A stretch of 64,000 nt of DNA from Hyphomicrobium sp. (lineage in GTDB: Bacteria > Pseudomonadota > Alphaproteobacteria > Rhizobiales > Hyphomicrobiaceae), in contig PERT01000001.1 of NCBI GenBank assembly GCA_002928955.1, forward strand, positions 124,001-188,000, read 5' to 3'. Shown here in pieces: positions 1-64,000 of the stretch (its first letter is position 1; each line of letters begins with the position of its first letter). A program made the position numbers and the translations under genes. The notes under the pieces are model-generated. The model made no database searches. It was not told the origin of the DNA and was given only the letters and a program-made list of their open reading frames with translations.

Positions 1-1
1 T

Positions 2-238
2 TGGCAATGCCGGCATCTGCCGACCTGCTCGGAGTATGCGCTCGAGGCGATCGATCGCAACGGCGCGTGGAAGGGGGGATGGCTCATGCTGTCACGGCTC
101 GCGCGCTGCCAGCCATGGGGTACGCACGGATATGATCCCGTCCCCGATCTCTCGAACGTCCGGCATTCCTTTGCACCGTGGCGCTATGGGCGCTGGCAGT
201 GCCGGCACGCGGCCGAGCGGACCCGCGAGACGCGGTGA
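2..238 (+). CDS. yidD: YidD, membrane protein insertion efficiency factor (3' part; 5' end outside window)
   Basis: The frame is open from base 2 to a TGA at 236-238 and gives 78 residues. It contains the YidD signature [15 protein letters not shown], then GAWKGGWL, then LARCQPWG and GYDPVP, in the family order. YidD is a small inner-membrane-associated protein thought to help YidC insert membrane proteins. The tail after GYDPVPDL is longer than in many homologues, about 27 residues and rich in Arg. The start lies before the window, so only the C-terminal part is seen. The motif match is strong; the long tail could reflect a sequence difference or lineage variation. Confidence 0.85.
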
Positions 239-388
239 TCTGTCTGGGCGGCGCAAACCCTCGAGCCCCGGGTTTTGCTCGATCCGGCGCCAACGATGCC
301 AGCGTTTTCCGATTGCCACGACATGGTTTTGCCGTCTCTCTGGCATACCGAATACCAAGGTCATGATTTATCGATTTGAGGGTGCGAA

Positions 389-952
389 ATGAGAGCCATT
401 TCTTCCGCCGCAGCGTTGCTGCTTTTGGGTGCTGTGGGGGCGACCGCAGGAACGAGTGGTGCGGCGGGTGTTGCGCCCGCGGCCGCCACCGCCGCGCCGC
501 TCAGGCCGGGAGCTGCCGAGACAGGTGTCGTGGCGGCCACCGCGATGTCGCTGATGTTTGCGCGGCATATCGCGATCACTGCCGTCGAGAAGGCGCCGAC
601 CGCCGCCCTCAAGACGATTTCCTACGAGCTTGCGGCGGCCTACACGGCTTCCATCGCCGAGTGGAAGCAGGCCGCGTCTGCGGCGGGGCTGGCGACGCAA
701 TTGCCGACCGTCATGGATCTCGAACATGCCGACAAGGCCGAACTGCTGCTGTCGTCTTTCGACACCCAGTTCGAGCACGAGTATCTGGATTTTCAGATCG
801 CCGCGCACGCAGCTGGCATCGAACGGCTGTCGCGGATCGATGGCACGGGGCTGCACGCGGCGATGCGCCCGGCGGCAGCCCGCGTCCTGGCACAGATGAC
901 GGCCAGCCTTGACGGTCTTCGCGACGCCAAGCGCCGGCTACCGGCCATGTAA
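389..952 (+). CDS. Secreted DUF4142-like alpha-helical protein
   Basis: This 187-residue protein begins with a hydrophobic Ala/Leu-rich leader (AAALLLLGAVGATAG) that looks like a signal peptide. The rest is predicted to be helical. Its spacing of an FDTQFEHEYLDFQIAAHAAGI segment after a Lys/Leu-rich stretch resembles the ferritin-like DUF4142 family, whose function is unsettled; some members are linked to envelope stress. The start ATG is preceded by GAGGGTGCG. It stands alone, downstream of yidD on the same strand. The family assignment is tentative; the secretion signal is more secure. Confidence 0.5.
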   Translation: MRAISSAAALLLLGAVGATAGTSGAAGVAPAAATAAPLRPGAAETGVVAATAMSLMFARHIAITAVEKAPTAALKTISYELAAAYTASIAEWKQAASAAGLATQLPTVMDLEHADKAELLLSSFDTQFEHEYLDFQIAAHAAGIERLSRIDGTGLHAAMRPAAARVLAQMTASLDGLRDAKRRLPAM

Positions 953-1016
953 TGAAAGGGCAGCGGGCCTGGGCGTCGCTGCCTGTCGTTTGGCCAGGGC
1001 ACTCAGGATCAGGCGA

Positions 1017-1544
1017 TCAGGCTGCTGCAGCGGCAACCGCTGCGACCTCGGCCAGGGTATCTGCCCGGAACGAGAAAATGTCTGCGGTCCCGTCGCCGTT
1101 GTAGATTTTTTCGGTTCCAAGTTCGCTCGCGGTGGTGGCAAACTCGCACAGGCTATCGAACGCCCGCTTGGCGATGTATTCGAACGCGACGATGTCCCAC
1201 AGCGAATTGGTCTGCAGTTTCTGGCCGGCGAGCAGTGTCTTGACCGTGATTTCGGGGCAGGCGTCGTTCTTCAGGAACGCGCCGAGGGCTGGTGCCATTC
1301 CGGGCGACGGCACTGGCGTGCCGGCGGGGAAGCCTTGAGCATATACCGCTCGCTTGAACAGAACCTCGGCGCCGAACAGGTCGTTGAGCTTGGCCGCCTG
1401 ATCAGCATCAACGACGGCCTTGACCTGAATGATCGGGCGCATCTTGCCGCCCACGTCCACCAAGGCCTTGCGGATAATCAGTTTTGGCGATTCCATCGTG
1501 CCGTGCCCCCAAGGTGCGCGGCTACCGGAGGAAGCTCCGGCCAT
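1017..1544 (-). CDS. Hypothetical protein, Ala-rich C-terminus
   Basis: An open frame of 175 residues that I do not recognise. It contains VKAVVDADQAAKLNDLFG and a long central region without membrane segments or cysteine motifs, and it ends in a run of alanines. The chosen ATG has AAGGA seven bases upstream; an internal ATG at 1496 (MESPKLIIRK) is an alternative and would remove a Gly/Ser-rich leader. Its stop lies 65 bases beyond the stop of the convergent DUF4142-like gene. Amino-acid composition is protein-like, which supports it over the frames on the other strand. Confidence 0.5.
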   Translation of the reverse strand: MAGASSGSRAPWGHGTMESPKLIIRKALVDVGGKMRPIIQVKAVVDADQAAKLNDLFGAEVLFKRAVYAQGFPAGTPVPSPGMAPALGAFLKNDACPEITVKTLLAGQKLQTNSLWDIVAFEYIAKRAFDSLCEFATTASELGTEKIYNGDGTADIFSFRADTLAEVAAVAAAAA

Positions 1545-1666
1545 GCGCGTATCCTTGTCTGACCATAGCCGTCGTTGGTTACCAAATTGCGCGCCTGGTT
1601 GTCGGCATTCGATCGATCGGCCGCGGGTAGCTGTCCTCGACAGCCGTCTGAGGTGGCGCGCCTCGC

Positions 1667-4372
1667 CTACGTCGCCACCGCGGGCTTCGCACTCTTGCCA
1701 GCGAGGAGGCGGCTGATTTCAGGCAAACAAGATCCGCAGTTTGTGCCAGCTCCGAGCTTCACGCCGATCGCCTTGGTGGTCGTGCACCCGTCGCGCGCGG
1801 CCGCCTCGATCGTCAGGCTGCCGACCTGATAGCACACGCATACGATCGGTCCTTCGTCCTTGCCGCCCGCGGTCGGTCGGCCTGCCAGCAGTCCGCGCCG
1901 CGCCGCACCCGACTGTTGCGCCTCGCCGAATTGGGATCGGAGCCAATCCGTCCTCGGCAACCTTGGAGACGCCGCCGCATACATCACGGCATCGAGGCGG
2001 CCATCCTTGAACACGGCTGTGCGGAAAGTCCCCACTTTTGCATCCTCGAGGGTGACCCATTCGCCGGCCGGTAGTGTTTCCCGCTGCCAGGCAAGCACAT
2101 CCCGATGCGGCAAGTTGAAGGCGAAGTACAGCAGGTGTCCGGGGACAGCGCCGAGCATCGTCGGCGACGAAGCCCAGAAGATGGCGTTTGCCGGCCGAAT
2201 GGCCGCGCGCGACACGATCAAGCCATAGGTCGAGGCCGCGACGGCTTCGATGCGCGCGGGCGTAGCCTTGGCTTCGGGCTGCCCGGAAATCGGATCGGCC
2301 ACGCCGTGCACCAGGGCTGAAACCCGCGCTGCCGCGCTGTTCTCCGCCGACCAGTGGATTGGAGCGAACAGTGAGCCGCGGCTCTGGCCGCGGTTGAGCA
2401 GCACACGCAGCCTTGCCACCCCGTGCTCCGTCTCAACGGCCGCAATGGTGCCCTGTTCGAGGCCCATGCGGCTCGCATCCGCGGGATGGATTTCAACGAA
2501 CGGTTCGGCAATGTGGGTCGATAGCCGCGCCGACAAGCCGGTGCGCGTCATTGTGTGCCACTGGTCGCGCACGCGCCCGGTATTCAGGATGAAGGGCCAA
2601 GCCGTGCTCACCGGTGATGCGAGGCGCGGTTCTGAGACCGGGATCAACCGCGCGCGCCGGTCAGTCGTGAAGAAGCCGCCGGAGCCGAACAGTCGTTCCG
2701 TCGGCTCCTTGTCCGCGCGATATGGCCATTGAGTAGGATCGAGGCTGTCGTAGGCCACAGGCGCGAGCCCGGCGAAGCCTGAGATGTCGAACGCCCGCTC
2801 TGGCGATTGCCCCCCGGCCGCGTTCTCGAAACCTGAAAGTCGCGCATGCTCGTCGAAGATCTGAGCTGGTGAGGCGTAGGCGAAGGCATTGCCGAAGCCG
2901 AGGCGCTTGGCGACCTCGACCATGATCCACCAGTCGGGCTTGGCGTCGCCCGGCAGCGTCAAGAAGCTGCGTTGGCGTGAAATCCGTCGCTCCGAGTTCG
3001 TGACAGTCCCATCCTTTTCACCCCATGCGGCCGCCGGTAGCCGCACGGCGTTTGCGTTCAATGTGTCGTTGGATGCCACATTTTCCGAGACGACGAACAA
3101 TTCGAGTTTGGTGAGCGCTGCCCGCACCGCATCGGCACGCGGCATCGACACTGCCGGATTTGTGCCCATCACCCACAGCGCCTTGATCTCGCCGCGCGCG
3201 ATGGCGTCGAACATCGCGACGGCCTTGAGCCCTTCGCCACTGACGAGATTCGGTGCCGACCAGAACCTGGCCACGCGCTCGCGCTCGATTTCCGAGAAGC
3301 CCATGTGGGCCGCAAGCATGTTCGCGAGACCGCCGACTTCGCGTCCGCCCATGGCATTGGGCTGGCCAGTGAATGACAAAGGCCCCGACCCTGGCTTGCC
3401 GATCATGCCCGTCGCCAGATGGCAATTGATGATCGCGTTGACCTTGTCGGTGCCCTGGGCCGACTGGTTGACGCCTTGACTGTAGCAAGTGACGGCGCGC
3501 CGGGTTGAGCTGAACCAGCTGTAGAGCAGTTCGACGCTGGCGCGGCCGAGCCCGGTGCTCTCGGCCACGCGTGCGATGTTCGGAGATGTCAGGCGTGCGG
3601 CCGCCAGGGCGTCGTTGAACCCGTTCGTATGCAACTCCAGAAAGTTTCGGTCCAACAATCCTCGGTCAGCAAGCCAGACGAGGAGTCCGTTGAACAGAAT
3701 GCTGTCTGTTCCGGGCACAATCGCCAGATGCAGGTCGCAGCCTTCGCTGGTCGCTGTGTGGCGGGGATCGATGTTGACCACCCGCATGCCACGCTCGCCG
3801 CGCGCCGCCTGGATGCGATGATAGAGGATCGGATGACACCAGGCGGCGTTGGAGCCGACGAGCACCACAAGATCGGCGAGTTCAAGGTCGTCATAGCTCT
3901 GCGGTACAACGTCGGCGCCGAACGCACGCCTGTGGCCTGCCACCGACGACGCCATGCAGAGGCGCGAATTGGTGTCGACGTGCGGCGTGCCGATGAAGCC
4001 CTTCGCCAGCTTGTTCGCGACGTAGTAGTCCTCGGTCAACAGTTGGCCCGAGAGATAGAAGGCGATCGAGCCGGGGCCGTGCGCAGAACGGATCTCGTCG
4101 AGCCGACGAGCGACATGGTCGAGTGCCAGATCCCACGGAACGGGACTGCCGCCGAGCATCGGATGAAGAAGCCGCGTTTCGAGGCCCAGGGTCTCACCCA
4201 AGGCAGAGCCCTTCGAGCACAGCCGCCCGAAGTTCGCCGGATGGGGCGGGTCGCCTGCGATGGCTGCGCCACCACGGCCGTCCGGCCGTGCCAGAACCCC
4301 GCAACCGACACCGCAATAGGGGCAGGTGGTTCTGACAGCGCGCGGCACAGATGCCGCAACCGTTCCGTCCAT
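1667..4372 (-). CDS. nasA: Assimilatory nitrate reductase, catalytic molybdenum subunit
   Basis: A 901-residue cytoplasmic molybdopterin oxidoreductase that reduces nitrate to nitrite. The N-terminus has the [4Fe-4S] ligand set TTCPYCGVGCG with a fourth Cys in FGRLCSKG. The body shows family landmarks such as YLSGQLLTEDYYVANKL, DTNSRLCMASSV and TGQPNAMGGREVGG. The C-terminus carries a BFD-like [2Fe-2S] domain (VCVCYQVG ... NCGSCLPE), as in NasA-type assimilatory enzymes that take electrons from a flavoprotein. The start at 4372 overlaps the stop of the upstream FAD reductase by one base (TGATG), which indicates translational coupling. A longer frame to 4537 exists but has an Arg-rich leader not typical of the family. 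Confidence 0.9.
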   Translation of the reverse strand: MDGTVAASVPRAVRTTCPYCGVGCGVLARPDGRGGAAIAGDPPHPANFGRLCSKGSALGETLGLETRLLHPMLGGSPVPWDLALDHVARRLDEIRSAHGPGSIAFYLSGQLLTEDYYVANKLAKGFIGTPHVDTNSRLCMASSVAGHRRAFGADVVPQSYDDLELADLVVLVGSNAAWCHPILYHRIQAARGERGMRVVNIDPRHTATSEGCDLHLAIVPGTDSILFNGLLVWLADRGLLDRNFLELHTNGFNDALAAARLTSPNIARVAESTGLGRASVELLYSWFSSTRRAVTCYSQGVNQSAQGTDKVNAIINCHLATGMIGKPGSGPLSFTGQPNAMGGREVGGLANMLAAHMGFSEIERERVARFWSAPNLVSGEGLKAVAMFDAIARGEIKALWVMGTNPAVSMPRADAVRAALTKLELFVVSENVASNDTLNANAVRLPAAAWGEKDGTVTNSERRISRQRSFLTLPGDAKPDWWIMVEVAKRLGFGNAFAYASPAQIFDEHARLSGFENAAGGQSPERAFDISGFAGLAPVAYDSLDPTQWPYRADKEPTERLFGSGGFFTTDRRARLIPVSEPRLASPVSTAWPFILNTGRVRDQWHTMTRTGLSARLSTHIAEPFVEIHPADASRMGLEQGTIAAVETEHGVARLRVLLNRGQSRGSLFAPIHWSAENSAAARVSALVHGVADPISGQPEAKATPARIEAVAASTYGLIVSRAAIRPANAIFWASSPTMLGAVPGHLLYFAFNLPHRDVLAWQRETLPAGEWVTLEDAKVGTFRTAVFKDGRLDAVMYAAASPRLPRTDWLRSQFGEAQQSGAARRGLLAGRPTAGGKDEGPIVCVCYQVGSLTIEAAARDGCTTTKAIGVKLGAGTNCGSCLPEISRLLAGKSAKPAVAT

Positions 4373-5580
4373 CACACCGCCTCCGCATAGGCGCGTCCAA
4401 ATGGCAACCAGGTCCGCACGCTTTGGATCGGCTTTCCGGACGTTATCAATTCGCGATACCACAACGCGTCCGACGTATCGCCGAACAGGACCGCGCCCGC
4501 CAGCCGGCCGTCGCGAATGACGAGTTTGCGGTAGCACCTGGAGCGTTCGTCATGGAACGCGATCGTCTCGGCATCGCGCCCTTCAAAGTCACCGATCGAA
4601 TATACCGGCACGCCTGACACCTTAAGGCTTGTCGACAGCAGCGTGCCCTCGTAGCGCGCAGGTCGCCCCGATAGATAGCGCGCCAGCACGCGCGCCTGAT
4701 CGCAGGCTGGCTCAACCAGCCCGTACCACTGGCCGCGATGCTCGGCGCACTCGCCCAACGCGTAGACTTGGGGCCAATTGGTTTCCAGCTTGTCGTCGAC
4801 TTTGATTCCCCGACCGATATCCAGGCCGCCCGTTGCTGCCAACTGGGTCGCAGGGCGCGTGCCCACAGCCATCACCATCAGTTCCGCAGGCAGCCGGCGG
4901 CCGTCTTTCAGGATGACCGCGCTCATGACGCCCGCGTTCCCCTCGATCTTTTCTGTCTCCGCCGAAAGCAAGACACGGATGCCCTTGGCTTCCAGCGCCG
5001 TCAGCAGCATGGCGGCCGCTGTTGTATCGAGCTGGCGCTCCATCAGCGTTGGCATCAGATGAACCAGTGTCACGTCGAGGCCTCGCCGAATGAGGCCATA
5101 GGCGGCTTCGATACCGAGCAGCCCGCCACCGATGACCACCGCGCGCGTCCCCGCCGCGACGGCCTGCAACGCCCTGACGTCGGCGAGATCTCGGAAGGTC
5201 GTCACACCGCGCAGTCCGGCGCCGTTGATCGGCAGCCGGATCGCGTCGGAGCCGGTGGCCAAAACCAGCCTGTCATAGGTGAGCCGCGCCCCGCTTTGCA
5301 GAACGACTTCACGACGGGCCGGACGCAGGGCCGTGGCCGGATCACCCGTTCGGAGATCGATCCCGCGCTCGTCGTACCAGGCTCGCGGATGGAAGCGGAC
5401 CTCATCCACGGTGTTGTCTCCAGCCAACAGGCTCGAGAGCAGCACGCGATTGTAAGCCGGTTCCGGTTCCGCGCCCGCCACCGTGATATCAAAAATCGCT
5501 GGATCGAGTTCTTCGAGCAGTTTGAGGCTCGCGATGCCGTTGCCGACAATGACGAGGCGAGTCTTGCGGTCCATGTGCAT
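4372..5580 (-). CDS. NAD(P)H/FAD oxidoreductase, NirB N-terminal type (nitrate reductase electron donor)
   Basis: The 402-residue protein begins MHMDRKTRLVIVGNGIASLKLL, an FAD-binding Rossmann motif, and has a second dinucleotide motif VVIGGGLLGIEAAYGL near residue 140. The sequence through VMAVGTRPATQLAATGGLD and VYALGECAEHRGQ matches the FAD/NAD(P) half of the nitrite reductase large subunit. The siroheme and Fe-S halves are absent, so it is not a nitrite reductase by itself. In operon with nasA it most likely passes NAD(P)H electrons to the BFD-like cluster. The ATG at 5580 follows a GGGGG ribosome-binding site. Nitrite reductase must be encoded elsewhere. Confidence 0.85.
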   Translation of the reverse strand: MHMDRKTRLVIVGNGIASLKLLEELDPAIFDITVAGAEPEPAYNRVLLSSLLAGDNTVDEVRFHPRAWYDERGIDLRTGDPATALRPARREVVLQSGARLTYDRLVLATGSDAIRLPINGAGLRGVTTFRDLADVRALQAVAAGTRAVVIGGGLLGIEAAYGLIRRGLDVTLVHLMPTLMERQLDTTAAAMLLTALEAKGIRVLLSAETEKIEGNAGVMSAVILKDGRRLPAELMVMAVGTRPATQLAATGGLDIGRGIKVDDKLETNWPQVYALGECAEHRGQWYGLVEPACDQARVLARYLSGRPARYEGTLLSTSLKVSGVPVYSIGDFEGRDAETIAFHDERSRCYRKLVIRDGRLAGAVLFGDTSDALWYRELITSGKPIQSVRTWLPFGRAYAEAV

Positions 5581-5874
5581 CGTGAGGTATCCCCCGGGCT
5601 GCTGCTGCCCGGCACGCGGCACGGCAGATGACGGCCTCAGCCCCGATCGAACCTCCCAAGTTCCGTGCCACTCTAGGGGAGCGAAATATTTTATGCAGAA
5701 TCAATTGATTAGCGTCAGACCGGCAGGGACGGCGATCGGCGATCGCGTATTCTGTTGCCAAGGTGCCCGGTTTTTCCGCACTTACATTGAATTGGGGTGG
5801 TGAGCGACGATCGCACACGGGACCCGCCACGGGCGGCGTGGGACATCGGCTGCTTGCGGCACGAGCGCCATCCG

Positions 5875-6843
5875 CTATCGAATGCGGCCCAAGCGCGCGA
5901 GGGCTTCCGGTGCGCCAAGTTCGCGCGCCTTCTCGTACCAGGCTCGCGCCTTGGCCGGATCGGCTGCCACGCCGAGGGTACCCATCCTTGAGAGTTCCAA
6001 TGCGTCGTAGGTTGCGCCGAGGGCGAGGGCGGCGGGGCCCCAGCCCTGAGCCGCGGCCCGCTCGTAGAACAGCCGGGCGGCGCTCACATTTCCATCCTTG
6101 AGCAGCGCATCCCCGCGCGCCATGTGTTTGAGCGCCTGTTCGCGCCCGGCCCCGCTCAACCCGAGTGCGCCGGCGGTGGGCTCTGCCGTGGCGGCAGGCG
6201 GTCGCGCCTGGGCAGCTGGCGGCACAGTCGCTGCGTGGCCTTTCACCGCCCCGATTGCCGCCGTCGCGAGCGCGGCGCCCTGTTGATCACCAGCCGAGCC
6301 CTGTACGGTGATCGTTAGCGGTTCCACTTCGGGCTTCACGAATGCCGGCGGGGCGATAACGAGCGCAGTGGTGGCGTGGCTGAGCCGCGCGCCCGTGCTG
6401 CCGACGAGTTCCAACGTGATGGTCGATTGTCCCGTGGAACCTGTTGGTACTACGATTGCCAGTTGCGGAAGTCTGGTCACGGGAACAGCCCATGTCCCGG
6501 CTCCGTCCGTAAGGCCTTGAGTGAGGCGCGCGTCGCGCGGCAGTCCGCGGAACAATAGGGCCGTGTCCTCCGCCGCCGGGCCCGTCAGTCCGATTTGGAC
6601 GACGACCCGGCTTTCGGCACCTGGTTCGGCTGTGATCACTCTGGCAATCTTGATGTCGAAAGGGTTGGGTGTCGGCGCGTTCACCGCAGGCGCTTGGGCC
6701 TCCGCCGCTTGATGGACGCCGAATTGGAACACAAGAAAGCAGGCCGTGAGACCCACGACAAACCGGCTCGCACGAGACACTGAGACACGTAACACGGTGG
6801 CCCGACGGGGCCGTCTTGCGAGACGCCGGCTGCGGCTCGTCAT
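5875..6843 (-). CDS. Secreted Sel1/TPR-like repeat protein
   Basis: A 322-residue protein with an Arg-rich N-terminus, a hydrophobic export segment (FVVGLTACFLVFQFGVHQ) and an AEAQAP cleavage-like site. The middle contains beta-rich segments (VVQIGLTGPAAEDTALLFRG, STITLELVGSTGARL). The last 80 residues form Sel1-like helical repeats (LKDGNVSAARLFYERAAAQGWGPAALALG and DPAKARAWYEKARELGAPEALARLG). Sel1 repeats mediate protein contacts, often in the envelope. The ATG at 6843 has GGGGAG upstream. It lies 52 bases downstream of the TAXI gene on the same strand, so the two may be co-transcribed. Confidence 0.7.
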   Translation of the reverse strand: MTSRSRRLARRPRRATVLRVSVSRASRFVVGLTACFLVFQFGVHQAAEAQAPAVNAPTPNPFDIKIARVITAEPGAESRVVVQIGLTGPAAEDTALLFRGLPRDARLTQGLTDGAGTWAVPVTRLPQLAIVVPTGSTGQSTITLELVGSTGARLSHATTALVIAPPAFVKPEVEPLTITVQGSAGDQQGAALATAAIGAVKGHAATVPPAAQARPPAATAEPTAGALGLSGAGREQALKHMARGDALLKDGNVSAARLFYERAAAQGWGPAALALGATYDALELSRMGTLGVAADPAKARAWYEKARELGAPEALARLGRIR

Positions 6844-6895
6844 CGGTAGTACTCCCCAGTCAATCACATGGCGCAAAAGCGGCGCACCGGCCGTG

Positions 6896-8134
6896 TCACG
6901 GCTTCTTGTTCTGCTGAACCCATTCCATGTAGTCCTTGAAGAGTTTTTCTTGCGCCGCCCGATCGTTGGGCGCAGCGCGCTGGGCCTGTTCGCGGGCAAT
7001 TGCGGGATCGACCACGGTCGCAGCCTTGGCTTGGAGGGTCTGAGGGGCAGGCCCCGTGACCGGCTCCTGCTGTACTGCCGTCGACCTGTCGTAGGCCTGT
7101 TTCGCCTGCTGGGCGACGTCGAGCCATTCTTGCGCCGCGGGAAATCGCTTCCAGCCATTGAGGTTCGCGGCGATGTTCATCGTCTTCCAGCTGGCGAGCC
7201 GCGGCGGCTTGTGGAATTCGCTGAACTTGCCAAAGAACGCGTTCACAAACTGCGCAACCTTGCGATAGCGGTCTGTATCCTTCGGCCAATTGTAGGCGGC
7301 GAGAACGGCGCCGACTGAAATCGTTTCGACCGTTTCACCCTTTGCTATGAGCCCAGGATAGTCGTCGGACGTGAGTTGGTCGGGGAAATAGTCGGTGCCG
7401 AACACATCTTTGTAGGGCAGGGGCAAGAGCTTCATGCCCTCTTCGAGCTTGAACTTCGAAAAGGCTCCTGTCGGCTTGCCTGCGATCAAGACCGTTGCGG
7501 CGATCTCCCCTGTCTTGACCTTCTGATATCCGTCGGCCTGGCCGACGTTGATCTCCTCGACCTTAAGGCCGATGATTTCAAGGATGAGCCGCGCAGAGAA
7601 CTGCGTACCGCTACCGACGTCGCTGAGGTTGACCTTCTTACCGGCCAGATCTTGCAGCGAGTTGATTCCCTTGCCGGCCAGGATGTGCAGCTGTTCGTTG
7701 TGCAGCTTGGCGATGTAGGTCAGCCGCTGGTCGATGTTACTGCCAAACTCTCCCGTTCTCTTGAGATAGCTCATGATGTTTGATTGCGTGAGCCCGATGT
7801 CGACTCCCTTCAGGTGCAGCACATCCTTTACGTTCTGATAACCGCCCTTGCCGACTACAGGCAGCACACGGAGATTGTCGCCGTCATCGAGAACGGCAGA
7901 CATGTCATAGGCGACGAACAGGTAGGCGCCGTTCGGGTTCCCGGAAATGATGGTGACCGTGTTCTGGTTGATCCGTTCTGTCAGCTGGAGCTGTGCCGGC
8001 TTGGGCGGTACCGCCGGGCGGTTGGCGGCCGCCAGGCCCGGAGGACGAATTGGAGGCTGTTGAGCGCTGGCGGGAATGGCCAGGACTGTCGCGGCGCCGG
8101 CTGCGCCGAGAAGCAGGGCGCGGAAAACGCTCAT
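6896..8134 (-). CDS. TAXI-family TRAP transporter solute-binding protein
   Basis: A periplasmic binding protein that starts with an export signal (VFRALLLGAAGAATVLAIPASA) followed by a Pro-rich linker. The core begins VTIISGNPNGAYLFVAYDMSAVL and continues with VLPVVGKGGYQNVKDVLHLKGVDIGLTQSN, the hallmark order of TAXI proteins, which feed TRAP permeases. The C-terminal 80 residues are Gln/Ala-rich and exceed the usual domain. No TRAP membrane subunit gene is adjacent, so it may be an orphan receptor. I chose the ATG at 8134; a GTG at 8206 in the same frame would add 24 residues. Confidence 0.8.
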   Translation of the reverse strand: MSVFRALLLGAAGAATVLAIPASAQQPPIRPPGLAAANRPAVPPKPAQLQLTERINQNTVTIISGNPNGAYLFVAYDMSAVLDDGDNLRVLPVVGKGGYQNVKDVLHLKGVDIGLTQSNIMSYLKRTGEFGSNIDQRLTYIAKLHNEQLHILAGKGINSLQDLAGKKVNLSDVGSGTQFSARLILEIIGLKVEEINVGQADGYQKVKTGEIAATVLIAGKPTGAFSKFKLEEGMKLLPLPYKDVFGTDYFPDQLTSDDYPGLIAKGETVETISVGAVLAAYNWPKDTDRYRKVAQFVNAFFGKFSEFHKPPRLASWKTMNIAANLNGWKRFPAAQEWLDVAQQAKQAYDRSTAVQQEPVTGPAPQTLQAKAATVVDPAIAREQAQRAAPNDRAAQEKLFKDYMEWVQQNKKP

Positions 8135-8488
8135 GAACAGGGCGAGGAACGTCGTCGAACATGCAACCGCGAAACGGCAAGCACACACACGCACGGGAAA
8201 CCTCACTCACTGAAGTACTGAGACGGACGAACGGCGGGACCAGTCAGGGCGCGACTGCCGCCGCTGCATCGAACAAGCCGGGACAAATTTTTGCCTCGAG
8301 CCGCATCGGAAGACGCGATCAGAAATTATAACACAATGAATTCAATTAGAAAACTCTCGCACTGAGTATTAGTTACCGTTCGCGTGCACCCCGATGAGGA
8401 GGACGTGTTGACTTCCTCGACAAAGCCGCCGATTGAGGCGGTTCAGCATCTTACCTGCTTGGTGTGCAGCGATTGAGAGGAGGCGACC

Positions 8489-10426
8489 ATGGCCGAAATC
8501 ACACTCACGTTCCCCGACGGCGCCCAGCGCAAGGTCAAATCCGGCACCACGGGCTTCGAGGTTGCCAAATCGATCTCGCCCTCGCTGGCCAAGCGCACGG
8601 TCGCCATGCAACTCGATGGCACGCTGGCCGATCTTTCCGATACGCTGACGACCGACGCCAAAATCAACTTCGTCGCGCGGACGGACGCCGCCGCGCTCGA
8701 ATTGATCCGCCACGACGCCGCGCACGTGTTGGCTGAGGCCGTACAGGCGCTTTGGCCCGGCACGCAGGTCACGATCGGACCGGTGATCGAGAACGGCTTC
8801 TTCTACGACTTTGCCAAGGCTGAGCCGTTCCATCCCGACGATCTCGGCAAGATCGAAAAGAAGATGGCCGAGATCATCGCCAGGAATGATCCGTTCACCA
8901 AGGAAGTCTGGTCGCGCGACAAGGCGAAGTCGTATTTCCGCGACAAGGGCGAGCACTTCAAGGTCGAGTTGATCGACGCCATTCCCGAAGGCCAGGATCT
9001 CAAGATCTACAAGCAGGGCGACTGGCTCGATCTCTGCCGCGGCCCGCACATGACGTCCACTGGCGCCATCGGCAAAGCGTTCAAGCTGACCAAGTTCGCA
9101 GGAGCCTACTGGCGAGGCGACAGCAACAACCCGCAGCTCCAGCGCATCTACGGCACCGCGTTTGCGACGCAGGAGGACCTCGACGCCCACTTGAAGCAGA
9201 TCGAGGAGGCGGAGAAGCGCGACCACCGCAAGCTGGGGCGCGAGATGGACCTGTTCCATTTCCAGGAGGAAGCGCCCGGCTCGGTGTTCTGGCACCCCAA
9301 GGGCTGGACGTTGTTCCAGACGCTCATCGCCTACATGCGCCGCCAGCAGCAACGCGCCGGATATCTAGAGGTCAACTCTCCCGACATGATGGAGAAGCAT
9401 TTCTGGGAGCTTTCGGGCCACTGGGAGAACTACGGTGAGAACATGTTCACCACCACGCTCCCGGATGAACGCGTGTTCTGCTGCAAGCCGATGAATTGCC
9501 CCGGCCACGTGCAGATCTACAAGCACGGTCTGAAGAGCTATCGCGACTTGCCGCTCAAGATCGCCGAGTTCGGCAAGGTGCACCGCTACGAGCCGTCGGG
9601 CGCGCTGCACGGTATGCTGCGTGTGCGCCACTTCACTCAGGACGACGCACACATCTTCATCACCGAAAACCAGATCATGGAGGAATGTCTCAAGATCAAC
9701 GATCTGATGCTGGCGATCTACAAGGACTTCGGCTTCGAGGACATTTTCATCAAGCTCTCGACGCGGCCCGAGAAGCGCGTCGGCGCCGACCACCTGTGGG
9801 ACAAGGCGGAGAAGGCGCTGAGCGACGTGCTCGATGAGGTCAGGCGGCGGTCCAACGGGCGTGTCAAGACCGCGATCAATCCGGGTGAGGGAGCGTTCTA
9901 CGGTCCGAAGCTCGAATACGTTTTGAAAGACGCCATCGGGCGCGACTGGCAGTGCGGCACCACGCAGGTGGACTTCAATCTTGCCGGTCGCCTTGGCGCA
10001 TTCTACATCGACGAGCATTCGAACAAGGTGACGCCGGTGATGATCCACCGCGCCATGTTCGGCTCGCTCGAACGCTTCACGGGCATCCTGATCGAGAATT
10101 TCGCTGGTCACTTCCCGCTGTGGCTGGCGCCCTTGCAGGTGGTCGTCACGACCATCACCGGCGAGGCTGACGACTACGCGCACGAGGTCGTCCGCGCTCT
10201 GCAGGCGGCGGGGCTGCGCGTCGAGCCCGACCTCCGCAACGAGAAGATCGGCTATAAAGTGCGCGAGCATTCGCTGGCCAAGGTGCCGATCATCCTGGCC
10301 GTCGGCAAGCGCGATGCCGACGCCCGGTCCGTCTCCGTCCGCCGTCTCGGCTCGCAGGATCAGACAGTGATGGGGTTGGATGAAGCGGTGGCAGCACTCG
10401 AGGCCGAAGCCGTGATGCCGGGCTAA
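8489..10426 (+). CDS. thrS: Threonyl-tRNA synthetase
   Basis: A full-length class II aminoacyl-tRNA synthetase of 645 residues that charges tRNA-Thr in the cytoplasm. The order is an N-terminal TGS domain ([23 protein letters not shown]), the editing domain with [17 protein letters not shown] and the metal motif CRGPHM, the catalytic core (motif 2 region [28 protein letters not shown], motif 3 [18 protein letters not shown]) and a C-terminal anticodon-binding domain. The ATG follows GAGAGGAGGCGACC, a strong ribosome-binding site. The 282 bases upstream (8207-8488) hold no gene and include an AT-rich tract near 8320-8370 that could contain the promoter. Confidence 0.97.
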
Positions 10427-10445
10427 GAGTTGGGAATGCGGCGAG

Positions 10446-10770
10446 ATGTTTGAGGCGCCGTATCCCTCCACACCCAATTTCTGTCGTCAATGGGCAGGGT
10501 CGGGGGCAGCCGACGTCTGGCGCGACGTGCTCGTTCTCGACGCGGGTTCAGACGGAGTCTCGGTTGCGTTCCGCGCAGCCGAACTTTGCATCACGACCGG
10601 CTTCGTCGAGCTGCGGCCGGTCCTGGGTGGCTTTGTCTCAACGTCGTGCATCCCGTCGAAAGCGCTGCTCGGCAGGGGCGCTGCGGGACAAAACAGCCAA
10701 CCTGGACGAGGTCAGGGCATCGGCCAGCCATATGCAGTGGCTTGTCGGCGCGGTCGTCAGCACGTATGAA
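10446..10770 (+). pseudogene. Degenerate pyridine nucleotide-disulphide oxidoreductase fragment
   Basis: One frame encodes VLVLDAGSDGVSVAFRAAEL followed by GGFVSTSCIPSKALL. This resembles the FAD-binding N-terminus and redox-active cysteine motif of lipoamide dehydrogenase or mercuric reductase relatives (GxGxxG; GGTCxNxGCIPSKALL). Both motifs are damaged: the first glycine pattern is altered and only one of the two redox cysteines remains. The similarity then passes into another frame and stops before the tRNA, so only about the first 80 of some 460 residues remain. It is probably a relic, perhaps cut by earlier integration events at the tRNA. Confidence 0.5.
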
Positions 10771-10852
10771 CGGGCGACCGTGCCTACGCTGGTCCTGTTT
10801 TCCGGGTTTCACTTCGAGCACGGACGACTTAGGTTGTTGATTGCCTTGTTAC

Positions 10853-10942
10853 GGAGGGGTGGCCGAGTGGTTTAAGGCACCGGTCTTGAAAACCGGCGTG
10901 GGTGCAAGCCCACCGTGGGTTCGAATCCCACCCCCTCCGCCA
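10853..10942 (+). tRNA. tRNA-Ser (anticodon UGA)
   Basis: A 90-nt class II tRNA. The acceptor stem GGAGGGG pairs with CCCCTCC, followed by discriminator G and an encoded CCA. The anticodon arm CCGGTCTTGAAAACCGG presents TGA. A long variable arm (GTGGGTGCAAGCCCAC) and a T arm GTGGGTTCGAATCCCAC follow. Its last 14 bases are repeated at 45566-45579, so the gene serves as the attachment site of the downstream element and is kept intact by the insertion. Confidence 0.96.
10929..10942 (+). repeat. Candidate attL core at the tRNA-Ser 3' end
   Basis: The 14 bases CACCCCCTCCGCCA, covering the end of the T stem, acceptor strand and CCA, recur in the same orientation at 45566-45579. An integrase gene starts 184 bases downstream, the usual arrangement for tRNA-targeting tyrosine recombinases. 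The repeat is short, so the boundary is an inference. Confidence 0.6.
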
Positions 10943-11125
10943 CCGACCCCTCCAAATGCCTCCAAACAAGCCCACCTAAAGCACAAAAAACACTAGCAAA
11001 ATCAGCCAATTCTGCGATTTGAGCCTCCATCCGTCTCCAGCTGACCTCGCCCGATATGGGCATCTTGAAGGCCCCTAATTAGGCCCCTAAGATTGCCGCC
11101 GTGGACCCTGGTGGCGGAGGCGCTC

Positions 11126-12316
11126 ATGAGTAATCGAACCCTGAACCGATTGACGGCGACGAAGGTGCGCTCGCCGAATCTCAAGCCGGGTGAGTATCCC
11201 GATGGCGGTGGCTTGATCCTGATCGTCGACCCGGGCCTGACCCGACGCTGGCTTCTGCGCATGACGATCAACGGGCAGCGGGTCAAGCGGGGGCTCGGAG
11301 GGTTCCCCGCTGTCAGCCTGGAGGAGGCCCGCGAGCGTGCCGCGGAGTTGCGCAAGGGCGCCAAGGAAGGGCGAGACGTTGTCGCCGAGGAGAAGCGATC
11401 GTCACCCCAGGGCGCCAACCTGCGGCAGGCCTTCGCAACCTTCTGGGAGCTGAAAGCGGCGAGCCTGTCGAACGGCAAGCACGCGGCCCAGTGGGGCACC
11501 ACGTTGGAGACCTACGTGTTCCCAGTGCTGGGCAACCGGCCCGTCGAGACGATTACGGCCGACGACGTGATCCGAAATTTTGCGCCCATCTGGCGAACCA
11601 AGAACGAGACCGCCTCACGAACTCTGCAGCGGCTGCGGGCCGTCATCGAGAGCCACCAGATCCGGGTCAATTCCGAACGCGCCCTGCCCTGGCGCGGCAT
11701 CCTCAAGGAACTCAACGGTTCGCTCTCGAAGGCTGATCGAAGGGTTCAGCACTTTCGCGCGCTGCCGTTCGCCGACGTGCCCGCCTTCTACGCCCGCCTC
11801 TGTGAGCGGCCTGCCGTCTCGCGGTTCTGCCTGCGCTGGGCCATCTTGACGGCTGCACGGTCCGGTGAAGCTCGCGGCACGGTCTGGACCGAGATCGACC
11901 TCACCGGCAAGCTGTGGTCGATCCCGGCTGAGCGGATGAAGGGCCGGGTGCCCCACCGCGTGCCGCTGTCGACCGCCGCGATGGAACTGCTGGCCGAGGT
12001 TCAGGGGCTCGACCTGCGATCGAGCGACGGGCTGGTGTTCCCAGGGCCGAGTTCAGGTCGAGCGTTGTCCGACATGACGTTGACCAAGCTCCTGCGCGAC
12101 CTCGGCGTCGGCGATCAGGCTACGTGCCATGGCTTCCGATCGTGCTTCAAGGATTGGGCCGCCAATGAGCGGGTCGACGACCGCGTCTCCGAATCATGTC
12201 TCGCTCACCAGGACGAAAACAAGGTCCGCCGAGCCTATCTTCGCGACGATTTCCTCGATCAAAGGCGGAACGCGATGGAGGCCTGGGGAATTTTTCTAAC
12301 GTCGGACAAACCATGA
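11126..12316 (+). CDS. Tyrosine recombinase/integrase (P4-type)
   Basis: A 396-residue integrase with an N-terminal arm-binding domain of the DUF4102 type (LTATKVRSPNLKPGEYPDGGGLILIVDPG ... GLGGFPAVSLEEARERA, quoted in parts). A core-binding segment and a catalytic domain follow. Catalytic residues visible are Arg in TAARSGEARG, Lys in ERMKGRVPHRVPL, His-x-x-Arg in CHGFRSCFKDWAAN, and a Tyr in RRAYLRDD. The second conserved His is in CLAHQDENK. The ATG at 11126 follows GGCGGAGGCGCTC; a TTG further upstream is less likely. It lies next to the tRNA-Ser attachment site, which it probably uses for integration and excision. Confidence 0.92.
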   Translation: MSNRTLNRLTATKVRSPNLKPGEYPDGGGLILIVDPGLTRRWLLRMTINGQRVKRGLGGFPAVSLEEARERAAELRKGAKEGRDVVAEEKRSSPQGANLRQAFATFWELKAASLSNGKHAAQWGTTLETYVFPVLGNRPVETITADDVIRNFAPIWRTKNETASRTLQRLRAVIESHQIRVNSERALPWRGILKELNGSLSKADRRVQHFRALPFADVPAFYARLCERPAVSRFCLRWAILTAARSGEARGTVWTEIDLTGKLWSIPAERMKGRVPHRVPLSTAAMELLAEVQGLDLRSSDGLVFPGPSSGRALSDMTLTKLLRDLGVGDQATCHGFRSCFKDWAANERVDDRVSESCLAHQDENKVRRAYLRDDFLDQRRNAMEAWGIFLTSDKP

Positions 12317-12487
12317 GCATCGGCCACTTTATTGGGCTCATCGCTGATCCATCGGCAAAAAATCTGTCAACGTCAGCTTGACAACGATCCCTGCTTGCCT
12401 TAAACAGTGTCTTACTGGTGCTTGACTGCGCCGTCATACGTGTGCCTTATTGCCCCCATCCTATTCTGGATGGAGGGCGTTTAGCGC

Positions 12488-12817
12488 ATGGAAAACCCAC
12501 ACGTCACCCCCGAATTGATCGAAGCTGTCGAGGCCGCGGTTCGCCGCGCCGTCGGCGACGCACTGGCCAAGGCGGCCTCGCCGCCGGCCTCCCGCTTCTT
12601 GTCGAGCAAGGAAGTCCGCGAATACCTCGGCATCAGCGAAGCCACGCTCTACGCCCACATGGCCGCCGGCCGGCTCAAGGCGTTCAAGATCGGCAGCCAC
12701 AACCGATTCAAACTCGAAGATGTCGACGCCCTGCTCGTCGAGGTCTCGCCCGAGCCTCCGAAGCTGTACGGGGTGGCGGCCACCGGCAAGGCTGCCAAGC
12801 GCGCGAGGGCCGCATGA
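12488..12817 (+). CDS. AlpA/excisionase-like helix-turn-helix protein
   Basis: A 109-residue DNA-binding protein. After an acidic helical N-terminus, residues 37-80 read FLSSKEVREYLGISEATLYAHMAAGRLKAFKIG followed by NRFKLEDVDAL (quoted in parts), the winged helix of the HTH_17/AlpA/excisionase family. Such proteins assist excision or activate the integrase. The ATG is preceded by GGAGGGCGTTTAGCGC. It overlaps the next gene by four bases (ATGA). The 171 bases between integrase and this gene hold no gene. Confidence 0.8.
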   Translation: MENPHVTPELIEAVEAAVRRAVGDALAKAASPPASRFLSSKEVREYLGISEATLYAHMAAGRLKAFKIGSHNRFKLEDVDALLVEVSPEPPKLYGVAATGKAAKRARAA

Positions 12818-13053
12818 CCGACATCAGCGACATTCCCTCGATGACCCTGCCCGAAGCGCCCGCAGGCGAGCGCGTCACCCCCGCGTTCCTTGCAGCGCTC
12901 GACATGACGCTCGCGGACATCAAGGCATACGGCATCGAGGCTCGCGATTCCGGCTACAGCATCCACGCGGTCGCCGCGTGCGGCGCTGACGAGCTGAACC
13001 GCCTCGTGGCCGACTTCCTGCCGGTCGATGACGAGGCCGGAGGTGCCGCATGA
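12814..13053 (+). CDS. Small hypothetical phage-type protein
   Basis: A 79-residue acidic protein that I do not recognise. It starts inside the stop of the AlpA-like gene (ATGA) and ends in an ATGA overlap with the next gene, so the three are translationally coupled. It contains LAALDMTLADIKAYGIEARD and VAACGADELNRLVADF, both predicted helical. There is no membrane segment or metal motif. Confidence 0.6.
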   Translation: MTDISDIPSMTLPEAPAGERVTPAFLAALDMTLADIKAYGIEARDSGYSIHAVAACGADELNRLVADFLPVDDEAGGAA

Positions 13054-13472
13054 ACCGCCCCCACCAGACCATCGCCGAGGAGTTCGCCGATCGCCGCGAG
13101 CGCGTCCGCGAGGCAGGCCGTCGCTTCCGCGAACGCCAGCGGGTCCAGCGCGTCCTGCAGCGGCAGGCCGACGCCCTGGAGGCTGCCCCCGGGTCGTCGG
13201 AGTTGCAGCCGAAGGGGCGCCCTTGGCTCGCCGGCAAGCGCGCGCCGGAACCGTCCTTCGCCCGCTGGCTCGACCGGGTGATTCGGTTATCCGACTCGCT
13301 CGGCGACTTGATCGAGGTGCTCCGCCGTGACTTCGCCCAGGGCGAGATCCGCGGCGATGACTGGCGCGATATTCGCCTCCATTGCGAGCGCGAGAAACTC
13401 GACCTTCGGCTCGCGGCCGGACTTTGGGATGCGTTTTGCCAGAGCGCCAAAGCCGGACGCGTCAGCGAATAG
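13050..13472 (+). CDS. Hypothetical Arg-rich protein
   Basis: A 140-residue protein of unknown function. The first 45 residues are highly charged and helical (RRERVREAGRRFRERQRVQR), possibly a coiled coil or nucleic-acid-binding region. The C-terminal half (IEVLRRDFAQGEIRGDDWRD) looks globular. It is coupled to the preceding gene by ATGA and is followed 35 bases after its stop by a strong hairpin, so it is the last gene of a three-gene unit that begins with the AlpA-like regulator. Confidence 0.6.
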   Translation: MNRPHQTIAEEFADRRERVREAGRRFRERQRVQRVLQRQADALEAAPGSSELQPKGRPWLAGKRAPEPSFARWLDRVIRLSDSLGDLIEVLRRDFAQGEIRGDDWRDIRLHCEREKLDLRLAAGLWDAFCQSAKAGRVSE

Positions 13473-13507
13473 GCGCCGACGCGGCCTGAGTGCCGCCCAA
13501 AACGAAT

Positions 13508-13535
13508 GAAGCCCGCCGTTTGATGGGCGGGCTTC
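13508..13535 (+). terminator. Hairpin terminator candidate
   Basis: GAAGCCCGCC (13508-13517) pairs perfectly with GGCGGGCTTC (13526-13535) across an 8-base loop. No uridine tract follows, so it may work with Rho or act as a processing signal. It closes the 12488-13472 gene unit. Confidence 0.55.
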
Positions 13536-13627
13536 GGAGTCTGTGTTGCGTGAGTGCCGATCGAGCTTTGGCAGGCAGAGATCGGAACCCCTGAAGAGCA
13601 ACTCACATCGCCGCGAGGGCGAATCAC

Positions 13628-13810
13628 ATGACTTATATCGCTGATTTCCTGCCCGCTCGTCAAGCATCGACGTTTGCGATCGATCGCACCGACGGACCAC
13701 CGGGCACCGATATCACCCCAGTCGACGACGTGACCGTGCACGAGCTTGACGAGTTCGAGCGCGAGCTGCGGCGCGCGGCCTCGGTAGTGACCGAGGTGGC
13801 CAGCAAATGA
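13628..13810 (+). CDS. Small hypothetical protein coupled to primase
   Basis: A 60-residue protein ending in an ATGA overlap with the primase start. It has an acidic helical C-terminal half (VHELDEFERELRRAASVVTE) and no known motif. The purine-rich CGCCGCGAGGGCG before the ATG may serve as a weak ribosome-binding site. The four-base overlap is the main argument that it is real. Confidence 0.5.
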   Translation: MTYIADFLPARQASTFAIDRTDGPPGTDITPVDDVTVHELDEFERELRRAASVVTEVASK

Positions 13811-16800
13811 CCCCCATCGACGACAAGGCCATCGCGGCCGACTGCCGCCGCATCCACGAGGCTGCCGGCGTGGCACTCAAGGCTGATGGCATCGATCCAC
13901 ACTCGGTCGTATTGACGCTCGCGGGATACGCCGTGGGCGATCAGAAGCCGCGGCACAAGCATTTCGCGGTCGGCGATCACGCGGCGATGGCGAGTGCCGC
14001 CGCGACGTGGACAATGGACGGCGCCAACGTCTATCGGGCCCTTGTCGCCAATCGTAAGGGGTTGAAGGCAACCGAACGCGGCGGCGCCGAGGACGCGGTC
14101 CGCGTCTTCGGGTTCGGCGTCGATCTCGATGCCGACAAGGGCAGGCTCGTGCGGCTAGAAGATCTGCCCCTGCCGCCGACGCTGGCGACCCGAACCTCTG
14201 CGGAGCCGGTGGAGAACTTCCAGGGCGTCTATTTATTGGCGCGCGCCATCACAGTCGAGGCCGCGAGACCCATTGCTTGGGGCCTCGCACAGATCGCGCA
14301 GGACACCGATGGCGGCACGGCGGACCCGGTCCATGTCTGGCGCGTCGCGGGAACGCTGAACTACCCGAAGCCGGTCAAGATCGAGCGCGGCAGGCCCACG
14401 GAGCCACAAGGGGTAGTGTTCGATCCAGAGCGCCGCGGAACGAATGACGCCGTCGCGCCGGAAGCGCTCATCGACGCGATTGAAACCGCGCTCGGCATCG
14501 AGAGCCTTGCGTCGGCCTATGCGGCGGCGACCGGCAAGGCTGTCCCTGCAGCAGTTGCCCTGCCTCGTGTTTACTCGGCCAACGACGCCGACCGGTGGAA
14601 CGGCGACGAGCGCGAACTCAAGCGTGTGGAGGATGCACTCCTCAAAGTCCCGGCGGATGATCGTGATGTCTGGCTGAAGGTCGGCATGGCGCTGCACGAC
14701 TACGGCCGCGGCGACGACTGGGCCTATCGGCTCTGGGCGGCTTGGAGCCAGGGCGACGTCCAGCGCGGCTTTGCGGGCTCGACGAAGTTCGACACTGCCC
14801 TGCAAGGCCAAGCCTGGGCCGGCTTTGGAGGCTCGGGGCGTCGCGTCCGGATCGGTTCGCTGTTCCGGTTCGCCATGGACCACGGCTGGGATTCTCGCCG
14901 GAAGCGCTTCGGCCTCGGGTCGATGCGTGAGGTCATGGGCGGCGCCGTCTCGGAAGGCGTCGCCGGGGTGTTGGCCGCCGCCGCCGCGATCCCGCGCAAC
15001 GCAACGTTCCACGAGGTTCGCGAGGTCTGGCTCGACTTTGTCATCGAGGGCACCAGGTCCGTGCCCCGCATCCGCGTCGCCAAGGCGGTCTCGCGCTTCA
15101 TCAACCTGAAACTCGGCTACGGCTGGGCCGGATACCGCCGGCTCGCGATGAACACGGCAGTCGACACAGCGACGACCCTGCTCGACACGGAGGATGTCGG
15201 CGAACACGTTCGTGCGCTCGCAGAGAGTGGCTTCCTTAAGCTTTCGAGTGGCCGGGGGCTGAACGTCCTCGGCAAACGCGGCGCCATGTACAGCATCACG
15301 CCGCCGCCAAACTGGACCTGGGACATGACGCTCGCTCGCCGTCGTCTGCTCATGAACCATGACGAAGACACGGCATGGGTGCAGTACGCTTCGAGCCAAC
15401 CCGATCCCGAACTGCCCGCAGCAGACGAGGCCACACCCCTTAATACCCCCCGCGGCACCCCCATTGATGCCCCTCCCCAAGGGGGTATTGGGGGGAATGG
15501 CACTCCCCTCGATCACCCCGCCCAGGGGGGTATTAAGGGGAGTGAGCCACACCCCTCGATCACCCTCTCCACGGGGGTATCAGGGGGAGTGACAGCCCTC
15601 AATACCCCCCGCCAGGGGGGTATACACTACCAGACAGTGTACGAGGAGGGGGAGAGCTGGGCTGTTAGCCGGGCCGTCGGTAGCCAACCGCGCACCTTGA
15701 CCGTGGCTGATGCCGAGCCCGCGGACCGGCCGGACCTGAACGCCAAGCCGGTCGTCGAACCACTCGTCGAGCCAGCCGCCGAACCGACCGTGGCACTGAC
15801 CCCTGCCGGGCAGGCCCTGGCGGTCCTGATCGCAGCCTCGCCAGCGGTGACTGCTGGTGACGTCATGCCCTGGGTGACGGGTGACGCGAGCAGCGCCATC
15901 CCGGACGAGGTGGTGGAGCGAATTCGGGTCGCGGTGGCCAACCGCAGCAAGGCCCCGAGGGAAGTCGCCGTCCAGCTTCGCAACTTGCAGGTGCTGGGGC
16001 TCGACGACGGCCAGATCCGGACGATCGTGCTCGACGCCGCGAAATTCGTCCTCAAGTGCTGGTCGGACGAGAAGGCGAAAAAGCGCGAGCCTGTCGACGA
16101 CCCCGAAATCCATCAGGTGCCGGCGGTTCGCTTCTGCCGCGAGCTTGCCGGTTCGCTGGCCAAACAAGCCGGCTGGACCAAGGAGAAGATCGACTCCGGG
16201 AGGCTTACCCCTGGGCTTCGCGTTCAGTCGGGTGCCGGGTCGCCGACTGATGGCGCTAGCGGCGATGACCGCGCCGCCTTCGTGCGCAAGTGGCGCAACA
16301 GGCCTGACGACGCCTACGCCGACAAGCCCTTCGCCAACAGCGACGCCGCTGATCTGGCCGACGAGTTCCCGAACGTCGCCATTGCCGTTCTGCGGGAAGT
16401 CATCAGCCGGTCCTGCGCGCCGGTCACTCCGTCTCGCCGCTTGAGCAACGATCAGTTTCCCCAAAGGCCAACGCTGGACGTGGCGAAGCGCAAGGCCCGG
16501 CGGGAGTTGGTCAAGCTGAGCTATGGCCCGCCTGCAGCCCAGCTGAATGGGCAGCCGGTCGCGGTATTGCCCGCCGTCGAGACGCTCCCCGGCGGACCTG
16601 TCGATGCGCAGTGGTTCGTGCCGCCGCAGCGGTTGATCGACGAGGCTCTGGCCAAGCACCCGATCCTGGCCGACGCCAGCAGCACGAAGGATCTCGTGGT
16701 CTTGGTGCGCCGCTTCTGCGCGGCCATCAGCCCCGACCACCAGTATCAGGGCAACTCCATGTTCGCCGAGGATACCAGCCTGACGATCACCGAACCGGTC

Positions 16801-17064
16801 GACGTGATCGCCACTTACGGCCGGGGCCTGCAGGGGCAGGTCGAGACCATCCTGCGGGAGCGTCTCGCAGCCCTCGCCGCAAGCCTGGAGAAGCGACGCG
16901 CCGCGGAGGCCGCCCAAGCCGCCAAGCAGGCCGCAACGTCAGCCGCCAACGGCAAGGTCAGCCAAGGGCCGAACGGCTACGCAGGCGGCGGAGGATTTCA
17001 AAACAGGGCGAGCCCTTGGCAATCCCCTGCGAAGGCCGAGCCCGAGTTCGACCCGTTCGACTGA
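13807..17064 (+). CDS. Large replication protein with RepB-like primase and PriCT-2 domains
   Basis: A 1085-residue protein, probably the replication primase of the element. An archaeo-eukaryotic-primase-like segment with the metal motif VFGFGVDLDAD lies near residue 100 and HVWRVAGTLNYPKP near 177. A PriCT-2 domain (VEDALLKVPADDRDVWLKVGM; WSQGDVQRG) follows at about residues 274-330. The middle (about 540-606) is low complexity, with repeated TP/QGGI units encoded by palindromic DNA. The C-terminal half is unassigned, and the final 60 residues are Ala-rich and helical and then Gly/Gln-rich. I saw no Walker A helicase motif, so a separate helicase may be needed. Reading both primase features by eye leaves moderate uncertainty. 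Confidence 0.7.
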   Translation: MTPIDDKAIAADCRRIHEAAGVALKADGIDPHSVVLTLAGYAVGDQKPRHKHFAVGDHAAMASAAATWTMDGANVYRALVANRKGLKATERGGAEDAVRVFGFGVDLDADKGRLVRLEDLPLPPTLATRTSAEPVENFQGVYLLARAITVEAARPIAWGLAQIAQDTDGGTADPVHVWRVAGTLNYPKPVKIERGRPTEPQGVVFDPERRGTNDAVAPEALIDAIETALGIESLASAYAAATGKAVPAAVALPRVYSANDADRWNGDERELKRVEDALLKVPADDRDVWLKVGMALHDYGRGDDWAYRLWAAWSQGDVQRGFAGSTKFDTALQGQAWAGFGGSGRRVRIGSLFRFAMDHGWDSRRKRFGLGSMREVMGGAVSEGVAGVLAAAAAIPRNATFHEVREVWLDFVIEGTRSVPRIRVAKAVSRFINLKLGYGWAGYRRLAMNTAVDTATTLLDTEDVGEHVRALAESGFLKLSSGRGLNVLGKRGAMYSITPPPNWTWDMTLARRRLLMNHDEDTAWVQYASSQPDPELPAADEATPLNTPRGTPIDAPPQGGIGGNGTPLDHPAQGGIKGSEPHPSITLSTGVSGGVTALNTPRQGGIHYQTVYEEGESWAVSRAVGSQPRTLTVADAEPADRPDLNAKPVVEPLVEPAAEPTVALTPAGQALAVLIAASPAVTAGDVMPWVTGDASSAIPDEVVERIRVAVANRSKAPREVAVQLRNLQVLGLDDGQIRTIVLDAAKFVLKCWSDEKAKKREPVDDPEIHQVPAVRFCRELAGSLAKQAGWTKEKIDSGRLTPGLRVQSGAGSPTDGASGDDRAAFVRKWRNRPDDAYADKPFANSDAADLADEFPNVAIAVLREVISRSCAPVTPSRRLSNDQFPQRPTLDVAKRKARRELVKLSYGPPAAQLNGQPVAVLPAVETLPGGPVDAQWFVPPQRLIDEALAKHPILADASSTKDLVVLVRRFCAAISPDHQYQGNSMFAEDTSLTITEPVDVIATYGRGLQGQVETILRERLAALAASLEKRRAAEAAQAAKQAATSAANGKVSQGPNGYAGGGGFQNRASPWQSPAKAEPEFDPFD
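15423..15623 (+). repeat. C-tract/G-tract palindromic repeat array inside the primase gene
   Basis: About 200 bases of alternating C-runs and G-runs. Units resemble AATACCCCCC and GGGGGGTATT in both orientations. The clearest is a perfect 9-bp stem ATACCCCCC/GGGGGGTAT with loop GCCA at 15602-15623. Because the units are self-complementary, both strands can encode TPLNTP-like peptides. Possible roles are an internal origin, a regulatory RNA structure or a protein linker only. Confidence 0.6.
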
Positions 17065-17088
17065 CCCTCACCGAAAAGGATCTCGCCC

Positions 17089-17592
17089 ATGGCACGCACC
17101 AAAGACCTGACCCGCGCTGAACCCGCCACCGTCACCCAGTCCGAGGCCGACCTCGAACGGCTGCGCCAGCTCCGCAAAAAGTTCATCGGCACGCAGTTCG
17201 ACCTGCTGGCCATCGGTCGCGAGATCGAGACGTTGACGGGTCGCATCGATCCAGGGCTGACGCCCATTCTCGAAGAACTCTCGCTCCTGCAGATTGCGCT
17301 GAGCCGGCCGTTCGCCAAGGACCGCCCCCGCGACCTGACCGAGACGCGCATCCTGGCAACGGCCCGCCTCGCGAACCTCGCCGCCCAGCTCGAAGAGACG
17401 ATCACGTCCGCCCAGCTGCGCACCATGCTCCGCAGGCACGGCGCACCGGAAGACATCGCCCTGCTTCTCGACGGAACACCCGAGCCGATCCCCGACCACG
17501 AGCTGGCCGCACCAGCCACCGCCGTGGAGGAGCGCACGGTCTGCTTGGAAGCACTCGGGCACCTGCCGCCACCCGGCAGCCGCCGCCACTGA
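17089..17592 (+). CDS. Hypothetical helical phage-type protein
   Basis: A 167-residue protein of unknown function. It is mostly helical, with heptad-like leucines in LERLRQLRKKFIGTQFDLLAI and in LAATARLANLAAQLEETI-like stretches, and has a Pro-rich tail. The ATG lies 24 bases after the primase stop and is preceded by AAAAGGATCTCGCCC, a good ribosome-binding site, so it is probably in the same operon as the primase. There are no cysteine or membrane motifs. Confidence 0.6.
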   Translation: MARTKDLTRAEPATVTQSEADLERLRQLRKKFIGTQFDLLAIGREIETLTGRIDPGLTPILEELSLLQIALSRPFAKDRPRDLTETRILATARLANLAAQLEETITSAQLRTMLRRHGAPEDIALLLDGTPEPIPDHELAAPATAVEERTVCLEALGHLPPPGSRRH

Positions 17593-17635
17593 CCGCGACC
17601 AAACCAGAGCCGAACCCAAACGAAGGACATGTCAC

Positions 17636-18229
17636 ATGGAAGGCAATCCGACAGACTTTCAGCCCGGCGACGAGATCGACCTCGGACTTGATCCGGCCGA
17701 GACCGCGGACGACGAGACCAAGTCAGAGGGCGGCGCCTCGGCGCTCAAGTCGATCCGCGAAGCCTGCCTCGCCTGCATGGGCTCCCGCGATGGGAAGGAC
17801 CGGCGGACTGCGGCCCGGTTGGTCGGCGACTGCGACAACGTCGTCTGTCCGCTCCATGCGTTCCGCTTCGGCCATAAGCCAGACCCGGCAACCGTCGATC
17901 GCTCGATCCTCCTGCTGCCGCCGGAACGCGGTCTCACACTTGGCGACGTGATGGACCATTCCCGGCAGCGGCGCACAGCGATCCGCTTGCAGTGCCTCGA
18001 CTGTGTCGGCTACGAGCGCCGCGAGATCGCAGCCTGCACCACGTGGCGCTGTCCGCTCTACCCGCTGCGGCTCGGACCGAACCACCCCCGCGACGATGGC
18101 AACGTCGAAGAGCGCCGCGCCCTCTGGCACCGCATCGGTCACGAGGTCTACGTCCAGGCGATGAATGCCCTGCTGTGCTCCGGCGAGACCGAGGATGAAC
18201 CTGCGAATGTTCCAGAGATGGGCACATAG
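17636..18229 (+). CDS. Cys-rich protein with an internal duplication of a zinc-binding-like module
   Basis: A 197-residue protein with two copies of one module: CLACMGSRDGK ... VGDCDNVVCPLHAFRFG, then CLDCVGYERREIAACTTWRCPLYPLRLG (quoted in parts). Each copy has CxxC, a later C, and C-P-L with an aromatic and R-x-G ending, which suggests one bound zinc each. I recall such modules in phage and prophage proteins of unknown role. The acidic N-terminal 40 residues are probably flexible. The ATG is preceded by GAAGGACATGTCAC. Confidence 0.6.
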   Translation: MEGNPTDFQPGDEIDLGLDPAETADDETKSEGGASALKSIREACLACMGSRDGKDRRTAARLVGDCDNVVCPLHAFRFGHKPDPATVDRSILLLPPERGLTLGDVMDHSRQRRTAIRLQCLDCVGYERREIAACTTWRCPLYPLRLGPNHPRDDGNVEERRALWHRIGHEVYVQAMNALLCSGETEDEPANVPEMGT

Positions 18230-18349
18230 CCACGTGAACCGCGTTTTTTTTGCCCTCGCGTCTTCGGGTGGGGGTGTCATAGCGGCCGGACGTCGGAGGG
18301 CAGAAAAAACGACGTCCAGGCACGCCCGCGCCAACCAAGGGGTCTCGAC

Positions 18350-18631
18350 ATGGCCAAGCTGACGTTCAAGACATGGCTGATGGCTCAGCAGCCGTCCACG
18401 CGCGACGTACCGTCTGCGGTCTCCGGGATCATCCGCATGCTCCAGCGGCAAGCCGAGAACGGCATCTTGATCGAGATTGAGAGCCATCTCGACATTCGGC
18501 GCACACTGCTTCCCGAATATGCCGACGAAGCTGCGTCCAGGATTCCGCGTCCCGATCCGAAGGCGATCGAGGGGCTCTGGCTGCTCTACCGGCAGGACGC
18601 TGACAAGGTCGCTCGGAATGACAAGCACTGA
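18350..18631 (+). CDS. Small hypothetical phage-type protein
   Basis: A 93-residue protein beginning MAKLTFKTWLMAQQ, followed by helical segments (VSGIIRMLQRQAENG). It has no recognisable family. The 120 bases before it carry a poly-T run near 18244-18251 after a short intergenic stretch, which could mark a transcript end for the preceding Cys-rich gene. The context of small same-strand genes supports it as real. Confidence 0.5.
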   Translation: MAKLTFKTWLMAQQPSTRDVPSAVSGIIRMLQRQAENGILIEIESHLDIRRTLLPEYADEAASRIPRPDPKAIEGLWLLYRQDADKVARNDKH

Positions 18632-18752
18632 GGCGGTTCGGGCGCAGGCGCAGTTTATCAGCCGCGAGCGAGTATTCGGCAGCGGCCTCTTGCCAAGTGA
18701 CGCGAATGAGAGCAGGCGAGTCGGGTCTAATTCCGACTAAAGGGCATTAGAA

Positions 18753-19442
18753 ATGCCAAGGGTTACAGACGGTAAACAAGCTGGACCGGGTTACTACGAG
18801 CCGTCGCCCACCCGTGTCTCGTGGCGGCCGCTGTCGACCCTTCTCGACCGGGCCGGCATGTGGGTCGGCGTCCGCGCGACGCACAGCCGTCGACCCAGCA
18901 CCGAGCACGTGCCGCGCATCGAAATCCAGGCACTGAACCGCATGGGTGTCGCGAACGGTTTGATCTTGAAGCTCGACGCCCTCGAAGGTCCATTGACGGT
19001 CACGGTGGCCGCCCGGGCGACATTCCCCGCCGACCCTCGTGCCGACGCCCGCCTGCGGATCATGTGGGACCACGAAGACGTCGCGCACCGCGTCGAGGCA
19101 GCCCTCACGCCTGTGCAGTTCAAGCCGCCGCTGGGCAGCGAACCTGCGCCGGGCAGACCGACGATACCCGGCTACATGGCCAAATGCCCCCACTGCGGCA
19201 AGAAGGCCCGCATGCTGTACTGGGCGGTGACCACCTTCGCCTGCATCAGATGCCTTGGCATCAAACCCGAGACGCGCCGCTTGCCGCATCAGTACGCCAC
19301 GATGAAGAAAGTGCAGCGTGCTCTCGACCTGTTTGAAAGCGGCGGCCCCCGCACCGAGCGGCGTCGGCGCATTCTCCGCAAGGCCTGGGAGGCCCAAGTC
19401 CTTCTTGCGCAGCGGGTGCTCACCAAGGGGAGTCATCGCTGA
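18753..19442 (+). CDS. Phage-type protein with C-terminal zinc ribbon
   Basis: A 229-residue protein. Residues around 146-166 read AKCPHCGKKARMLYWAVTT then ACIRCLG, a four-Cys zinc ribbon (CxxC ... CxxC). The N-terminal part is beta-like (IEIQALNRMGVANGLILKLD) and the tail is basic and helical. Such ribbons bind nucleic acids or structure a partner-binding surface. The stop overlaps the next gene's start by one base (TGATG), so the two are coupled. I cannot assign a precise role. Confidence 0.55.
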   Translation: MPRVTDGKQAGPGYYEPSPTRVSWRPLSTLLDRAGMWVGVRATHSRRPSTEHVPRIEIQALNRMGVANGLILKLDALEGPLTVTVAARATFPADPRADARLRIMWDHEDVAHRVEAALTPVQFKPPLGSEPAPGRPTIPGYMAKCPHCGKKARMLYWAVTTFACIRCLGIKPETRRLPHQYATMKKVQRALDLFESGGPRTERRRRILRKAWEAQVLLAQRVLTKGSHR

Positions 19443-19843
19443 TGCCCTGGCAAGGTCGACCCAAACCACTTTCAGAGCGCCGCCCCGTCCTGCGCAACAA
19501 CGCAGCGCGGGAGGCCTTCGACGCCGAGTTCGAGATCGGCCGCAAGGTCAGCTTGTCTGGCGTGTGGCCACTTCGGCTCGATGTTCTCCAGGAGGATTTG
19601 GCCGGGATCGAGCGGTGCCTCGAAAGCGGCGACACCGGTCAAGCCCTAACCCGAGCCGCCGACGCGCTCGGCATGAGCCGCGAGGAATTGTTCTCCATTT
19701 TAGCCCCAGGCCGCCAGAACGGCGCGGGCTTGCTGGGTTATCTTCACGGGCTCATCGCAGGCGCCGAGCCGCTCCCTGACCGGCGGAACGAGCGGATCGA
19801 CGTGGGGTACAACACCAAGAGGCGGGGCTATGGCCGGACCTAA
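19442..19843 (+). CDS. Hypothetical phage-type protein
   Basis: A 133-residue protein that starts on the last base of the preceding gene and overlaps the next by 14 bases. The middle contains LTRAADALGMSREELFSILAPG, which could be a short helix-turn-helix-like or three-helix domain. I do not recognise a family. Tight packing with its neighbours indicates one operon (18753-20497). Confidence 0.5.
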   Translation: MPWQGRPKPLSERRPVLRNNAAREAFDAEFEIGRKVSLSGVWPLRLDVLQEDLAGIERCLESGDTGQALTRAADALGMSREELFSILAPGRQNGAGLLGYLHGLIAGAEPLPDRRNERIDVGYNTKRRGYGRT

Positions 19844-20219
19844 GAGCAAGATCGACGAGGCCGAGATCGTCTCGTTGACCCCTGGCGAAATCCCAGCGCG
19901 CACGATGAAACTGATCGAGCGTCAGCTGGCCTTGATCAACGCTGCCCAGGCGAGGCTCGCGAAGGGTTTGACGCCGATCGTCAATGCCAAGGGCGAGAAC
20001 ATGGGCACCGAGCTGGATGCCGCCCAGGCGGCGTCTGCCTTGAACGCCCTGACCGGCGGCATGAGGGTGCTGGCGGGCATACACGCTCTCTTCGAAGGTC
20101 GAGCCCTGAGTGACAGCGAGCGGCAAAAGCCGAAGGGCGACGCGGCCAGCGCCGCCGCCGCAGAGAAACTTCTCGCTGTCCTCCGTGCCGAGGAAGCCCA
20201 AGTCAGGAAACCCAACTGA
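19830..20219 (+). CDS. Hypothetical helical phage-type protein
   Basis: A 129-residue, mostly helical Ala-rich protein (MKLIERQLALINAAQARLAKG; LDAAQAASALNALTGGMRVL). It could be a small scaffold or terminase-small-subunit-like protein, but no helix-turn-helix is obvious. It shares one base with the next start and overlaps the previous gene. The function is unknown. Confidence 0.5.
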   Translation: MAGPKSKIDEAEIVSLTPGEIPARTMKLIERQLALINAAQARLAKGLTPIVNAKGENMGTELDAAQAASALNALTGGMRVLAGIHALFEGRALSDSERQKPKGDAASAAAAEKLLAVLRAEEAQVRKPN

Positions 20220-20497
20220 TGCCCAGCGCTCGTCCACCCTTCGCAGCAGCCGGTGCCGAAGGTGCAGGGCCGCCGACAGCACCCGCCGTGGGCGCACCCG
20301 TCCGCGAGGCGCTGAGGGTGAACCCACGGACGGGCTTCGTCGCGTCGCCGATCCTCGACGACCCGAGCGCCGCTGCCATGTTCGAGAGCTTGATCCTGGG
20401 CGGCTATTCGCCCGAGGAAGCGATCCAGCTCTTGCAGGCCATGGCCGATGGCCAGCTGCCGCAGCAGGTCGGCCAGTCGCCGTTCACGTCAGGTTGA
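20219..20497 (+). CDS. Small hypothetical phage-type protein
   Basis: A 92-residue protein with a Pro/Ala-rich disordered N-terminus and a helical C-terminus (FESLILGGYSPEEAIQLLQAM, quoted in full segment). It is the last gene of the operon that starts at 18753 and overlaps the convergent antitoxin gene by nine bases. The function is unknown. Confidence 0.45.
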   Translation: MPSARPPFAAAGAEGAGPPTAPAVGAPVREALRVNPRTGFVASPILDDPSAAAMFESLILGGYSPEEAIQLLQAMADGQLPQQVGQSPFTSG

Positions 20498-20797
20498 TGC
20501 GCCCGCTCGCTCCAGCTCGACCGACAGCCGGAGGCCGAGCGCACTCAGGACACGCAGCACGGTCGCGAATTCTGGATTGCCGTCACCACCCAGGGATTTG
20601 TAGAGGCTCTCGCGCGACATGCTGGCGTCCTTCGCGATCTGGGTCATGCCGCGCGAGCGGGCGACGGTGCCGATGGCCTTGACGATATAGGCGGCGTCTC
20701 CGGTCGCCATAGCCTCGTCGAGATAGGCGGCAATGACCACCTCGCTGTTGAGGTGCTCGGCCACATCGAAGGGCTTGCTCTTGCGCTTGGTCGCCAT
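20489..20797 (-). CDS. Addiction-module antitoxin with helix-turn-helix
   Basis: A 102-residue protein of the addiction-module antidote type. The N-terminal part FDVAEHLNSEVVIAAYLDEA precedes a helix-turn-helix (GMTQIAKDASMSRESLYKSL) and a C-terminal LRVLSALGLRLSVELE. This combination is typical of antitoxins paired with RelE/HigB-like killer proteins. It follows the toxin gene on the same strand with a 3-base gap, so the pair is an operon that the antitoxin probably represses. Confidence 0.85.
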   Translation of the reverse strand: MATKRKSKPFDVAEHLNSEVVIAAYLDEAMATGDAAYIVKAIGTVARSRGMTQIAKDASMSRESLYKSLGGDGNPEFATVLRVLSALGLRLSVELERAGAST

Positions 20798-20800
20798 GTC

Positions 20801-21097
20801 TCAGTCCTCGTACTCTCTGGCCAACTTCTTCGCCTTGACGATGTCCCGCTTCTGCGAGGACTTGTCGCCACCAGCGAGGAGCAGCACAAGGTCTCGCCCG
20901 CGCTGCTGGAAATAGACCCGGTAGCCGGGTCCGTGGTGGACACGCATTTCGCTCACGCCGTCCCCGACCGGCTCCACGTCCCCCGGGTTGCCGTCCGCGA
21001 GCCGCTCGATGCGGGACAGTACCTTGGCCTTCGACCTGGCATCGGTCAGGCCGGCGAGCCACTCGGCGAACGCGTCGGTCTGGCGAATTTCGAGCAT
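20801..21097 (-). CDS. RelE/HigB-superfamily toxin (addiction module killer protein)
   Basis: A 98-residue basic protein with the killer-protein layout: FAEWLAGLTDARSKAKVLSRI, then GDVEPVGDGVSEMRVHHGPGYRVYF, then LLAGGDKSSQKRDIVKAKKLA (quoted in parts). Members are ribosome-dependent mRNA interferases. The toxin gene precedes its antitoxin, as in higBA-like systems. The pair would stabilise the element in the host. Confidence 0.85.
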   Translation of the reverse strand: MLEIRQTDAFAEWLAGLTDARSKAKVLSRIERLADGNPGDVEPVGDGVSEMRVHHGPGYRVYFQQRGRDLVLLLAGGDKSSQKRDIVKAKKLAREYED

Positions 21098-21133
21098 GGC
21101 GGGAAGTGTATCCTAAAGGCTACATTCTGGCAA

Positions 21134-21430
21134 CTACTGCGAAGACCACCGATGCGGACCGCCGACCCCGTCTCGCGCGTCAAGGGCGGCCATCAGTAGG
21201 CCGCGGGTGGTGACCCGGTCGGCCCGATAGGCGGGCGCGATGGCCTCAACATAGAACGCCACCGGATCGCCTGCACCCGCCTGCCGCATCTTCCTGAACG
21301 CCTCCTGGCACTCACCCTCGACGATCTCGATCAGGGCGCGGGCCACGGCCAGCCGCTCGACCGGGGTGAGGTTCAGGCGAGCACGCTCTTCGATGAACCG
21401 GACGGCGTCGGCGGGTTCAAGTCTCAGCAT
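21134..21430 (-). CDS. Hypothetical helical protein
   Basis: A 98-residue protein of unknown function with helical segments LTPVERLAVARALIEIVEGE and QEAFRKMRQAGAG. The ATG is preceded by GAGATCCCCC, and the region is on the same strand as the toxin-antitoxin pair. It has no cysteine, membrane or nuclease motifs. Confidence 0.45.
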   Translation of the reverse strand: MLRLEPADAVRFIEERARLNLTPVERLAVARALIEIVEGECQEAFRKMRQAGAGDPVAFYVEAIAPAYRADRVTTRGLLMAALDARDGVGGPHRWSSQ

Positions 21431-21511
21431 GGGGGATCTCCGTTCGTGGCTCCTACCCTATGCGACGGAAAAGTGGAGGGGGCGACCTGCGCCGCCCCCG
21501 GTCCTTGTCGA

Positions 21512-22120
21512 TCACTCTGCCGCCTTCGCGCGACGCGCCTCCACACGCTGCTTGATCTCCTTGCGCAGCTGCTTGATGGCCTCCACATGCGCCGCAGCAT
21601 GCAGGCGACCCTCGATCGCCTTGTCGATGTCCGCGGTGTCGGCTTCTTCGGTCGCCTCTTGCCAGCGATAGGCATCACTGTCGTACTCGGTGGACCATGC
21701 CTCGTAGGCCGCGGCCTCGTAATCGTCGATCTCCCGATCGGCGTCGTCGGCGATCGTCTCCTCGATCACTTCAGCCTTGGCCGCCTCCCAGGCCGTATCC
21801 TTGTTCCGATCGTAAACCTCCTGGATGACCTCGTCGCGCTCGTCCTTGTAAAAGTCACTGACTTCGGACGCCAGCTCATAGCGAGCGTCGGCGAGCGCTG
21901 TCGCGTAGTCGTCGGGGTAGCGATCCATCAGCTGCTGATCGGCCTCGTCCGGTTCCCAGTTTTCAGCGAACCAACGGTCAACATCCGCAAACCGCCACTT
22001 CAGCGGTTTGGCGGTATCGTCGATCGCCTCGGGGAACTCACCCGCCGCCCTGCGGCGGTGAAGGGTCGAGCGCGACCAGCCGGTCAGGTCGAGAATTTGG
22101 TCTTGGGTGTATGGCGCCAT
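21512..22120 (-). CDS. AlpA-like helix-turn-helix protein with long acidic helical tail
   Basis: A 202-residue protein. The first 55 residues (TQDQILDLTGWSRSTLHRRR; FPEAIDDTAKPLKWRFADVDRW, quoted in parts) form an AlpA/MerR-type helix-turn-helix. The rest is extremely acidic and helical, rich in Asp, Glu, Tyr and Trp, and ends in a basic Lys/Arg/Ala helix. The acidic tail could mimic DNA or bind a partner. The intergenic region to the divergent recombinase (22121-22326) is AT-rich and holds ATTGT/ACAAT dyads near 22171-22190, a possible operator. Confidence 0.6.
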   Translation of the reverse strand: MAPYTQDQILDLTGWSRSTLHRRRAAGEFPEAIDDTAKPLKWRFADVDRWFAENWEPDEADQQLMDRYPDDYATALADARYELASEVSDFYKDERDEVIQEVYDRNKDTAWEAAKAEVIEETIADDADREIDDYEAAAYEAWSTEYDSDAYRWQEATEEADTADIDKAIEGRLHAAAHVEAIKQLRKEIKQRVEARRAKAAE

Positions 22121-22326
22121 GTGTCAACCTCGCTGTGTTGTGTCTTAACTTGGGCCAACGTATTACGGACGTTCTATTGTGTCAACTACAATCGATTGTC
22201 TCAAATTTTGAGGCGTTCGTACCTTAAGCTTCCGCTATTGTTCATTAGCGGAAGTAGCGAAGGCCCGTGCTTATTGGAATCAAGATCGATGCGCCTCGCA
22301 ATGCTGCCGCTTTTGTGCTATAAGAG

Positions 22327-23028
22327 ATGAAAGCGGACTTCGATTCGAGGACATCCGACGTGGCGACCAAGACAACCAAAGCGAGCAACAAAGCCGCCCC
22401 TGCACGCAAGGCGGGATCGGTCCCTAAAGGCCCGTGGAACCGCGGTCGTGCCGTCGGCGCCAAGAAGCCGCTGACCGAGGACCATCTCCAAGTGCTCCGC
22501 CTCCGGCTTCGTCAGGATGGCGCCCTCCGTGACCTCGCGCTTCTCGAAGTCAGCATCAGCACCATGCTCCGCGGTTCCGACGTCCGCCGTCTCCTCGTCA
22601 GTGATGTCCGCTCACCGGACGGCGAGATTGCCGAGACCGTCACCGTGCGCCAGCAGAAGACCAGCAAGCCGATCACCGTCTCGTTGTCGCCCAAGGCCCG
22701 CGATGCCCTCGCCCAACTGATCGACGCCGAGGGCAAGATGGGGTCGAGCTACTTGTTCACGGCGCTTCGCAAGCCCGACGGCGAGCCGTTGACGACCAGG
22801 GCATTGCGCCAGAGCGTGAAGCGCTGGGCCGGGCTCGTCGGCCTCGATCCGTCGGCGTTCTCAACGCACAGCCTACGGAGAACGCAGGCGACGACCCTTT
22901 ACCGCAAGACCGGCAACCTCCGCGCCGTTCAATTGCTACTCGGTCATGCGAACATCTCGGCGACCCAGCGCTATCTCGGGATCGAGGCCGAGGATGCCTT
23001 AAAGCTCCTCCGCCGCTACCAGCTGTGA
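22327..23028 (+). CDS. Short tyrosine recombinase (FimB-like size)
   Basis: A 233-residue recombinase containing essentially only the catalytic domain after a basic Lys/Ala-rich leader. Active-site residues visible are Arg in STMLRGSDVRRLL, Lys in RQQKTSKPITV, His-x-x-Arg in THSLRRTQATTLYR, His in LLGHANI, and Tyr in ATQRYLGIEAED. The lack of a core-binding N-terminal domain is shared with FimB/FimE-like invertases. It may act on an inversion or resolution site rather than integrate the element, since a full integrase lies at 11126. An upstream promoter is likely in the AT-rich gap. Confidence 0.85.
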   Translation: MKADFDSRTSDVATKTTKASNKAAPARKAGSVPKGPWNRGRAVGAKKPLTEDHLQVLRLRLRQDGALRDLALLEVSISTMLRGSDVRRLLVSDVRSPDGEIAETVTVRQQKTSKPITVSLSPKARDALAQLIDAEGKMGSSYLFTALRKPDGEPLTTRALRQSVKRWAGLVGLDPSAFSTHSLRRTQATTLYRKTGNLRAVQLLLGHANISATQRYLGIEAEDALKLLRRYQL

Positions 23029-23037
23029 GGTGCCAGC

Positions 23038-23193
23038 ATGCTGCAAGATCCCTTCGATAGGGCCGTCATCGCCTTGGTGACCGTCCTCGGCATCAGCATC
23101 GTCGTCTGGGGCGCGCTGGACCCGCAGGGCCTCGAATCCGCCGCCAGGACCATCTATTCTATACCCGTCAGACTTTCAGGAGCGCACCCATGA
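23038..23193 (+). CDS. Small single-pass membrane protein
   Basis: An open frame of 51 residues starting ATG at 23038, with GTGAGGTGCC upstream. It contains one hydrophobic segment, AVIALVTVLGISIVVWGAL, and a basic tail. Its stop overlaps an ATG for an 18-codon frame (23190-23246) that I do not call. The function is unknown; the position between recombinase and cargo is typical of phage accessory genes. Confidence 0.4.
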   Translation: MLQDPFDRAVIALVTVLGISIVVWGALDPQGLESAARTIYSIPVRLSGAHP

Positions 23194-23252
23194 CCACACT
23201 CACTAATGCTCACGACCCGGAGCGGGTCGCCCACGAGGCGGCGTGAGGACGC

Positions 23253-23498
23253 ATGGTTCCACTTATCATGCCCGGCCTGACGGCCGAGTACTTCAGCAGG
23301 GAGCGAAGCGACGCCGAGGCTTGGGCGCTCGACCTGATGAGGAAAAGCCAGACCTTCACTGCCCCGGACGGCGACGTCTTCAAGGTCCACAACACGCTCT
23401 ACGTCGGCGTTCGGGGCTTCAAGTGCTGGATCAACGGCGATCCTTGCGATCCTCCCGAGTTTGAGCGTCGTCTGGCGGAGTACTATCGTCGGTCCTGA
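23253..23498 (+). CDS. Small hypothetical protein
   Basis: An 81-residue protein with a compact alpha/beta composition (MPGLTAEYFSRERSDAEAWA; FKVHNTLYVGVRGFKCWING). I do not recognise a family. It lies on the same strand as the short recombinase. Confidence 0.4.
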   Translation: MVPLIMPGLTAEYFSRERSDAEAWALDLMRKSQTFTAPDGDVFKVHNTLYVGVRGFKCWINGDPCDPPEFERRLAEYYRRS

Positions 23499-23552
23499 CC
23501 GCGAGGGGGCGGGAGTCCTTGGCTCGGTGAAGCCCACCCCTCAGGCACGCAG

Positions 23553-23810
23553 CTAAAGCCCCAGCTCGATCTTGAGCCGCCGCAGCCGGGGGAGCGACAG
23601 CTGCGTCCCCATCTGCTCGTTGAACGCCCGCAGGTGCTTCTCGCCGACGTTGCCGTCCTCGCCGACGATCGACTTCAAGACGCCGACTGCCGCCTCGGCT
23701 CCGTCCGCAGATCGGATCGCCGATCGCCACGCTCGGGCCCGGTGGCCGGAGCCGGGCTCCCATTCCGTAGGGACCAGGGCTTCGCCCTGGACCCATTCTC
23801 TGGTCATCAC
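23553..23810 (-). CDS. Small hypothetical protein downstream of the first caspase gene
   Basis: An 85-residue basic protein of unknown function (VGVLKSIVGEDGNVGEKHLR; LSLPRLRRLKIELGL). It begins 41 bases after the stop of the caspase gene on the same strand and just beyond the end of the repeated VR flank, so it may be co-transcribed. No motif is recognised. Confidence 0.4.
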   Translation of the reverse strand: MMTREWVQGEALVPTEWEPGSGHRARAWRSAIRSADGAEAAVGVLKSIVGEDGNVGEKHLRAFNEQMGTQLSLPRLRRLKIELGL

Positions 23811-23830
23811 AACGCCAACGTCTTAGTGAA

Positions 23831-23997
23831 GTGCTCAGGACGTAAAGGAGCTAAGGGGTAGGATTTAACGTCCTCGCCAAACGGAAGCCGTGGATCCCGA
23901 TGCGGTGGTCCGGAGGGTCCCCGAGGCGGACCGCCGAGCGGAGGTGCTGTGGAGAGTTGCCCCAGGAACCGCCGCGAAGCACACGGGAGCAATCCTT
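23831..23997 (-). repeat. DGR-type variable repeat A (in caspase gene 23851-25530)
   Basis: Read on the minus strand, this block has a 36-nt 5' flank (23962-23997) identical to 29548-29583. A 24-codon variable stretch follows (23890-23961). The 3' flank then matches 29656-29705 for 50 nt, with one mismatch and eight more identical bases, running past the stop codon. All 23 differences from repeat B are in the 24-codon stretch: 11 at codon position 1, 8 at position 2 and 4 at position 3. Upstream of the block the two genes differ freely at synonymous sites. This is what adenine-directed mutagenic homing into NNY codons leaves. Confidence 0.85.
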
Positions 23998-25530
23998 CTC
24001 GTCTGGAGCTTGGGAGCCATCCGTTGGAGCGTTGGCATAGGTGGCCGCATAGCAGTCCTCGACCCATTCCCAAACGTTCCCGTGCATGTCGAAAAGACCG
24101 AAGGCGTTGGGTTTGAACGTGCCAACTTCGACTGTCTTCTGGGCGCTGCCAACTTTACCTTCGGAGAACTGCGCTTGTGTCGTTTTGATCGTCTCGCCGA
24201 AGCTGAATGCGGTCGTCGTGCCGCCGCGAGCGGCATACTCCCACTCGGCCTCGCTGAGCAGACGGTAGGGTGCCCCCGTCTTGCTCCTGATCCATCTGAC
24301 GTATGCCTGTGCGTCGTTCCACGACACGTTCATCACTGGACGCCGCCCGCGACCCCAGCCCTCGTCGCGCGGCTTATACGTGCAGCCGCCGTCGGCGACG
24401 CAGGCATCCCATTCCGCGAACGCTACTTCGTAGCGGCCCACAGCGAACGGCCGAGCGATCGTCACCCGGCGTTGCGGTCCTTCGTCCGGCCGACGGCTGA
24501 CGTCGCTTTCTGGTGATCCCATCAAGAAGCTGCCCGCCGGCACGACCACCATCTCCGGGCAACGGTGGCAGTCCGTGAACGTGTTGCCAATCTGGAGACA
24601 TTGCGTTGTGCCGAAAACCGCCGCCTCGATCCCAGAGCAGCCCGCTGGAGGTGTCACGATCCCGACCACCGGCTTGATGGGCTGGTGGAGGTCGGGTTTC
24701 GCGGGCGGTGCCGCCGCGGCAACCTGCGTCTCGGACTTGGCGGCAGCGAGAGGGGCGGATGCGCTTGCCGCCGCAAAATGAAAATCATACCGCCGCTTGT
24801 CGAGAAACTCCGGTGACTGCTTGGCGTCGGTTGCGGCTTCCACCTTTTGCGTCACCGTCCGAAATACCTGTCCGGCTTCGAGTCCCGGCTTCACGATTTC
24901 TTCGGCCAGAGCCTTGGCGTAAATGCTCTGGTCGACGGCGACGTTGCCCGGCTCGGTCGCATAGGCGACCAGCAGCCCGCGCTGCTCGCGGATCGGCGCG
25001 AAGCCCTTGAAGCCGAAGTCCTTGCCGTCGCGCTGCAGGGCCACGTTGCGGCAGGCGTCAAACACGACGAAGCTCATCTTGGCCGCGCCGGCCAGGGTGG
25101 CAGTGATCCGGTCCAGTCGCACGGCCATCAACGGCAATTGCGTCACATGGGTCAGCGGCGCCTCGGTGGGGATCAGGTAGTTTGCGCCGTCCGGCCGGTC
25201 CGCCGCGCCGTGCCCGCTGTAATAGAGAAAGCCGACCGCGTCGGGACCGGCCACGGCGAGGCGCTCCACGTGCTCGCCGATTGCGGCCAGAAGCGCGCCC
25301 TCGCTCCGGGTGTCGCGCACGACAGTGACCTTGAACCCGACTTTTTCCAGCGCCGCCTTGACCAGATCGCCATCGCGATGTGTGTTCGTCAGCTTCGCCC
25401 CTGGCTGCGTATAGCCCTGGTTGGCAATGACGAGCGCAATGCGCGGCTCCGCCGTGGCGCGCCCTGGCAGCACCAACAAAGCCCCCAGCACCAGACCACC
25501 GATCCAGCGTTGCCATCCGGCACGCAGCAT
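23851..25530 (-). CDS. Secreted caspase-like protein with variable FGE/C-type-lectin domain (A)
   Basis: A 559-residue protein. Residues 1-28 are a signal peptide (GGLVLGALLVLPGRATA). Residues 29-250 are a caspase/metacaspase-like (peptidase C14) domain with catalytic His107 in FLYYSGHGA and Cys160 in FVVFDACRN. A linker rich in Ala/Pro follows. Residues from about 324 form a formylglycine-generating-enzyme/C-type-lectin fold (CPEMVVVPAGSFLMGSPESD; YRLLSEAEWEYAARGG; DMHGNVWEWVEDC). It ends RVLRGGSW, a variable stretch and GFRLARTLNPTP. Such folds are common scaffolds for DGR variation, so a binding role is likelier than sulfatase activation. It is divergent from the trypsin gene, with a 113-base shared promoter region. 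Confidence 0.9.
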   Translation of the reverse strand: MLRAGWQRWIGGLVLGALLVLPGRATAEPRIALVIANQGYTQPGAKLTNTHRDGDLVKAALEKVGFKVTVVRDTRSEGALLAAIGEHVERLAVAGPDAVGFLYYSGHGAADRPDGANYLIPTEAPLTHVTQLPLMAVRLDRITATLAGAAKMSFVVFDACRNVALQRDGKDFGFKGFAPIREQRGLLVAYATEPGNVAVDQSIYAKALAEEIVKPGLEAGQVFRTVTQKVEAATDAKQSPEFLDKRRYDFHFAAASASAPLAAAKSETQVAAAAPPAKPDLHQPIKPVVGIVTPPAGCSGIEAAVFGTTQCLQIGNTFTDCHRCPEMVVVPAGSFLMGSPESDVSRRPDEGPQRRVTIARPFAVGRYEVAFAEWDACVADGGCTYKPRDEGWGRGRRPVMNVSWNDAQAYVRWIRSKTGAPYRLLSEAEWEYAARGGTTTAFSFGETIKTTQAQFSEGKVGSAQKTVEVGTFKPNAFGLFDMHGNVWEWVEDCYAATYANAPTDGSQAPDEKDCSRVLRGGSWGNSPQHLRSAVRLGDPPDHRIGIHGFRLARTLNPTP

Positions 25531-25643
25531 GAGCCACCGCTCTCTGTCCCGACCGGCATGTCTTAACACGGCAACCGTCGTGTGCTGAAGTCGGGATCGG
25601 AGTTTGATGTCGGATTTCGATGAGCTGTTGATTCGAGGTATTG

Positions 25644-27233
25644 ATGAATCGGACGGGAGCTTTCGCCACCGTGGTGATGGCCGCGATGGCACTCATCCTG
25701 CTGCCCGCCGCGGCGGAGGCGCAGGGCGCGTCATGCCGAGCCAAGCGCGGAAAAGTCGTCGGCGGCGAGCCGGCCAGCAGCGCGAACTGGCCTGGTCAGG
25801 CAGCGCTTCGGCTGCATGCCGCCCAGGCGCGCGTGTCGTTCTATTTCTGTGGCGGCACCGCGATCAGCGATCGTTGGGTTCTGACTGCCGCGCATTGCCT
25901 GCCCGATTTTCTGTCGAAGCTCACAGGGCCGGTGCGCGACGGCAAAGACAAAACGCACGAGGGACGGCTTGAAGTGATGCTTGGTGCCGACGATCTCACC
26001 ACGGCTTCCGCCGCCAACGCGATCGCGGTTGAGCGCGTGGTCATGCATCCCCGCTATCAGGCCGCCGTCGAAAAGGCGCTGGCGATCGCCGATGCAAAGC
26101 AGCGCCGCAAGGCGCTGGCCCTGATTGCTCCCACAGTCGGCGACGACATCGCGCTGCTCTATCTGGCCACGCCCTGGACGGGCGCGGTGGCCGAGCTGTC
26201 GCTCACGCCCTCGACCGATCCAGCCGCCGAGCCGCCCGCTCAGGTGCGCGTGTCAGGCTTCGGCACGACGGAGCACAACCTGCACAGCGAACAACTCGAA
26301 AAGATTGTCCGTGCCGATGGCCAGGGGGCGCTGTACGCCGGGTCCGCCAAGCTCTTGGAAACCGCGGTCGAGACGATCGCCACGCCGGTGTGCGCCAAGC
26401 GCTATGCCGGCAGCATGATCGGCTCGGGCCAAATCTGCGCCGGTCTCGAACTGGGCGGAAAGGACAGTTGCCAGGGCGACAGCGGCGGACCGCTGGTCGT
26501 GCCGGGCGCGCGCGGTTGTCCGCGGCAGATCGGCGTCGTGAACTGGGGCGAAGGGTGCGCCGAGGAGAAGGCCTACGGCGTCTACACGCGCGTGTCCCAC
26601 TACGCCGACTGGATCCAGAAGCAGACCGGACCGCTCAAGCCCCGCGCCCGTTCCGAAGGCGAGCGTGACGGCCGTGCGTTGACCCCCGAGCAACTCGACC
26701 AGAGCCTCGGTCAGCTCGATGCGCTGCTCGGCCCGGCGAGGGGCCGGGTCCGCATCGGCATCCGCGGCGGCAACCGCGTTCGGCTCGGCGACAAGGTCGT
26801 CTTCGACGCCGCAAGTGATATCGCCGGTCGGCTCGTGCTCATCGATGTCAACGCCGAAAACGAGGTGCTGCTGCTCTACCCCAACCAGTATGTGGCCGAG
26901 GCCGATATCGGTCGCATTGCGGTCGGCGCGCGGGTGGCGGTGCCGGGACCGGACTATCCGGGCTTCACGAGCTTTCAGGCGGTCGAGCCGGTCGGCAAAG
27001 GGCGGATCATTGCCCTGGTGTTGCCCGAGGATTTCGCGATCGAGCGCTTCATTGCTGATCGCGCGGTCGTCTCGAAGGGCTTTGTGCCGCGCAATGATCC
27101 GCCGAGCTATCTGATGCAACTCATTCGACAGATCGACATCGAGCTGGCGCGACGGTCGGCTGCCCGCGGAACCCGGGCTGACGAACTCGCCCGCTGGGGC
27201 TATGCTGTGGCCGAATACGAGATCGTGCGGTGA
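25644..27233 (+). CDS. Secreted trypsin-like serine protease with DUF4384 domain
   Basis: A 529-residue protein with a signal peptide (VVMAAMALILLPAAAEAQG). The trypsin domain spans residues 38-310 with the triad His84 (VLTAAHC), Asp168 (GDDIALLYL) and Ser280 (DSCQGDSGGPLVV). Residues 31-41 read CRAKRGKVVGG, a trypsinogen-like activation site, so it is probably made as a zymogen cleaved after Lys/Arg. The C-terminal region (about 365-480) matches DUF4384 (VRLGDKVVFDAASDIAGRLV; VLLLYPNQYVAEADI), a domain often seen with caspase-like or kinase modules. The ATG at 25644 is used; a TTG lies just before. Context with two caspases suggests a proteolytic relay. Confidence 0.9.
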   Translation: MNRTGAFATVVMAAMALILLPAAAEAQGASCRAKRGKVVGGEPASSANWPGQAALRLHAAQARVSFYFCGGTAISDRWVLTAAHCLPDFLSKLTGPVRDGKDKTHEGRLEVMLGADDLTTASAANAIAVERVVMHPRYQAAVEKALAIADAKQRRKALALIAPTVGDDIALLYLATPWTGAVAELSLTPSTDPAAEPPAQVRVSGFGTTEHNLHSEQLEKIVRADGQGALYAGSAKLLETAVETIATPVCAKRYAGSMIGSGQICAGLELGGKDSCQGDSGGPLVVPGARGCPRQIGVVNWGEGCAEEKAYGVYTRVSHYADWIQKQTGPLKPRARSEGERDGRALTPEQLDQSLGQLDALLGPARGRVRIGIRGGNRVRLGDKVVFDAASDIAGRLVLIDVNAENEVLLLYPNQYVAEADIGRIAVGARVAVPGPDYPGFTSFQAVEPVGKGRIIALVLPEDFAIERFIADRAVVSKGFVPRNDPPSYLMQLIRQIDIELARRSAARGTRADELARWGYAVAEYEIVR

Positions 27234-27243
27234 GGGGCGCTGT

Positions 27244-27579
27244 ATGGCCGTTCTGAAGAACGCGGACAGGGCGCACATCGATCCGGCCAAGATCGTCGAC
27301 TATCTGCTGTGTCACGGGCATCCGCGTGGAGGGCCCAAAGCCGCGTTCTTCGAACAATTCGGCTTTTCCGTCGCCGATTGGGAACTGTTTGGCCGTGCGC
27401 TGCGCTCCCATGCGGCGATGAATCCCGTGGACCGGACGGTCTCGACGGAATTTGGCGAAATCTTCGAAGTCATTGGCCCGCTGCCAGCGCCAGATGGCCG
27501 CAGCCCCAGGGTTCTGGTAGTATGGGCGATCAGAAATGGTGAGGACGTCCCGCGCCTCGTCACCGCCGTGCCAGCGTGA
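27244..27579 (+). CDS. DUF6883 domain protein
   Basis: A 111-residue protein with the DUF6883 pattern: NADRAHIDPAKIVDYLLC, HPRGGPKAAFFEQFGFSVADW and GPLPAPDGRSPRVLVVWAI (quoted in parts). The biochemical role is not established; these domains commonly sit beside DUF4926 genes and in conflict or toxin loci. It starts 10 bases after the protease stop and is followed by the DUF4926 gene, so three genes form one operon. Confidence 0.75.
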   Translation: MAVLKNADRAHIDPAKIVDYLLCHGHPRGGPKAAFFEQFGFSVADWELFGRALRSHAAMNPVDRTVSTEFGEIFEVIGPLPAPDGRSPRVLVVWAIRNGEDVPRLVTAVPA

Positions 27580-27590
27580 GGTTTGCAGAG

Positions 27591-27815
27591 ATGATCAAGG
27601 ATTTGGAGGTCGTGGCACTCACGCGCCCGGTACCGGAATACGGGCTAGTCGCCGGGGACGTGGGCACGGTGGTGATGGTCTATGACGGCGGCAAGGGCTT
27701 CACCGTCGAGTTCATGACCGTCAAGGGCAAGACCATTGCTATTGTGACGTTGGAATCCGACGCCATACGACCGGTCGAGGACCGCGAGATCGCCAACGCT
27801 CGTCAGGTGGCCTAG
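27591..27815 (+). CDS. DUF4926 domain protein
   Basis: A 74-residue small beta-rich protein (MIKDLEVVALTRPVPEYGLV; DVGTVVMVYDGGKGFTVEFM) matching DUF4926. The family often pairs with DUF6883 and may act as a small immunity or antitoxin-like partner, which is an inference from gene pairing only. It lies 11 bases after the DUF6883 stop and 19 bases before the second caspase gene, in one continuous transcription unit. Confidence 0.75.
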   Translation: MIKDLEVVALTRPVPEYGLVAGDVGTVVMVYDGGKGFTVEFMTVKGKTIAIVTLESDAIRPVEDREIANARQVA

Positions 27816-27834
27816 GTCGGAGTACGGGGGCGGC

Positions 27835-29694
27835 ATGCGGCGTGTTCTCGCGATCATACTGGCGGCGGGCAGTTTGCTCGCGGCGACTGTGTCCACAGCC
27901 CAAGAGCCGGCGCGCCTTGCGCTGCTGATCGGCAATAAGGGCTACAACGACAAGGTTGGACCACTGAAGAACCCGCATAACGACGTCAAGATTGTCGCCA
28001 ATGCGCTTCGCTCGATCGGCTTTAAAGGCGGCGACATCGTTGCCGTCACCGACCGCAAAAGATCGGAAATCCTTGTCGCGGTGCGCCAGTTCGCCAACCG
28101 ACTAGCGGCCGCGGGTCCGGCGGCTATCGGGTTTCTCTACTATTCCGGACACGGCGCGGCCGAGGGCGGCACGACCGTCAACTATCTCATTCCGGTCGAC
28201 GCAGGGGACCCAAACGACCCGGCCTTCTGGGACGAAGCCCTAAAGCTCGATGAGCTCACGACCCTGCTGCGTGACCGCGCCCCGCATGCCGCGCATTTCG
28301 TTGTCTTCGATGCCTGCCGCAACGAGTTGAAACTTCCGGACAAGACTTCAAGCAAAGGGTTCGCGGTCGTACCGACGCTGCGCGGTATGCACGTAGCTTT
28401 CGCCAGCGAATTCGGTCGAACGGCTTCCGATGTGGGAGCAACCAGCGGACCCTATGCAGCTGCGCTCGCAGCTGAACTGGTGAAGCCCGGCCTGAGCCAC
28501 CTGGACATGTTCCAGAACGTGAAGGAAGCGGTGTCTTCTGCCACCGGCGGAAAGCAGGTGCCGTGGGAGCTGAATGGCCTGTCGCAGCGCGTGCATTTAG
28601 CCGGTCTAGCGCCGTCGCTGCTTAGCGGCGCCGCCGACGTGGTGCGCGTCTGCCGCGAGGTGGAAACAATGACGAGCCTGTCGATGCTGGCCGTTCTGGA
28701 GCGCCAGCATGCCGGCACACCTTCGGCGGACTGCATCTCGGCCAGGATGGGTGAGTTGAAAGCGACGCAGGCCGCCGCCAAGGCCGCCGAAGCTCAGGCG
28801 AAAGCGGACGCCGAACGGCAGCGGCTCGCCATGCTGCAACAACAGGACGCCGAGACGAAGCGCGTGGAAGCGGAAACCGCACGCAAACGTGCCGAGGCGG
28901 CCAATCCGACGCAGCCTGGGCAGGTATTCCGCGACTGCGCCGACTGCCCCGAAATGGTCGTCGTGCCGGCGGGCAGCTTCATGATGGGCTCGCCGGCGAG
29001 CGAGAAGGGTCGCGAGGCCGACGAAGGACCGCAACGCCGGGTGACGATTACCAAGCCGCTTGCAGTCGGCAGATTCGAGGTGACGTGGGCCGAGTGGGAG
29101 TCCTGTGTAGCGGCAAAGGCCTGCGACAACGGACCGGTCGCTACGGCGGGCGGCGACCAGGGTTGGGGCAAGGGTAAGCGGCCGGTCATCAACGTTTCGT
29201 GGAACGACGCCAAGGCCTACGCTGGCTGGCTGTCGAAGAAGACTGGGCAGCCCTACCGCCTGCTGACCGAGGCCGAGTGGGAATATGCGGCCAGGGCCGG
29301 CACGACGACACCGTTTTCCTTCGGCGCAACCATCAACCCGGACCAAGCCAACTACGACGGGAACTACACATACGGCTCGGACACGAAGGGCAACTATCGT
29401 GGAAAGACCGTGGAGGTCGGCAGCCTGAACCAACCCAACGGATTTGGCCTTCATGACATGCACGGCAACGTATGGGAGTGGGTCGAAGACTGTTACGCCA
29501 ACAGCTACGCGAACGCGCCGACAAATGCCACGAAGGCACCGGATACGAAGGATTGCTCCCGTGTGCTTCGCGGCGGTTCCTGGAGCAATGGTCCTCAGCT
29601 CCTCCGCTCGGCTATCCGCGGCTGGCTCCTACCGGACTACCTCGGCAGGTACTTCGGCTTCCGTTTGGCGAGGACGTTAAATCCTACCCCTTAG
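27835..29694 (+). CDS. Secreted caspase-like protein with variable FGE/C-type-lectin domain (B)
   Basis: A 619-residue protein. It has a signal peptide (VLAIILAAGSLLAATVSTAQ) and a caspase-like domain (about 26-270) with His106 in FLYYSGHGA and Cys161 in FVVFDACRN. A charged coiled coil (about 305-355; EAQAKADAERQRLAMLQQQD) leads to an FGE/C-type-lectin domain (about 365-615) with EMVVVPAGSFMMGSPAS, YRLLTEAEWEYAARAG and LHDMHGNVWEWVEDCY. The C-terminus is RVLRGGSW, 24 variable codons, GFRLARTLNPTP. The plan is that of protein A, but the sequences are diverged except in the VR flanks. It is the fourth gene after the trypsin, so protease, DUF6883, DUF4926 and sensor are probably co-expressed. 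Confidence 0.9.
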   Translation: MRRVLAIILAAGSLLAATVSTAQEPARLALLIGNKGYNDKVGPLKNPHNDVKIVANALRSIGFKGGDIVAVTDRKRSEILVAVRQFANRLAAAGPAAIGFLYYSGHGAAEGGTTVNYLIPVDAGDPNDPAFWDEALKLDELTTLLRDRAPHAAHFVVFDACRNELKLPDKTSSKGFAVVPTLRGMHVAFASEFGRTASDVGATSGPYAAALAAELVKPGLSHLDMFQNVKEAVSSATGGKQVPWELNGLSQRVHLAGLAPSLLSGAADVVRVCREVETMTSLSMLAVLERQHAGTPSADCISARMGELKATQAAAKAAEAQAKADAERQRLAMLQQQDAETKRVEAETARKRAEAANPTQPGQVFRDCADCPEMVVVPAGSFMMGSPASEKGREADEGPQRRVTITKPLAVGRFEVTWAEWESCVAAKACDNGPVATAGGDQGWGKGKRPVINVSWNDAKAYAGWLSKKTGQPYRLLTEAEWEYAARAGTTTPFSFGATINPDQANYDGNYTYGSDTKGNYRGKTVEVGSLNQPNGFGLHDMHGNVWEWVEDCYANSYANAPTNATKAPDTKDCSRVLRGGSWSNGPQLLRSAIRGWLLPDYLGRYFGFRLARTLNPTP

Positions 29695-29714
29695 CTCCTT
29701 TACGTTCTGAGCAC
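29548..29714 (+). repeat. DGR-type variable repeat B (in caspase gene 27835-29694)
   Basis: This is the plus-strand partner of repeat A. Flanks 29548-29583 and 29656-29705 are identical to repeat A, and 29707-29714 also matches after one mismatch. The variable part is 29584-29655. Seven differences are transitions and 16 transversions, close to the 1:2 expected of random base choice. Weaker similarity (ACGTTGGCGTTG) continues a further 25 bases. No adenine-rich template copy is present in this window. Confidence 0.85.
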
Positions 29715-29932
29715 GTCGCTCAACGTTGGCGTTGAGAAAAGCTGAAGTTTGGGTCGAGGGCGTAGCCGTCCGTGCCAGGATCAGCTTGACGGATTGGGCG
29801 ACTGCCACTATCTCCCACGCCAGCATGTAGACGGAGCACCTGCTCCAGCCAACCGACGAACTCCTCGCACGGTGGAACCCCCATGAAGGGCATGCGCTCG
29901 ACCTCGGTCGAGAAACGTAAGGAGAAAATCCC

Positions 29933-30169
29933 TTGATCATCGCGCTGCTCATCGCCATTCTTCTTGTGCTGCTCCTTGGCAGCGATGGTTTCGTGACTCT
30001 TATCGGCGCCGCGCTAGCGCTCGTCTTTTGGCTCATTGTTGGAGCATTGGTCGTCTGCGGTTTCTACACCGCCTGCGAGGCGGCAGGTATTAAGCCTGAG
30101 GCCGCCTTCGGCATCTTGTTCATTGCCAGCATCGCTGGACATGCTGTCCTCGTCGGCCGGAGGCACTGA
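29933..30169 (+). CDS. Small membrane protein (TTG start)
   Basis: A 78-residue very hydrophobic protein with two probable membrane segments (IIALLIAILLVLLLG and VTLIGAALALVFWLIVGALV). The start codon is TTG at 29933, supported by AAGGAGAAAATCCC at the right distance and by the lack of an ATG in frame nearby. The function is unknown; it may belong with the next two small genes. The 238 bases before it (29695-29932) carry the VR 3' flank and no gene. Confidence 0.55.
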   Translation: MIIALLIAILLVLLLGSDGFVTLIGAALALVFWLIVGALVVCGFYTACEAAGIKPEAAFGILFIASIAGHAVLVGRRH

Positions 30170-30170
30170 C

Positions 30171-30260
30171 ATGACCAAGTTCATCAGTTTTGTTCTGTGC
30201 GCGCTCACTCCGATTGGCGTAGCCGTCGCGGCTGTTTCCGTCGAGAATGCGGCCCGATAA
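30171..30260 (+). CDS. Very small membrane peptide
   Basis: A 29-residue frame (MTKFISFVLCALTPIGVAVA then AVSVENAAR) that begins one base after the preceding stop codon and has CGGAGGCACTGAC upstream, a good ribosome-binding site. It resembles a secreted or membrane micropeptide. Size alone makes this uncertain. Confidence 0.35.
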   Translation: MTKFISFVLCALTPIGVAVAAVSVENAAR

Positions 30261-30323
30261 TTTCGCGGTGAACGCTCCGACATCTGCAACGTCATTCCAG
30301 TGTGAAAGGAGAAGGTTAGCCCA

Positions 30324-30638
30324 ATGACCAAGCTCGTACGCATACGCCCTCGCGTCGACGAGGATGACGACATCATCGACGTGACGCCAGAGCGTCCCGC
30401 CTACAAGACCTACGCCGAGAAACGGCGAGAGGACGAGCTGGCGGAGGCCAAGCACCGCATCGAGCTGGAGCGCCAGCAGGCGGAGCACCGGGCGTGGCTG
30501 CGCAAGAACCACCCGACGGCGTGGCAGCGGTTCTGCAAGTTAGTCACAACGGACGACGACGCCGGGGAGACGTTTGTCGTAGTGGGGATTTTTGTCTTCT
30601 TCGCCCTTCTGCTGGTTGCGCGTCTAGTTTGGGCCTAG
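30324..30638 (+). CDS. Tail-anchored hypothetical protein
   Basis: A 104-residue protein with an acidic N-terminus, a charged helix (AEKRREDELAEAKHRIELER) and a single C-terminal membrane segment (VVVGIFVFFALLLVARLVW). The ATG follows GAAAGGAGAAGGTTAGCCC. The topology suggests a cytoplasmic coiled coil anchored by its tail. The function is unknown. Confidence 0.55.
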   Translation: MTKLVRIRPRVDEDDDIIDVTPERPAYKTYAEKRREDELAEAKHRIELERQQAEHRAWLRKNHPTAWQRFCKLVTTDDDAGETFVVVGIFVFFALLLVARLVWA

Positions 30639-30798
30639 AGCTAGCCGTCGTTGCGCAGCATGAAGGGCGAGATCGAGAGGGCGGTCCTGGCGCGGACGTC
30701 CTCGACGATCGCGCGCACTGCCGAGCCCCACACTTGCCCTGGCGCTCGCCGAGGAAAACGGGGCGACGTCGCCGCGCCTCTTTTTTGTTACATGCCGA

Positions 30799-31077
30799 TC
30801 AATAGCTGTCGTCGCTGGCCTCGTCGCTCGTGGGCTTCATCAAGCGGCCCTCGGCCTCATCCACGGTTCCATCGACGAAGGCGTCGACGATCTCGGACGA
30901 CTCCTTGATCCGCTCCAGGTGAGCGCGGACGAGGCGGGCCTTCTGGGCCGGGTCGAGGTCGCCCGATTCCATCAGCTTCTTGATCTTCTTCGAGTCCATC
31001 GACGCGAGCTTCACGGCGGGAATGCCGAGTTCCTGGGCCAGATCGGTGATGATGTCGTCGAGCTTCTGCGTTGCCAT
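30799..31077 (-). CDS. Hypothetical helical phage-type protein
   Basis: A 92-residue charged helical protein (DDIITDLAQELGIPAVKLAS; AQKARLVRAHLERIKESSEI) with an acidic tail. The ATG follows AAGGACTTTAAAAA. It is convergent with the preceding small genes and divergent from the XRE regulator. The function is unknown. Confidence 0.5.
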   Translation of the reverse strand: MATQKLDDIITDLAQELGIPAVKLASMDSKKIKKLMESGDLDPAQKARLVRAHLERIKESSEIVDAFVDGTVDEAEGRLMKPTSDEASDDSY

Positions 31078-31283
31078 TTTTTAAAGTCCTTCTGTGTTTT
31101 CAGAGCCGGGGGGAGGACGCGAACTGTTCGATCTCGTCGGTGATCTTGTTCGCGTCATCCGTCGAGGGGTTCGCGATCAGTTCTCGGATGCAGACGGAGA
31201 ACTTCGTCCGCGGGCTCTTGTCTTTTGACGCGAACAAGCGGCTTAAACGAACGTGTGCCGCGTTCCCGTGGAGGGCGTTCCCC

Positions 31284-31655
31284 ATGAGCACTACCGACCG
31301 GCGTCTCAGCAGCCGCATCGCCGAGACCGTTCATATGTTCAAACTCTCGCAGGTTCGCGAGATGCGCGAGATCACGCAGACCGAGTTGGCGCGGCGGATG
31401 AAGGTCGCCCCGTCGTCGATCGCCGGCTACGAGGCGTCGACCGACCCCAAGCTGGGCACGGTCGCCCGCTACGCCGAAGCCCTCGGCGGCTACCTCTTGA
31501 ACCTTGTGACGCTGCCTGAGCCTGACGGCTCCTGGACGACCTACATTATCCGCACACCGGCCGACACGCGGCGCAAGCTGCCGGTCGAGTTCATCACCGG
31601 ACGGCGGCCATCTCACGACGAGCGCGACGCCAACCACGCCGCACTGATGGGCTAA
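31284..31655 (+). CDS. XRE-family helix-turn-helix regulator
   Basis: A 123-residue protein with the XRE helix-turn-helix LSQVREMREITQTELARRMK then VAPSSIAGYEASTDPKLGTV, followed by RYAEALGGYLLNLVTL, as in HigA-like regulators. The start ATG has GTGGAGGGCGTTCCCC upstream. It ends 5 bases before the terminase gene, so it may autoregulate a packaging operon. No toxin partner is adjacent. Confidence 0.8.
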   Translation: MSTTDRRLSSRIAETVHMFKLSQVREMREITQTELARRMKVAPSSIAGYEASTDPKLGTVARYAEALGGYLLNLVTLPEPDGSWTTYIIRTPADTRRKLPVEFITGRRPSHDERDANHAALMG

Positions 31656-31660
31656 CCGCA

Positions 31661-34633
31661 ATGACCACGATCGACCTCGATGCGGGTGTGGATGCCGTCG
31701 ACTTGCGCAAGATCCAGGTCGAGCTGGCCCGCCGATCGCTCGCCGACTTCGCCCGGCTCGTGGCGCCGTCGAGCTTCATCTACGGCGCCAGCCACGTCGC
31801 CATCTTCGAGTTTATCGAGCGCCTGATCGACGGCGAGAACGGCACCTTCACCAAGGGGCAAGTGAATTTGGCGCCCCGCCTGGGCAAAAGTCAGATCGCC
31901 TCGGTGATCCTGCCGGCCTACCTGATCGGCCGATACCCCAACCGCCGCATCATCGCGCTCTGTAACAACCTCGACCTGACGCGGCAGTTCGCGGAGCAGC
32001 TCGTCGCCCTCCTGCAGAGCGAGGAGTTCAAGGAAATCTTCCCCTGGGTCGAGATCCTCGATATCAGCGCCAACCGCATCAACTACCGCGACCGCCGCCA
32101 GGAAAAGGGCGAGTGGGGCCGCTACTTCGTGACCTCGATCAAGAGGGCGACGTCAGGTCATGGCGCTCACTTCCTGATCGTCGACGACCCGCTGACCGAG
32201 CAGGATGCGAATTCGAAGCAGATCAAGGATGGCATCTGGAACAAGTGGACCGGCGGTTTCACGACCCGTCTCGATCCGCAGTGGAACCGCGTGTTGCTGC
32301 TCGGCACGCGCTGGGCGCGCGATGACCTGTTCGGCCGCGTGATCGCGCAGAGCTTCGACGACGAAGCGAGCGACATGTGGGAAGTCTTCAAGGTGCCGAT
32401 CGTCGTCTCCAAGGAGGAGGCCGATAAGATTAACGCGGCGGCGCTCCGCGACCCGATCTTCAAGGCGGAGCTTGAAGAGGGACGCGTCAAGCTGCTGACC
32501 CCCGGCGGCACCTGCGCCCCTGAGCGGTTCTCGATGGACTTCGTCGAGAAGAAGCGGGCCGAGCTGCCGGCGGAGCAATACAGCGCCCTCTACCTGCAAT
32601 CGCCGACGCCGGAGACCGGCTCGATCTATCGCACCGGAATGTTCGTCGGGCTCTCGAAGACGATGCTCGCGGAGGCCCGCAAGAAAATCCACTACAGGAT
32701 CATGGTCTGTGATCTTGCGCTGAAGGCGGACGAGCGCCACGACTACAGCGCGGCCCTCTTGATCGGCGTGGTTCCACATACGGTGCGCCGTGGGGGAACC
32801 GACTACGTTCAGAACTCGATCATCATCGAGCGGGCATGGCAGGCGCGGGTCGAGGCCGCCGATGTGGTCTACGAGATCAAGCGGCTCTACGTCGACTGGA
32901 AGCCGAACCAGATTCTGATCGAGGATGCGGCCTCCGGCATACAGGCCATCCAGCAGCTGAACCGGGCGGGCTTCCCCGTCATCGCGTTCAATCCGCGCAG
33001 ACTGCCGAAGGGCAAGAGCGGCAAGGAGGAGCGCGCCCTGCTGGCCGCCATGATGATTGCGCAGTCGCCCATCTTCTACGACGAGAAGGACGCCGAGATC
33101 GTCGCGGCGCGTCAGCAGTGCATGCCCGCGGGCACGGAGATCATCACCGTGGATGGGCTGCGCAACATCGAGGATGTCCAGGTCGGCGACCTTGTACTGA
33201 CCCATCGCGGTCGGTGGATGCCCGTCACCAAGACGTTCAGGGGCGAGAGCTGCGAACTGGTGACGATGAAAGCCAAGAGCCTCGATGCGATCACACTCAC
33301 GCCGGGGCACCCAGTCTACGGCGTCAACATCGGCTTCAACAAGGCGGTCAACGGTGGACCTGACTGGATCGCCGCCCGCGACGTCCAGCCCAGGCCGACA
33401 CGGGTCCGGGTCATCGGCGACAAAACGTACACCGAGGCGGCCAACAAGCCGCACATGGGCATCATCCTTCCGACGCCAACCGTGACGCCCGGCGCCGTGC
33501 GCTCCGAGCTGGACCTTACGATCTTTGCGGACTGGGCCACCGTCGGCGGAAATCGCCGCTCGATCTGCAGGGGCGACGACACCATCACCACGACGCATCC
33601 TAGCTCCCACAGCATCCGGCGCAGCGTTCCCCTCGACTACCGCTTCGGCCGCCTCATGGGGCTGTGGCTCGCCGAAGGCAGCCTGAGCGAGGGCGGCGAC
33701 CATATCCGCTGGAGCTTCTGCGCCGCCGACGAACAACACCTCGTGGACGAGGTCCGCGGCACCGTCCGCGACTACTTGGTTCCCGAGGCCAGCCTTCGCG
33801 TCGACAGTCGGAGTGGCAGCTTTGTCGTGTCGCTGAACTGCGGCGCCCTCGGTCTGCACTTCAAAGAGTTCGGTCGCCTTCAGGGGGATCGCCGCCTGCC
33901 CCGCTGGGTTTGGGGGGCTCCCCAGGCGTTCCGCGACGGCTTGATTGACGGCTATTTCGAGGGTGATGGCCACGTCGACAAAAAGGGGTACATCAGCGCC
34001 GCAACCATCTCCCGCAACCTCGCCTGGGGGATGCGCCTTCTGCTCCTGCAGAAGGGTGAGACGGTGACACTGTCTCACCGTCCGGCGAAGGAGAGTTACA
34101 CGTTCCCGAACGGCGAATGCGCGACGCGCGAGGCTTGGGAGATCGTTCGCTATCCCTGCCGCACCAAGAACGGTACGGCAATTCCGCTCGACGATGGCTC
34201 CTGGGTTCACAGCATCGGCGAGGTGAGCAAGACAACGACCACGACGCCGACGGCGGTTTACAACATCGAGGTCGCGGAGGATCACAGTTACACGACGACC
34301 GGCGGCTGCGTTCACAACTGCCTTGAGTTCCCGCGCTCCGACCACGACGATTTGGTCGACTGCCTGACGTCCGTGATCCTCTATCTGCGCCGCGGCAACG
34401 AGTTCGACAGCTCGTTCGACACCATGGCCGACGGCATCGAGACGATGCGCTCGATCATCGACAAGGACGACGAGGATGAAGGCTGGGCGCCGGCCGATCG
34501 CTGGTCGCGCGACAACTGGCGCGGCTACGGGCGCATGCCGGGCGAGGCGAAGAGCATCGCCGACCAGCACCGCGCCGCACGGGAGGCGGCAACGATCGAC
34601 CCCTTCGACGCGGGCTTCGAGTACACGGATTAA
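31661..34633 (+). CDS. Phage terminase large subunit interrupted by an intein
   Basis: A 990-residue precursor. The ATPase domain shows a Walker A variant APRLGKSQ (residues 71-78) and Walker B FLIVDDP (171-177). The RNase H-like nuclease has Asp in IMVCDLALKADERHDY (near 350), ILIEDAASG (near 425) and, after the intein, SDHDDLVDCL (near 892). The intein covers residues 487-886; removing it leaves 590 residues, normal for TerL. The enzyme cuts and packages DNA into proheads. The intein separates the last nuclease aspartates from the rest, so nuclease activity should require splicing. No small terminase or portal gene is obvious next to it. Confidence 0.92.
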   Translation: MTTIDLDAGVDAVDLRKIQVELARRSLADFARLVAPSSFIYGASHVAIFEFIERLIDGENGTFTKGQVNLAPRLGKSQIASVILPAYLIGRYPNRRIIALCNNLDLTRQFAEQLVALLQSEEFKEIFPWVEILDISANRINYRDRRQEKGEWGRYFVTSIKRATSGHGAHFLIVDDPLTEQDANSKQIKDGIWNKWTGGFTTRLDPQWNRVLLLGTRWARDDLFGRVIAQSFDDEASDMWEVFKVPIVVSKEEADKINAAALRDPIFKAELEEGRVKLLTPGGTCAPERFSMDFVEKKRAELPAEQYSALYLQSPTPETGSIYRTGMFVGLSKTMLAEARKKIHYRIMVCDLALKADERHDYSAALLIGVVPHTVRRGGTDYVQNSIIIERAWQARVEAADVVYEIKRLYVDWKPNQILIEDAASGIQAIQQLNRAGFPVIAFNPRRLPKGKSGKEERALLAAMMIAQSPIFYDEKDAEIVAARQQCMPAGTEIITVDGLRNIEDVQVGDLVLTHRGRWMPVTKTFRGESCELVTMKAKSLDAITLTPGHPVYGVNIGFNKAVNGGPDWIAARDVQPRPTRVRVIGDKTYTEAANKPHMGIILPTPTVTPGAVRSELDLTIFADWATVGGNRRSICRGDDTITTTHPSSHSIRRSVPLDYRFGRLMGLWLAEGSLSEGGDHIRWSFCAADEQHLVDEVRGTVRDYLVPEASLRVDSRSGSFVVSLNCGALGLHFKEFGRLQGDRRLPRWVWGAPQAFRDGLIDGYFEGDGHVDKKGYISAATISRNLAWGMRLLLLQKGETVTLSHRPAKESYTFPNGECATREAWEIVRYPCRTKNGTAIPLDDGSWVHSIGEVSKTTTTTPTAVYNIEVAEDHSYTTTGGCVHNCLEFPRSDHDDLVDCLTSVILYLRRGNEFDSSFDTMADGIETMRSIIDKDDEDEGWAPADRWSRDNWRGYGRMPGEAKSIADQHRAAREAATIDPFDAGFEYTD
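33119..34318 (+). other. Intein with LAGLIDADG homing endonuclease (400 residues, in-frame)
   Basis: It starts at Cys487 (CMPAGTEIITVDGLRNIEDV, block A), with block B near TPGHPVYGVN. The endonuclease has two LAGLIDADG-like motifs, RLMGLWLAEGSL and FRDGLIDGYFEGDGHV. The end has VYNIEVAEDHSYTTTGGCVHN (blocks F and G, quoted in parts) with terminal His-Asn at 885-886 and Cys887 as the +1 extein residue. All splicing residues appear present. The homing motifs retain acidic residues, so endonuclease activity is plausible. Confidence 0.92.
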
Positions 34634-34652
34634 CGACGCCACTGAGGACGCC

Positions 34653-35933
34653 ATGGACGACGAGATCGCCGACGACAAGACGCCGTTCAAGCACACCGCC
34701 TTCGGGGGTGCCTACGCCGGCTATGGCCCCCAGATCGGGGCACAGGAGACGACGTTCTCCGACCGTATCGGCGACACGCTTTACGGCTGGGGCATCCCGC
34801 GCGAGCAGGCGAGCAAGCGGGGTGGCGTCGCTGGTTTCCTCCCCGACATGGCCTTCCGATCAGGGCAGACCGTGGCAGGCGAGCACGGCCCCGCCTGGGC
34901 CGCTGCCGAGGCGGCCAGCTACACCCCCGCAGGCGTGGCGGCAAAGGCCGTGGCGCCCTTCTCGAAGGCGATCTTCCTGGGCCTGCCCGCAGCGGCCAGG
35001 GGTGGTATCGAGGGTGCCCGCCTGACGCTCCCCGGCGGGCAGCAGGTGGTTGAGGCTGCGAGCGGTCTGAAGCCGGCCTCCGGCACCTGGGGCGACTTCG
35101 TCAAGAGGCTGACCGAGAGCAGGCCGATCGATCCGTCGCAGCCGACCCATCGCGGTCTCAGGCTGCAGGACCTGATCCAGGCGGCCACCGTCTCGAAGGC
35201 CTACCCGGATGCTCTGGCGCTACCGGTCGAGGTGGCCAAGTTCGACACCGTCCCGCGCGCCGTCAACTATCGCACCGCAGCCGGAGCGCCGCCGAAGCTC
35301 ATGGTCGACCCAGAGCGGCTCGGCACCATGTCGGATGATGCCATCCGCGAGGATATGCTCGCGGCGCTGCAGGCGCGGGTGGCCGACGTGGCGGGGCCGC
35401 GGGAGGGGTTCATGACGCCGCTGGGGTCGCCCTCGCGGCATGCGATCTATTCGCAGCTGGCCGGCAACGCGGACGTACTGGAGGAGGCCGCCCGCCTACG
35501 GCAGCAGGGGAAGTCTGCCGACGAGATCGTCGCCATGTTCGGCCCCAAGACGTTGTCGGCGGGCGGGCGCGAGTACACCCCCAACCAGATGCGGCATCAG
35601 ATCGCCGTTGCCGACCGGCGGCAGCAGGCGCTGCGCCATTACCTCGACACCTACGGCCACAACCGTTTGATGGCGGAAGCTGGCCGCATGCGGGGTGCGG
35701 GCGTACCGGCGACGACCAAGGAGGTCGGCATTGCGCGGAAGCGAGGCGACGTGCCAGCCGAGACCCGCGGCAGCAGCGTCACCCCCGACATCCACCGCAG
35801 CGTGATGGCTGACCGCGACGAGATCGCCGCCCGCTCCCAGATGGCTCTCTACGACTGGGGCGCCGCCCGCGAGGTGCGGCCCGACACCGCCGTCCCGCCG
35901 TTCACGGCCGACGACTATCTGCCGCTGTTTTAA
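34653..35933 (+). CDS. Hypothetical phage-type protein, possibly virion-associated
   Basis: A 426-residue protein that begins MDDEIADDKTPFKHTAFGG, 19 bases after the terminase stop. It contains Gly/Ala-rich stretches (AAEAASYTPAGVAAKAVAPF) and a long helical middle. I recognise no portal, capsid or protease motif. A 48-base segment near its 3' end (35736-35783) is repeated at 37361-37408. Its position after the terminase suggests a packaging or structural role, unproven. Confidence 0.5.
   Translation: MDDEIADDKTPFKHTAFGGAYAGYGPQIGAQETTFSDRIGDTLYGWGIPREQASKRGGVAGFLPDMAFRSGQTVAGEHGPAWAAAEAASYTPAGVAAKAVAPFSKAIFLGLPAAARGGIEGARLTLPGGQQVVEAASGLKPASGTWGDFVKRLTESRPIDPSQPTHRGLRLQDLIQAATVSKAYPDALALPVEVAKFDTVPRAVNYRTAAGAPPKLMVDPERLGTMSDDAIREDMLAALQARVADVAGPREGFMTPLGSPSRHAIYSQLAGNADVLEEAARLRQQGKSADEIVAMFGPKTLSAGGREYTPNQMRHQIAVADRRQQALRHYLDTYGHNRLMAEAGRMRGAGVPATTKEVGIARKRGDVPAETRGSSVTPDIHRSVMADRDEIAARSQMALYDWGAAREVRPDTAVPPFTADDYLPLF
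35736..35783 (+). repeat. 48-bp direct repeat, left copy
   Basis: The 48 bases beginning CGGAAGCGAGGCGACGTGCC are identical to 37361-37408 and encode RKRGDVPAETRGSSVT in both places. The two copies flank a RES/Xre toxin-antitoxin pair, which suggests duplication at insertion or recombination between related genes. Confidence 0.85.
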
Positions 35934-35935
35934 GG

Positions 35936-36288
35936 GCACGGAACTCATCGCCGAGCTGCACTACGCCAACGATGTTAAGTCTTTGAAAGTCCTCCTTGGA
36001 GACCCTCTGAAGGATTCTTCAGAGGGTTCAAAACACTCCGACTGCGTCGCAACCGTCCGCGGCCAGATCGACAGCGGCGTCGGCGTCGGACGCGAGGCCA
36101 TCCTGAAGGTGGTCGGCAGTCAGGGGTTCAAGGCCGCCGCCCTTCAGGAGGTGACGGCCCAGCTCAAGGCCGCCAACGAGGACGACCGCATCATCAAGGA
36201 GGTGGCGGCGAGGCACCAGGAGCGGCTGACGCAGGAGGCGGAGGCGGCGCGCGTCGCCCTCGCCCATGGTGGAGCCGGAGAAGTTTAA
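35936..36288 (+). pseudogene. Fragment of a duplicated domain (copy 1)
   Basis: The frame after the previous stop encodes TELIAELHYANDVKSLKVLL and later GVGVGREAILKVVGSQGFKA. This is clearly related to the downstream fragment (TALVAELLYAGKDEELLKLL; GNGVGRRRVLEVVAAQGLKR). It could be translated from an ATG at 35983 (101 residues), but homology begins upstream of that codon, so it looks like a remnant. The tail is charged and helical. The function is unknown. Confidence 0.45.
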
Positions 36289-36305
36289 CGTCTTCCCCGC
36301 CCTGA

Positions 36306-36791
36306 TCACGGCGCGAACAGGCGGTCATCCCAGGTGATCGGCGTCTCTAGCCCTGGTGTGATTGCCTTAAAGTCAGCATGGAGCGGGTTGATCAGGATAT
36401 TCCGCTCCAGCCTGACGACAACACTCGGGACGATTAGGATCGCAGTCCGCTTCTCCTCCAGCCACTGGGTGCCGAATGGCCGCGAAGTCGCGCAAGAGGC
36501 CTCGTACCAGCGGGGGAGGCTGTCGGCGGTCACGACCTCGTAGCTTGTGCCGGCCGGGATCGTGATTTCGATGTAGTGCTGGCCGCGCGGCAAGCGGCCC
36601 GAGTGGTGAACCAGCTTCTCCAACATGGCGAGCGAGAGGTGATCAGCCGCATAGATGACCTCTTGCCCCTTCTGATGCCAGCGGGCGGCGACCTTCTTGG
36701 CGCCCTCGCCGCTGAAGATGGGGAACTCTCCTGCGGGGTCCCCGATGCGGTAGCCCTTCAGCGGCTGAGCCAGCGTGCGGTGCTTCGCCAT
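36306..36791 (-). CDS. RES-domain toxin (NAD+-degrading type)
   Basis: A 161-residue protein of the RES family (YRIGDPAGEFPIFSGEGAKK then VAARWHQKGQEVIYAADHLS, LAMLEKLVH). RES toxins phosphorolyse NAD+. The conserved Arg, Tyr and Glu of the family fit R15, Y47 and E58-type positions by eye. The gene starts on the base where the antitoxin gene ends (TGATG-type coupling), downstream of it. Together they form a res-xre module. Confidence 0.85.
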   Translation of the reverse strand: MAKHRTLAQPLKGYRIGDPAGEFPIFSGEGAKKVAARWHQKGQEVIYAADHLSLAMLEKLVHHSGRLPRGQHYIEITIPAGTSYEVVTADSLPRWYEASCATSRPFGTQWLEEKRTAILIVPSVVVRLERNILINPLHADFKAITPGLETPITWDDRLFAP

Positions 36792-37240
36792 CAGACGGCT
36801 GTGCCCGCCTCCGCGGAGGCGATGAGGTCGAGTACCGCGTCGGCGCCGACGCTGGTGCTGATCGCCACCTCGATTGGCGCCTTCATCTCCAGCAGAGCAT
36901 GCGGTCGCGCCAGGAAGTCGAGGGCCTCGTCGCGATCGTGATACAGCCGCTCGGCAGCCAGCAGCACCTGCAGCAGCCGCACGACGGCAGACGTCTCGTC
37001 CTTGTCGAGTCTTCCCTTCGCGGCTACCCGACGCGCCAGCGTCGACCGTGGCACGATGCGGTGGATGTCGACAAAGCTCCCGGTGGGGTCCAGCTTGTGG
37101 ACAGCCCGCTTCGCTGCCTCTGCGGGGATGCCAGCTTCAACCGCGCTCGCCAATTTCATGGGCGTAAATGTGCCGGGGTTGCGAAGACCCAGCATAGTCG
37201 CAATTTGAACCGGCTCGGACTGCCCCTCGAAGCTGTACAT
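36791..37240 (-). CDS. Antitoxin of the Xre/MbcA/ParS toxin-binding family
   Basis: A 149-residue protein whose C-terminal half (LLQVLLAAERLYHDRDEALD; FLARPHALLEMKAPIEVAIS) matches the MbcA/ParS/Xre toxin-binding domain (DUF2384). The N-terminal part should hold the DNA-binding helices. The ATG at 37240 has AGGTGCTAGCG upstream; a GTG at 37249 is possible. It precedes the RES toxin in one operon and should neutralise it and repress transcription. Confidence 0.85.
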   Translation of the reverse strand: MYSFEGQSEPVQIATMLGLRNPGTFTPMKLASAVEAGIPAEAAKRAVHKLDPTGSFVDIHRIVPRSTLARRVAAKGRLDKDETSAVVRLLQVLLAAERLYHDRDEALDFLARPHALLEMKAPIEVAISTSVGADAVLDLIASAEAGTAV

Positions 37241-37360
37241 CGCTAGCACCTGTCTGTCTCACCAGAGACGCAAACTAATCCCATATGAGACTTTCGTCAA
37301 TGCCTTGAACGAGGGTGTCGCTGTCGCGGATGGTTGTCGGCTTCGGCACTGTCTGCTCTC

Positions 37361-37408
37361 CGGAAGCGAGGCGACGTGCCAGCCGAGACCCGCGGCAGCA
37401 GCGTCACC
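37361..37408 (+). repeat. 48-bp direct repeat, right copy
   Basis: Identical to 35736-35783 in the same orientation. Synonymous sites are identical too, unlike the adjoining copy-1/copy-2 domain sequences, which are diverged. Confidence 0.85.
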
Positions 37409-37665
37409 GCAACAACGGCGGCACTCGACGCCTGTGCAGGGGCAACGGCGCTCGTCGCCGAGCTGCTGTATGCCGGCAAGGACGAGGAGCTGTTGAAGCT
37501 GCTTGGGCGCACTATGGCGGATTTCCGCCAGAGTGATCACCAGCGCTGCATCACGCAGATCAGGAACGAGTTCGAGGAGGGCAACGGCGTTGGTCGCCGT
37601 CGCGTTCTCGAAGTTGTTGCCGCGCAGGGCCTCAAGCGGCAGGCGATCGAGGAGGCCACTGCCCC
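37361..37665 (+). pseudogene. Fragment of the duplicated domain (copy 2)
   Basis: From the 48-bp repeat the frame continues TALVAELLYAGKDEELLKLL, then HQRCITQIRNEFEEGNGVGR and RRVLEVVAAQGLKRQAIEEA (quoted in parts), homologous to copy 1. It has no convincing start, and the frame runs into the convergent membrane-protein gene. It looks like the 3' part of a gene paralogous to 34653-36288, left after insertion of the toxin-antitoxin module. Confidence 0.5.
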
Positions 37666-38811
37666 CTACGCGACGACCTCGGCCTCGGCGAGCTTCACGC
37701 CGACCAGGACCACCTTTCCGTCCGCGTCTTCGATGCCGATCCCGGTCTTTTCACAGATGGTTTGAATGGCCTTGGCGTAGGCCTCCGTGTCGACCGACTG
37801 AAGCCCCTCGCGGCGGCACCAGTCGCGGTAGGCGACGAGCGTCGCCGAGACGGGCACACTGGCATCCTGAGCGAGGGCAACGCACTCCCCGAAGAACCGC
37901 GACGGCTTGCCGTAGGTGGCGGGACCGGCCAGCGGTAGTAGCTGCGCCAGGGACTGCACCGCAGCCAGCGGCGGGGCTGGCGTCGCGCCCGTCCGCACAG
38001 TGGACGCGGGTCCGGCCGGTGAGCGGCCAACGGGGTGACCACCCATCAACTCGGCGGCGACGAGGCTGGTGACGATGACCAGCTCGAACACGACGGCGAA
38101 CGCCGCCTGCTGCCACGTCGCGACGCGGGCGGCGGCATCCGCGGGGAGGCTCAGGATGGCGGCGAGCACCCGTCCGTGGGCATTCTCTGACCGCTGCGGG
38201 CCAAGCGTTGCGATCGCCTGCTGGGCCGCTACGATCTTGGCGTCCAGCTCCGCCGCTGCGATCGTCTTGGCGAGGTTGCCCTCGACGCTGGCCAACATCT
38301 CGCGCGCCCTGCGCTCGTCGCCCTCGCGCTCGCGGCAGCGGTCGCCGCGGCGGGTGCACTCGGCTTCGCGGTCGCGCTCGGCAGCAGTCACCGCGCGCCG
38401 CGCCGCCTTCACCTGCTCCTCCGACGTCGGCACGACCGTGATCAACGCCCGCTCGCTGGTCAGGCGGGAGAGTTCGGCGGCGGCGCGACCCGCCTTCCGG
38501 TTGGCCTCGGCGACGGCATCCTGTGCGCTGGAGCCGCGCAGCGCCACGTAGCCGAGCGAATTGGTCAGCGAGATCAGCATGGCCGACAGAGAGACGAGGC
38601 CGATGATCACGGACCACGCCCAGCTGTGGCGCCAGATGCGGACAGCGACGGCGTGGCCGCCGACGCCGGCCGTTGCGACGAACGCGAACAGGGCTGCCGT
38701 GAGGAGGCCGTCGGCCTCCGTGTCGGTCGTGAGGTAGGCATAGCGCGCCGTGGCGGAGACCACGAGGGCGCAGCCAAGGAGGCCGAAGGTCAGCAGGATG
38801 GCCCGCAGCAT
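37666..38811 (-). CDS. Membrane protein with coiled coil and D5/primase-C-like tail
   Basis: A 381-residue protein with membrane segments AILLTFGLLGCALVVSA, LLTAALFAFVATAGVGGHAV and WSVIIGLVSLSAMLISLTNS. A long charged coiled coil (about 105-215) and a further hydrophobic segment (AAFAVVFELVIVTSLVAAEL) follow. The final 85 residues (FFGECVALAQDASVPVSATL; VAYRDWCRREGLQS) resemble the winged-helix end of phage/plasmid primases and related regulators. It shares one base with the ribbon-helix-helix gene upstream (ATGA-type junction), so it belongs to the partition operon. It may anchor element DNA to the membrane; this is an inference. Confidence 0.6.
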   Translation of the reverse strand: MLRAILLTFGLLGCALVVSATARYAYLTTDTEADGLLTAALFAFVATAGVGGHAVAVRIWRHSWAWSVIIGLVSLSAMLISLTNSLGYVALRGSSAQDAVAEANRKAGRAAAELSRLTSERALITVVPTSEEQVKAARRAVTAAERDREAECTRRGDRCREREGDERRAREMLASVEGNLAKTIAAAELDAKIVAAQQAIATLGPQRSENAHGRVLAAILSLPADAAARVATWQQAAFAVVFELVIVTSLVAAELMGGHPVGRSPAGPASTVRTGATPAPPLAAVQSLAQLLPLAGPATYGKPSRFFGECVALAQDASVPVSATLVAYRDWCRREGLQSVDTEAYAKAIQTICEKTGIGIEDADGKVVLVGVKLAEAEVVA

Positions 38812-39200
38812 CAGGTCTTCTCCGTGAGGTATTTGTCCGCAAGCGCCGCGATGGCCTCCTCGATCAGCGAGGTGCCGGTGCGATTGAGTTCGCGCTGGAC
38901 GGCCAGGAGCGCTTCTTTCGTCTCGGGCGTGACCCGCAGGCTCAGCTGGACCGTGCGCCCGGTAGCGCGCAGCCGCCGGCCGTCATCGACGGCGACGGGC
39001 CTCTTGTTGGCTCGCTTCTCCGCCTCCCGCCGCTGCTGCAGGGCCGTCTGGGGCTTGCCCTGCGCCACCCTCGCGGGACGGCGGGGCGGCGCAGGCGTTG
39101 TCCCCGCCGGGGCGGCGGGCGTCGTCGCGGCCGGCTTCGCAGCCATCGGGCGCAGGAGGGCGGCCAGATCGTTCTCGTCGACCAGCTCGTCGTGGTTCAT
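38811..39200 (-). CDS. Ribbon-helix-helix partition protein
   Basis: A 129-residue protein with a Pro/Ala-rich basic middle and a C-terminal ribbon-helix-helix (TGRTVQLSLRVTPETKEALL then RELNRTGTSLIEEAIAAL). Lying 3 bases downstream of parA it is the likely centromere-binding partner, as in ParG/CopG-type plasmid partition systems. It probably binds the repeats at 39889-39983 and represses the operon. Confidence 0.75.
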   Translation of the reverse strand: MNHDELVDENDLAALLRPMAAKPAATTPAAPAGTTPAPPRRPARVAQGKPQTALQQRREAEKRANKRPVAVDDGRRLRATGRTVQLSLRVTPETKEALLAVQRELNRTGTSLIEEAIAALADKYLTEKT

Positions 39201-39203
39201 GGC

Positions 39204-39854
39204 TCAGTTCTCCTCGATCTCGACGGCATCCCGTGCGGCATCAAGGACGGCGGCCCAGAGGGTGTCGATCTCGCTCTTTGCGTCTGCGGCTTTCTTGTTG
39301 TCCGCCGTCTCAGGCCCCGACCGGCCTACAGTCATCGCCGTGACGTAGGCCTCGCGGTGGGCCACTGTGCCGAGAACCGGCCCCATGGTCGACAGCGCAT
39401 CGAGGGCGGATTCGGTGATTTTCCAGCGTGACTCGACGTCGTTCAGAACGAACCCGAAGGGCCTGTCGTACTCCTGGCAGATGTCGACGGTGACGTTGAT
39501 CGCGGTGATGTCGAGCGCGGAGGCTTTCACCGGGATGACAACGAAGTCGGCCTCGTAGATGGCCGCGCTGATCACGTCGAGCATGGCCGGTGGCGTGTCG
39601 ATGATCGTGTATTTGTGGCCGCTGCGGGCAATCTCATTCAGCCTCTCGGAGAGGTCGTTGTGCGAGACCCCCTTGGCGATGAACGGGTAGCGGTTTTTGC
39701 GACCCCGGCGGGCATGCCAGAACTCGACCGACTGCTGCGGATCGAGGTCGATGACGGTGGCGCGGTCATTCTGCGCGGCACACACCGCGAGGCACGCCGC
39801 AAGGGTCGATTTGCCGACGCCTCCCTTGGTCGCGGCTACCACGATCGTGATCAT
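39204..39854 (-). CDS. parA: ParA-family partition ATPase
   Basis: A 216-residue ParA with the deviant Walker A KGGVGKSTLAACLA at residues 10-23, Walker A' ATVIDLDPQQS, and Walker B YTIIDTPPAML. It lacks the N-terminal helix-turn-helix of large ParAs, so it is a small type Ib ParA that relies on a separate repressor. It segregates low-copy plasmids or phage-plasmids. It is the first gene of the operon with the ribbon-helix-helix and membrane-protein genes, and a repeat array lies directly upstream. Confidence 0.93.
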   Translation of the reverse strand: MITIVVAATKGGVGKSTLAACLAVCAAQNDRATVIDLDPQQSVEFWHARRGRKNRYPFIAKGVSHNDLSERLNEIARSGHKYTIIDTPPAMLDVISAAIYEADFVVIPVKASALDITAINVTVDICQEYDRPFGFVLNDVESRWKITESALDALSTMGPVLGTVAHREAYVTAMTVGRSGPETADNKKAADAKSEIDTLWAAVLDAARDAVEIEEN

Positions 39855-39888
39855 CGTCTGGCTCCTACCGTTAAACGCTGGCTGAATT

Positions 39889-39983
39889 ATCTAGCTGCTA
39901 GATGTTATTGCTAGATGTTGTCCCGCAAGCGTATATCTAGCTGCTAATAATAAGTGGTAGAAATATATGCTAGCAGCTAGATA
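39889..39983. promoter_or_regulatory. Candidate centromere/operator repeat array upstream of parA
   Basis: An AT-rich stretch with repeats of TCTAGCTGCTA (near 39889-39903 and 39935-39946), TGCTAGATGTT (39908-39918) and the inverted form TGCTAGCAGCTAGATAT (39968-39984). Short repeats in both orientations before a small ParA operon are typical of a parS-type site that is also the operator. Composition contrasts with the GC-rich neighbours. Confidence 0.7.
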
Positions 39984-40017
39984 TACCAAGATTCCCGTGT
40001 CGGGTCAAAGTGGTCCG

Positions 40018-40218
40018 TCAGCCCTCCACCGCGGGCGGGGTGGCATAGGTCGCCTTGAGCATGGCGAGCATCAGGTCGCGGTCCACCGGGATGCGGTAGG
40101 CCTCGATGGCCCCGGCCCAGTGGTCCATGACACCCTTCGGCGCCGAGACGACCGTGATGGCGTCGCTGCCGTCGGCCTCGAAGTTGATGATCATCGTCAG
40201 TCGCTGTCCTGCGTTCAT
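40018..40218 (-). CDS. Small hypothetical protein
   Basis: A 66-residue protein (MNAGQRLTMIINFEADGSDA ...) with a strong ribosome-binding site GGAGACCTCC before the ATG at 40218. It has one Trp-containing helix (VMDHWAGAIEAYRIP) and no recognised family. It lies between the centromere-like repeats and the ribbon-helix-helix gene, on the parA strand. Confidence 0.5.
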   Translation of the reverse strand: MNAGQRLTMIINFEADGSDAITVVSAPKGVMDHWAGAIEAYRIPVDRDLMLAMLKATYATPPAVEG

Positions 40219-40395
40219 GGAGGTCTCCTGTTGCGTTGAACCGGCGTGCCTTAGGCACCGACTGAGCATTCCGTCAACGACGACGGGTCCAGTTGCGGGG
40301 TGTGCGGCCTGAGCGCCGATACGAACAATCGTCATTGCAGCAATTACGAAAGTCAATGCTTGACGTAGTTGTCAAAATTACATTACTCCGCGGGC

Positions 40396-40647
40396 ATGGC
40401 ACAGAAGCAGGTCACACCTAAGCGGATGGGGCGCCCCCCGAAGGGCGATGATCTCCTGCTGGCCCTCGTCCAGCTCAGGCTCCCGAAGCCGGTCATGGAG
40501 CGGATCGACGAGATGACGGCAGACGCCAACGAGGGGCGCTCACCGCCGCTTGTGCCGCGCGGTCAGATTCTTCGCGATATCATTGATGCCGTCCTGGCCG
40601 ACGACCGCGCAGTCCAGCGGATCGTGGACCTGCACCGCCGCAAGTAG
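40396..40647 (+). CDS. Small ribbon-helix-helix-like DNA-binding protein
   Basis: An 83-residue basic protein: MAQKQVTPKRMGRPPKGDD contains an AT-hook-like GRPPKG, followed by VQLRLPKPVMERIDEMTADA and LRDIIDAVLADDRAV, a ribbon-helix-helix pattern. It is divergent from 40018-40218 and may regulate the intergenic region. An upstream in-frame ATG at 40369 is possible but lacks a ribosome-binding site. Confidence 0.6.
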   Translation: MAQKQVTPKRMGRPPKGDDLLLALVQLRLPKPVMERIDEMTADANEGRSPPLVPRGQILRDIIDAVLADDRAVQRIVDLHRRK

Positions 40648-40681
40648 CGGGCGAAGATTGTAGCGGCGGCCCGAACAAACA

Positions 40682-40709
40682 GGGCGCCACCGATCGTCAG
40701 GTGACGCCC
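40682..40709 (+). terminator. Hairpin terminator candidate after the ribbon-helix-helix gene
   Basis: GGGCGCCACC pairs with GGTGACGCCC across an 8-base loop with one mismatch. No T tract follows. It lies 34 bases after the stop codon at 40647. Confidence 0.45.
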
Positions 40710-41169
40710 CTAAGGTAGTGCCCACTACAGCGAGCCAACCCAGTAACAGCTGTTGATGATTGCCACGTTATTGTGATTCGCGAATTATCTCAATTCCTTT
40801 CATGTAGTCCTGAAATATAATCACAGAACAACGTTAGTCTGTTGAGCTTGCTGAATTGCCGTTACTTAGGATCGTCTTTCGTGGCACCGCGGTGTACATG
40901 TCGGACGCCTCATGTGCACGATCCCCCGGAATCTGCTCATATCGCCACCCATACGGCAGCGGGCCTACATCTGGGATGGTACCTCGACGGCGGGTATCGG
41001 GGGCATTGCGCCAGCGCCGGCACGAGCAACGAAGGCCTGCAGGTGACCCAGTGCCTTTTTGTTCCAGCGTAGGCTTTCCACGGTCGCAATTCTCACAAGC
41101 GGACGACGCAGGCTTGACGCTCCGTCACACCTACGGATGGTTGGCACTTCGAAACTCAAGGAGCGTTCA
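40710..41169. other. Non-coding gap before LysE gene
   Basis: No convincing gene is present. The first 150 bases are AT-rich (for example near 40766-40840), unlike the neighbours, and may contain a promoter. Frames here have poor composition and lack ribosome-binding sites. Confidence 0.5.
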
Positions 41170-41790
41170 ATGAGCATTGAAGTTTGGGCGGCCTTCGTCG
41201 CGGCTGCGACGATTTTGCTGATCATTCCGGGGCCAACGGTACTGTTGGTTGTGTCGTACGCGCATGGGCAAGGATGGAGAGCTGCGTTGCCGATGGCAGT
41301 CGGTGTCGCGCTTGGCGATTTTACCGCTATGACGCTTTCAATGCTCGGGGTCGGCGCTCTCTTGGCGGCTTCAGCCGGGCTGTTCACCGTGCTGAAATGG
41401 CTCGGCGCTGCCTATCTGATTTGGTTGGGCATCAAGCTCTGGCGTGCCGGCGGGACGCTTGAGGCGGAGCCACGCACCGATCGCACGTCTGCGTTCAAAA
41501 TGATGGGGCACGCTTGGCTTGTGACTGCACTCAATCCGAAAAGCATCACATTTTTCGTCGCCTTCCTTCCCCAATTTTTGAACCCCGAGATCAGCTTCGT
41601 GACACAGATGCTGGTGTTCGAAACGACGTTCCTTGTCCTCGCCTTCGCCAATGCACTCGGCTACGCCGTGATCGCCTCCCGCGCACGCCGAATTGCTGGG
41701 AACTCAAAAGCAATTGCGTGGTTCAACCGGGCGGGTGCCACACTGCTTATCGCAGCCGGCCTCGCAACAGCCCGGTCAGCCAGTAATTAG
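41170..41790 (+). CDS. LysE-family amino-acid/metabolite exporter
   Basis: A 206-residue membrane protein with about six hydrophobic segments and the LysE/RhtB signature near the N-terminus (ATILLIIPGPTVLLVVSYAH then GWRAALPMAVGVALGD). LKWLGAAYLIWLGIKLWRAG and ALNPKSITFFVAFLPQF follow in family order. Members export amino acids or homoserine-lactone-like compounds. The ATG follows AAGGAGCGTTCA. It seems to be host-type cargo within the element, between the partition locus and the lectin-domain gene. Confidence 0.88.
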   Translation: MSIEVWAAFVAAATILLIIPGPTVLLVVSYAHGQGWRAALPMAVGVALGDFTAMTLSMLGVGALLAASAGLFTVLKWLGAAYLIWLGIKLWRAGGTLEAEPRTDRTSAFKMMGHAWLVTALNPKSITFFVAFLPQFLNPEISFVTQMLVFETTFLVLAFANALGYAVIASRARRIAGNSKAIAWFNRAGATLLIAAGLATARSASN

Positions 41791-42048
41791 CTACGGTTCA
41801 CGGGCAAGTTTGGTCCGCTGCTATCCCGAAAGGCTGTCGCAAAGAATTCTCCGTGATCTGGGGCGGGATGCACCCTTCTGGCCCGCCTCTGCCATGTGAC
41901 TGGTGCGCCCCACGCGTGGCCCCGCTGCACTTTACAGCCCTGTGACCGGCTTTGACGTTGCCCCTCGCCACCTCCGTCACACCACGGTACAAATTCTCCT
42001 ATCAGATGCGGGTCGAGCCAGGATCGCAGCGTATTGTCGGGGAACCAG

Positions 42049-44709
42049 ATGGATCAGCGCGCACCGGGACTGGTTGAAGGGGGCGCGTCTGGCGCAGACG
42101 GTCGGGCCAGCGACCAGAAGGCAGCGCCCACCGCTACACCCCGCGATGAGGGCCTGCTCACCGGCTGGGAGCAAATCCAAGCCGACGTGCTCGGCTCCCG
42201 GCGCAGTGTGCAGCCGTTGGCGGGCTGGCTGCTCTCGGGCCTGCTCGGGCTCGTCGGTTGGTTGACTTTCGTCTATGCGCCGGGCGCGTTCGAGCGCGCC
42301 AAGCAGGTGCACGGGGCTGATCCGTCCGGAGTGATCACAGTCGAGGCCGGCTACATCACGATTATCACGGTCGCGCTCATCGCGCTGGCCGTCGCGTTCG
42401 AGCCGTTCCTGTCGCGGTTCCTAGGCAAGCAGCGCGACACTTGGCGCAAGGGCCTCGGCAGAAGCCATGCCGCAGTCAGGCTCCCGGTCACGGCGGTCGG
42501 CGCGGTGATCGGCTTCATCTGGCAGCTTCCTTCAGTTGTCCTCAGCCTCATCGACACTATCCTCGCCCGGCCCATCGCGTGGCTCGTCGGCGTGACGCAG
42601 GAAGGCTGGGGTGTCCGTTACACTTGGGGCGCAGTCGTCATACTCGCTTCCATTGCCGCCGGCCTCTACGCGCCAGCACCCTGGGGCCTCTACGGCGTCA
42701 TCGCGGGGCTCGTCGCAATCCTGGCCATCGTGCGCCGCTGGAGCTGGTCGGAAGCCGACCGCGAGACGTTCCTCGTCGAGCGCGGCATTCGCAAGGGCGC
42801 CATGCGCGTCGGCTTCAAGGAGGACCTGCGCGACGAGGCGCTGGTCGCCATCACTTTCCTGTTCGTGCTCATCCCCATCGGTCTCAGGCAAATCCAACTT
42901 GCGACCTGCGAGGTGGGAACCTGCGCGTTCACGCTTGAAGGTGGCGCGACGCTGCCGCCGGATGCGCTCGGCCAGTCCATCGCCTGGCTCGGCTTTTTCG
43001 GCGCGGAGCTGGCGAAGTCGGTGCCCTTCGTCGACTGGTCGGAGGTGTTCCACGTTGCCAACGACTCGCCCATCAAACCGCAAACCGCGGACGGTGCGCA
43101 GATCGTGTTCGCCATGCGCGCGGCGCTCGACCTCCTCTTGCTCGCTGCCGTGTTGCAAGCGGTGCAGATCGCCAGCCGGCTTCGCGACCAGTGGACAGCG
43201 TTCGGCGCGAGCCGCCTGCCGATCCTGGAGCCGCATACCGAGAAACGACTGTTCAAGAGCACCTGCGAGGCCATTGAGCCCGGTCTTGAACAGCACCCGA
43301 CGCAGCAGCACGCTATAGCCTCGTTCCCGGCCTACGAAGACACGCGGCTGAAGGAGGTCATTCAGGACCGCAGCGGTAAAATGCCGGTCGAGGCTCGCAA
43401 AGCCGCCCTCGCACTCCTCGCGAGTAAGCATGCGAATGAAGCGACAGACCAGTTCTTCACCGAGCAGGAGAAAGCCGAAAATTTGCCCGAAGTCTGCGAC
43501 TGGATCGTGAATGTTGCGACGGGCGTCACGCGCGAGCGCGATCCGGCTCACCACGCGGCGGACAGGGCGCGGCTCAAGGTGTTGTTAGAGGATCGCTTCG
43601 AGGCGATGCCGATCCGGGCTGCCGCTGCGCGTCGTCTCGCCCGGATGCCGCACGATGCAACAACGACGGCACTTCTCCAGGAGCGGCTGGCAGCACCGAA
43701 CGAGAGCGTCGAGGTTCGGGCTGCGTCCGCCCTGGCACTCGCGAGGCACAGGCCAAAGGAGGCGGCTGGCGAGTTGGAAAACTTGGCCGGCACTTTCGGC
43801 GGCGATCTGCCCCTCGACCGCATCATGGCGGCGATGGCAACCGCTCACGCCCTCGCCCGTTGCGCACCCGGCACTGACGCCAAAGCCATCGCCAGCGCCT
43901 TCGCCGAGCCCTTGCGCGAGCTTGCTGCCGTTGCCGCCTGCATCCAGGCGGAGCCGATGGACATCGACGCTGCCAAGGCGCGCGAGCCTAGCACCGCCCT
44001 CAACCAGATGGTCAGAATCGCGCCAGGCGAAGGGGACTTCAAGCCGACGTTCACGCTCGGCTCCGGCGATGACGACGATCTGGCGTTTTCCGAGGAGAAG
44101 CCGCAGAAGCCCATCACCATGGCGCGGCCCTACGCCATCGGGCGCTATACGGTGACGCAGGAAGAGTACCTGATCTTCAGCGTTGCAACAGGTCTGAAAC
44201 CCCTGCCGCACGCCTCCAACCGGCGCTGGCCGGCCATCGAGGTCAACTGGCGGGATGCCATGGCCTATTGCCGCTGGCTGGAGGCCGTAACCGGCGAGGC
44301 TTATCGCTTACCGAGCGAGGTGGAATGGGAGTACGCCTGTCGGGCCGGAACCAAGACACGCTGGTCGTGGGGCAACGAGTGGGATCAGACCAAGGCTGCG
44401 ACTGTCGAGACGCGGTCTGGTAAAGGACCGATGGACGTCGAAAGCTTCGACCCGAACGACTGGGGCCTTTGGCAGATGCATGGCAACGTCGTCGAGTGGT
44501 GCGGCGATCCGTATCATCTGAACCACGAGGGGCGGCCTCAGGGGCAAGCAACATGGGACGCAGGCGGAGAATATGGTCGCCGTGTGGTCCGCGGCGGGTC
44601 CTGGTACAACTCATCCCAGAACTCTCGCTCGGCCTGTCGCAACTGGATCGCATCCGGCAACCGGGGCATCAATCTCGGCTTTCGGTTGGCCAGAACGTTA
44701 AATCCTTGA
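42049..44709 (+). CDS. Membrane HEAT-repeat protein with variable FGE/C-type-lectin domain (C)
   Basis: An 886-residue protein. About six membrane segments fill the first 370 residues (WLLSGLLGLVGWLTFVYA; ITIITVALIALAVAFEPFL; LVAITFLFVLIPIGLRQI; ALDLLLLAAVLQAVQIA). HEAT-like helical repeats follow (IRAAAARRLARMPHDATTTA; VEVRAASALALARHRPKEAA). A C-terminal FGE/C-type-lectin domain (YAIGRYTVTQEEYLIFSVAT; YRLPSEVEWEYACRAGTK; WQMHGNVVEWCGDPY) ends RVVRGGSW, 24 codons, GFRLARTLNP. The tail matches the caspase proteins in layout but not in nucleotide sequence. ATG 42049 is preceded by GGGGAACC; a TTG at 42034 is an alternative. It is the DGR target next to the Avd fragment. Confidence 0.85.
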   Translation: MDQRAPGLVEGGASGADGRASDQKAAPTATPRDEGLLTGWEQIQADVLGSRRSVQPLAGWLLSGLLGLVGWLTFVYAPGAFERAKQVHGADPSGVITVEAGYITIITVALIALAVAFEPFLSRFLGKQRDTWRKGLGRSHAAVRLPVTAVGAVIGFIWQLPSVVLSLIDTILARPIAWLVGVTQEGWGVRYTWGAVVILASIAAGLYAPAPWGLYGVIAGLVAILAIVRRWSWSEADRETFLVERGIRKGAMRVGFKEDLRDEALVAITFLFVLIPIGLRQIQLATCEVGTCAFTLEGGATLPPDALGQSIAWLGFFGAELAKSVPFVDWSEVFHVANDSPIKPQTADGAQIVFAMRAALDLLLLAAVLQAVQIASRLRDQWTAFGASRLPILEPHTEKRLFKSTCEAIEPGLEQHPTQQHAIASFPAYEDTRLKEVIQDRSGKMPVEARKAALALLASKHANEATDQFFTEQEKAENLPEVCDWIVNVATGVTRERDPAHHAADRARLKVLLEDRFEAMPIRAAAARRLARMPHDATTTALLQERLAAPNESVEVRAASALALARHRPKEAAGELENLAGTFGGDLPLDRIMAAMATAHALARCAPGTDAKAIASAFAEPLRELAAVAACIQAEPMDIDAAKAREPSTALNQMVRIAPGEGDFKPTFTLGSGDDDDLAFSEEKPQKPITMARPYAIGRYTVTQEEYLIFSVATGLKPLPHASNRRWPAIEVNWRDAMAYCRWLEAVTGEAYRLPSEVEWEYACRAGTKTRWSWGNEWDQTKAATVETRSGKGPMDVESFDPNDWGLWQMHGNVVEWCGDPYHLNHEGRPQGQATWDAGGEYGRRVVRGGSWYNSSQNSRSACRNWIASGNRGINLGFRLARTLNP
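44605..44676 (+). repeat. Candidate DGR variable segment C
   Basis: Exactly 24 codons between TGG (44602-44604) and GGC TTT (44677-44682), the same count as in repeats A and B. Asn codons AAC/AAT remain at segment codons 2, 6, 13, 19 and 23. Flanking codons encode the same residues as A and B but use different bases, so this copy would belong to a different template. Confidence 0.6.
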
Positions 44710-44734
44710 TCTTTAAATCCTTACTTCTTGGGGT

Positions 44735-44754
44735 CCAGGGGCGTTAGCCCCTGG
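44735..44754 (+). other. 8-bp stem, 4-nt loop hairpin downstream of VR-C
   Basis: CCAGGGGC and GCCCCTGG form a perfect stem around GTTA, 26 bases after the stop codon. A hairpin or cruciform of this size just after the variable repeat is a known requirement in the Bordetella phage DGR, though that loop has a GRNA pattern. No T tract follows, so a terminator is less likely. Confidence 0.6.
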
Positions 44755-44770
44755 TCGCTACGGAATCGCC

Positions 44771-44911
44771 ATGGCTGACAACGCGAAAAAGACCGGCACG
44801 GCGGTCGAAGCACACTTCCAGTTTCTGATGTGGCTTGTCCCCACCGTCGAGAAGTTCCCGCGCAGCCAAAAGTTCCTGCTCGGCGACCGCATCGACAGTC
44901 TACGTCTCTAA
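44771..44911 (+). pseudogene. avd: Truncated Avd (DGR accessory variability determinant)
   Basis: A 46-residue frame beginning MADNAKKTGTAVEAHFQFLM then WLVPTVEKFPRSQKFLLGDR. The segment FLMWLVPTVEKFPRSQKFLLGDRI-like is the conserved first helix pair of bAvd proteins, which bind the DGR reverse transcriptase. Full proteins run to roughly 115-130 residues as a four-helix bundle. Here homology stops at Ile41 and five unrelated residues lead to TAA. The junction at about 44895-44900 abuts a convergent unrelated gene, so the rest of the DGR cassette was removed or never acquired. Confidence 0.85.
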
Positions 44912-45271
44912 TCCGAGCGTTAAATCGTCATCGTCGCCGAAGTCCATGTCGCCGCCGTCGGTCAGTATCCCCTCGTGGAGGACCACGGCCACGCGCCCGA
45001 AGCGCACCTTGCGCAAGGGCTTCAGATCGTCGGCAGCGATCGGGTCGCCCATGGTGAGCCAGGGGTTCTCGACGTCAGGCTGAAGCTGGCAGCGGAACAC
45101 CGCCCGAAGCTCCCGGTCGAGGATGCAGTCGGCGGGGCCGATAGCGTCGAAGGTGTTCGGCCAGACGCTCGGGCCGACGGCCAGGACCCCGGGCGGCAGC
45201 TCAGCCCAGTGCCACGTAGCGTCGATCCGGATCGCGATACGGCCCGCGTAGAGGTCAAGTCTGCCGTACAT
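44900..45271 (-). CDS. Hypothetical phage-type protein at element right end
   Basis: A 123-residue acidic protein (MYGRLDLYAGRIAIRIDATW; LPPGVLAVGPSVWPNTFDAI; VRFGRVAVVLHEGILTDGGD), of unknown function. The ATG at 45271 has CAGGAGCTTTCCCCA upstream, a clear ribosome-binding site. The frame stays open to 45580 upstream (an alternative start at 45466), so the true start is uncertain. Its stop overlaps the Avd fragment's end by 12 bases. The 294 bases up to the attR candidate hold no other gene I can support. Confidence 0.5.
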   Translation of the reverse strand: MYGRLDLYAGRIAIRIDATWHWAELPPGVLAVGPSVWPNTFDAIGPADCILDRELRAVFRCQLQPDVENPWLTMGDPIAADDLKPLRKVRFGRVAVVLHEGILTDGGDMDFGDDDDLTLGLET

Positions 45272-45565
45272 TGGGGAAAGCTCCTGACGTTTCTCGACCG
45301 TGGTCGAGCGCATGCCCGTCGTGGGTGCCACCGTGCGAGGAGATCGTCGGTTGGCCAGCGCGGGGTGCGCCGTCGTCATGCTGGCGGGGAGATAGGCGGG
45401 GAACGGCAGGGCGTCAAGAACGGCTTGACGAGTGGCCTCGAACGCCGAGTGGTCGGCTGTAGGCATCTGGAGCCGCGTGGATACACCGCACCCATTGGCC
45501 CCTAAAACGGCCCTAAGACCTGAAAAATGGCAGAAACATAAGCAATAACAACGCCATTGAGTAGA

Positions 45566-45579
45566 CACCCCCTCCGCCA
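45566..45579 (+). repeat. Candidate attR core
   Basis: CACCCCCTCCGCCA, identical to the last 14 bases of tRNA-Ser at 10929-10942 and in the same orientation. The next bases differ (TAAACTATT versus CCGACCCCT). From 45580 to 45861 there is no gene; the stretch includes an ACACG/CGTGT hairpin near 45594-45609. Confidence 0.6.
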
Positions 45580-45861
45580 TAAACTATTGATTCTACACGC
45601 TTTTTCGTGTTTTCTGGTGGGGTCTGAACTCTGTCCGTAGTTCCGGCGGGTTGCGCCGGCGCCAACTGCGCTGTGCGACGCAGAGACCACTTTGGTGCCG
45701 TTGTCGCGGCGCTGCACCGTCCAAAGTCTCCTATCGGGTTTCCAGTGGTACCGTTGTCGGCGGGTGCGGCTTGAATTTGGTCGGACTGATGCGGCGGGAA
45801 ATGGCGACCCCGCCGTCGCGGTTCGACGGAGGGTGTCAGTAATCCGATGTCGCCGTCGCGG

Positions 45862-47604
45862 TCAGTCGAAGCCGAGGTGGCGGCACTGGTCTGACCATGC
45901 CGATTCGAATTGGCCCGCGCCCATGAGCTTGATGGCGCTGAAGTCGGCGGGCTGCCGCCCCTGGACGATGGCCTTGGTGATCTCCGGGGCCAGGAAGCTC
46001 AGCCTGAGGACGCGCGAGAAGTAGGAACGGCTGACGCCTGCCTGGGTTGCCAACTCGGTGATCGTCAGGCCAGCGCCCGTCAAGGCCAACTCGTTGAAGC
46101 GGTGCGCCATCGCGATCAGCCGCAGCAGGCTGCGGTCCGACCGTGGGGTCGGCTCCGCTCCGAGCGTGCCCTGGATCAGCAGCTTCGTCTCCATGCCGGT
46201 CCGCCGCAGCCGGGCCGGCACCGAGAGGACCTGTGTCGGTCCCTCCGGCTTCTCCGGCAGCCGCCGGATGTCGAGGTCGGGCTTCACGACGGCAGGTAGC
46301 ACAGAGGGGCGGACAGAGACGTCGACCGCATCTGGTCGGATGTCCACCCGCGCGACAATTGCATGCAGGATGGTCCGCTTCGCAGACGCCGGCAGGGCCG
46401 GCCAGCGTCGCGCGAGGTCGGCGGCGTTCTCGATCAGCGATTTCTTCATCGCGACGGTCGTGGAGCCGGCGACTTCGAGCATGACGGTCTCGTCCCGCAG
46501 CAGCACACAAATGCGATCCTCGACGATGCTTTCGAGATCGGCGGCGGGGACGCGGCACGCCGCTTCCGACGCCTGCGGCCGGCCGCGTTTGATCAGCGAC
46601 TGGCTGACGTAGTAGCGGTACCTCGTGCACTTCTTGTTGGCGTGCGTCGGTGACATGCGCTCGCCGCTGTCATCATAAACGAGGCCGGCCAGCAGGCTTG
46701 GCGCCGCGGCCGTCGAACGGGTCACGCGCTCGACGCGATTCTCGGAGAGGGCGGATTGGACCTCATTCCACAACGCTTCGTCGACGATCGGCTCGTGCAG
46801 CCCGGGATAGCTCGTGTCCTTGTGCACGATTTCACCACGGTAGATGCGGTTCTGTAGCATCAGGTAGAGCGCGCCGCGGGCGATCGGCACGCCGCCCTTT
46901 GCATGTCCGAGGCGGTCGAGCCGGGCCTTGCTCACGATGCCATTTTCGTCGAGATCCTCCTTGAGGGCTAGCACCGATTTCAGCTCAGCGTACCGGCGGA
47001 AGATGTGACGGACGGTTTCGGCTTCGGATTGATTGACAACCAGCTTGCGATCCTGGACGTCGTAGCCGAGCGGTAGCATGCCGCCCATCCACATGCCCTT
47101 CTGCTTCGAGGCGGCGATCTTGTCGCGGATGCGTTCGCCGGTGACCTCCCGCTCGAACTGCGCGAACGACAAGAGCATGTTGAGCGTCAGCCGGCCCATC
47201 GACGTGGTCGTGTTGAATTGCTGCGTCACCGAGACGAACGACACGCCCTTGGCATCGAACGCGTCGACGATCTTAGCGAAGTCGTTGAGCGAGCGGGTCA
47301 GGCGGTCGACTTTGTAGACGACGACCGTGTCGACGCGACCGACCCCGATGTCGGCCAACAGCCGCTGTAGGGCGGGCCGCTCCATCGTCCCGCCCGAGAT
47401 GCCGCCATCATCATACATGTCGGGTAGAGCAACCCAGCCCGCACTTTTCTGACTCTTGATGTAGGCCTCGCACGCCTCGCGCTGCGCATCGAGCGAATTG
47501 AACTCCTGCTCGAGCCCGTCCTCCGACGACTTGCGCGTGTAGATGGCGCAGCGGACGACCGCTGCGCCGTTGGGTCGAGGGGCGTCCCGCTTCCTACTCA
47601 TCAT
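45862..47604 (-). CDS. Large serine recombinase
   Basis: A 580-residue large serine recombinase. The catalytic domain starts AAVVRCAIYTRKSSEDGLEQ with the nucleophile Ser in YTRKSSEDG, and has VDTVVVYKVDRLTRSLNDF and LNMLLSFAQFEREVTGERIR (quoted in parts). A recombinase domain and a zinc-ribbon-type region (MSPTHANKKCTRYRYYVSQS) follow, and the C-terminus has a helix-turn-helix (LTITELATQAGVSRSYFSRV). It could integrate or excise a separate element at 45.6-48.5 kb or beyond. It overlaps the DUF2924 gene by 11 bases. Confidence 0.93.
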   Translation of the reverse strand: MMSRKRDAPRPNGAAVVRCAIYTRKSSEDGLEQEFNSLDAQREACEAYIKSQKSAGWVALPDMYDDGGISGGTMERPALQRLLADIGVGRVDTVVVYKVDRLTRSLNDFAKIVDAFDAKGVSFVSVTQQFNTTTSMGRLTLNMLLSFAQFEREVTGERIRDKIAASKQKGMWMGGMLPLGYDVQDRKLVVNQSEAETVRHIFRRYAELKSVLALKEDLDENGIVSKARLDRLGHAKGGVPIARGALYLMLQNRIYRGEIVHKDTSYPGLHEPIVDEALWNEVQSALSENRVERVTRSTAAAPSLLAGLVYDDSGERMSPTHANKKCTRYRYYVSQSLIKRGRPQASEAACRVPAADLESIVEDRICVLLRDETVMLEVAGSTTVAMKKSLIENAADLARRWPALPASAKRTILHAIVARVDIRPDAVDVSVRPSVLPAVVKPDLDIRRLPEKPEGPTQVLSVPARLRRTGMETKLLIQGTLGAEPTPRSDRSLLRLIAMAHRFNELALTGAGLTITELATQAGVSRSYFSRVLRLSFLAPEITKAIVQGRQPADFSAIKLMGAGQFESAWSDQCRHLGFD

Positions 47605-48133
47605 CGTGGCCTTCGGTTCCCGCAGCGGCGACAGATTTGGTCGTGGCGCCGGTAAGTCCGAAGAATCGCGGGCCCGACCAATGCGTGCCGGTCATCTCGC
47701 GCGCGATCACTGACAGCGAGCGCCACGTCGCGCCCCGCCACTGGAATCCGTCCTCGACGACCAGGACCTCGTGCGTTTCCCCACCCCAGGCCCGGACCAG
47801 TCGCGCGCCCGGCTTCAGGGTGACCTTGCGCGCCTTCGTGAGATCCGACTTCGTGGCCATCGTCCGCGCCAACTCGTCGAGTTGGCGCTTGGTCGCGGCA
47901 CTGAGCCCACCCAGCACACGCTCCTGCAGCTTCCAGGCGACGCCGAGTTCAAGCAGATCCCGCCGGAGCAACTTGGGAGGGTGCGAACGATAGAGCCGGC
48001 GCCATTCCGCGCGGAGCGCGGGCGCGTCCATCTCCGACAGGGCGCCCAACTGGGCATGCAGCGAGTCGTGGTCGGCGCGCTTGCGCGCGCCGACGATCGA
48101 ATGGGAGACTTCCGAGGGATACAGATCGGACAT
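47594..48133 (-). CDS. DUF2924 family protein
   Basis: A 179-residue protein with the DUF2924 layout: LRAEWRRLYRSHPPKLLRRD, LLELGVAWKLQERVLGGLS, then LKPGARLVRAWGGETHEVLV and FQWRGATWRSLSVIAREMTG. Its function is unknown, but the family is typically encoded just upstream of large serine recombinases in alphaproteobacterial elements, as here. It probably acts with the recombinase, for example as a DNA-binding partner (inference). Confidence 0.88.
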   Translation of the reverse strand: MSDLYPSEVSHSIVGARKRADHDSLHAQLGALSEMDAPALRAEWRRLYRSHPPKLLRRDLLELGVAWKLQERVLGGLSAATKRQLDELARTMATKSDLTKARKVTLKPGARLVRAWGGETHEVLVVEDGFQWRGATWRSLSVIAREMTGTHWSGPRFFGLTGATTKSVAAAGTEGHDDE

Positions 48134-48136
48134 GGC

Positions 48137-48505
48137 TCAGCCCCTCGCTCGCGATTGCGCGACCGGCTTCGCCATGCCGTCGAGCCGATAGCGCCGGTTG
48201 CCGTTGTCGTCCCGCGACGAGACGAGCGTGAGACCGAGCTTCTTCTTGACGGTGCCGGACAGGAAGCCGCGGACGCTGTGCGGCTGCCATTCCGTCGCCG
48301 CGACCAGCTCCGCGAGCGTTGCGCCATCGCGGCGTGCGAGTAGATCGAGGCACCGTTGTTGCTTGCTCGCGATCGCGGGCTCAATTGCGGGATCGGCTGC
48401 CTTCGGGTGGCGCGTGCTCTTGGCGGCAACCGGCTTCTCGGCCGGCGTCGTGCGTTTCGTGGGCGCGTTGCCGGGCTCGAGGGACTTGCGGCGCTTCGCG
48501 GTCAT
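48137..48505 (-). CDS. DUF3489 family protein
   Basis: A 122-residue basic protein with a Lys/Pro-rich linker and a winged-helix-like C-terminal domain (KQQRCLDLLARRDGATLAEL; ATEWQPHSVRGFLSGTVKKK; GLTLVSSRDDNGNRRYRL), the DUF3489 pattern. It completes the DUF3489-DUF2924-recombinase trio on one strand. ATG 48505 has CTGGAGCCCACACT upstream. Confidence 0.85.
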   Translation of the reverse strand: MTAKRRKSLEPGNAPTKRTTPAEKPVAAKSTRHPKAADPAIEPAIASKQQRCLDLLARRDGATLAELVAATEWQPHSVRGFLSGTVKKKLGLTLVSSRDDNGNRRYRLDGMAKPVAQSRARG

Positions 48506-48936
48506 AGTGTGGGCTCCAGGGTTCGGACATCGCGCCAATCGCGATGCCGGTACCACCTGAAACCCCGAAGTTGCTCACCCGAGGCCGAACCCGCGGGGAG
48601 TCGTTGCCGCGCTCGCCAACAGTACCGCTCGAACGGGACCCGAAGTCCAGTCGCAATGGGCGCGAAAGCCAGCAGGTTTGAGGGCGATCGAGGCCCTCTT
48701 GCTCAGTAGGTTACTGAAGGCTGATCGCGGGCGGGCGGATCTGAACACCATCGGTGACAACGGACTGACTTCGATCGCCGAGCGGCGAACAGGGTACTTC
48801 CATCACCTCTTGCAGATTGCATCGTCGTTTCCGCCGTGCTCGGATGAGCGGCCGGCGTGATGGTACCGCAACAAAGGCCTGTTACGAGTTTGAACTGCCG
48901 TCCGTCCGGAGTTGTTGACACGGAGAGTTTTCCGAC
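48506..48936. other. Gap between recombinase trio and TPR-CHAT gene
   Basis: No gene is supported in these 431 bases. The final 40 bases hold the ribosome-binding site (CGGAGAG) and likely the promoter of the CHAT gene (TTGTTGACA near 48910-48920 resembles a -35 box). Confidence 0.4.
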
Positions 48937-51900
48937 ATGCGTTTCAGTACCGCCGCCAGACTTGCGTTTCTGGCCTTCGTGGTCGTCGTCACTCCGAGCA
49001 ATGTGTTGGCGCAGGGCCGGACTATGAAAGAGGACGCACTAGGCAGCGATGTTCAGAAGCTGGATGCTGAGGTCAGTCGTCTGCGACAACTTGGTCGTGC
49101 TGCAGAGGCGCTCCCGCTCGCCGAGTATGCTGTCGAGACCGCCGAGAAACAGTATGGCAGCGATCACACAGAGGTTGCCGCAGCTCTGCTCGTGCTGTGC
49201 GAAGTTCTGTCGGGCCTAGGTCGCGCGTCCGAGTGTGAGGCGCTGGAGCAGCGTGCGCTCGCCATTCGCGAACGCACGCTTGGTTCGGATCATCCACTGA
49301 CGGCAGAGGCGCTTGTAGCCCTTGCCGGCACATATAGCCAATTACAACGCTACGACAAAGAAGAGGCTCTACTCGAACGCGCTTTGGCAATCTACCAGCG
49401 CGCGGAAGGAGCGGCGAGCGTAAGATCAGGCGACGTGCTGGGGTATCTGGCTCGATTGCGCGAGACTCAAGCCCGTCATTTGGAGGCCGAGACAGCCTAT
49501 CGACGAGCCTTCGAAATTCGCGAGGCAGCGTTCGGCCCCGAGGATCCCCAGATTGTCGAAGCATTGCAGTGGCGCGCACTCCACCTGAAGAAGCTCGGTC
49601 GACTGGACGAAGCCCGCATCATGTTCGAACGGTGCCTCCGAATACTCGAGCAAGCGAAGGGACCCGATTCGGCTCCGGTTAGGTTAGCACTATACCATCT
49701 TGCAGAGATTCTCCGAAGTCTTGGTCGATACGTTGAGGCGGACCCGTTCGCGGCGCGATCGGTGGCCATCTCTGAAAAGCTGCGAGGCAAGGAACATCCG
49801 GAGGTCGCCGTCGGGCTCAACGTCGTAGGGATGTTGCATCATCACCAAGCGCGTTACGTCGAGGCCGACCGAGCCTATCGGCGCGCACTCTCTATATTGG
49901 AGGCAGCACGCGGCCCCGATCATTTATCGCTTGCCTCGGTGCTTTCGAATGCAGCTGAACTCCGGGCCAAGCAAGGACAATATAAAGACGCGGAGTACAT
50001 GGCTCGGCGCGCCGTTCAAATTGCTGAGAATGCGAAAGCCGAGGAAATCAGCCTCGCAGCGCGCCTATCGTCGCTCGCGCGAGTCTATGTCGAGGCCGAA
50101 CGAGATTTTGAGGCGGAGCCCATCCTGCGACGATGTATCGAGTTGTTTGGACGTGTACGCGGCCCGGACCATCACGAAGTGGCGACGGCGTTGAACGAGC
50201 TGAGCCTCGTTCTAAGACGAACGGCGCGCCCGAAAGACGCAGAGATCGCATCCCGCCGGGCGCTCGACATCTACGAAGCGACGCTCGGAGCGACACATGT
50301 CAAAACCGCGACAGCTCTCGGTGCTCTGGCGGCCACGCTATCGGAAACAGGTCGCTTCAACGAGGCCGAAGCATTATATAAGCGCAGTATTGCAATTTTC
50401 GAAGCGACACTCGGTCGGAAACACCCGTTCTGGGCTACGGCAATGAACAATCTGGCCTGGTTCTATTCGCATAGTGATCGATTGAAGGAAGCTGAGATTG
50501 CGGTCGAGACCAGCATGGCTGTACGCGATCCGAACCCGCGAGAAGTTTTGGCCCCACTCAGCATTCTGTCCGCAATATATTTGAAACAGGGCCGGCTCCA
50601 CGAAGCCGAGCCGCTTATGAAGCGCGCCATCCAGCTGGCGGAAAGCGCGCACGGTACAGAGAGCGCAAGTGTAGCGGCCCATCTCAACAACCTTGCCAAA
50701 TTCTATATAGATGTGGAGAGATTTTCTGAGGCGGAACCGCTGCAACGACGCGCCCTCCACCTCTGGGAAAACATCTTTGGCAGCGCTAATCTATACGTGG
50801 CAGTCGCTCTGGGCAACCTGGCTGGAATTCTTGAAGGCCTTGGAAAGCACTCTGAGGCACTTGCGGCGGACGAGCGCGCACTTGCCGTCGCGCTCGCTGC
50901 CGTGGGGGATGCACATCCAGATGTTGGTATGCGTCTCAACAATCTTGCTGAACGCGATCGCAAGGCGGGCAACTTCCACGAGGCGGAGCAACGATATTTG
51001 AAGGCGATCGATAAATACCAACGTGCCTATGGGCCTGTGCACACTGAGATTGCACGATCACTGAGCAATCTCGCGCTTCTCTATCTGGAGGCGGGCCGTC
51101 ACTCTGATGCAGAGATTTTCTTGGATCGAGCGATACGCATGTTTGAGGTCGCACTCGGGCCGGAGCATCCGGAGGTGGCCTATAGCCACAACATTGCGGC
51201 TGAGCTGCATGTGGCAGCCAAGCGTTGGGACGCTGCGCTCGACCATTCTCGTCGGGGTGTAGCGATTCTATCGAGCCGAGCTGACGGCACACAAATGCAT
51301 GTCGAGCGACTGACGACTGGATCGAAGGAGAAAAATCAACGAAGCCGGGATGTGCTCATAAGATTTGTTCTGATTTCGCAAATTGTCGCCGCCGAGAACC
51401 CTCAGGTGCGCCCGGCGCTTGCTCATGAGTCGTTCACCGCAGCGCAAAGCGCATTGCAATCGGAGGTTTCCGCGGCGCTGTCACAGATGGCTCTTCGAGG
51501 TGCAATGCGTGATATTGGATCGCAGCAACTTATTCGCCGGCGTCAAGATATTGTGTCGGAGTGGAAACAGCTCGATGCACGTCAGCTTAAAGCATTTTCG
51601 CAACCGGCGAGCCATCGAAATGCAGACACGGAGGCCGAGTTGCGAGAGCGACTGAGAGTCATCTCGGGAGAAGTGGCCGAAATCGACGCGCGAATAGCAA
51701 TGGAGCTGCCGGCCTATTCCTCGCTGACAACTCCGAAAACTGTGTCCGTCGAGGACGCGCAGAACGAACTCAACCCCAATGAAGCACTAGTGCTGTTCCT
51801 GGATACGCCCAAGGGGCGTTTGCTACCAGAGACGACGTTTGTTTGGATAGTGACGAAGGGAGAGGTGCGCTGGATCGCAGCGCCGGCTGGCACACCGACA

Positions 51901-53502
51901 CTCAAGCGTGAGGTGGCAGCATTGCGCTGTGGTCTTGATGCGACGGCATGGCATGGCGAAGGCGCCAAACGCTGCGCCGATCACTTGAATCTGCCGGTCG
52001 GCGTAGCTCCGGGCGAGGGCGATTCCCTCCCCTTCGACGCCGCACGCGCACATGCGCTCTACAACAGCCTGCTCGGCGAAGCAGCCGATCTCATCAAGGG
52101 CAAGCACCTGCTGATCGTGCCCTCCGGGCCGCTCACCACGCTGCCGTTCCATGTTCTGGTGACGTCGTTGCCAGTGGGCGTCGAGGCTGGCGCGATCCCG
52201 CGCAGGGTTGGTCGGCTGGGCGCCAAGTTGGGCCCTCTATCGGACGATGATCGAATGGCGTTGCCGGCCGGAACCGCTGGCGGCGTGAGGGTCGTGAAGC
52301 CAGTTCCGGGCGGACCGGCCGAAGCCGCCGGGCTGCGAGCAGGGGATCTCTTCATCATGGTCGATGCCCGGGGTTTTCTGACCGTGCCTGAGGCCGTCGC
52401 AGCCGTTCAAGCAGCTGGCGCCGATCGCACCGTCTCGTTGGCACTGGTGCGCGACGGCCAGCGCATTGATCTGCCTGTCACTCTTACTGCGGGCACCGTG
52501 ACGGACTGGAAGCCGTTGTTCCTAGACGCCTCGAACGCACCGCAGGTCAAATGGCTCGGGCAGGAGAACGCGATCACCGTACTTCCCTCCGTCGCCTCGC
52601 TGAAGGCTCTTCGCCGCATCGGAAAGCCGAGCGCGGCGCCGAAGCCGATGATCGGGTTTGCCAATCCGTTGCTCGACGGCAATCAGGCGCATCCCAATCC
52701 CAAGTACCGCGAGTACTTCAAGCAGCAGGCGCAGACGGCGCGGGCCCAGACTGGTTGCGCGACCTCTTCAAAGACGCGCACGGCAGCGCTGCGCATGGTG
52801 TCGCGCTCGCTGGATACCGCCGCCGTGGCTGGTGGCGCGCTCGCCAATCTCGACCATCTGCGCGTGCAGGCTCCGCTTCCGGAGACGGCCGACGAGGTGT
52901 GCGACGTGGTGCGCGCCATCGGTGGCAGCGCGGAGGAAATGCGGATCGGCGCGCGGGCGACCGAGACCGAGGTCAAGCGGCTCTCGGTATCAGGAGATCT
53001 CGCCAAGTATCGGATCCTGCACTTCGCCACCCACGGCACGCTGGCGGGCCAGCTCAAGGGCACGCGCGAGCCGGGGCTCATTCTGACCCCGCCCGCGACG
53101 GCAACCGAGGATGACGACGGCTATCTCTCTGGCAGCGAGATCGCGGCCCTCAAGCTGGATGCCGACTGGGTGATCCTGTCGGCCTGCAATACCGCCGGCG
53201 GCGCTGGTGAGGGCGAGGCAGCGGAGGCGCTGTCGGGCCTCGCGCGCGTGTTCTTCTATGCAGGAGCCCGCGCGCTGCTCGCCTCGCACTGGGAGGTCGA
53301 CAGTGACGCGGCGGTGAAGCTCGTGACCGGTGCAATGCGCGAGATGACCCACGACAAGAGCATCGGCCGCGCCGAGGCCATGCGCCGCGCCATGCTCGCC
53401 GTGATGGCCGACACGTCGCGGCCAAAGGACTGGGTGCCGGCTTGGCACCCGTCCGTCTGGGCACCGTTCGTTGTCGTGGGCGAGGGTGGCGCAGGGAGGT
53501 AG
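48937..53502 (+). CDS. Giant secreted TPR-PDZ-CHAT protein (caspase-family peptidase)
   Basis: A 1521-residue protein. It has a signal peptide (LAFLAFVVVVTPSNVLAQG), then about 17 kinesin-light-chain-type TPR repeats of 42 residues to about residue 780 (units like EALYKRSIAIFEATLGRKHP). After a helical linker, a CHAT domain begins near 950 (EALVLFLDTPKGRLLPETTF). A PDZ domain (about 1090-1190; VVKPVPGGPAEAAGLRAGDL) interrupts it. CHAT catalysis is marked by His1366 (HFATHGTL) and Cys1417 (ILSACNTAGG). CHAT proteases act in conflict systems, where TPRs sense a partner. The TPR half has looser, less GC-rich codons than the CHAT half, which suggests a chimera. Confidence 0.92.
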   Translation: MRFSTAARLAFLAFVVVVTPSNVLAQGRTMKEDALGSDVQKLDAEVSRLRQLGRAAEALPLAEYAVETAEKQYGSDHTEVAAALLVLCEVLSGLGRASECEALEQRALAIRERTLGSDHPLTAEALVALAGTYSQLQRYDKEEALLERALAIYQRAEGAASVRSGDVLGYLARLRETQARHLEAETAYRRAFEIREAAFGPEDPQIVEALQWRALHLKKLGRLDEARIMFERCLRILEQAKGPDSAPVRLALYHLAEILRSLGRYVEADPFAARSVAISEKLRGKEHPEVAVGLNVVGMLHHHQARYVEADRAYRRALSILEAARGPDHLSLASVLSNAAELRAKQGQYKDAEYMARRAVQIAENAKAEEISLAARLSSLARVYVEAERDFEAEPILRRCIELFGRVRGPDHHEVATALNELSLVLRRTARPKDAEIASRRALDIYEATLGATHVKTATALGALAATLSETGRFNEAEALYKRSIAIFEATLGRKHPFWATAMNNLAWFYSHSDRLKEAEIAVETSMAVRDPNPREVLAPLSILSAIYLKQGRLHEAEPLMKRAIQLAESAHGTESASVAAHLNNLAKFYIDVERFSEAEPLQRRALHLWENIFGSANLYVAVALGNLAGILEGLGKHSEALAADERALAVALAAVGDAHPDVGMRLNNLAERDRKAGNFHEAEQRYLKAIDKYQRAYGPVHTEIARSLSNLALLYLEAGRHSDAEIFLDRAIRMFEVALGPEHPEVAYSHNIAAELHVAAKRWDAALDHSRRGVAILSSRADGTQMHVERLTTGSKEKNQRSRDVLIRFVLISQIVAAENPQVRPALAHESFTAAQSALQSEVSAALSQMALRGAMRDIGSQQLIRRRQDIVSEWKQLDARQLKAFSQPASHRNADTEAELRERLRVISGEVAEIDARIAMELPAYSSLTTPKTVSVEDAQNELNPNEALVLFLDTPKGRLLPETTFVWIVTKGEVRWIAAPAGTPTLKREVAALRCGLDATAWHGEGAKRCADHLNLPVGVAPGEGDSLPFDAARAHALYNSLLGEAADLIKGKHLLIVPSGPLTTLPFHVLVTSLPVGVEAGAIPRRVGRLGAKLGPLSDDDRMALPAGTAGGVRVVKPVPGGPAEAAGLRAGDLFIMVDARGFLTVPEAVAAVQAAGADRTVSLALVRDGQRIDLPVTLTAGTVTDWKPLFLDASNAPQVKWLGQENAITVLPSVASLKALRRIGKPSAAPKPMIGFANPLLDGNQAHPNPKYREYFKQQAQTARAQTGCATSSKTRTAALRMVSRSLDTAAVAGGALANLDHLRVQAPLPETADEVCDVVRAIGGSAEEMRIGARATETEVKRLSVSGDLAKYRILHFATHGTLAGQLKGTREPGLILTPPATATEDDDGYLSGSEIAALKLDADWVILSACNTAGGAGEGEAAEALSGLARVFFYAGARALLASHWEVDSDAAVKLVTGAMREMTHDKSIGRAEAMRRAMLAVMADTSRPKDWVPAWHPSVWAPFVVVGEGGAGR

Positions 53503-53691
53503 GGCGTGATGGGCGGATTGGTTGAAATCTGGCAGTCAGCTCGGGGCCCGACGCGTTGTCGATCGGCGGTGTGACGGTGGAGGTGCGGAGTTTGCAGACA
53601 TCGGCGTAGTATCCTGAACCGCTCGCAGAGCGAGTCACATAGCCGTCGCGATGCGTCGATTAGCGGACATCACATAGTCGTGGACGGCTCG

Positions 53692-54186
53692 CTATCGAGC
53701 TAGCTCAACCGTACTCTCACCGAAGGCTCGATCTTGAATAGATTGTAGTGATTGAGCGAGAACTTCGGCTTCTTCGGTGGTGTTGACGAGCACGATGATC
53801 GCTGTGCCATGAGCCTTCTTGTAAGATGTGAGCTCGGACATGAATTGTATGACGTCTTCGCGTATCCGCCATCGCTCCAATTGATCGCGCGGCGAACGCA
53901 AATCGAGGGAGTGATGCTGGTAGCTGCGCGTCGACCGGTGGATCTTATCCAGAGCTAGTGAGCGATTGATGCCAAGCAGATCGAAGAACGGATACGGACG
54001 CAAGTCGAGCACCGCAGCTGCGCGCGCCAATTCAAGGTGACGCAGAAAGGCTGCGCCATGGATCTCTGCCATCGGCACACAAATCAGCCGCATAACGTCG
54101 TGCAGCGGGAAGAGTGACAACTGGCCCTTTTCACAATGGCTCGGTGGAGTATCCGCATCGACGAGCCGTAGCTCCGGCTTCCTCAT
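53692..54186 (-). CDS. Small protein coupled to the deaminase gene (DUF488-like?)
   Basis: A 164-residue protein. The segment AAAVLDLRPYPFFDLLGINR followed by RSTRSYQHH recalls DUF488 proteins, but the match is weak. A later strand-helix GTAIIVLVNTTEEAEVLAQS looks Rossmann-like. It starts within the deaminase stop (ATGA), so the two are co-translated and probably act together. The function is unknown. The 189 bases between the CHAT stop and this gene's end hold nothing I recognise. Confidence 0.5.
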   Translation of the reverse strand: MRKPELRLVDADTPPSHCEKGQLSLFPLHDVMRLICVPMAEIHGAAFLRHLELARAAAVLDLRPYPFFDLLGINRSLALDKIHRSTRSYQHHSLDLRSPRDQLERWRIREDVIQFMSELTSYKKAHGTAIIVLVNTTEEAEVLAQSLQSIQDRAFGESTVELAR

Positions 54187-55796
54187 GGCGTGAGACTCCC
54201 GAGCTTTGCTTCAAGATCAGTGTAGTGCACCGACGAGAGCTCCGTTGAAGCACCCCAGCGTGGGGGACTCATCTTGAACTCGCCGGTGACATTGTCCTTA
54301 TAACCGCGGTCTTTTAGAAACGCAGCTTGATACATCCGCGGCGCAACACCGACAAATGGCCGAAACAGAACTTTCGACGAAGGGCCTGTTGCCAAGGAAG
54401 GAGGCTTCCAATCCTTGTCAGTTGTCGTGATGGAGTCGCTGTGCAACGTTAGCGCGCGGCTCTTTGGGTAGGGCTCGATGTATTGCACCTCGTCGACGCC
54501 GGCACTGACGATATGCCTAGCGCAATAGTGACAGGGAAACGTGGTCACGAACAGCCGTGCTCCAATAGCTGACACGCCTATGCGCGCAGCGGTCAGAAGC
54601 GCATCCATCTCCGCATGGACCGCACGACTGAATTCAATCAAGCCTCCGAGCTTGGTCTCCCTAATTTTTTGTACTACGGCAGCTCGCCCTTGGTCTTGGA
54701 GAAGAGTCGGGAAAGTGTCGACCAATTCGTCAATGATCTCGTTCTGCTCTCGATTGCTTGAGCAGAATTTAGTCTCCCTAAAGACGCAGCGGTGGTCATG
54801 AACTGCAGCGTTGGATTCGGCCTTGCCATAAACTCCTCCGCCAGCCATTGGGACTTCGTTGGTTCCCGTGGCGACAATGTTTCCGCCGACGTCTACGACC
54901 GCTGCGCCCACCTGCCGCGACATGCATGCGCTCCGCAACTTGGCGGAGTGCGCGTGGTGCATAGCAGTTTCTTCGATCTTTGGGCGCAATATTCGGCTCC
55001 CGGTTATAAGGTCGACGAAGCGGCGGATCGGCTCGTTCATCTCTGTATTTTTCAGGTCGTCCTTTTGAGCATCCTTCGAATTGTCGACGAAAAAATCGGA
55101 CTCGTGAAAGGCAGCAGTGACATGCTGCCCAAAAGGGACGTCGGCGTCGGCGTCTCGGAGAACGAAATCCTCGATAGCCTTCGTAGTCTCGAGTTTCGTG
55201 CGTACTTTGATATCGAACAGCTGTCGGAGCCTCCGATCCCTGGAGTCTGGATCGGCCACTACACCGACGAGTAAAAATGCGTCCTGGTAGACGCTACGCA
55301 ATAGGTGCACCTCGTCGGGGTGGCGCAGCGAATCGATGATGTAGGCGCGCGGCTTGCCGTCGATTACGCCTTCTTCCTTCTTGGAAAGCTCGGCGCGACG
55401 CTCTCGGATCATCCTTATTGAAGCGCGCGCGACGGCCGCATTGTCACCGGTTTGGCGACGCATGTCGTCGCCGCGGTCTTGCATAACGATCATGTCGGCA
55501 AGGGTCTTCCGACCAGCGGCCCCATCCGGCACGGCCAAGCCGCGATCGACTGCCCATGATCTGATCGCTTGGCTCGCCTTTATGATTGAAACTTCGATGG
55601 GCTGATCGTCAACCTTGGCGCGTGCGAGGAAATCACGGATCACGTTGGCAGCAGTGCCGGCACCGGCTCCGGCAGATGCTACGATTGCGATGAAGAACTC
55701 GTTCGCGCGCGACCTCTTAATGACCTCGACGCCGGTTGGCAGTGGATCATTGGCCGCAGCTACGGGCGGAGCATTCTTCGTCTTCGGACTTGCCAC
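54183..55796 (-). CDS. Anti-phage deoxycytidylate/dCTP deaminase (AvcD-like)
   Basis: A 537-residue two-domain protein. The N-terminus (FFIAIVASAGAGAGTAANVI) is a P-loop-kinase-like domain. The C-terminal half is a zinc deaminase: ligands in RAVHAEMDALLTAARIG (HAE) and TTFPCHYCARHI (PCxxC). This fusion is the plan of phage-defence dCTP deaminases that deplete dCTP during infection. An Avc-type system also has a small RNA antitoxin near the 5' end, which I cannot identify here. The start is GTG at 55796, with GGAAGCGGTCC upstream. It is divergent from the SIR2 gene, with 215 bases between. Confidence 0.85.
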   Translation of the reverse strand: MASPKTKNAPPVAAANDPLPTGVEVIKRSRANEFFIAIVASAGAGAGTAANVIRDFLARAKVDDQPIEVSIIKASQAIRSWAVDRGLAVPDGAAGRKTLADMIVMQDRGDDMRRQTGDNAAVARASIRMIRERRAELSKKEEGVIDGKPRAYIIDSLRHPDEVHLLRSVYQDAFLLVGVVADPDSRDRRLRQLFDIKVRTKLETTKAIEDFVLRDADADVPFGQHVTAAFHESDFFVDNSKDAQKDDLKNTEMNEPIRRFVDLITGSRILRPKIEETAMHHAHSAKLRSACMSRQVGAAVVDVGGNIVATGTNEVPMAGGGVYGKAESNAAVHDHRCVFRETKFCSSNREQNEIIDELVDTFPTLLQDQGRAAVVQKIRETKLGGLIEFSRAVHAEMDALLTAARIGVSAIGARLFVTTFPCHYCARHIVSAGVDEVQYIEPYPKSRALTLHSDSITTTDKDWKPPSLATGPSSKVLFRPFVGVAPRMYQAAFLKDRGYKDNVTGEFKMSPPRWGASTELSSVHYTDLEAKLGSLTP

Positions 55797-56011
55797 GGAC
55801 CGCTTCCACGCTTGTCAATTGGTTACGATGACCACAGTATGCCGTCAGGCCACCGCTCCCAAGCTGCGACATGGTAGTCGTTTTGCTCGTCCACAGAGTT
55901 TTGGGCTGGCTATCGCCTCGAGTGAAGTGTCGTTCGATCGAACTCCAGACTTTCTTGGGGATGGTGCGTCATAGACGGAGCTTGTGTTTCTCCCGAACGA
56001 CATAATTGCTC

Positions 56012-57754
56012 ATGCGAATCATGACGGGGCTGCCCACGGTTGAGCCGGATGATTTTGCGCGCCGGTTCTCTATGCGGGGCGGCCGTCTCATGTGGCTGCT
56101 CGGCGCGGGTGCGTCGGCCTCCGCGGGCATTCCGACCGCGTGGGACATGGTCTGGGACTTCAAGCAGCAGCTCTACGTCAGCCAGAGGCGCGTGGCGATC
56201 GGGCGCGTCGGTGACTTGTCGAATCCCGCAATCCGGCAGCTACTGCAAGGCCACATCGACGCGTCTGGAAAGCTGCCTGCTGTCGGCGCGGCCGACGAAT
56301 ATGCAGCTCTGTTTGAGACGGTCTGGCCGGATGAGCGGGACCGCCAGACTTATCTGGACGGCAAGCTCAAGGGGGCCAAGCCATCCTACGGCCACATGGC
56401 GATGGCGAGCCTGATGAAAGCCGGCAAGCTCAAGCTGGTCTGGACGACCAACTTCGACCCTCTTATTGCGGATGCCTGTGCCAAGCTATTCGACAGCACC
56501 GGCGCACTGACGACCGTTACGCTCGACGCTCCGGACCTCGCCGCGCAGTCGATCGCAGCAGAACGCTGGCCAGTCGAAGTGAAGCTGCACGGCGACTTCC
56601 GGTCTCGCCGGCTGAAGAATACTACCGATGAACTGCGCCGCCAGGACGCGGTCCTGCGCCGCGCCTTGGTCGACGCTAGCCAGCGGTTCGGTCTGGTGGT
56701 AGCCGGCTACAGCGGTCGCGACGCGTCGATCATGAAAACGCTGACGGACGCCGTCAAGGCTGGCGGTGCCTTCCCGGGAGGGCTCTTTTGGCTGCACCAG
56801 GGCGACGGCGATCCCATGCCTGACGTCAATGAGCTTCTCCTTCAAGCGAAACAGAGAGGCATTGACAGCGGGCTCGTGCGGATCGTCAGTTTCGACGAGA
56901 CGATGCGCGATCTGGTACGACTTTGCCAAGGGCTCGATACTGCCGCGCTCGACGCGTTCTCGGCCGAACGGCGTCGGTGGACGGCCGCGCCGGCACTAGG
57001 AGGGCGAAAGGACTGGCCGGTGGTGCGCCTGAACGCGCTGGAAATTGTGCAGACTCCAGGACACTGCCGGCGCATCGATTGCCAGATCGGGGGCACCGGG
57101 GCCGTCAGAGAGGCGCTTGCAGCATCGAGCGCAAAAGCGATCGCGGCTAGAACGCGATCCGGCGTGCTCGCCTTCGGACCGGATGCCGATCTGCGGAAGG
57201 CTTTAGAGAGACATGGTATCAGAGGTTTTGATCTGCACGCGATCGAGATGCGACGGCTCCGTTACGATTCGGGAGAACGCGGTCTGCTGCGAGAGGCAGT
57301 GTCGATCGCGCTCGCGCGCGGCTTCGGCATGACGGTCACGCGTCGGCGCAGTGGCGATCTCCTGGCGCCCGTGGCGCCAGAACATGATGCGTGGAAGGAG
57401 CTACGTGAGTTGGTCGGTGCTAGTATGGGCACAGTGCCAGGAGACCAATCTCTGCGTTGGCGCGAAGGCGTAGCTGTGCGCCTCGACTGGGCCGACGAGC
57501 GCCTGTGGCTGCTGCTCGAGCCGCGCGTCGTGTTCGACGGGATCACGGACTTGAACCGAGCTCGCGCGACTGACTACGCACGGGAACGTACGGTCAGGAG
57601 GTACAACGCGCCTCTCAACGCCCTGATCGGCTACTGGTCTGCCCGACTGGCCAACGGCGGCGCGGACCTGCCGAGCTTCGGCATCGGCGACGGGGTCGAC
57701 GCTGTGTTCCGCTTTGGCGTCGAGACGGCATTTTCCCGGAGGGTATCGGCATGA
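56012..57754 (+). CDS. SIR2-APAZ protein of a short-Argonaute (SPARSA-type) defence system
   Basis: A 580-residue protein. The SIR2 domain shows LMWLLGAGASASAGIPTAWD (NAD-binding glycines), VWTTNFDPLIADACAK and VEVKLHGDFRSRRLKNT, with the family's His. The C-terminal 250 residues fit an APAZ domain, which substitutes for the N/PAZ part of Argonaute. SPARSA complexes use guide RNA to sense invader DNA and then destroy NAD+. The stop overlaps the Argonaute start (ATGA), which supports a heterodimer. ATG 56012 is chosen; 56021 and a TTG at 56006 are alternatives. Confidence 0.88.
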   Translation: MRIMTGLPTVEPDDFARRFSMRGGRLMWLLGAGASASAGIPTAWDMVWDFKQQLYVSQRRVAIGRVGDLSNPAIRQLLQGHIDASGKLPAVGAADEYAALFETVWPDERDRQTYLDGKLKGAKPSYGHMAMASLMKAGKLKLVWTTNFDPLIADACAKLFDSTGALTTVTLDAPDLAAQSIAAERWPVEVKLHGDFRSRRLKNTTDELRRQDAVLRRALVDASQRFGLVVAGYSGRDASIMKTLTDAVKAGGAFPGGLFWLHQGDGDPMPDVNELLLQAKQRGIDSGLVRIVSFDETMRDLVRLCQGLDTAALDAFSAERRRWTAAPALGGRKDWPVVRLNALEIVQTPGHCRRIDCQIGGTGAVREALAASSAKAIAARTRSGVLAFGPDADLRKALERHGIRGFDLHAIEMRRLRYDSGERGLLREAVSIALARGFGMTVTRRRSGDLLAPVAPEHDAWKELRELVGASMGTVPGDQSLRWREGVAVRLDWADERLWLLLEPRVVFDGITDLNRARATDYARERTVRRYNAPLNALIGYWSARLANGGADLPSFGIGDGVDAVFRFGVETAFSRRVSA

Positions 57755-59157
57755 GCAGCGAGATCGCAGCGCACGTGTGCCTGCCGGAGCCACGGTTGTC
57801 GTTCCATGCCGATCGCAAGTCGGATCATGACATCCATCCGCTGCGGGGCCTGCTGCGGTTCGGACCGCATTCCAAAGGCTTGGTACCTGATCCCATCCGC
57901 GTGGCAACCATTGCGCCTGTGGCCGAGGCGGAGCAGCTTTATGCGTTCATGCGAAGCTTGGCGGGAAAGTTTCAAGCAACCGAGCGCAAAGATTACCTGC
58001 CGGAGTGGCCGGGGTTCCAGACAGTGTTTGGAACGCGGGTGACGGGGGCGGCCGCCGGCTGCCACATTAAACTGGACGCGGCATTTGAGGGAGAGTTCGA
58101 GGCGTCGGAGAGGCCACACGCGGTGCTGGCCGAACGGCTGCTGCGCGCAATCCACGAGCTCGAGCGATCCCGGCAAGAATTCGACGTGATTTTCATCTGC
58201 ATGCCGGCGAGCTGGTCGCGCGGCTTTGTGGGCAGGGACGACGACGATTTCGACCTGCATGATCATCTCAAGGCCGTGACGGCGGCGCGGCGTATCCCAA
58301 TCCAGATCGTGCGCGAGGACCGTGCGCTCGCCTATCCCCACAAGGCGAGCGTGATGTGGAGGATCGGCCTAGCTCTCTATGCCAAAGCCGGTGGCGTGCC
58401 GTGGAAGCTTGCAGACGCGGAGCCGGAGACGGCGCATATCGGCATTTCCTACGCTGTGCGTCCGCCGAGTTCAGACAAGCCGCGCTTTGTGACCTGCTGT
58501 AGCCAGGTATTCGACGGCGAGGGCTCCGGGCTCGAATTTGTCGCGTACGATGCCCACGAGATAGAGATGCAACGGGAAAATCCGTTCCTGTCGCGCACGG
58601 AGATGTTCAAGGTGATGTCGCGGTCGCTCGATCTCTACCGCCGCCGCCATGCCGGGAAGTCGCCGCGCCGGGTAATCGTGCACAAGTCGACCGAGTTCAA
58701 GCCGGACGAAATCGACGGCTGCATGGAGGCGTTTCATCTGTGCGAGGCGGTGGATCTGGTGCAGGTCGTCAGCGAGACGGGCTGGCGCGGTGCCCGCATC
58801 GAGGGACACCACAAGCCGGCCGGCTATCCAGTGTCGCGGGGCACGATTATCGGCCTCAGCGCCCGCGAGGCGCTGCTGTGGATGCACGGCGACGTATCGG
58901 GCATCAAGGACCGGGGCTCATACTTCCAGGGCGGGCGGAGCACGCCACGACCGATCAAGCTCGTCAGGCACGCCGGCCACGGCTCCTGGGACGATACGGC
59001 CGGGGCGGCGCTAGCGCTGTCCAAGATGAACTGGAATAACGACGCGCTCTACGATCCGCTGCCGGTGACGATGGGCTATGCGCAAGTGCTGGCGCGCGTG
59101 ATCAAGCGCATGAGCGGGCTCGGTAGTTCGCCATATCAGTTCCGTTATTTCATGTAG
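57751..59157 (+). CDS. Short prokaryotic Argonaute (MID-PIWI)
   Basis: A 468-residue short Argonaute: PLRGLLRFGPHSKGLVPDPI at the N-terminus, a MID-like region with FDVIFICMPASWSRGFV and HDHLKAVTAARRIPIQIVRE, then a PIWI domain ending PVTMGYAQVLARVIKRMSGL ... SSPYQFRYFM. The canonical DEDX catalytic set is not evident, as expected for short Argonautes, which only bind guide and target. It overlaps the SIR2-APAZ gene by four bases. Guide loading and target sensing would activate the partner's NADase. Confidence 0.9.
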   Translation: MSSEIAAHVCLPEPRLSFHADRKSDHDIHPLRGLLRFGPHSKGLVPDPIRVATIAPVAEAEQLYAFMRSLAGKFQATERKDYLPEWPGFQTVFGTRVTGAAAGCHIKLDAAFEGEFEASERPHAVLAERLLRAIHELERSRQEFDVIFICMPASWSRGFVGRDDDDFDLHDHLKAVTAARRIPIQIVREDRALAYPHKASVMWRIGLALYAKAGGVPWKLADAEPETAHIGISYAVRPPSSDKPRFVTCCSQVFDGEGSGLEFVAYDAHEIEMQRENPFLSRTEMFKVMSRSLDLYRRRHAGKSPRRVIVHKSTEFKPDEIDGCMEAFHLCEAVDLVQVVSETGWRGARIEGHHKPAGYPVSRGTIIGLSAREALLWMHGDVSGIKDRGSYFQGGRSTPRPIKLVRHAGHGSWDDTAGAALALSKMNWNNDALYDPLPVTMGYAQVLARVIKRMSGLGSSPYQFRYFM

Positions 59158-59612
59158 CCCGCAAGCCAAACCCTCTACTTCTGGTCAACCTCCGATAGCG
59201 ACCGTGGACGGTATCTCGATTCGAAGCCCATAAGGCGCGCACAGATATTTCCGCTATTGTGAAGGGTTTCGGACGATGGCCCTCGCACGCGGCATCCCCT
59301 GGCACTGGGGCCGTCGTCGGAAAGCCTCCAGTGAAGGAACCCGCGGGGATGAGGGCGAGCCGGTGCCTCAGGGACTATGGCGATTGATGACTGCCGACTG
59401 TGGTCGGGCACGACGTTCGGCGGCCGGTTGCTCCGCGTCACGACCGGGCCCGGGCGTCGGACATGCGGTTTGAAAGGTCGGACTGCGGGCAATGTCATCG
59501 ATCGAGCTTGGGTTTGCGTGCTCGGCTCGCGATGATGGTCGAGAACCATCGACGCCGGTCGAGAACCAGCGAGCGTTTGGGTCGGCACTGCGACAGTAGT
59601 ACCCGCTGGCGC
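59158..59612. other. Gap between Argonaute gene and IS91 remnant
   Basis: 455 bases without a gene I can support. Part near 59480-59612 may be the terminal region of the IS91-type element, but I could not define its end. Confidence 0.4.
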
Positions 59613-60548
59613 TCATGACGTGTCGATCCTGATGCCGATGCGCGACGGCGATTCGTGGTGGCGAGGCAGGCTGCCGGCCTCGAAGCGCTCGATGACGTGC
59701 ATGCGGCCACCGCAGCAGCGACATCGTGTCGGAAGAAGGTCACCGCCCTCGGTGGCCGACGGTTCCGCAGGTAGCCCTTCCGACGGCGGCGCCACGTCGA
59801 GCAGCTCACGCATTCGGGCGAGGTTGGCGGCCTTCACGCCGCTCGCGAGCAGGCCGTAGTGGCGGATGCGGTGAAAGCCCTTCGGCAGCACGTGCAACAG
59901 GAATCGGCGGATGAACTCGTGCGTGGGAAGCGTCATGGTCCTGTACCGGCCGGCGCCTTCGAGCCGGTAGTCCTTCACCTTGAACGTGACGCTTCGATCA
60001 TCCGCGCTGATTAGACGGCGATTGGAGATCGCGACCCGATGCGTGTACCGCGACAGATAGGCGAGCACCGACTTCGGCCCTGCGAACGGACGCTTGGCGT
60101 AGACGAACCAGCGCGTCTTCTTGGCCGGCGCCAGATATGCGGCGAACGCTCCGGCGTCAGCGAGGTGCGCGTGGGTGCCGTAGAAGCTCAACAGGCCATC
60201 TGCGTGCGCCGCCGTCAGCCGCTCGATCATGAGCCGCCGGAACAATCGCGACAGCACCATGACGGCCAGCAGGAAGTTGGGCCGCTTGGCGACCCAGCCT
60301 GATCCATCGAGAGCGATCCCCCCGCCTGGCACGATCATGTGGACGTGCGGATGATGCGTCATCGCCGAGCCCCACGTGTGCAGCACCGACGTGATCGCGA
60401 TCCGCGCCCCCAGATGCCTCGGGTCGGCGGCGATCGTCGTCATCGTCTCGGCCGAGACCTTGAACAAGAGATCGTAGATCACAGCCTTGTTCTGGTAGGC
60501 GACGTCGGCGATCGTGGAGGGCAGCGTGAACACGACATGGAAGTACGG
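59613..60548 (-). pseudogene. IS91-family transposase, C-terminal part (split by IS21-type insertion)
   Basis: The frame encodes YFHVVFTLPSTIADVAYQNK at its start, then HTWGSAMTHHPHVHMIVPGG and SVLAYLSRYTHRVAISNRRL, the Y2 transposase signature of IS91/IS801, and a C-terminal zinc motif TRCRCCGGRMHV. The missing N-terminus is at 63043-63333, which ends EELLPVPY. Joining the two across the 2494-bp insertion restores VPYFHVVFTLP. An in-frame ATG-like start just inside the insertion makes the piece look like a 313-residue gene, but it is a broken one. Confidence 0.9.
60543..60548. repeat. Target-site duplication, left copy (GTACGG)
   Basis: The six bases GTACGG directly before the IS21-type left end recur directly after its right end at 63043-63048. 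Both lie in the IS91 transposase reading frame. Confidence 0.8.
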
Positions 60549-60681
60549 TGTCAATCGGCGTCGAACTTTGACCCCGTATCGAACTGCAATGTTGACCCCT
60601 TCCGTCCGTCGTCGTTGCGCCGGCCGAGACCGGAGCTGCGGAGCGTAGCGGAGCAGTGGAGGGCTTGGCCGGCGGGCGCGG

Positions 60682-61410
60682 TCAGGAGCGGTGCTTGAGG
60701 CGCCAGCTGTCGTTGCCGGTCTCGACGATGTCGCAGTGGTGCGTGAGGCGGTCGAGCAGCGCCGTCGTCATCTTGGCGTCTCCGAACACCTGCGGCCACT
60801 CGGCGAAGGCGAGATTGGTCGTGACGATGATCGAGGTGCGTTCGTAGAGGCGGCTGATCAGGTGGAACAGCAGCTGGCCGCCGGACTGGGCGAACGGCAG
60901 GTAGCCGAGTTCGTCGAGCACGAGCAGGTCGACGCGAGCGATGCCGTCGGCGATACGTCCGCCGCGCCCGAGCTTCATCTCGGCTTCGAGCTTGTTGACG
61001 AGGTCGACGGCATTGAAGAAGCGCGCCTTGCGCCCGGTCCGGATCACGCTGCGTGCGATGCCGATGGCGATGTGGCTCTTGCCCGTGCCGGTGCCGCCGA
61101 TGAGGACCACGTTCCGCTGTTCGTCGAGGAAGCCGCCGGAGGCGAGCTGCTCGACCAGCTCACCGTTGATCGGGGTGCCAGCGAAGTCGAGGTCCGCCAG
61201 TTCCTTCGCCAGCGGCAGCTTGGCGATGCCCATCTGATAGTTGATTGAGCGCGCCTGCTTGGCCGCGATCTCCGCCTTTAGCAACGCGCCGATCACCTTC
61301 TCGATGCCATGCTGGCGCTTGACGCCGACCGAGACGATCTCGTCGTAGGCCGCGCGCATGCCGGCGAGCTGAAGCTGCCCCATCATGTCGAGGATCTCAG
61401 AGCGCTCCAC
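60682..61410 (-). CDS. istB: IstB helper ATPase
   Basis: A 242-residue AAA+ ATPase of the IstB/DnaC type, with Walker A in [20 protein letters not shown], Walker B in [18 protein letters not shown] and the sensor region [19 protein letters not shown]. It loads on target DNA and directs IstA. The start is a GTG at 61410 that overlaps the istA end by 14 bases, as usual for IS21. Confidence 0.95.
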
Positions 61411-62926
61411 AGCCGGCCTCCATCACCAGCGTTGTCCTGAGTGCATCGTAGCGGCCGCAATCGGCACGTGGCGGCTGCGTGAGCGCCAGTCGTTCCGGCG
61501 GTTCGATCGTCGCTGCCGTCTCCGGCTGCGTGCGCCGCGCGAGAGCGTTGAGGATCACGTCGGCGCTGGCGATGCCGGCGTCGAGCGCTTCGGCACATGC
61601 GGCCTCGACCGCTGGAAGGCCGTCGGTCAGCACGGCGGTGAGGATCTTGACCATCTGACGATCACCGTCGGCACTGCCAGTGAGCTTCCGGCGCACCTTC
61701 TCGATCGATGACGGCAAGGGCCAGTCCTTGAACGGCGCGCCATTCCTCAATGCGCCGGGCTTTCTCGCCAGCACCGGCACGTAGTGCCAGGGATCGTAGG
61801 CGACCTGGTTGCGACCGAACCGGCGGGCGTGCTCACCCACGACGCGACCGTCCTGCTTGATGACTATTGCGTCGGCGTAGGCGTGCACGTCGACGGGACG
61901 GCCGACGGCGGATGACGCAACCGAGTACTTGTTGTTGTCGCAGCGCACGAGGCACGTCTTCGAGACAGACGCGCTCACGGCGTGGAAGCCGTCGAAGGCA
62001 CCGCGATACGGCATCAGCAGCGGCCGTTCCGCCTCGAACATCTCAAAGACGGTTCGCTCCTTCTCGATCGGATGCGGATGCGTCTGTGCCAGCACGATGC
62101 AGCGATCGCAGAGCCAGGCATTCAGCTCCGCGTAGCTCTTGAACTTCAGCCGCGGCGAGAAGAAGCGCTTCCTCACGAAGCCGACCTGGTTCTCGACCTG
62201 CCCTTTCTCCCAGCCTGCTGCCGGTGTGCACGCCGTCGGCTCGATCAGGTGATGGCTCATGAGCCGGCTGAAGCGAGGATTGAACGCTCGGTCCTTGCCG
62301 ATGAAGACGGCCTCGACCGCCGTCTTCATGTTGTCGTAGATGCCGCGCTTCGGTGTGCCCTTGAAGAACTGGAACGCTCTCTCGTGCGCGTCGAACACCA
62401 TCTCCTGGCTCTCACGCGGATAGGCGCGCACGAACAACATGCGGCTGTGGCAGAGCCTCACCTGCGCCACCTTCACAAAAGTCGTCACGCCGCCGATGAC
62501 GACGCACTCGTGGCTCCAGTCGAACTGATACGCCTCAGCGGGCGCGAAGCTCAGCGGCACGCAGGCTTCCGCCGTCCGCTCGCCCTCGCGTTCCGCCCAG
62601 CTCCGCGCATAGCGGCGGACGTTGTCGTAGCCGCCCCGGTAGCCCGCGATCCGCAGCTCCTCGAAGATCCGCTGGTAGGTCAGCCGCTCGCGCTTCGGCC
62701 GCTTCACGTTGGCCGCCAGCATCTCGTCGAGCGTCCTCACATAGGGCCCGAGCTGCGGCATCGGCTGCTCGCGCCGCTCGTATCGTCGCTCGGTCTCGGT
62801 CTCCGTCCGCACGATCGAACGCACGGTGTTCCTCGCGAGCCGCAGCTCGCGTGCGATCGCCTTGATCGACTTCTTCTGAACGAAATGCGCGCGCCGCACC
62901 CTCGCGATCGTATCCACCGAGATCAT
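61397..62926 (-). CDS. istA: IstA transposase
   Basis: A 509-residue DDE transposase. The N-terminal helix-turn-helix ([20 protein letters not shown]) is followed by the rve/DDE core: [20 protein letters not shown] (first Asp), [14 protein letters not shown] (second Asp) and [18 protein letters not shown] (Glu). The C-terminus has the beta-barrel segment [23 protein letters not shown] 62926 follows GGAGCGGGGG. An upstream in-frame start at 62953 is less likely. Confidence 0.95.
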
Positions 62927-63042
62927 CCCCCGCTCCCGTGCCGACGCACGCACAGGAGGCCATGTTCACCGCAACACGGGTGGGGTCAAAATTGCGCGCC
63001 GATCACCCCGCAACAGGGGTCAAAATTGCATGCCGGTTCACA

Positions 63043-63048
63043 GTACGG
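63043..63048. repeat. Target-site duplication, right copy (GTACGG)
   Basis: Matches 60543-60548 exactly and is the first host sequence after the IS21-type right end. Confidence 0.8.
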
Positions 63049-63333
63049 AACGGGCAGCAACTCCTCCGCCCGCGCCTCCATCCACTCCCGCGCCGCCGCG
63101 CCCTGGCACTTCGGGCAGTGCCGGTTGCGGCAGCTGTTGTAGGCGATGGTCGTGTACCCGCACGCGGCGTTCTCACAGCGCGCAACATGCCCGCCGAGGG
63201 CCGCCGTGCGGCAGCTCTCGATCGCGCTGATCACCTTCAGTTGCCCGAGACCCAGGTGGCCTGCGTTGGCGTCACGCCACGCGGAGCCGAGGTCGCGGAG
63301 GATGTCCGCGACCTCGAGAGCAGGACGAGCCAT
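63043..63333 (-). pseudogene. IS91-family transposase, N-terminal part
   Basis: About 97 residues from ATG at 63333: MARPALEVADILRDLGSAWR, then the zinc-binding module HVARCENAACGYTTIAYNSC and NRHCPKCQGAAAREWMEARA, ending EELLPVPY at the insertion point. After that the frame runs into the IS21 end. It is the 5' half of the gene at 59613-60548. Confidence 0.9.
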
Positions 63334-63342
63334 GTTCCGCCG

Positions 63343-63776
63343 CTATGCCGGCGGCAGGTTGTCCAGAGGCGGCGCCTCATCTGGCGGCGCGTCGAGAGGT
63401 ATGAGCCGGTCGATCGGGCTCATCACGCGACGAATGACGTTGGTCGCCACCTGCGTGTAGCGGGCGGTCGTGTCCAACTGTGCGTGGCCGAGTAGCACCT
63501 GGATGACGCGCACGTCGATGTTGTTCTCGAGCAGGTTTGTTGCAAAGGAATGCCTGAGCGTGTGCGGTGCGACCCACTTTGGAAGGCCGGCGCGCTTGGC
63601 GGCGCCTTGGCAGATGCGATGGAACTGGCGCGTCGTCATCGGACCGATCCTGTCCCGACCGGGAAACAGGAAGATGCTGGGCCGAGCGATGCGGTACTAG
63701 TCGCGCAACGCTTCGAGGAGGGTCGGCGAGAGCATGACGTACCGGTCCTTGCCGCCCTTGTCCGCCTTCAATCCGA
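63343..63776 (-). pseudogene. Tyrosine recombinase remnant associated with the IS91 element
   Basis: The catalytic C-terminal region is readable: KADKGGKDRYVMLSPTLLEA, an in-frame TAG at 63697-63699, then YRIARPSIFLFPGRDRIGPM, the His-x-x-Arg motif HTLRHSFATNLLENN, LLGHAQLDTTARYTQV with the Tyr, and an acidic Pro-rich tail. The stop codon and loss of everything before about 63776 make it a pseudogene. Alphaproteobacterial IS91 copies often carry such a recombinase just upstream of the transposase, as here (9-base gap). Confidence 0.85.
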
Positions 63777-64000
63777 TTCAGTGTCCGGCATTCGCCGGAA
63801 TGCGCATGTCGCGCTCGCAGCGAGGTTCGAAGGCCCGGCGATGGGACCGCCCGAAGCGGCCAAGGAGCCTGTGCAGGTCGAAGAATCTGGCCGCCCCCTT
63901 CGAATCGGGGGGGGGCTGGCAGGACGCCGAGAGACGCCGCCGAATGCTGACCCTGCACACGGTGGGGAGCGTTTTGACCCTGAAGCTGGCACGCGGTCTG
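63777..64000. other. Unassigned sequence at window end
   Basis: The similarity to the recombinase stops abruptly at about 63776. The remaining 224 bases have no supported gene. GGTCAAAA/GGGTCAG motifs near 63940-63985 (minus strand) resemble IS21-type terminal repeats, so a second IS end is possible. Confidence 0.35.

Follow-up and report, generated by a model that had tools for sequence, protein, structure and literature searches.

Stranded targets of diversity-generating retroelements (DGRs) are already known as such. Isolates of Treponema denticola carry leftover targets from which the reverse transcriptase (RT) and the template repeat (TR) are gone, according to the available part of the published account (PMC4891356). 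In Thiohalocapsa PB-PSB1, RT or TR has been replaced or interrupted by mobile DNA, and mixed populations occur, as the accessible sections of that report describe (PMC10907252). FGE domains have been linked to diversifying conflict systems (PMC7159879, in the portion available), and the DGR of the Bordetella phage BPP-1 requires a hairpin at its target (PMC3240598, likewise an excerpt). In the intact form, the literature mechanism holds that the RT with its partner Avd would copy template RNA, making errors at adenines. The cDNA would then replace the variable repeat (VR) with which the target gene ends, and the hairpin behind the gene would mark the target site.

Here we describe a locus in a Hyphomicrobium genome that is very likely, to judge from its sequence, the 5′ remnant of a chromosomal DGR truncated at its 3′ side. 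The window is the whole stretch of 64,000 nucleotides that was analyzed; other genomes are designated G, contigs C, and loci L.

Target C and the cassette remnant behind it

The open reading frame (ORF) of target C spans 42034-44709 and encodes 886 amino acids counted from the ATG at 42049. The first-pass annotation had described it as a membrane HEAT/lectin gene, the third target, that ends in the same 24-codon layout. The lectin-like part of this description held, since the C terminus is a domain of the FGE/C-type-lectin type (Pfam FGE-sulfatase). HEAT was matched only weakly (E, 0.0068; 17.1 bits against a cutoff of 27.7). The arrangement of variable codons is not diagnostic on its own for this target, because a control FGE gene proved equally biased (see below). 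The FGE domain of target C is 44% identical to that of G044, 38% to those of G012 and G029, 41% to that of target A, and 43% to that of target B; given identities of 38 to 44%, none of these stands out as the direct counterpart of target C.

The conserved tail behind VR-C differs from that of G044 at one base within the first 21. Downstream of the variable repeat stands a perfect hairpin, as had been claimed (Table 1). Among the 63,939 stretches of 61 nt in the window, 379 (0.6%) contain a perfect stem of at least 8 bp with a loop of 3 to 5 nt. As single-stranded DNA, the segment 44725-44765 folds better than its own shuffles (z, −3.44).

Behind the hairpin, a frame of 46 amino acids (44771-44911) had been read as the first 40 or so residues of Avd. 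This reading was confirmed. The frame matched the NCBIfam model NF033474 (DivGenRetAVD) with an E value of 2.9e-5 (24.3 bits; the full-length cutoff is 80), and it was 80% identical to a profile of three relatives across 44 columns. With a 40-residue query, we found matches in four of 149 genomes, the window's own included: in the own genome, G044 (85% identity over 40 residues), G012 (68%), and G029 (65%). The frame thus scored above background in the Avd-specific profile, although the Pfam bAvd model alone gave an E value of only 0.13; the full-length Avd proteins of the three relatives were above the cutoff in both models.

At the DNA level, the target C region matched G044 over 44654-44893 (79% identity; E, 9.3e-49), so that the 5′ end of a cassette gene adjoins the target, and it matched G012 over 44600-44859 (72%). 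What remains of avd is its first 41 codons, a third of the gene. The stop codon of the frame (44909-44911) lies inside foreign sequence, and the GC content shows no visible shift across the break at 44893. A switch to other sequence had been placed at about 44895-44900; the switch exists, 2 to 7 bases before that position. The unrelated convergent gene that had been noted after it was found as an ORF at 44900-45580 on the minus strand. A plasmid search with a 541-base DNA query across the break gave no match.

Table 1. Positions of the target genes, the cassette remnant, and the sequence beyond it (window coordinates)
Feature	Position	Strand	Basis or remark
Target B, caspase-FGE protein with VR-B	23851..25692	−	Tail 23866-23886
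Hairpin downstream of target B (stem of 7 bp, GAA loop)	23774..23790	−	Hairpin comparison
Target A, caspase-FGE protein with VR-A	27835..29694	+	Tail 29659-29679; hairpin not intact
Target C gene, C-terminal FGE-sulfatase (lectin-like) domain	42049..44709	+	Pfam FGE-sulfatase, E 5.1e-45
VR-C, former variable repeat, 3′ end of target C	about 44582-44679	+	Alignment with VRs and TRs of relatives
Conserved tail behind VR-C, candidate initiation-of-homing region	44680..44708	+	Comparison with G044, tail-pattern search
Perfect 8-bp hairpin behind target C, 4-nt loop GTTA	44735..44754	+	Same place in G012 and G044
avd, first 41 codons	44771..44893	+	NF033474 match, G044 identity, profile match
Breakpoint, end of homology to intact cassettes	44893..44894		DNA match and alignment with G044
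Orphan gene of 188 aa, counting the stop, in the place that the rest of avd takes in relatives	44900..45466	−	No match in other genomes
Serine recombinase and DUF2924 module	45571..48210	−	Pfam; DNA match to G053

The orphan gene beyond the break had no match in any of 148 other genomes, nor among viral contigs, plasmids, and phages. The recombinase module that follows is 79% identical in DNA to G053 over 45571-48210. The own genome shares its left edge (45566-45574) at a second place, as do G053, G082, G062, G051, and G002. This shared edge lies about 680 bases past the break, which is therefore not the edge of the module. A simple insertion of the recombinase element into avd, with the RT and the remainder of avd beyond the element, is not supported, both on this ground and because the genome has neither an RT match nor a second match to the first 40 Avd residues. 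The second place in the own genome is on contig C59 (6563-7333; L067), a partial copy of the module's left end with 79% identity. An ORF beside this copy carries what we take to be a Fic-like motif.

Adenine differences and hairpins among the targets

Targets A and B stand alone in the window, and the tail behind the variable region is common to A, B, and C. Compared in steps of 50 codons, genes A and B are 40 to 77% identical in DNA, and their last 31 codons are 80% identical. We took the columns where at least five of seven relatives' templates agree, with the VR/TR-like pair of L080 excluded. VR-A and VR-B differ from each other at 17 of 25 adenine columns versus 3 of 73 others (P = 2e-10). 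Against the relatives' templates, the corresponding counts were 17/25 versus 10/73 and 17/25 versus 8/73, so that the differences of both repeats are adenine specific. The A-to-B pattern is what overwriting from a common template would leave. For comparison, six of the relatives' seven VR/TR pairs have one to four non-adenine mismatches; the seventh (L082) has 14 of 94 and is perhaps not a cognate pair.

VR-C differed from the relatives' templates at 11 of 25 adenine columns versus 13 of 72 others (P = 0.012), and at 11/25 versus 10/67 (P = 0.005) in a second alignment with six templates, but a control FGE gene shows an equal bias. As controls, we compared two FGE genes of the own genome that have no DGR signs, on contigs 8 and 85, with the templates (FGE genes of contigs 84 and 39 were left out). 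In the six-template alignment, the gene on contig 8 differed at 16/25 versus 18/67 positions (P = 0.0013) and the one on contig 85 at 16/25 versus 26/60 (P = 0.07). Because the gene on contig 8 is no less biased than VR-C, a bias toward adenines relative to foreign templates has no diagnostic value for target C, and we rejected it as proof for VR-C. The case for target C therefore rests on the tail, the hairpin, and Avd. We concluded that at least two lectin-like genes of the window are former DGR targets and that, very probably, all three are.

We compared nine hairpins, those of VR-B, VR-C, G012, G029, G006, G015, and G043 and two of G044; G053, contigs C2 and C237 of G029, and loci L074 to L082 stood outside the count. 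These nine have seven different stems, in which 62 of 63 innermost pairs are kept although the letters of the stem vary; as the hairpins were chosen for a visible stem, this count is no measure of how often the structure is retained. The loop is GTA, GAA, or GCA in seven of nine, TAT in G015, and GTTA in VR-C. By eye, we saw no intact stem for target A, G036, G048, or G004.

Intact and broken cassettes in other genomes

In G012, target, hairpin, Avd, and RT stand in a row, and the template lies within the end of the RT frame. Between the VR and TR of this cassette, differences fall on 12 of 33 template adenines, against 4 of 101 other positions. The order target, hairpin, Avd, RT recurs in G044, whose contig of 12,429 bases starts inside the target and showed no VR/TR repeat of at least 40 bases. 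The claim that target, hairpin, and Avd form the normal order, with RT and template to follow, thus agrees with G012 in full and with G044 as far as the RT. Both genomes resemble the window locus in target, tail, hairpin, and the start of Avd, and they differ from it in that the full Avd and the RT continue, as does the template in G012. In G029, a TIR-nSTAND1-FGE target and a transposase-like ORF are followed by template, Avd, and RT.

Scanning genome contigs with these three Avd proteins yielded 11 loci, among which G044, G029, and G012 themselves reappear. By position, an RVT_1 match lies just behind Avd in 10 of the 11 (for L075 and L078, coordinates alone identified the contig), which bears out the expectation that an RT follows this frame in relatives. 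The exception is L079, from a member of the Binatia, where Avd is full length and the RT frame, judged by eye, loses resemblance after about 130 residues. Viral contigs searched with Avd profiles held no relative.

With one mismatch allowed, the tail pattern occurs at 13 places in nine of the 149 genomes, again with the own genome included; 12 are exact, and the one in G004 is mismatched. The reversed control pattern gave three hits. An RT of the cassette type (at least 60% identity to that of G044) is present in G044, G012, G029, G055, and G034, with an end piece in G053; a 25-residue RT piece at a contig end in G045 was set aside. Seven of the nine tail genomes are without a cassette-type RT, namely, the own genome, G043, G006, G036, G015, G048, and G004. 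Among these seven, G036 is 88% and G004 78% complete; RTs of 28 to 31% identity occur in G006 and G036.

Several cassettes are broken in other ways. In G053, an avd stub, the end of the RT, and a template are retained around an unrelated ORF. At this locus (L126; contig C9, 1225-1385 and 3328-3490), the tail, the hairpin region, and the first 16 avd codons stand behind both VR and TR. Both stubs end at a common point before CTAG and then diverge; the duplication may perhaps have come from recombination or insertion elements. G034 (L125; contig C12, 3543-4412) has an RT that lacks its first third and a template-like end, by eye the complement of the relic in the window. No Avd-like ORF of at least 110 amino acids lies upstream of this RT in 7,001 bases, and no neighboring Avd or target was seen among the ORFs listed. 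The breaks in G053, G034, and the Binatia genome are differently placed, which indicates repeated breakage of cassettes at varying points.

On contig C237 of G029 (L029), an FGE target (about 1070-1200) is followed 350 bases on by an adenine-rich, template-like repeat (about 1490-1620), both recognized by eye. No RT was found near this pair in the stretch read, and the pair would need an RT in trans. Several of the seven tail genomes without a cassette-type RT keep an intact hairpin with a covarying stem. Stranded targets might on this basis be a still competent reservoir that the return of a cassette RT and template would re-arm, with breakage and reacquisition forming a cycle and no dead end; we regard this idea as speculative and rather improbable.

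Origin of the probable relic and its likeness to known systems

The assembly that holds the window is a draft of 114 contigs and is 98% complete. We found no RVT_1 match in it by a search that recovers the cassette RTs of G012, G029, and G044, and the RT of G044 as a query likewise matched nothing in this genome. The same holds for RVT_1 in the genus members G001, G002, and G003 (98, 76, and 54% complete). Across the whole genome, an exact template-type pattern matched at 10 places; two are VR-B and VR-C, and none of the other eight is template-like (one read in context and seven judged by the matched letters, so that a template with a changed start could escape). Two longer template patterns had no match in the window. 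A match on contig C52 was rejected as a template, being by eye an ordinary coding sequence without an adenine-rich repeat. Neither a DGR-clade RT nor a template repeat was thus found in the own assembly. In the window, Rfam reported tRNA only, and PADLOC gave only weak TPR and caspase matches. A search for family PF22296 was uninformative, as it matched neither the own genome nor any of 14 controls.

At the site in the window, everything from Avd codon 42 onward is absent. With no Avd past codon 41 and no RT or template found in the assembly, the three FGE targets should be frozen at their last variant, and we consider them probably inert. Diversification could instead continue in trans through an RT and template missing from the assembly, or the locus could be intact in other strains. 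An RT could sit in a gap of the draft, and for Thiohalocapsa the available part of that work describes activity in trans and the coexistence of broken with intact variants (PMC10907252). However, the own genome has no RVT_1 match of any kind, the 98%-complete G001 has none either, the template pattern was not found in the own genome, and the longer patterns are absent from the window. We consider this reading unlikely.

The claim of a DGR origin is well supported, whereas loss of the cassette at exactly this place is the part that we infer, since a target with an Avd stub could be copied in and the stub of G053 exists in two copies. It may be that the cassette was never complete here and that target, tail, hairpin, and avd stub were copied in from an intact locus. 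The doubled stub of G053, with its common end point behind VR and TR, and the solitary targets A and B would fit such an event. Against it, the RT end and template near the G053 stubs mark these as parts of a broken cassette, and loss in place explains 41 avd codons in reading order equally well. We judge copying unlikely.

An assembly chimera at 44893 is very improbable: the gene after the junction is an orphan, but the junction lies inside a 211,931-base contig without a visible GC shift, and the own genome contains another, partial copy of the recombinase module that follows. That the Avd frame and hairpin resemble a cassette by chance behind an ordinary FGE gene is scarcely credible, for although the own genome holds FGE genes without DGR signs and Pfam bAvd alone is not significant, the region is 79% identical in DNA and 85% in protein to an intact cassette whose elements stand in the same order, and the NCBIfam Avd model matches (E, 2.9e-5).

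Genes for a trypsin-like protein (25641-27233), a TPR-CHAT protein (48937-53502), and a deaminase-domain protein (54183-55796) are found among the three targets and suggest that the region is a conflict-system island. From the caspase, trypsin, and CHAT neighbors, the targets may be sensors of a conflict system. A terminase-like ORF at 31661-34633 with Hint and LAGLIDADG domains has the form of an intein-like insertion in a phage gene.

The remnant that we favor as the reading of this locus preserves, in legible form, the loss of a targeted hypermutation machine whose targets persisted. Relatives with intact or differently broken cassettes are available, so that one can follow what becomes of targets once diversification is lost. 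The locus resembles that of phage BPP-1 in having a GC-rich stem of 7 to 10 bp shortly downstream of the variable repeat (PMC3240598, as excerpted). Phage loops of the BPP-1 type have 4 nt with the consensus GRNA in that source; the loop of VR-C is GTTA. The loops of VR-B and most relatives examined are three-base GNA, unlike the phage consensus, and VR-C is the exception.

The window is like Thiohalocapsa PB-PSB1 in having putative lectin-fold targets of probable conflict systems, several per genome, and in the disruption of its cassette; there, mobile DNA replaced or interrupted RT or TR. Thiohalocapsa keeps other DGR loci with RT, and most of its targets vary, as far as the accessible text states (PMC10907252), whereas here there is no RT match. 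As in Treponema denticola, where persisting VR targets include a former core target that once adjoined the cassette, targets have outlasted their machinery. Unlike what the available part of the Treponema report describes (PMC4891356), an avd stub and a hairpin remain here, which allows the breakpoint to be placed to the base, and the hosts are unrelated alphaproteobacteria.
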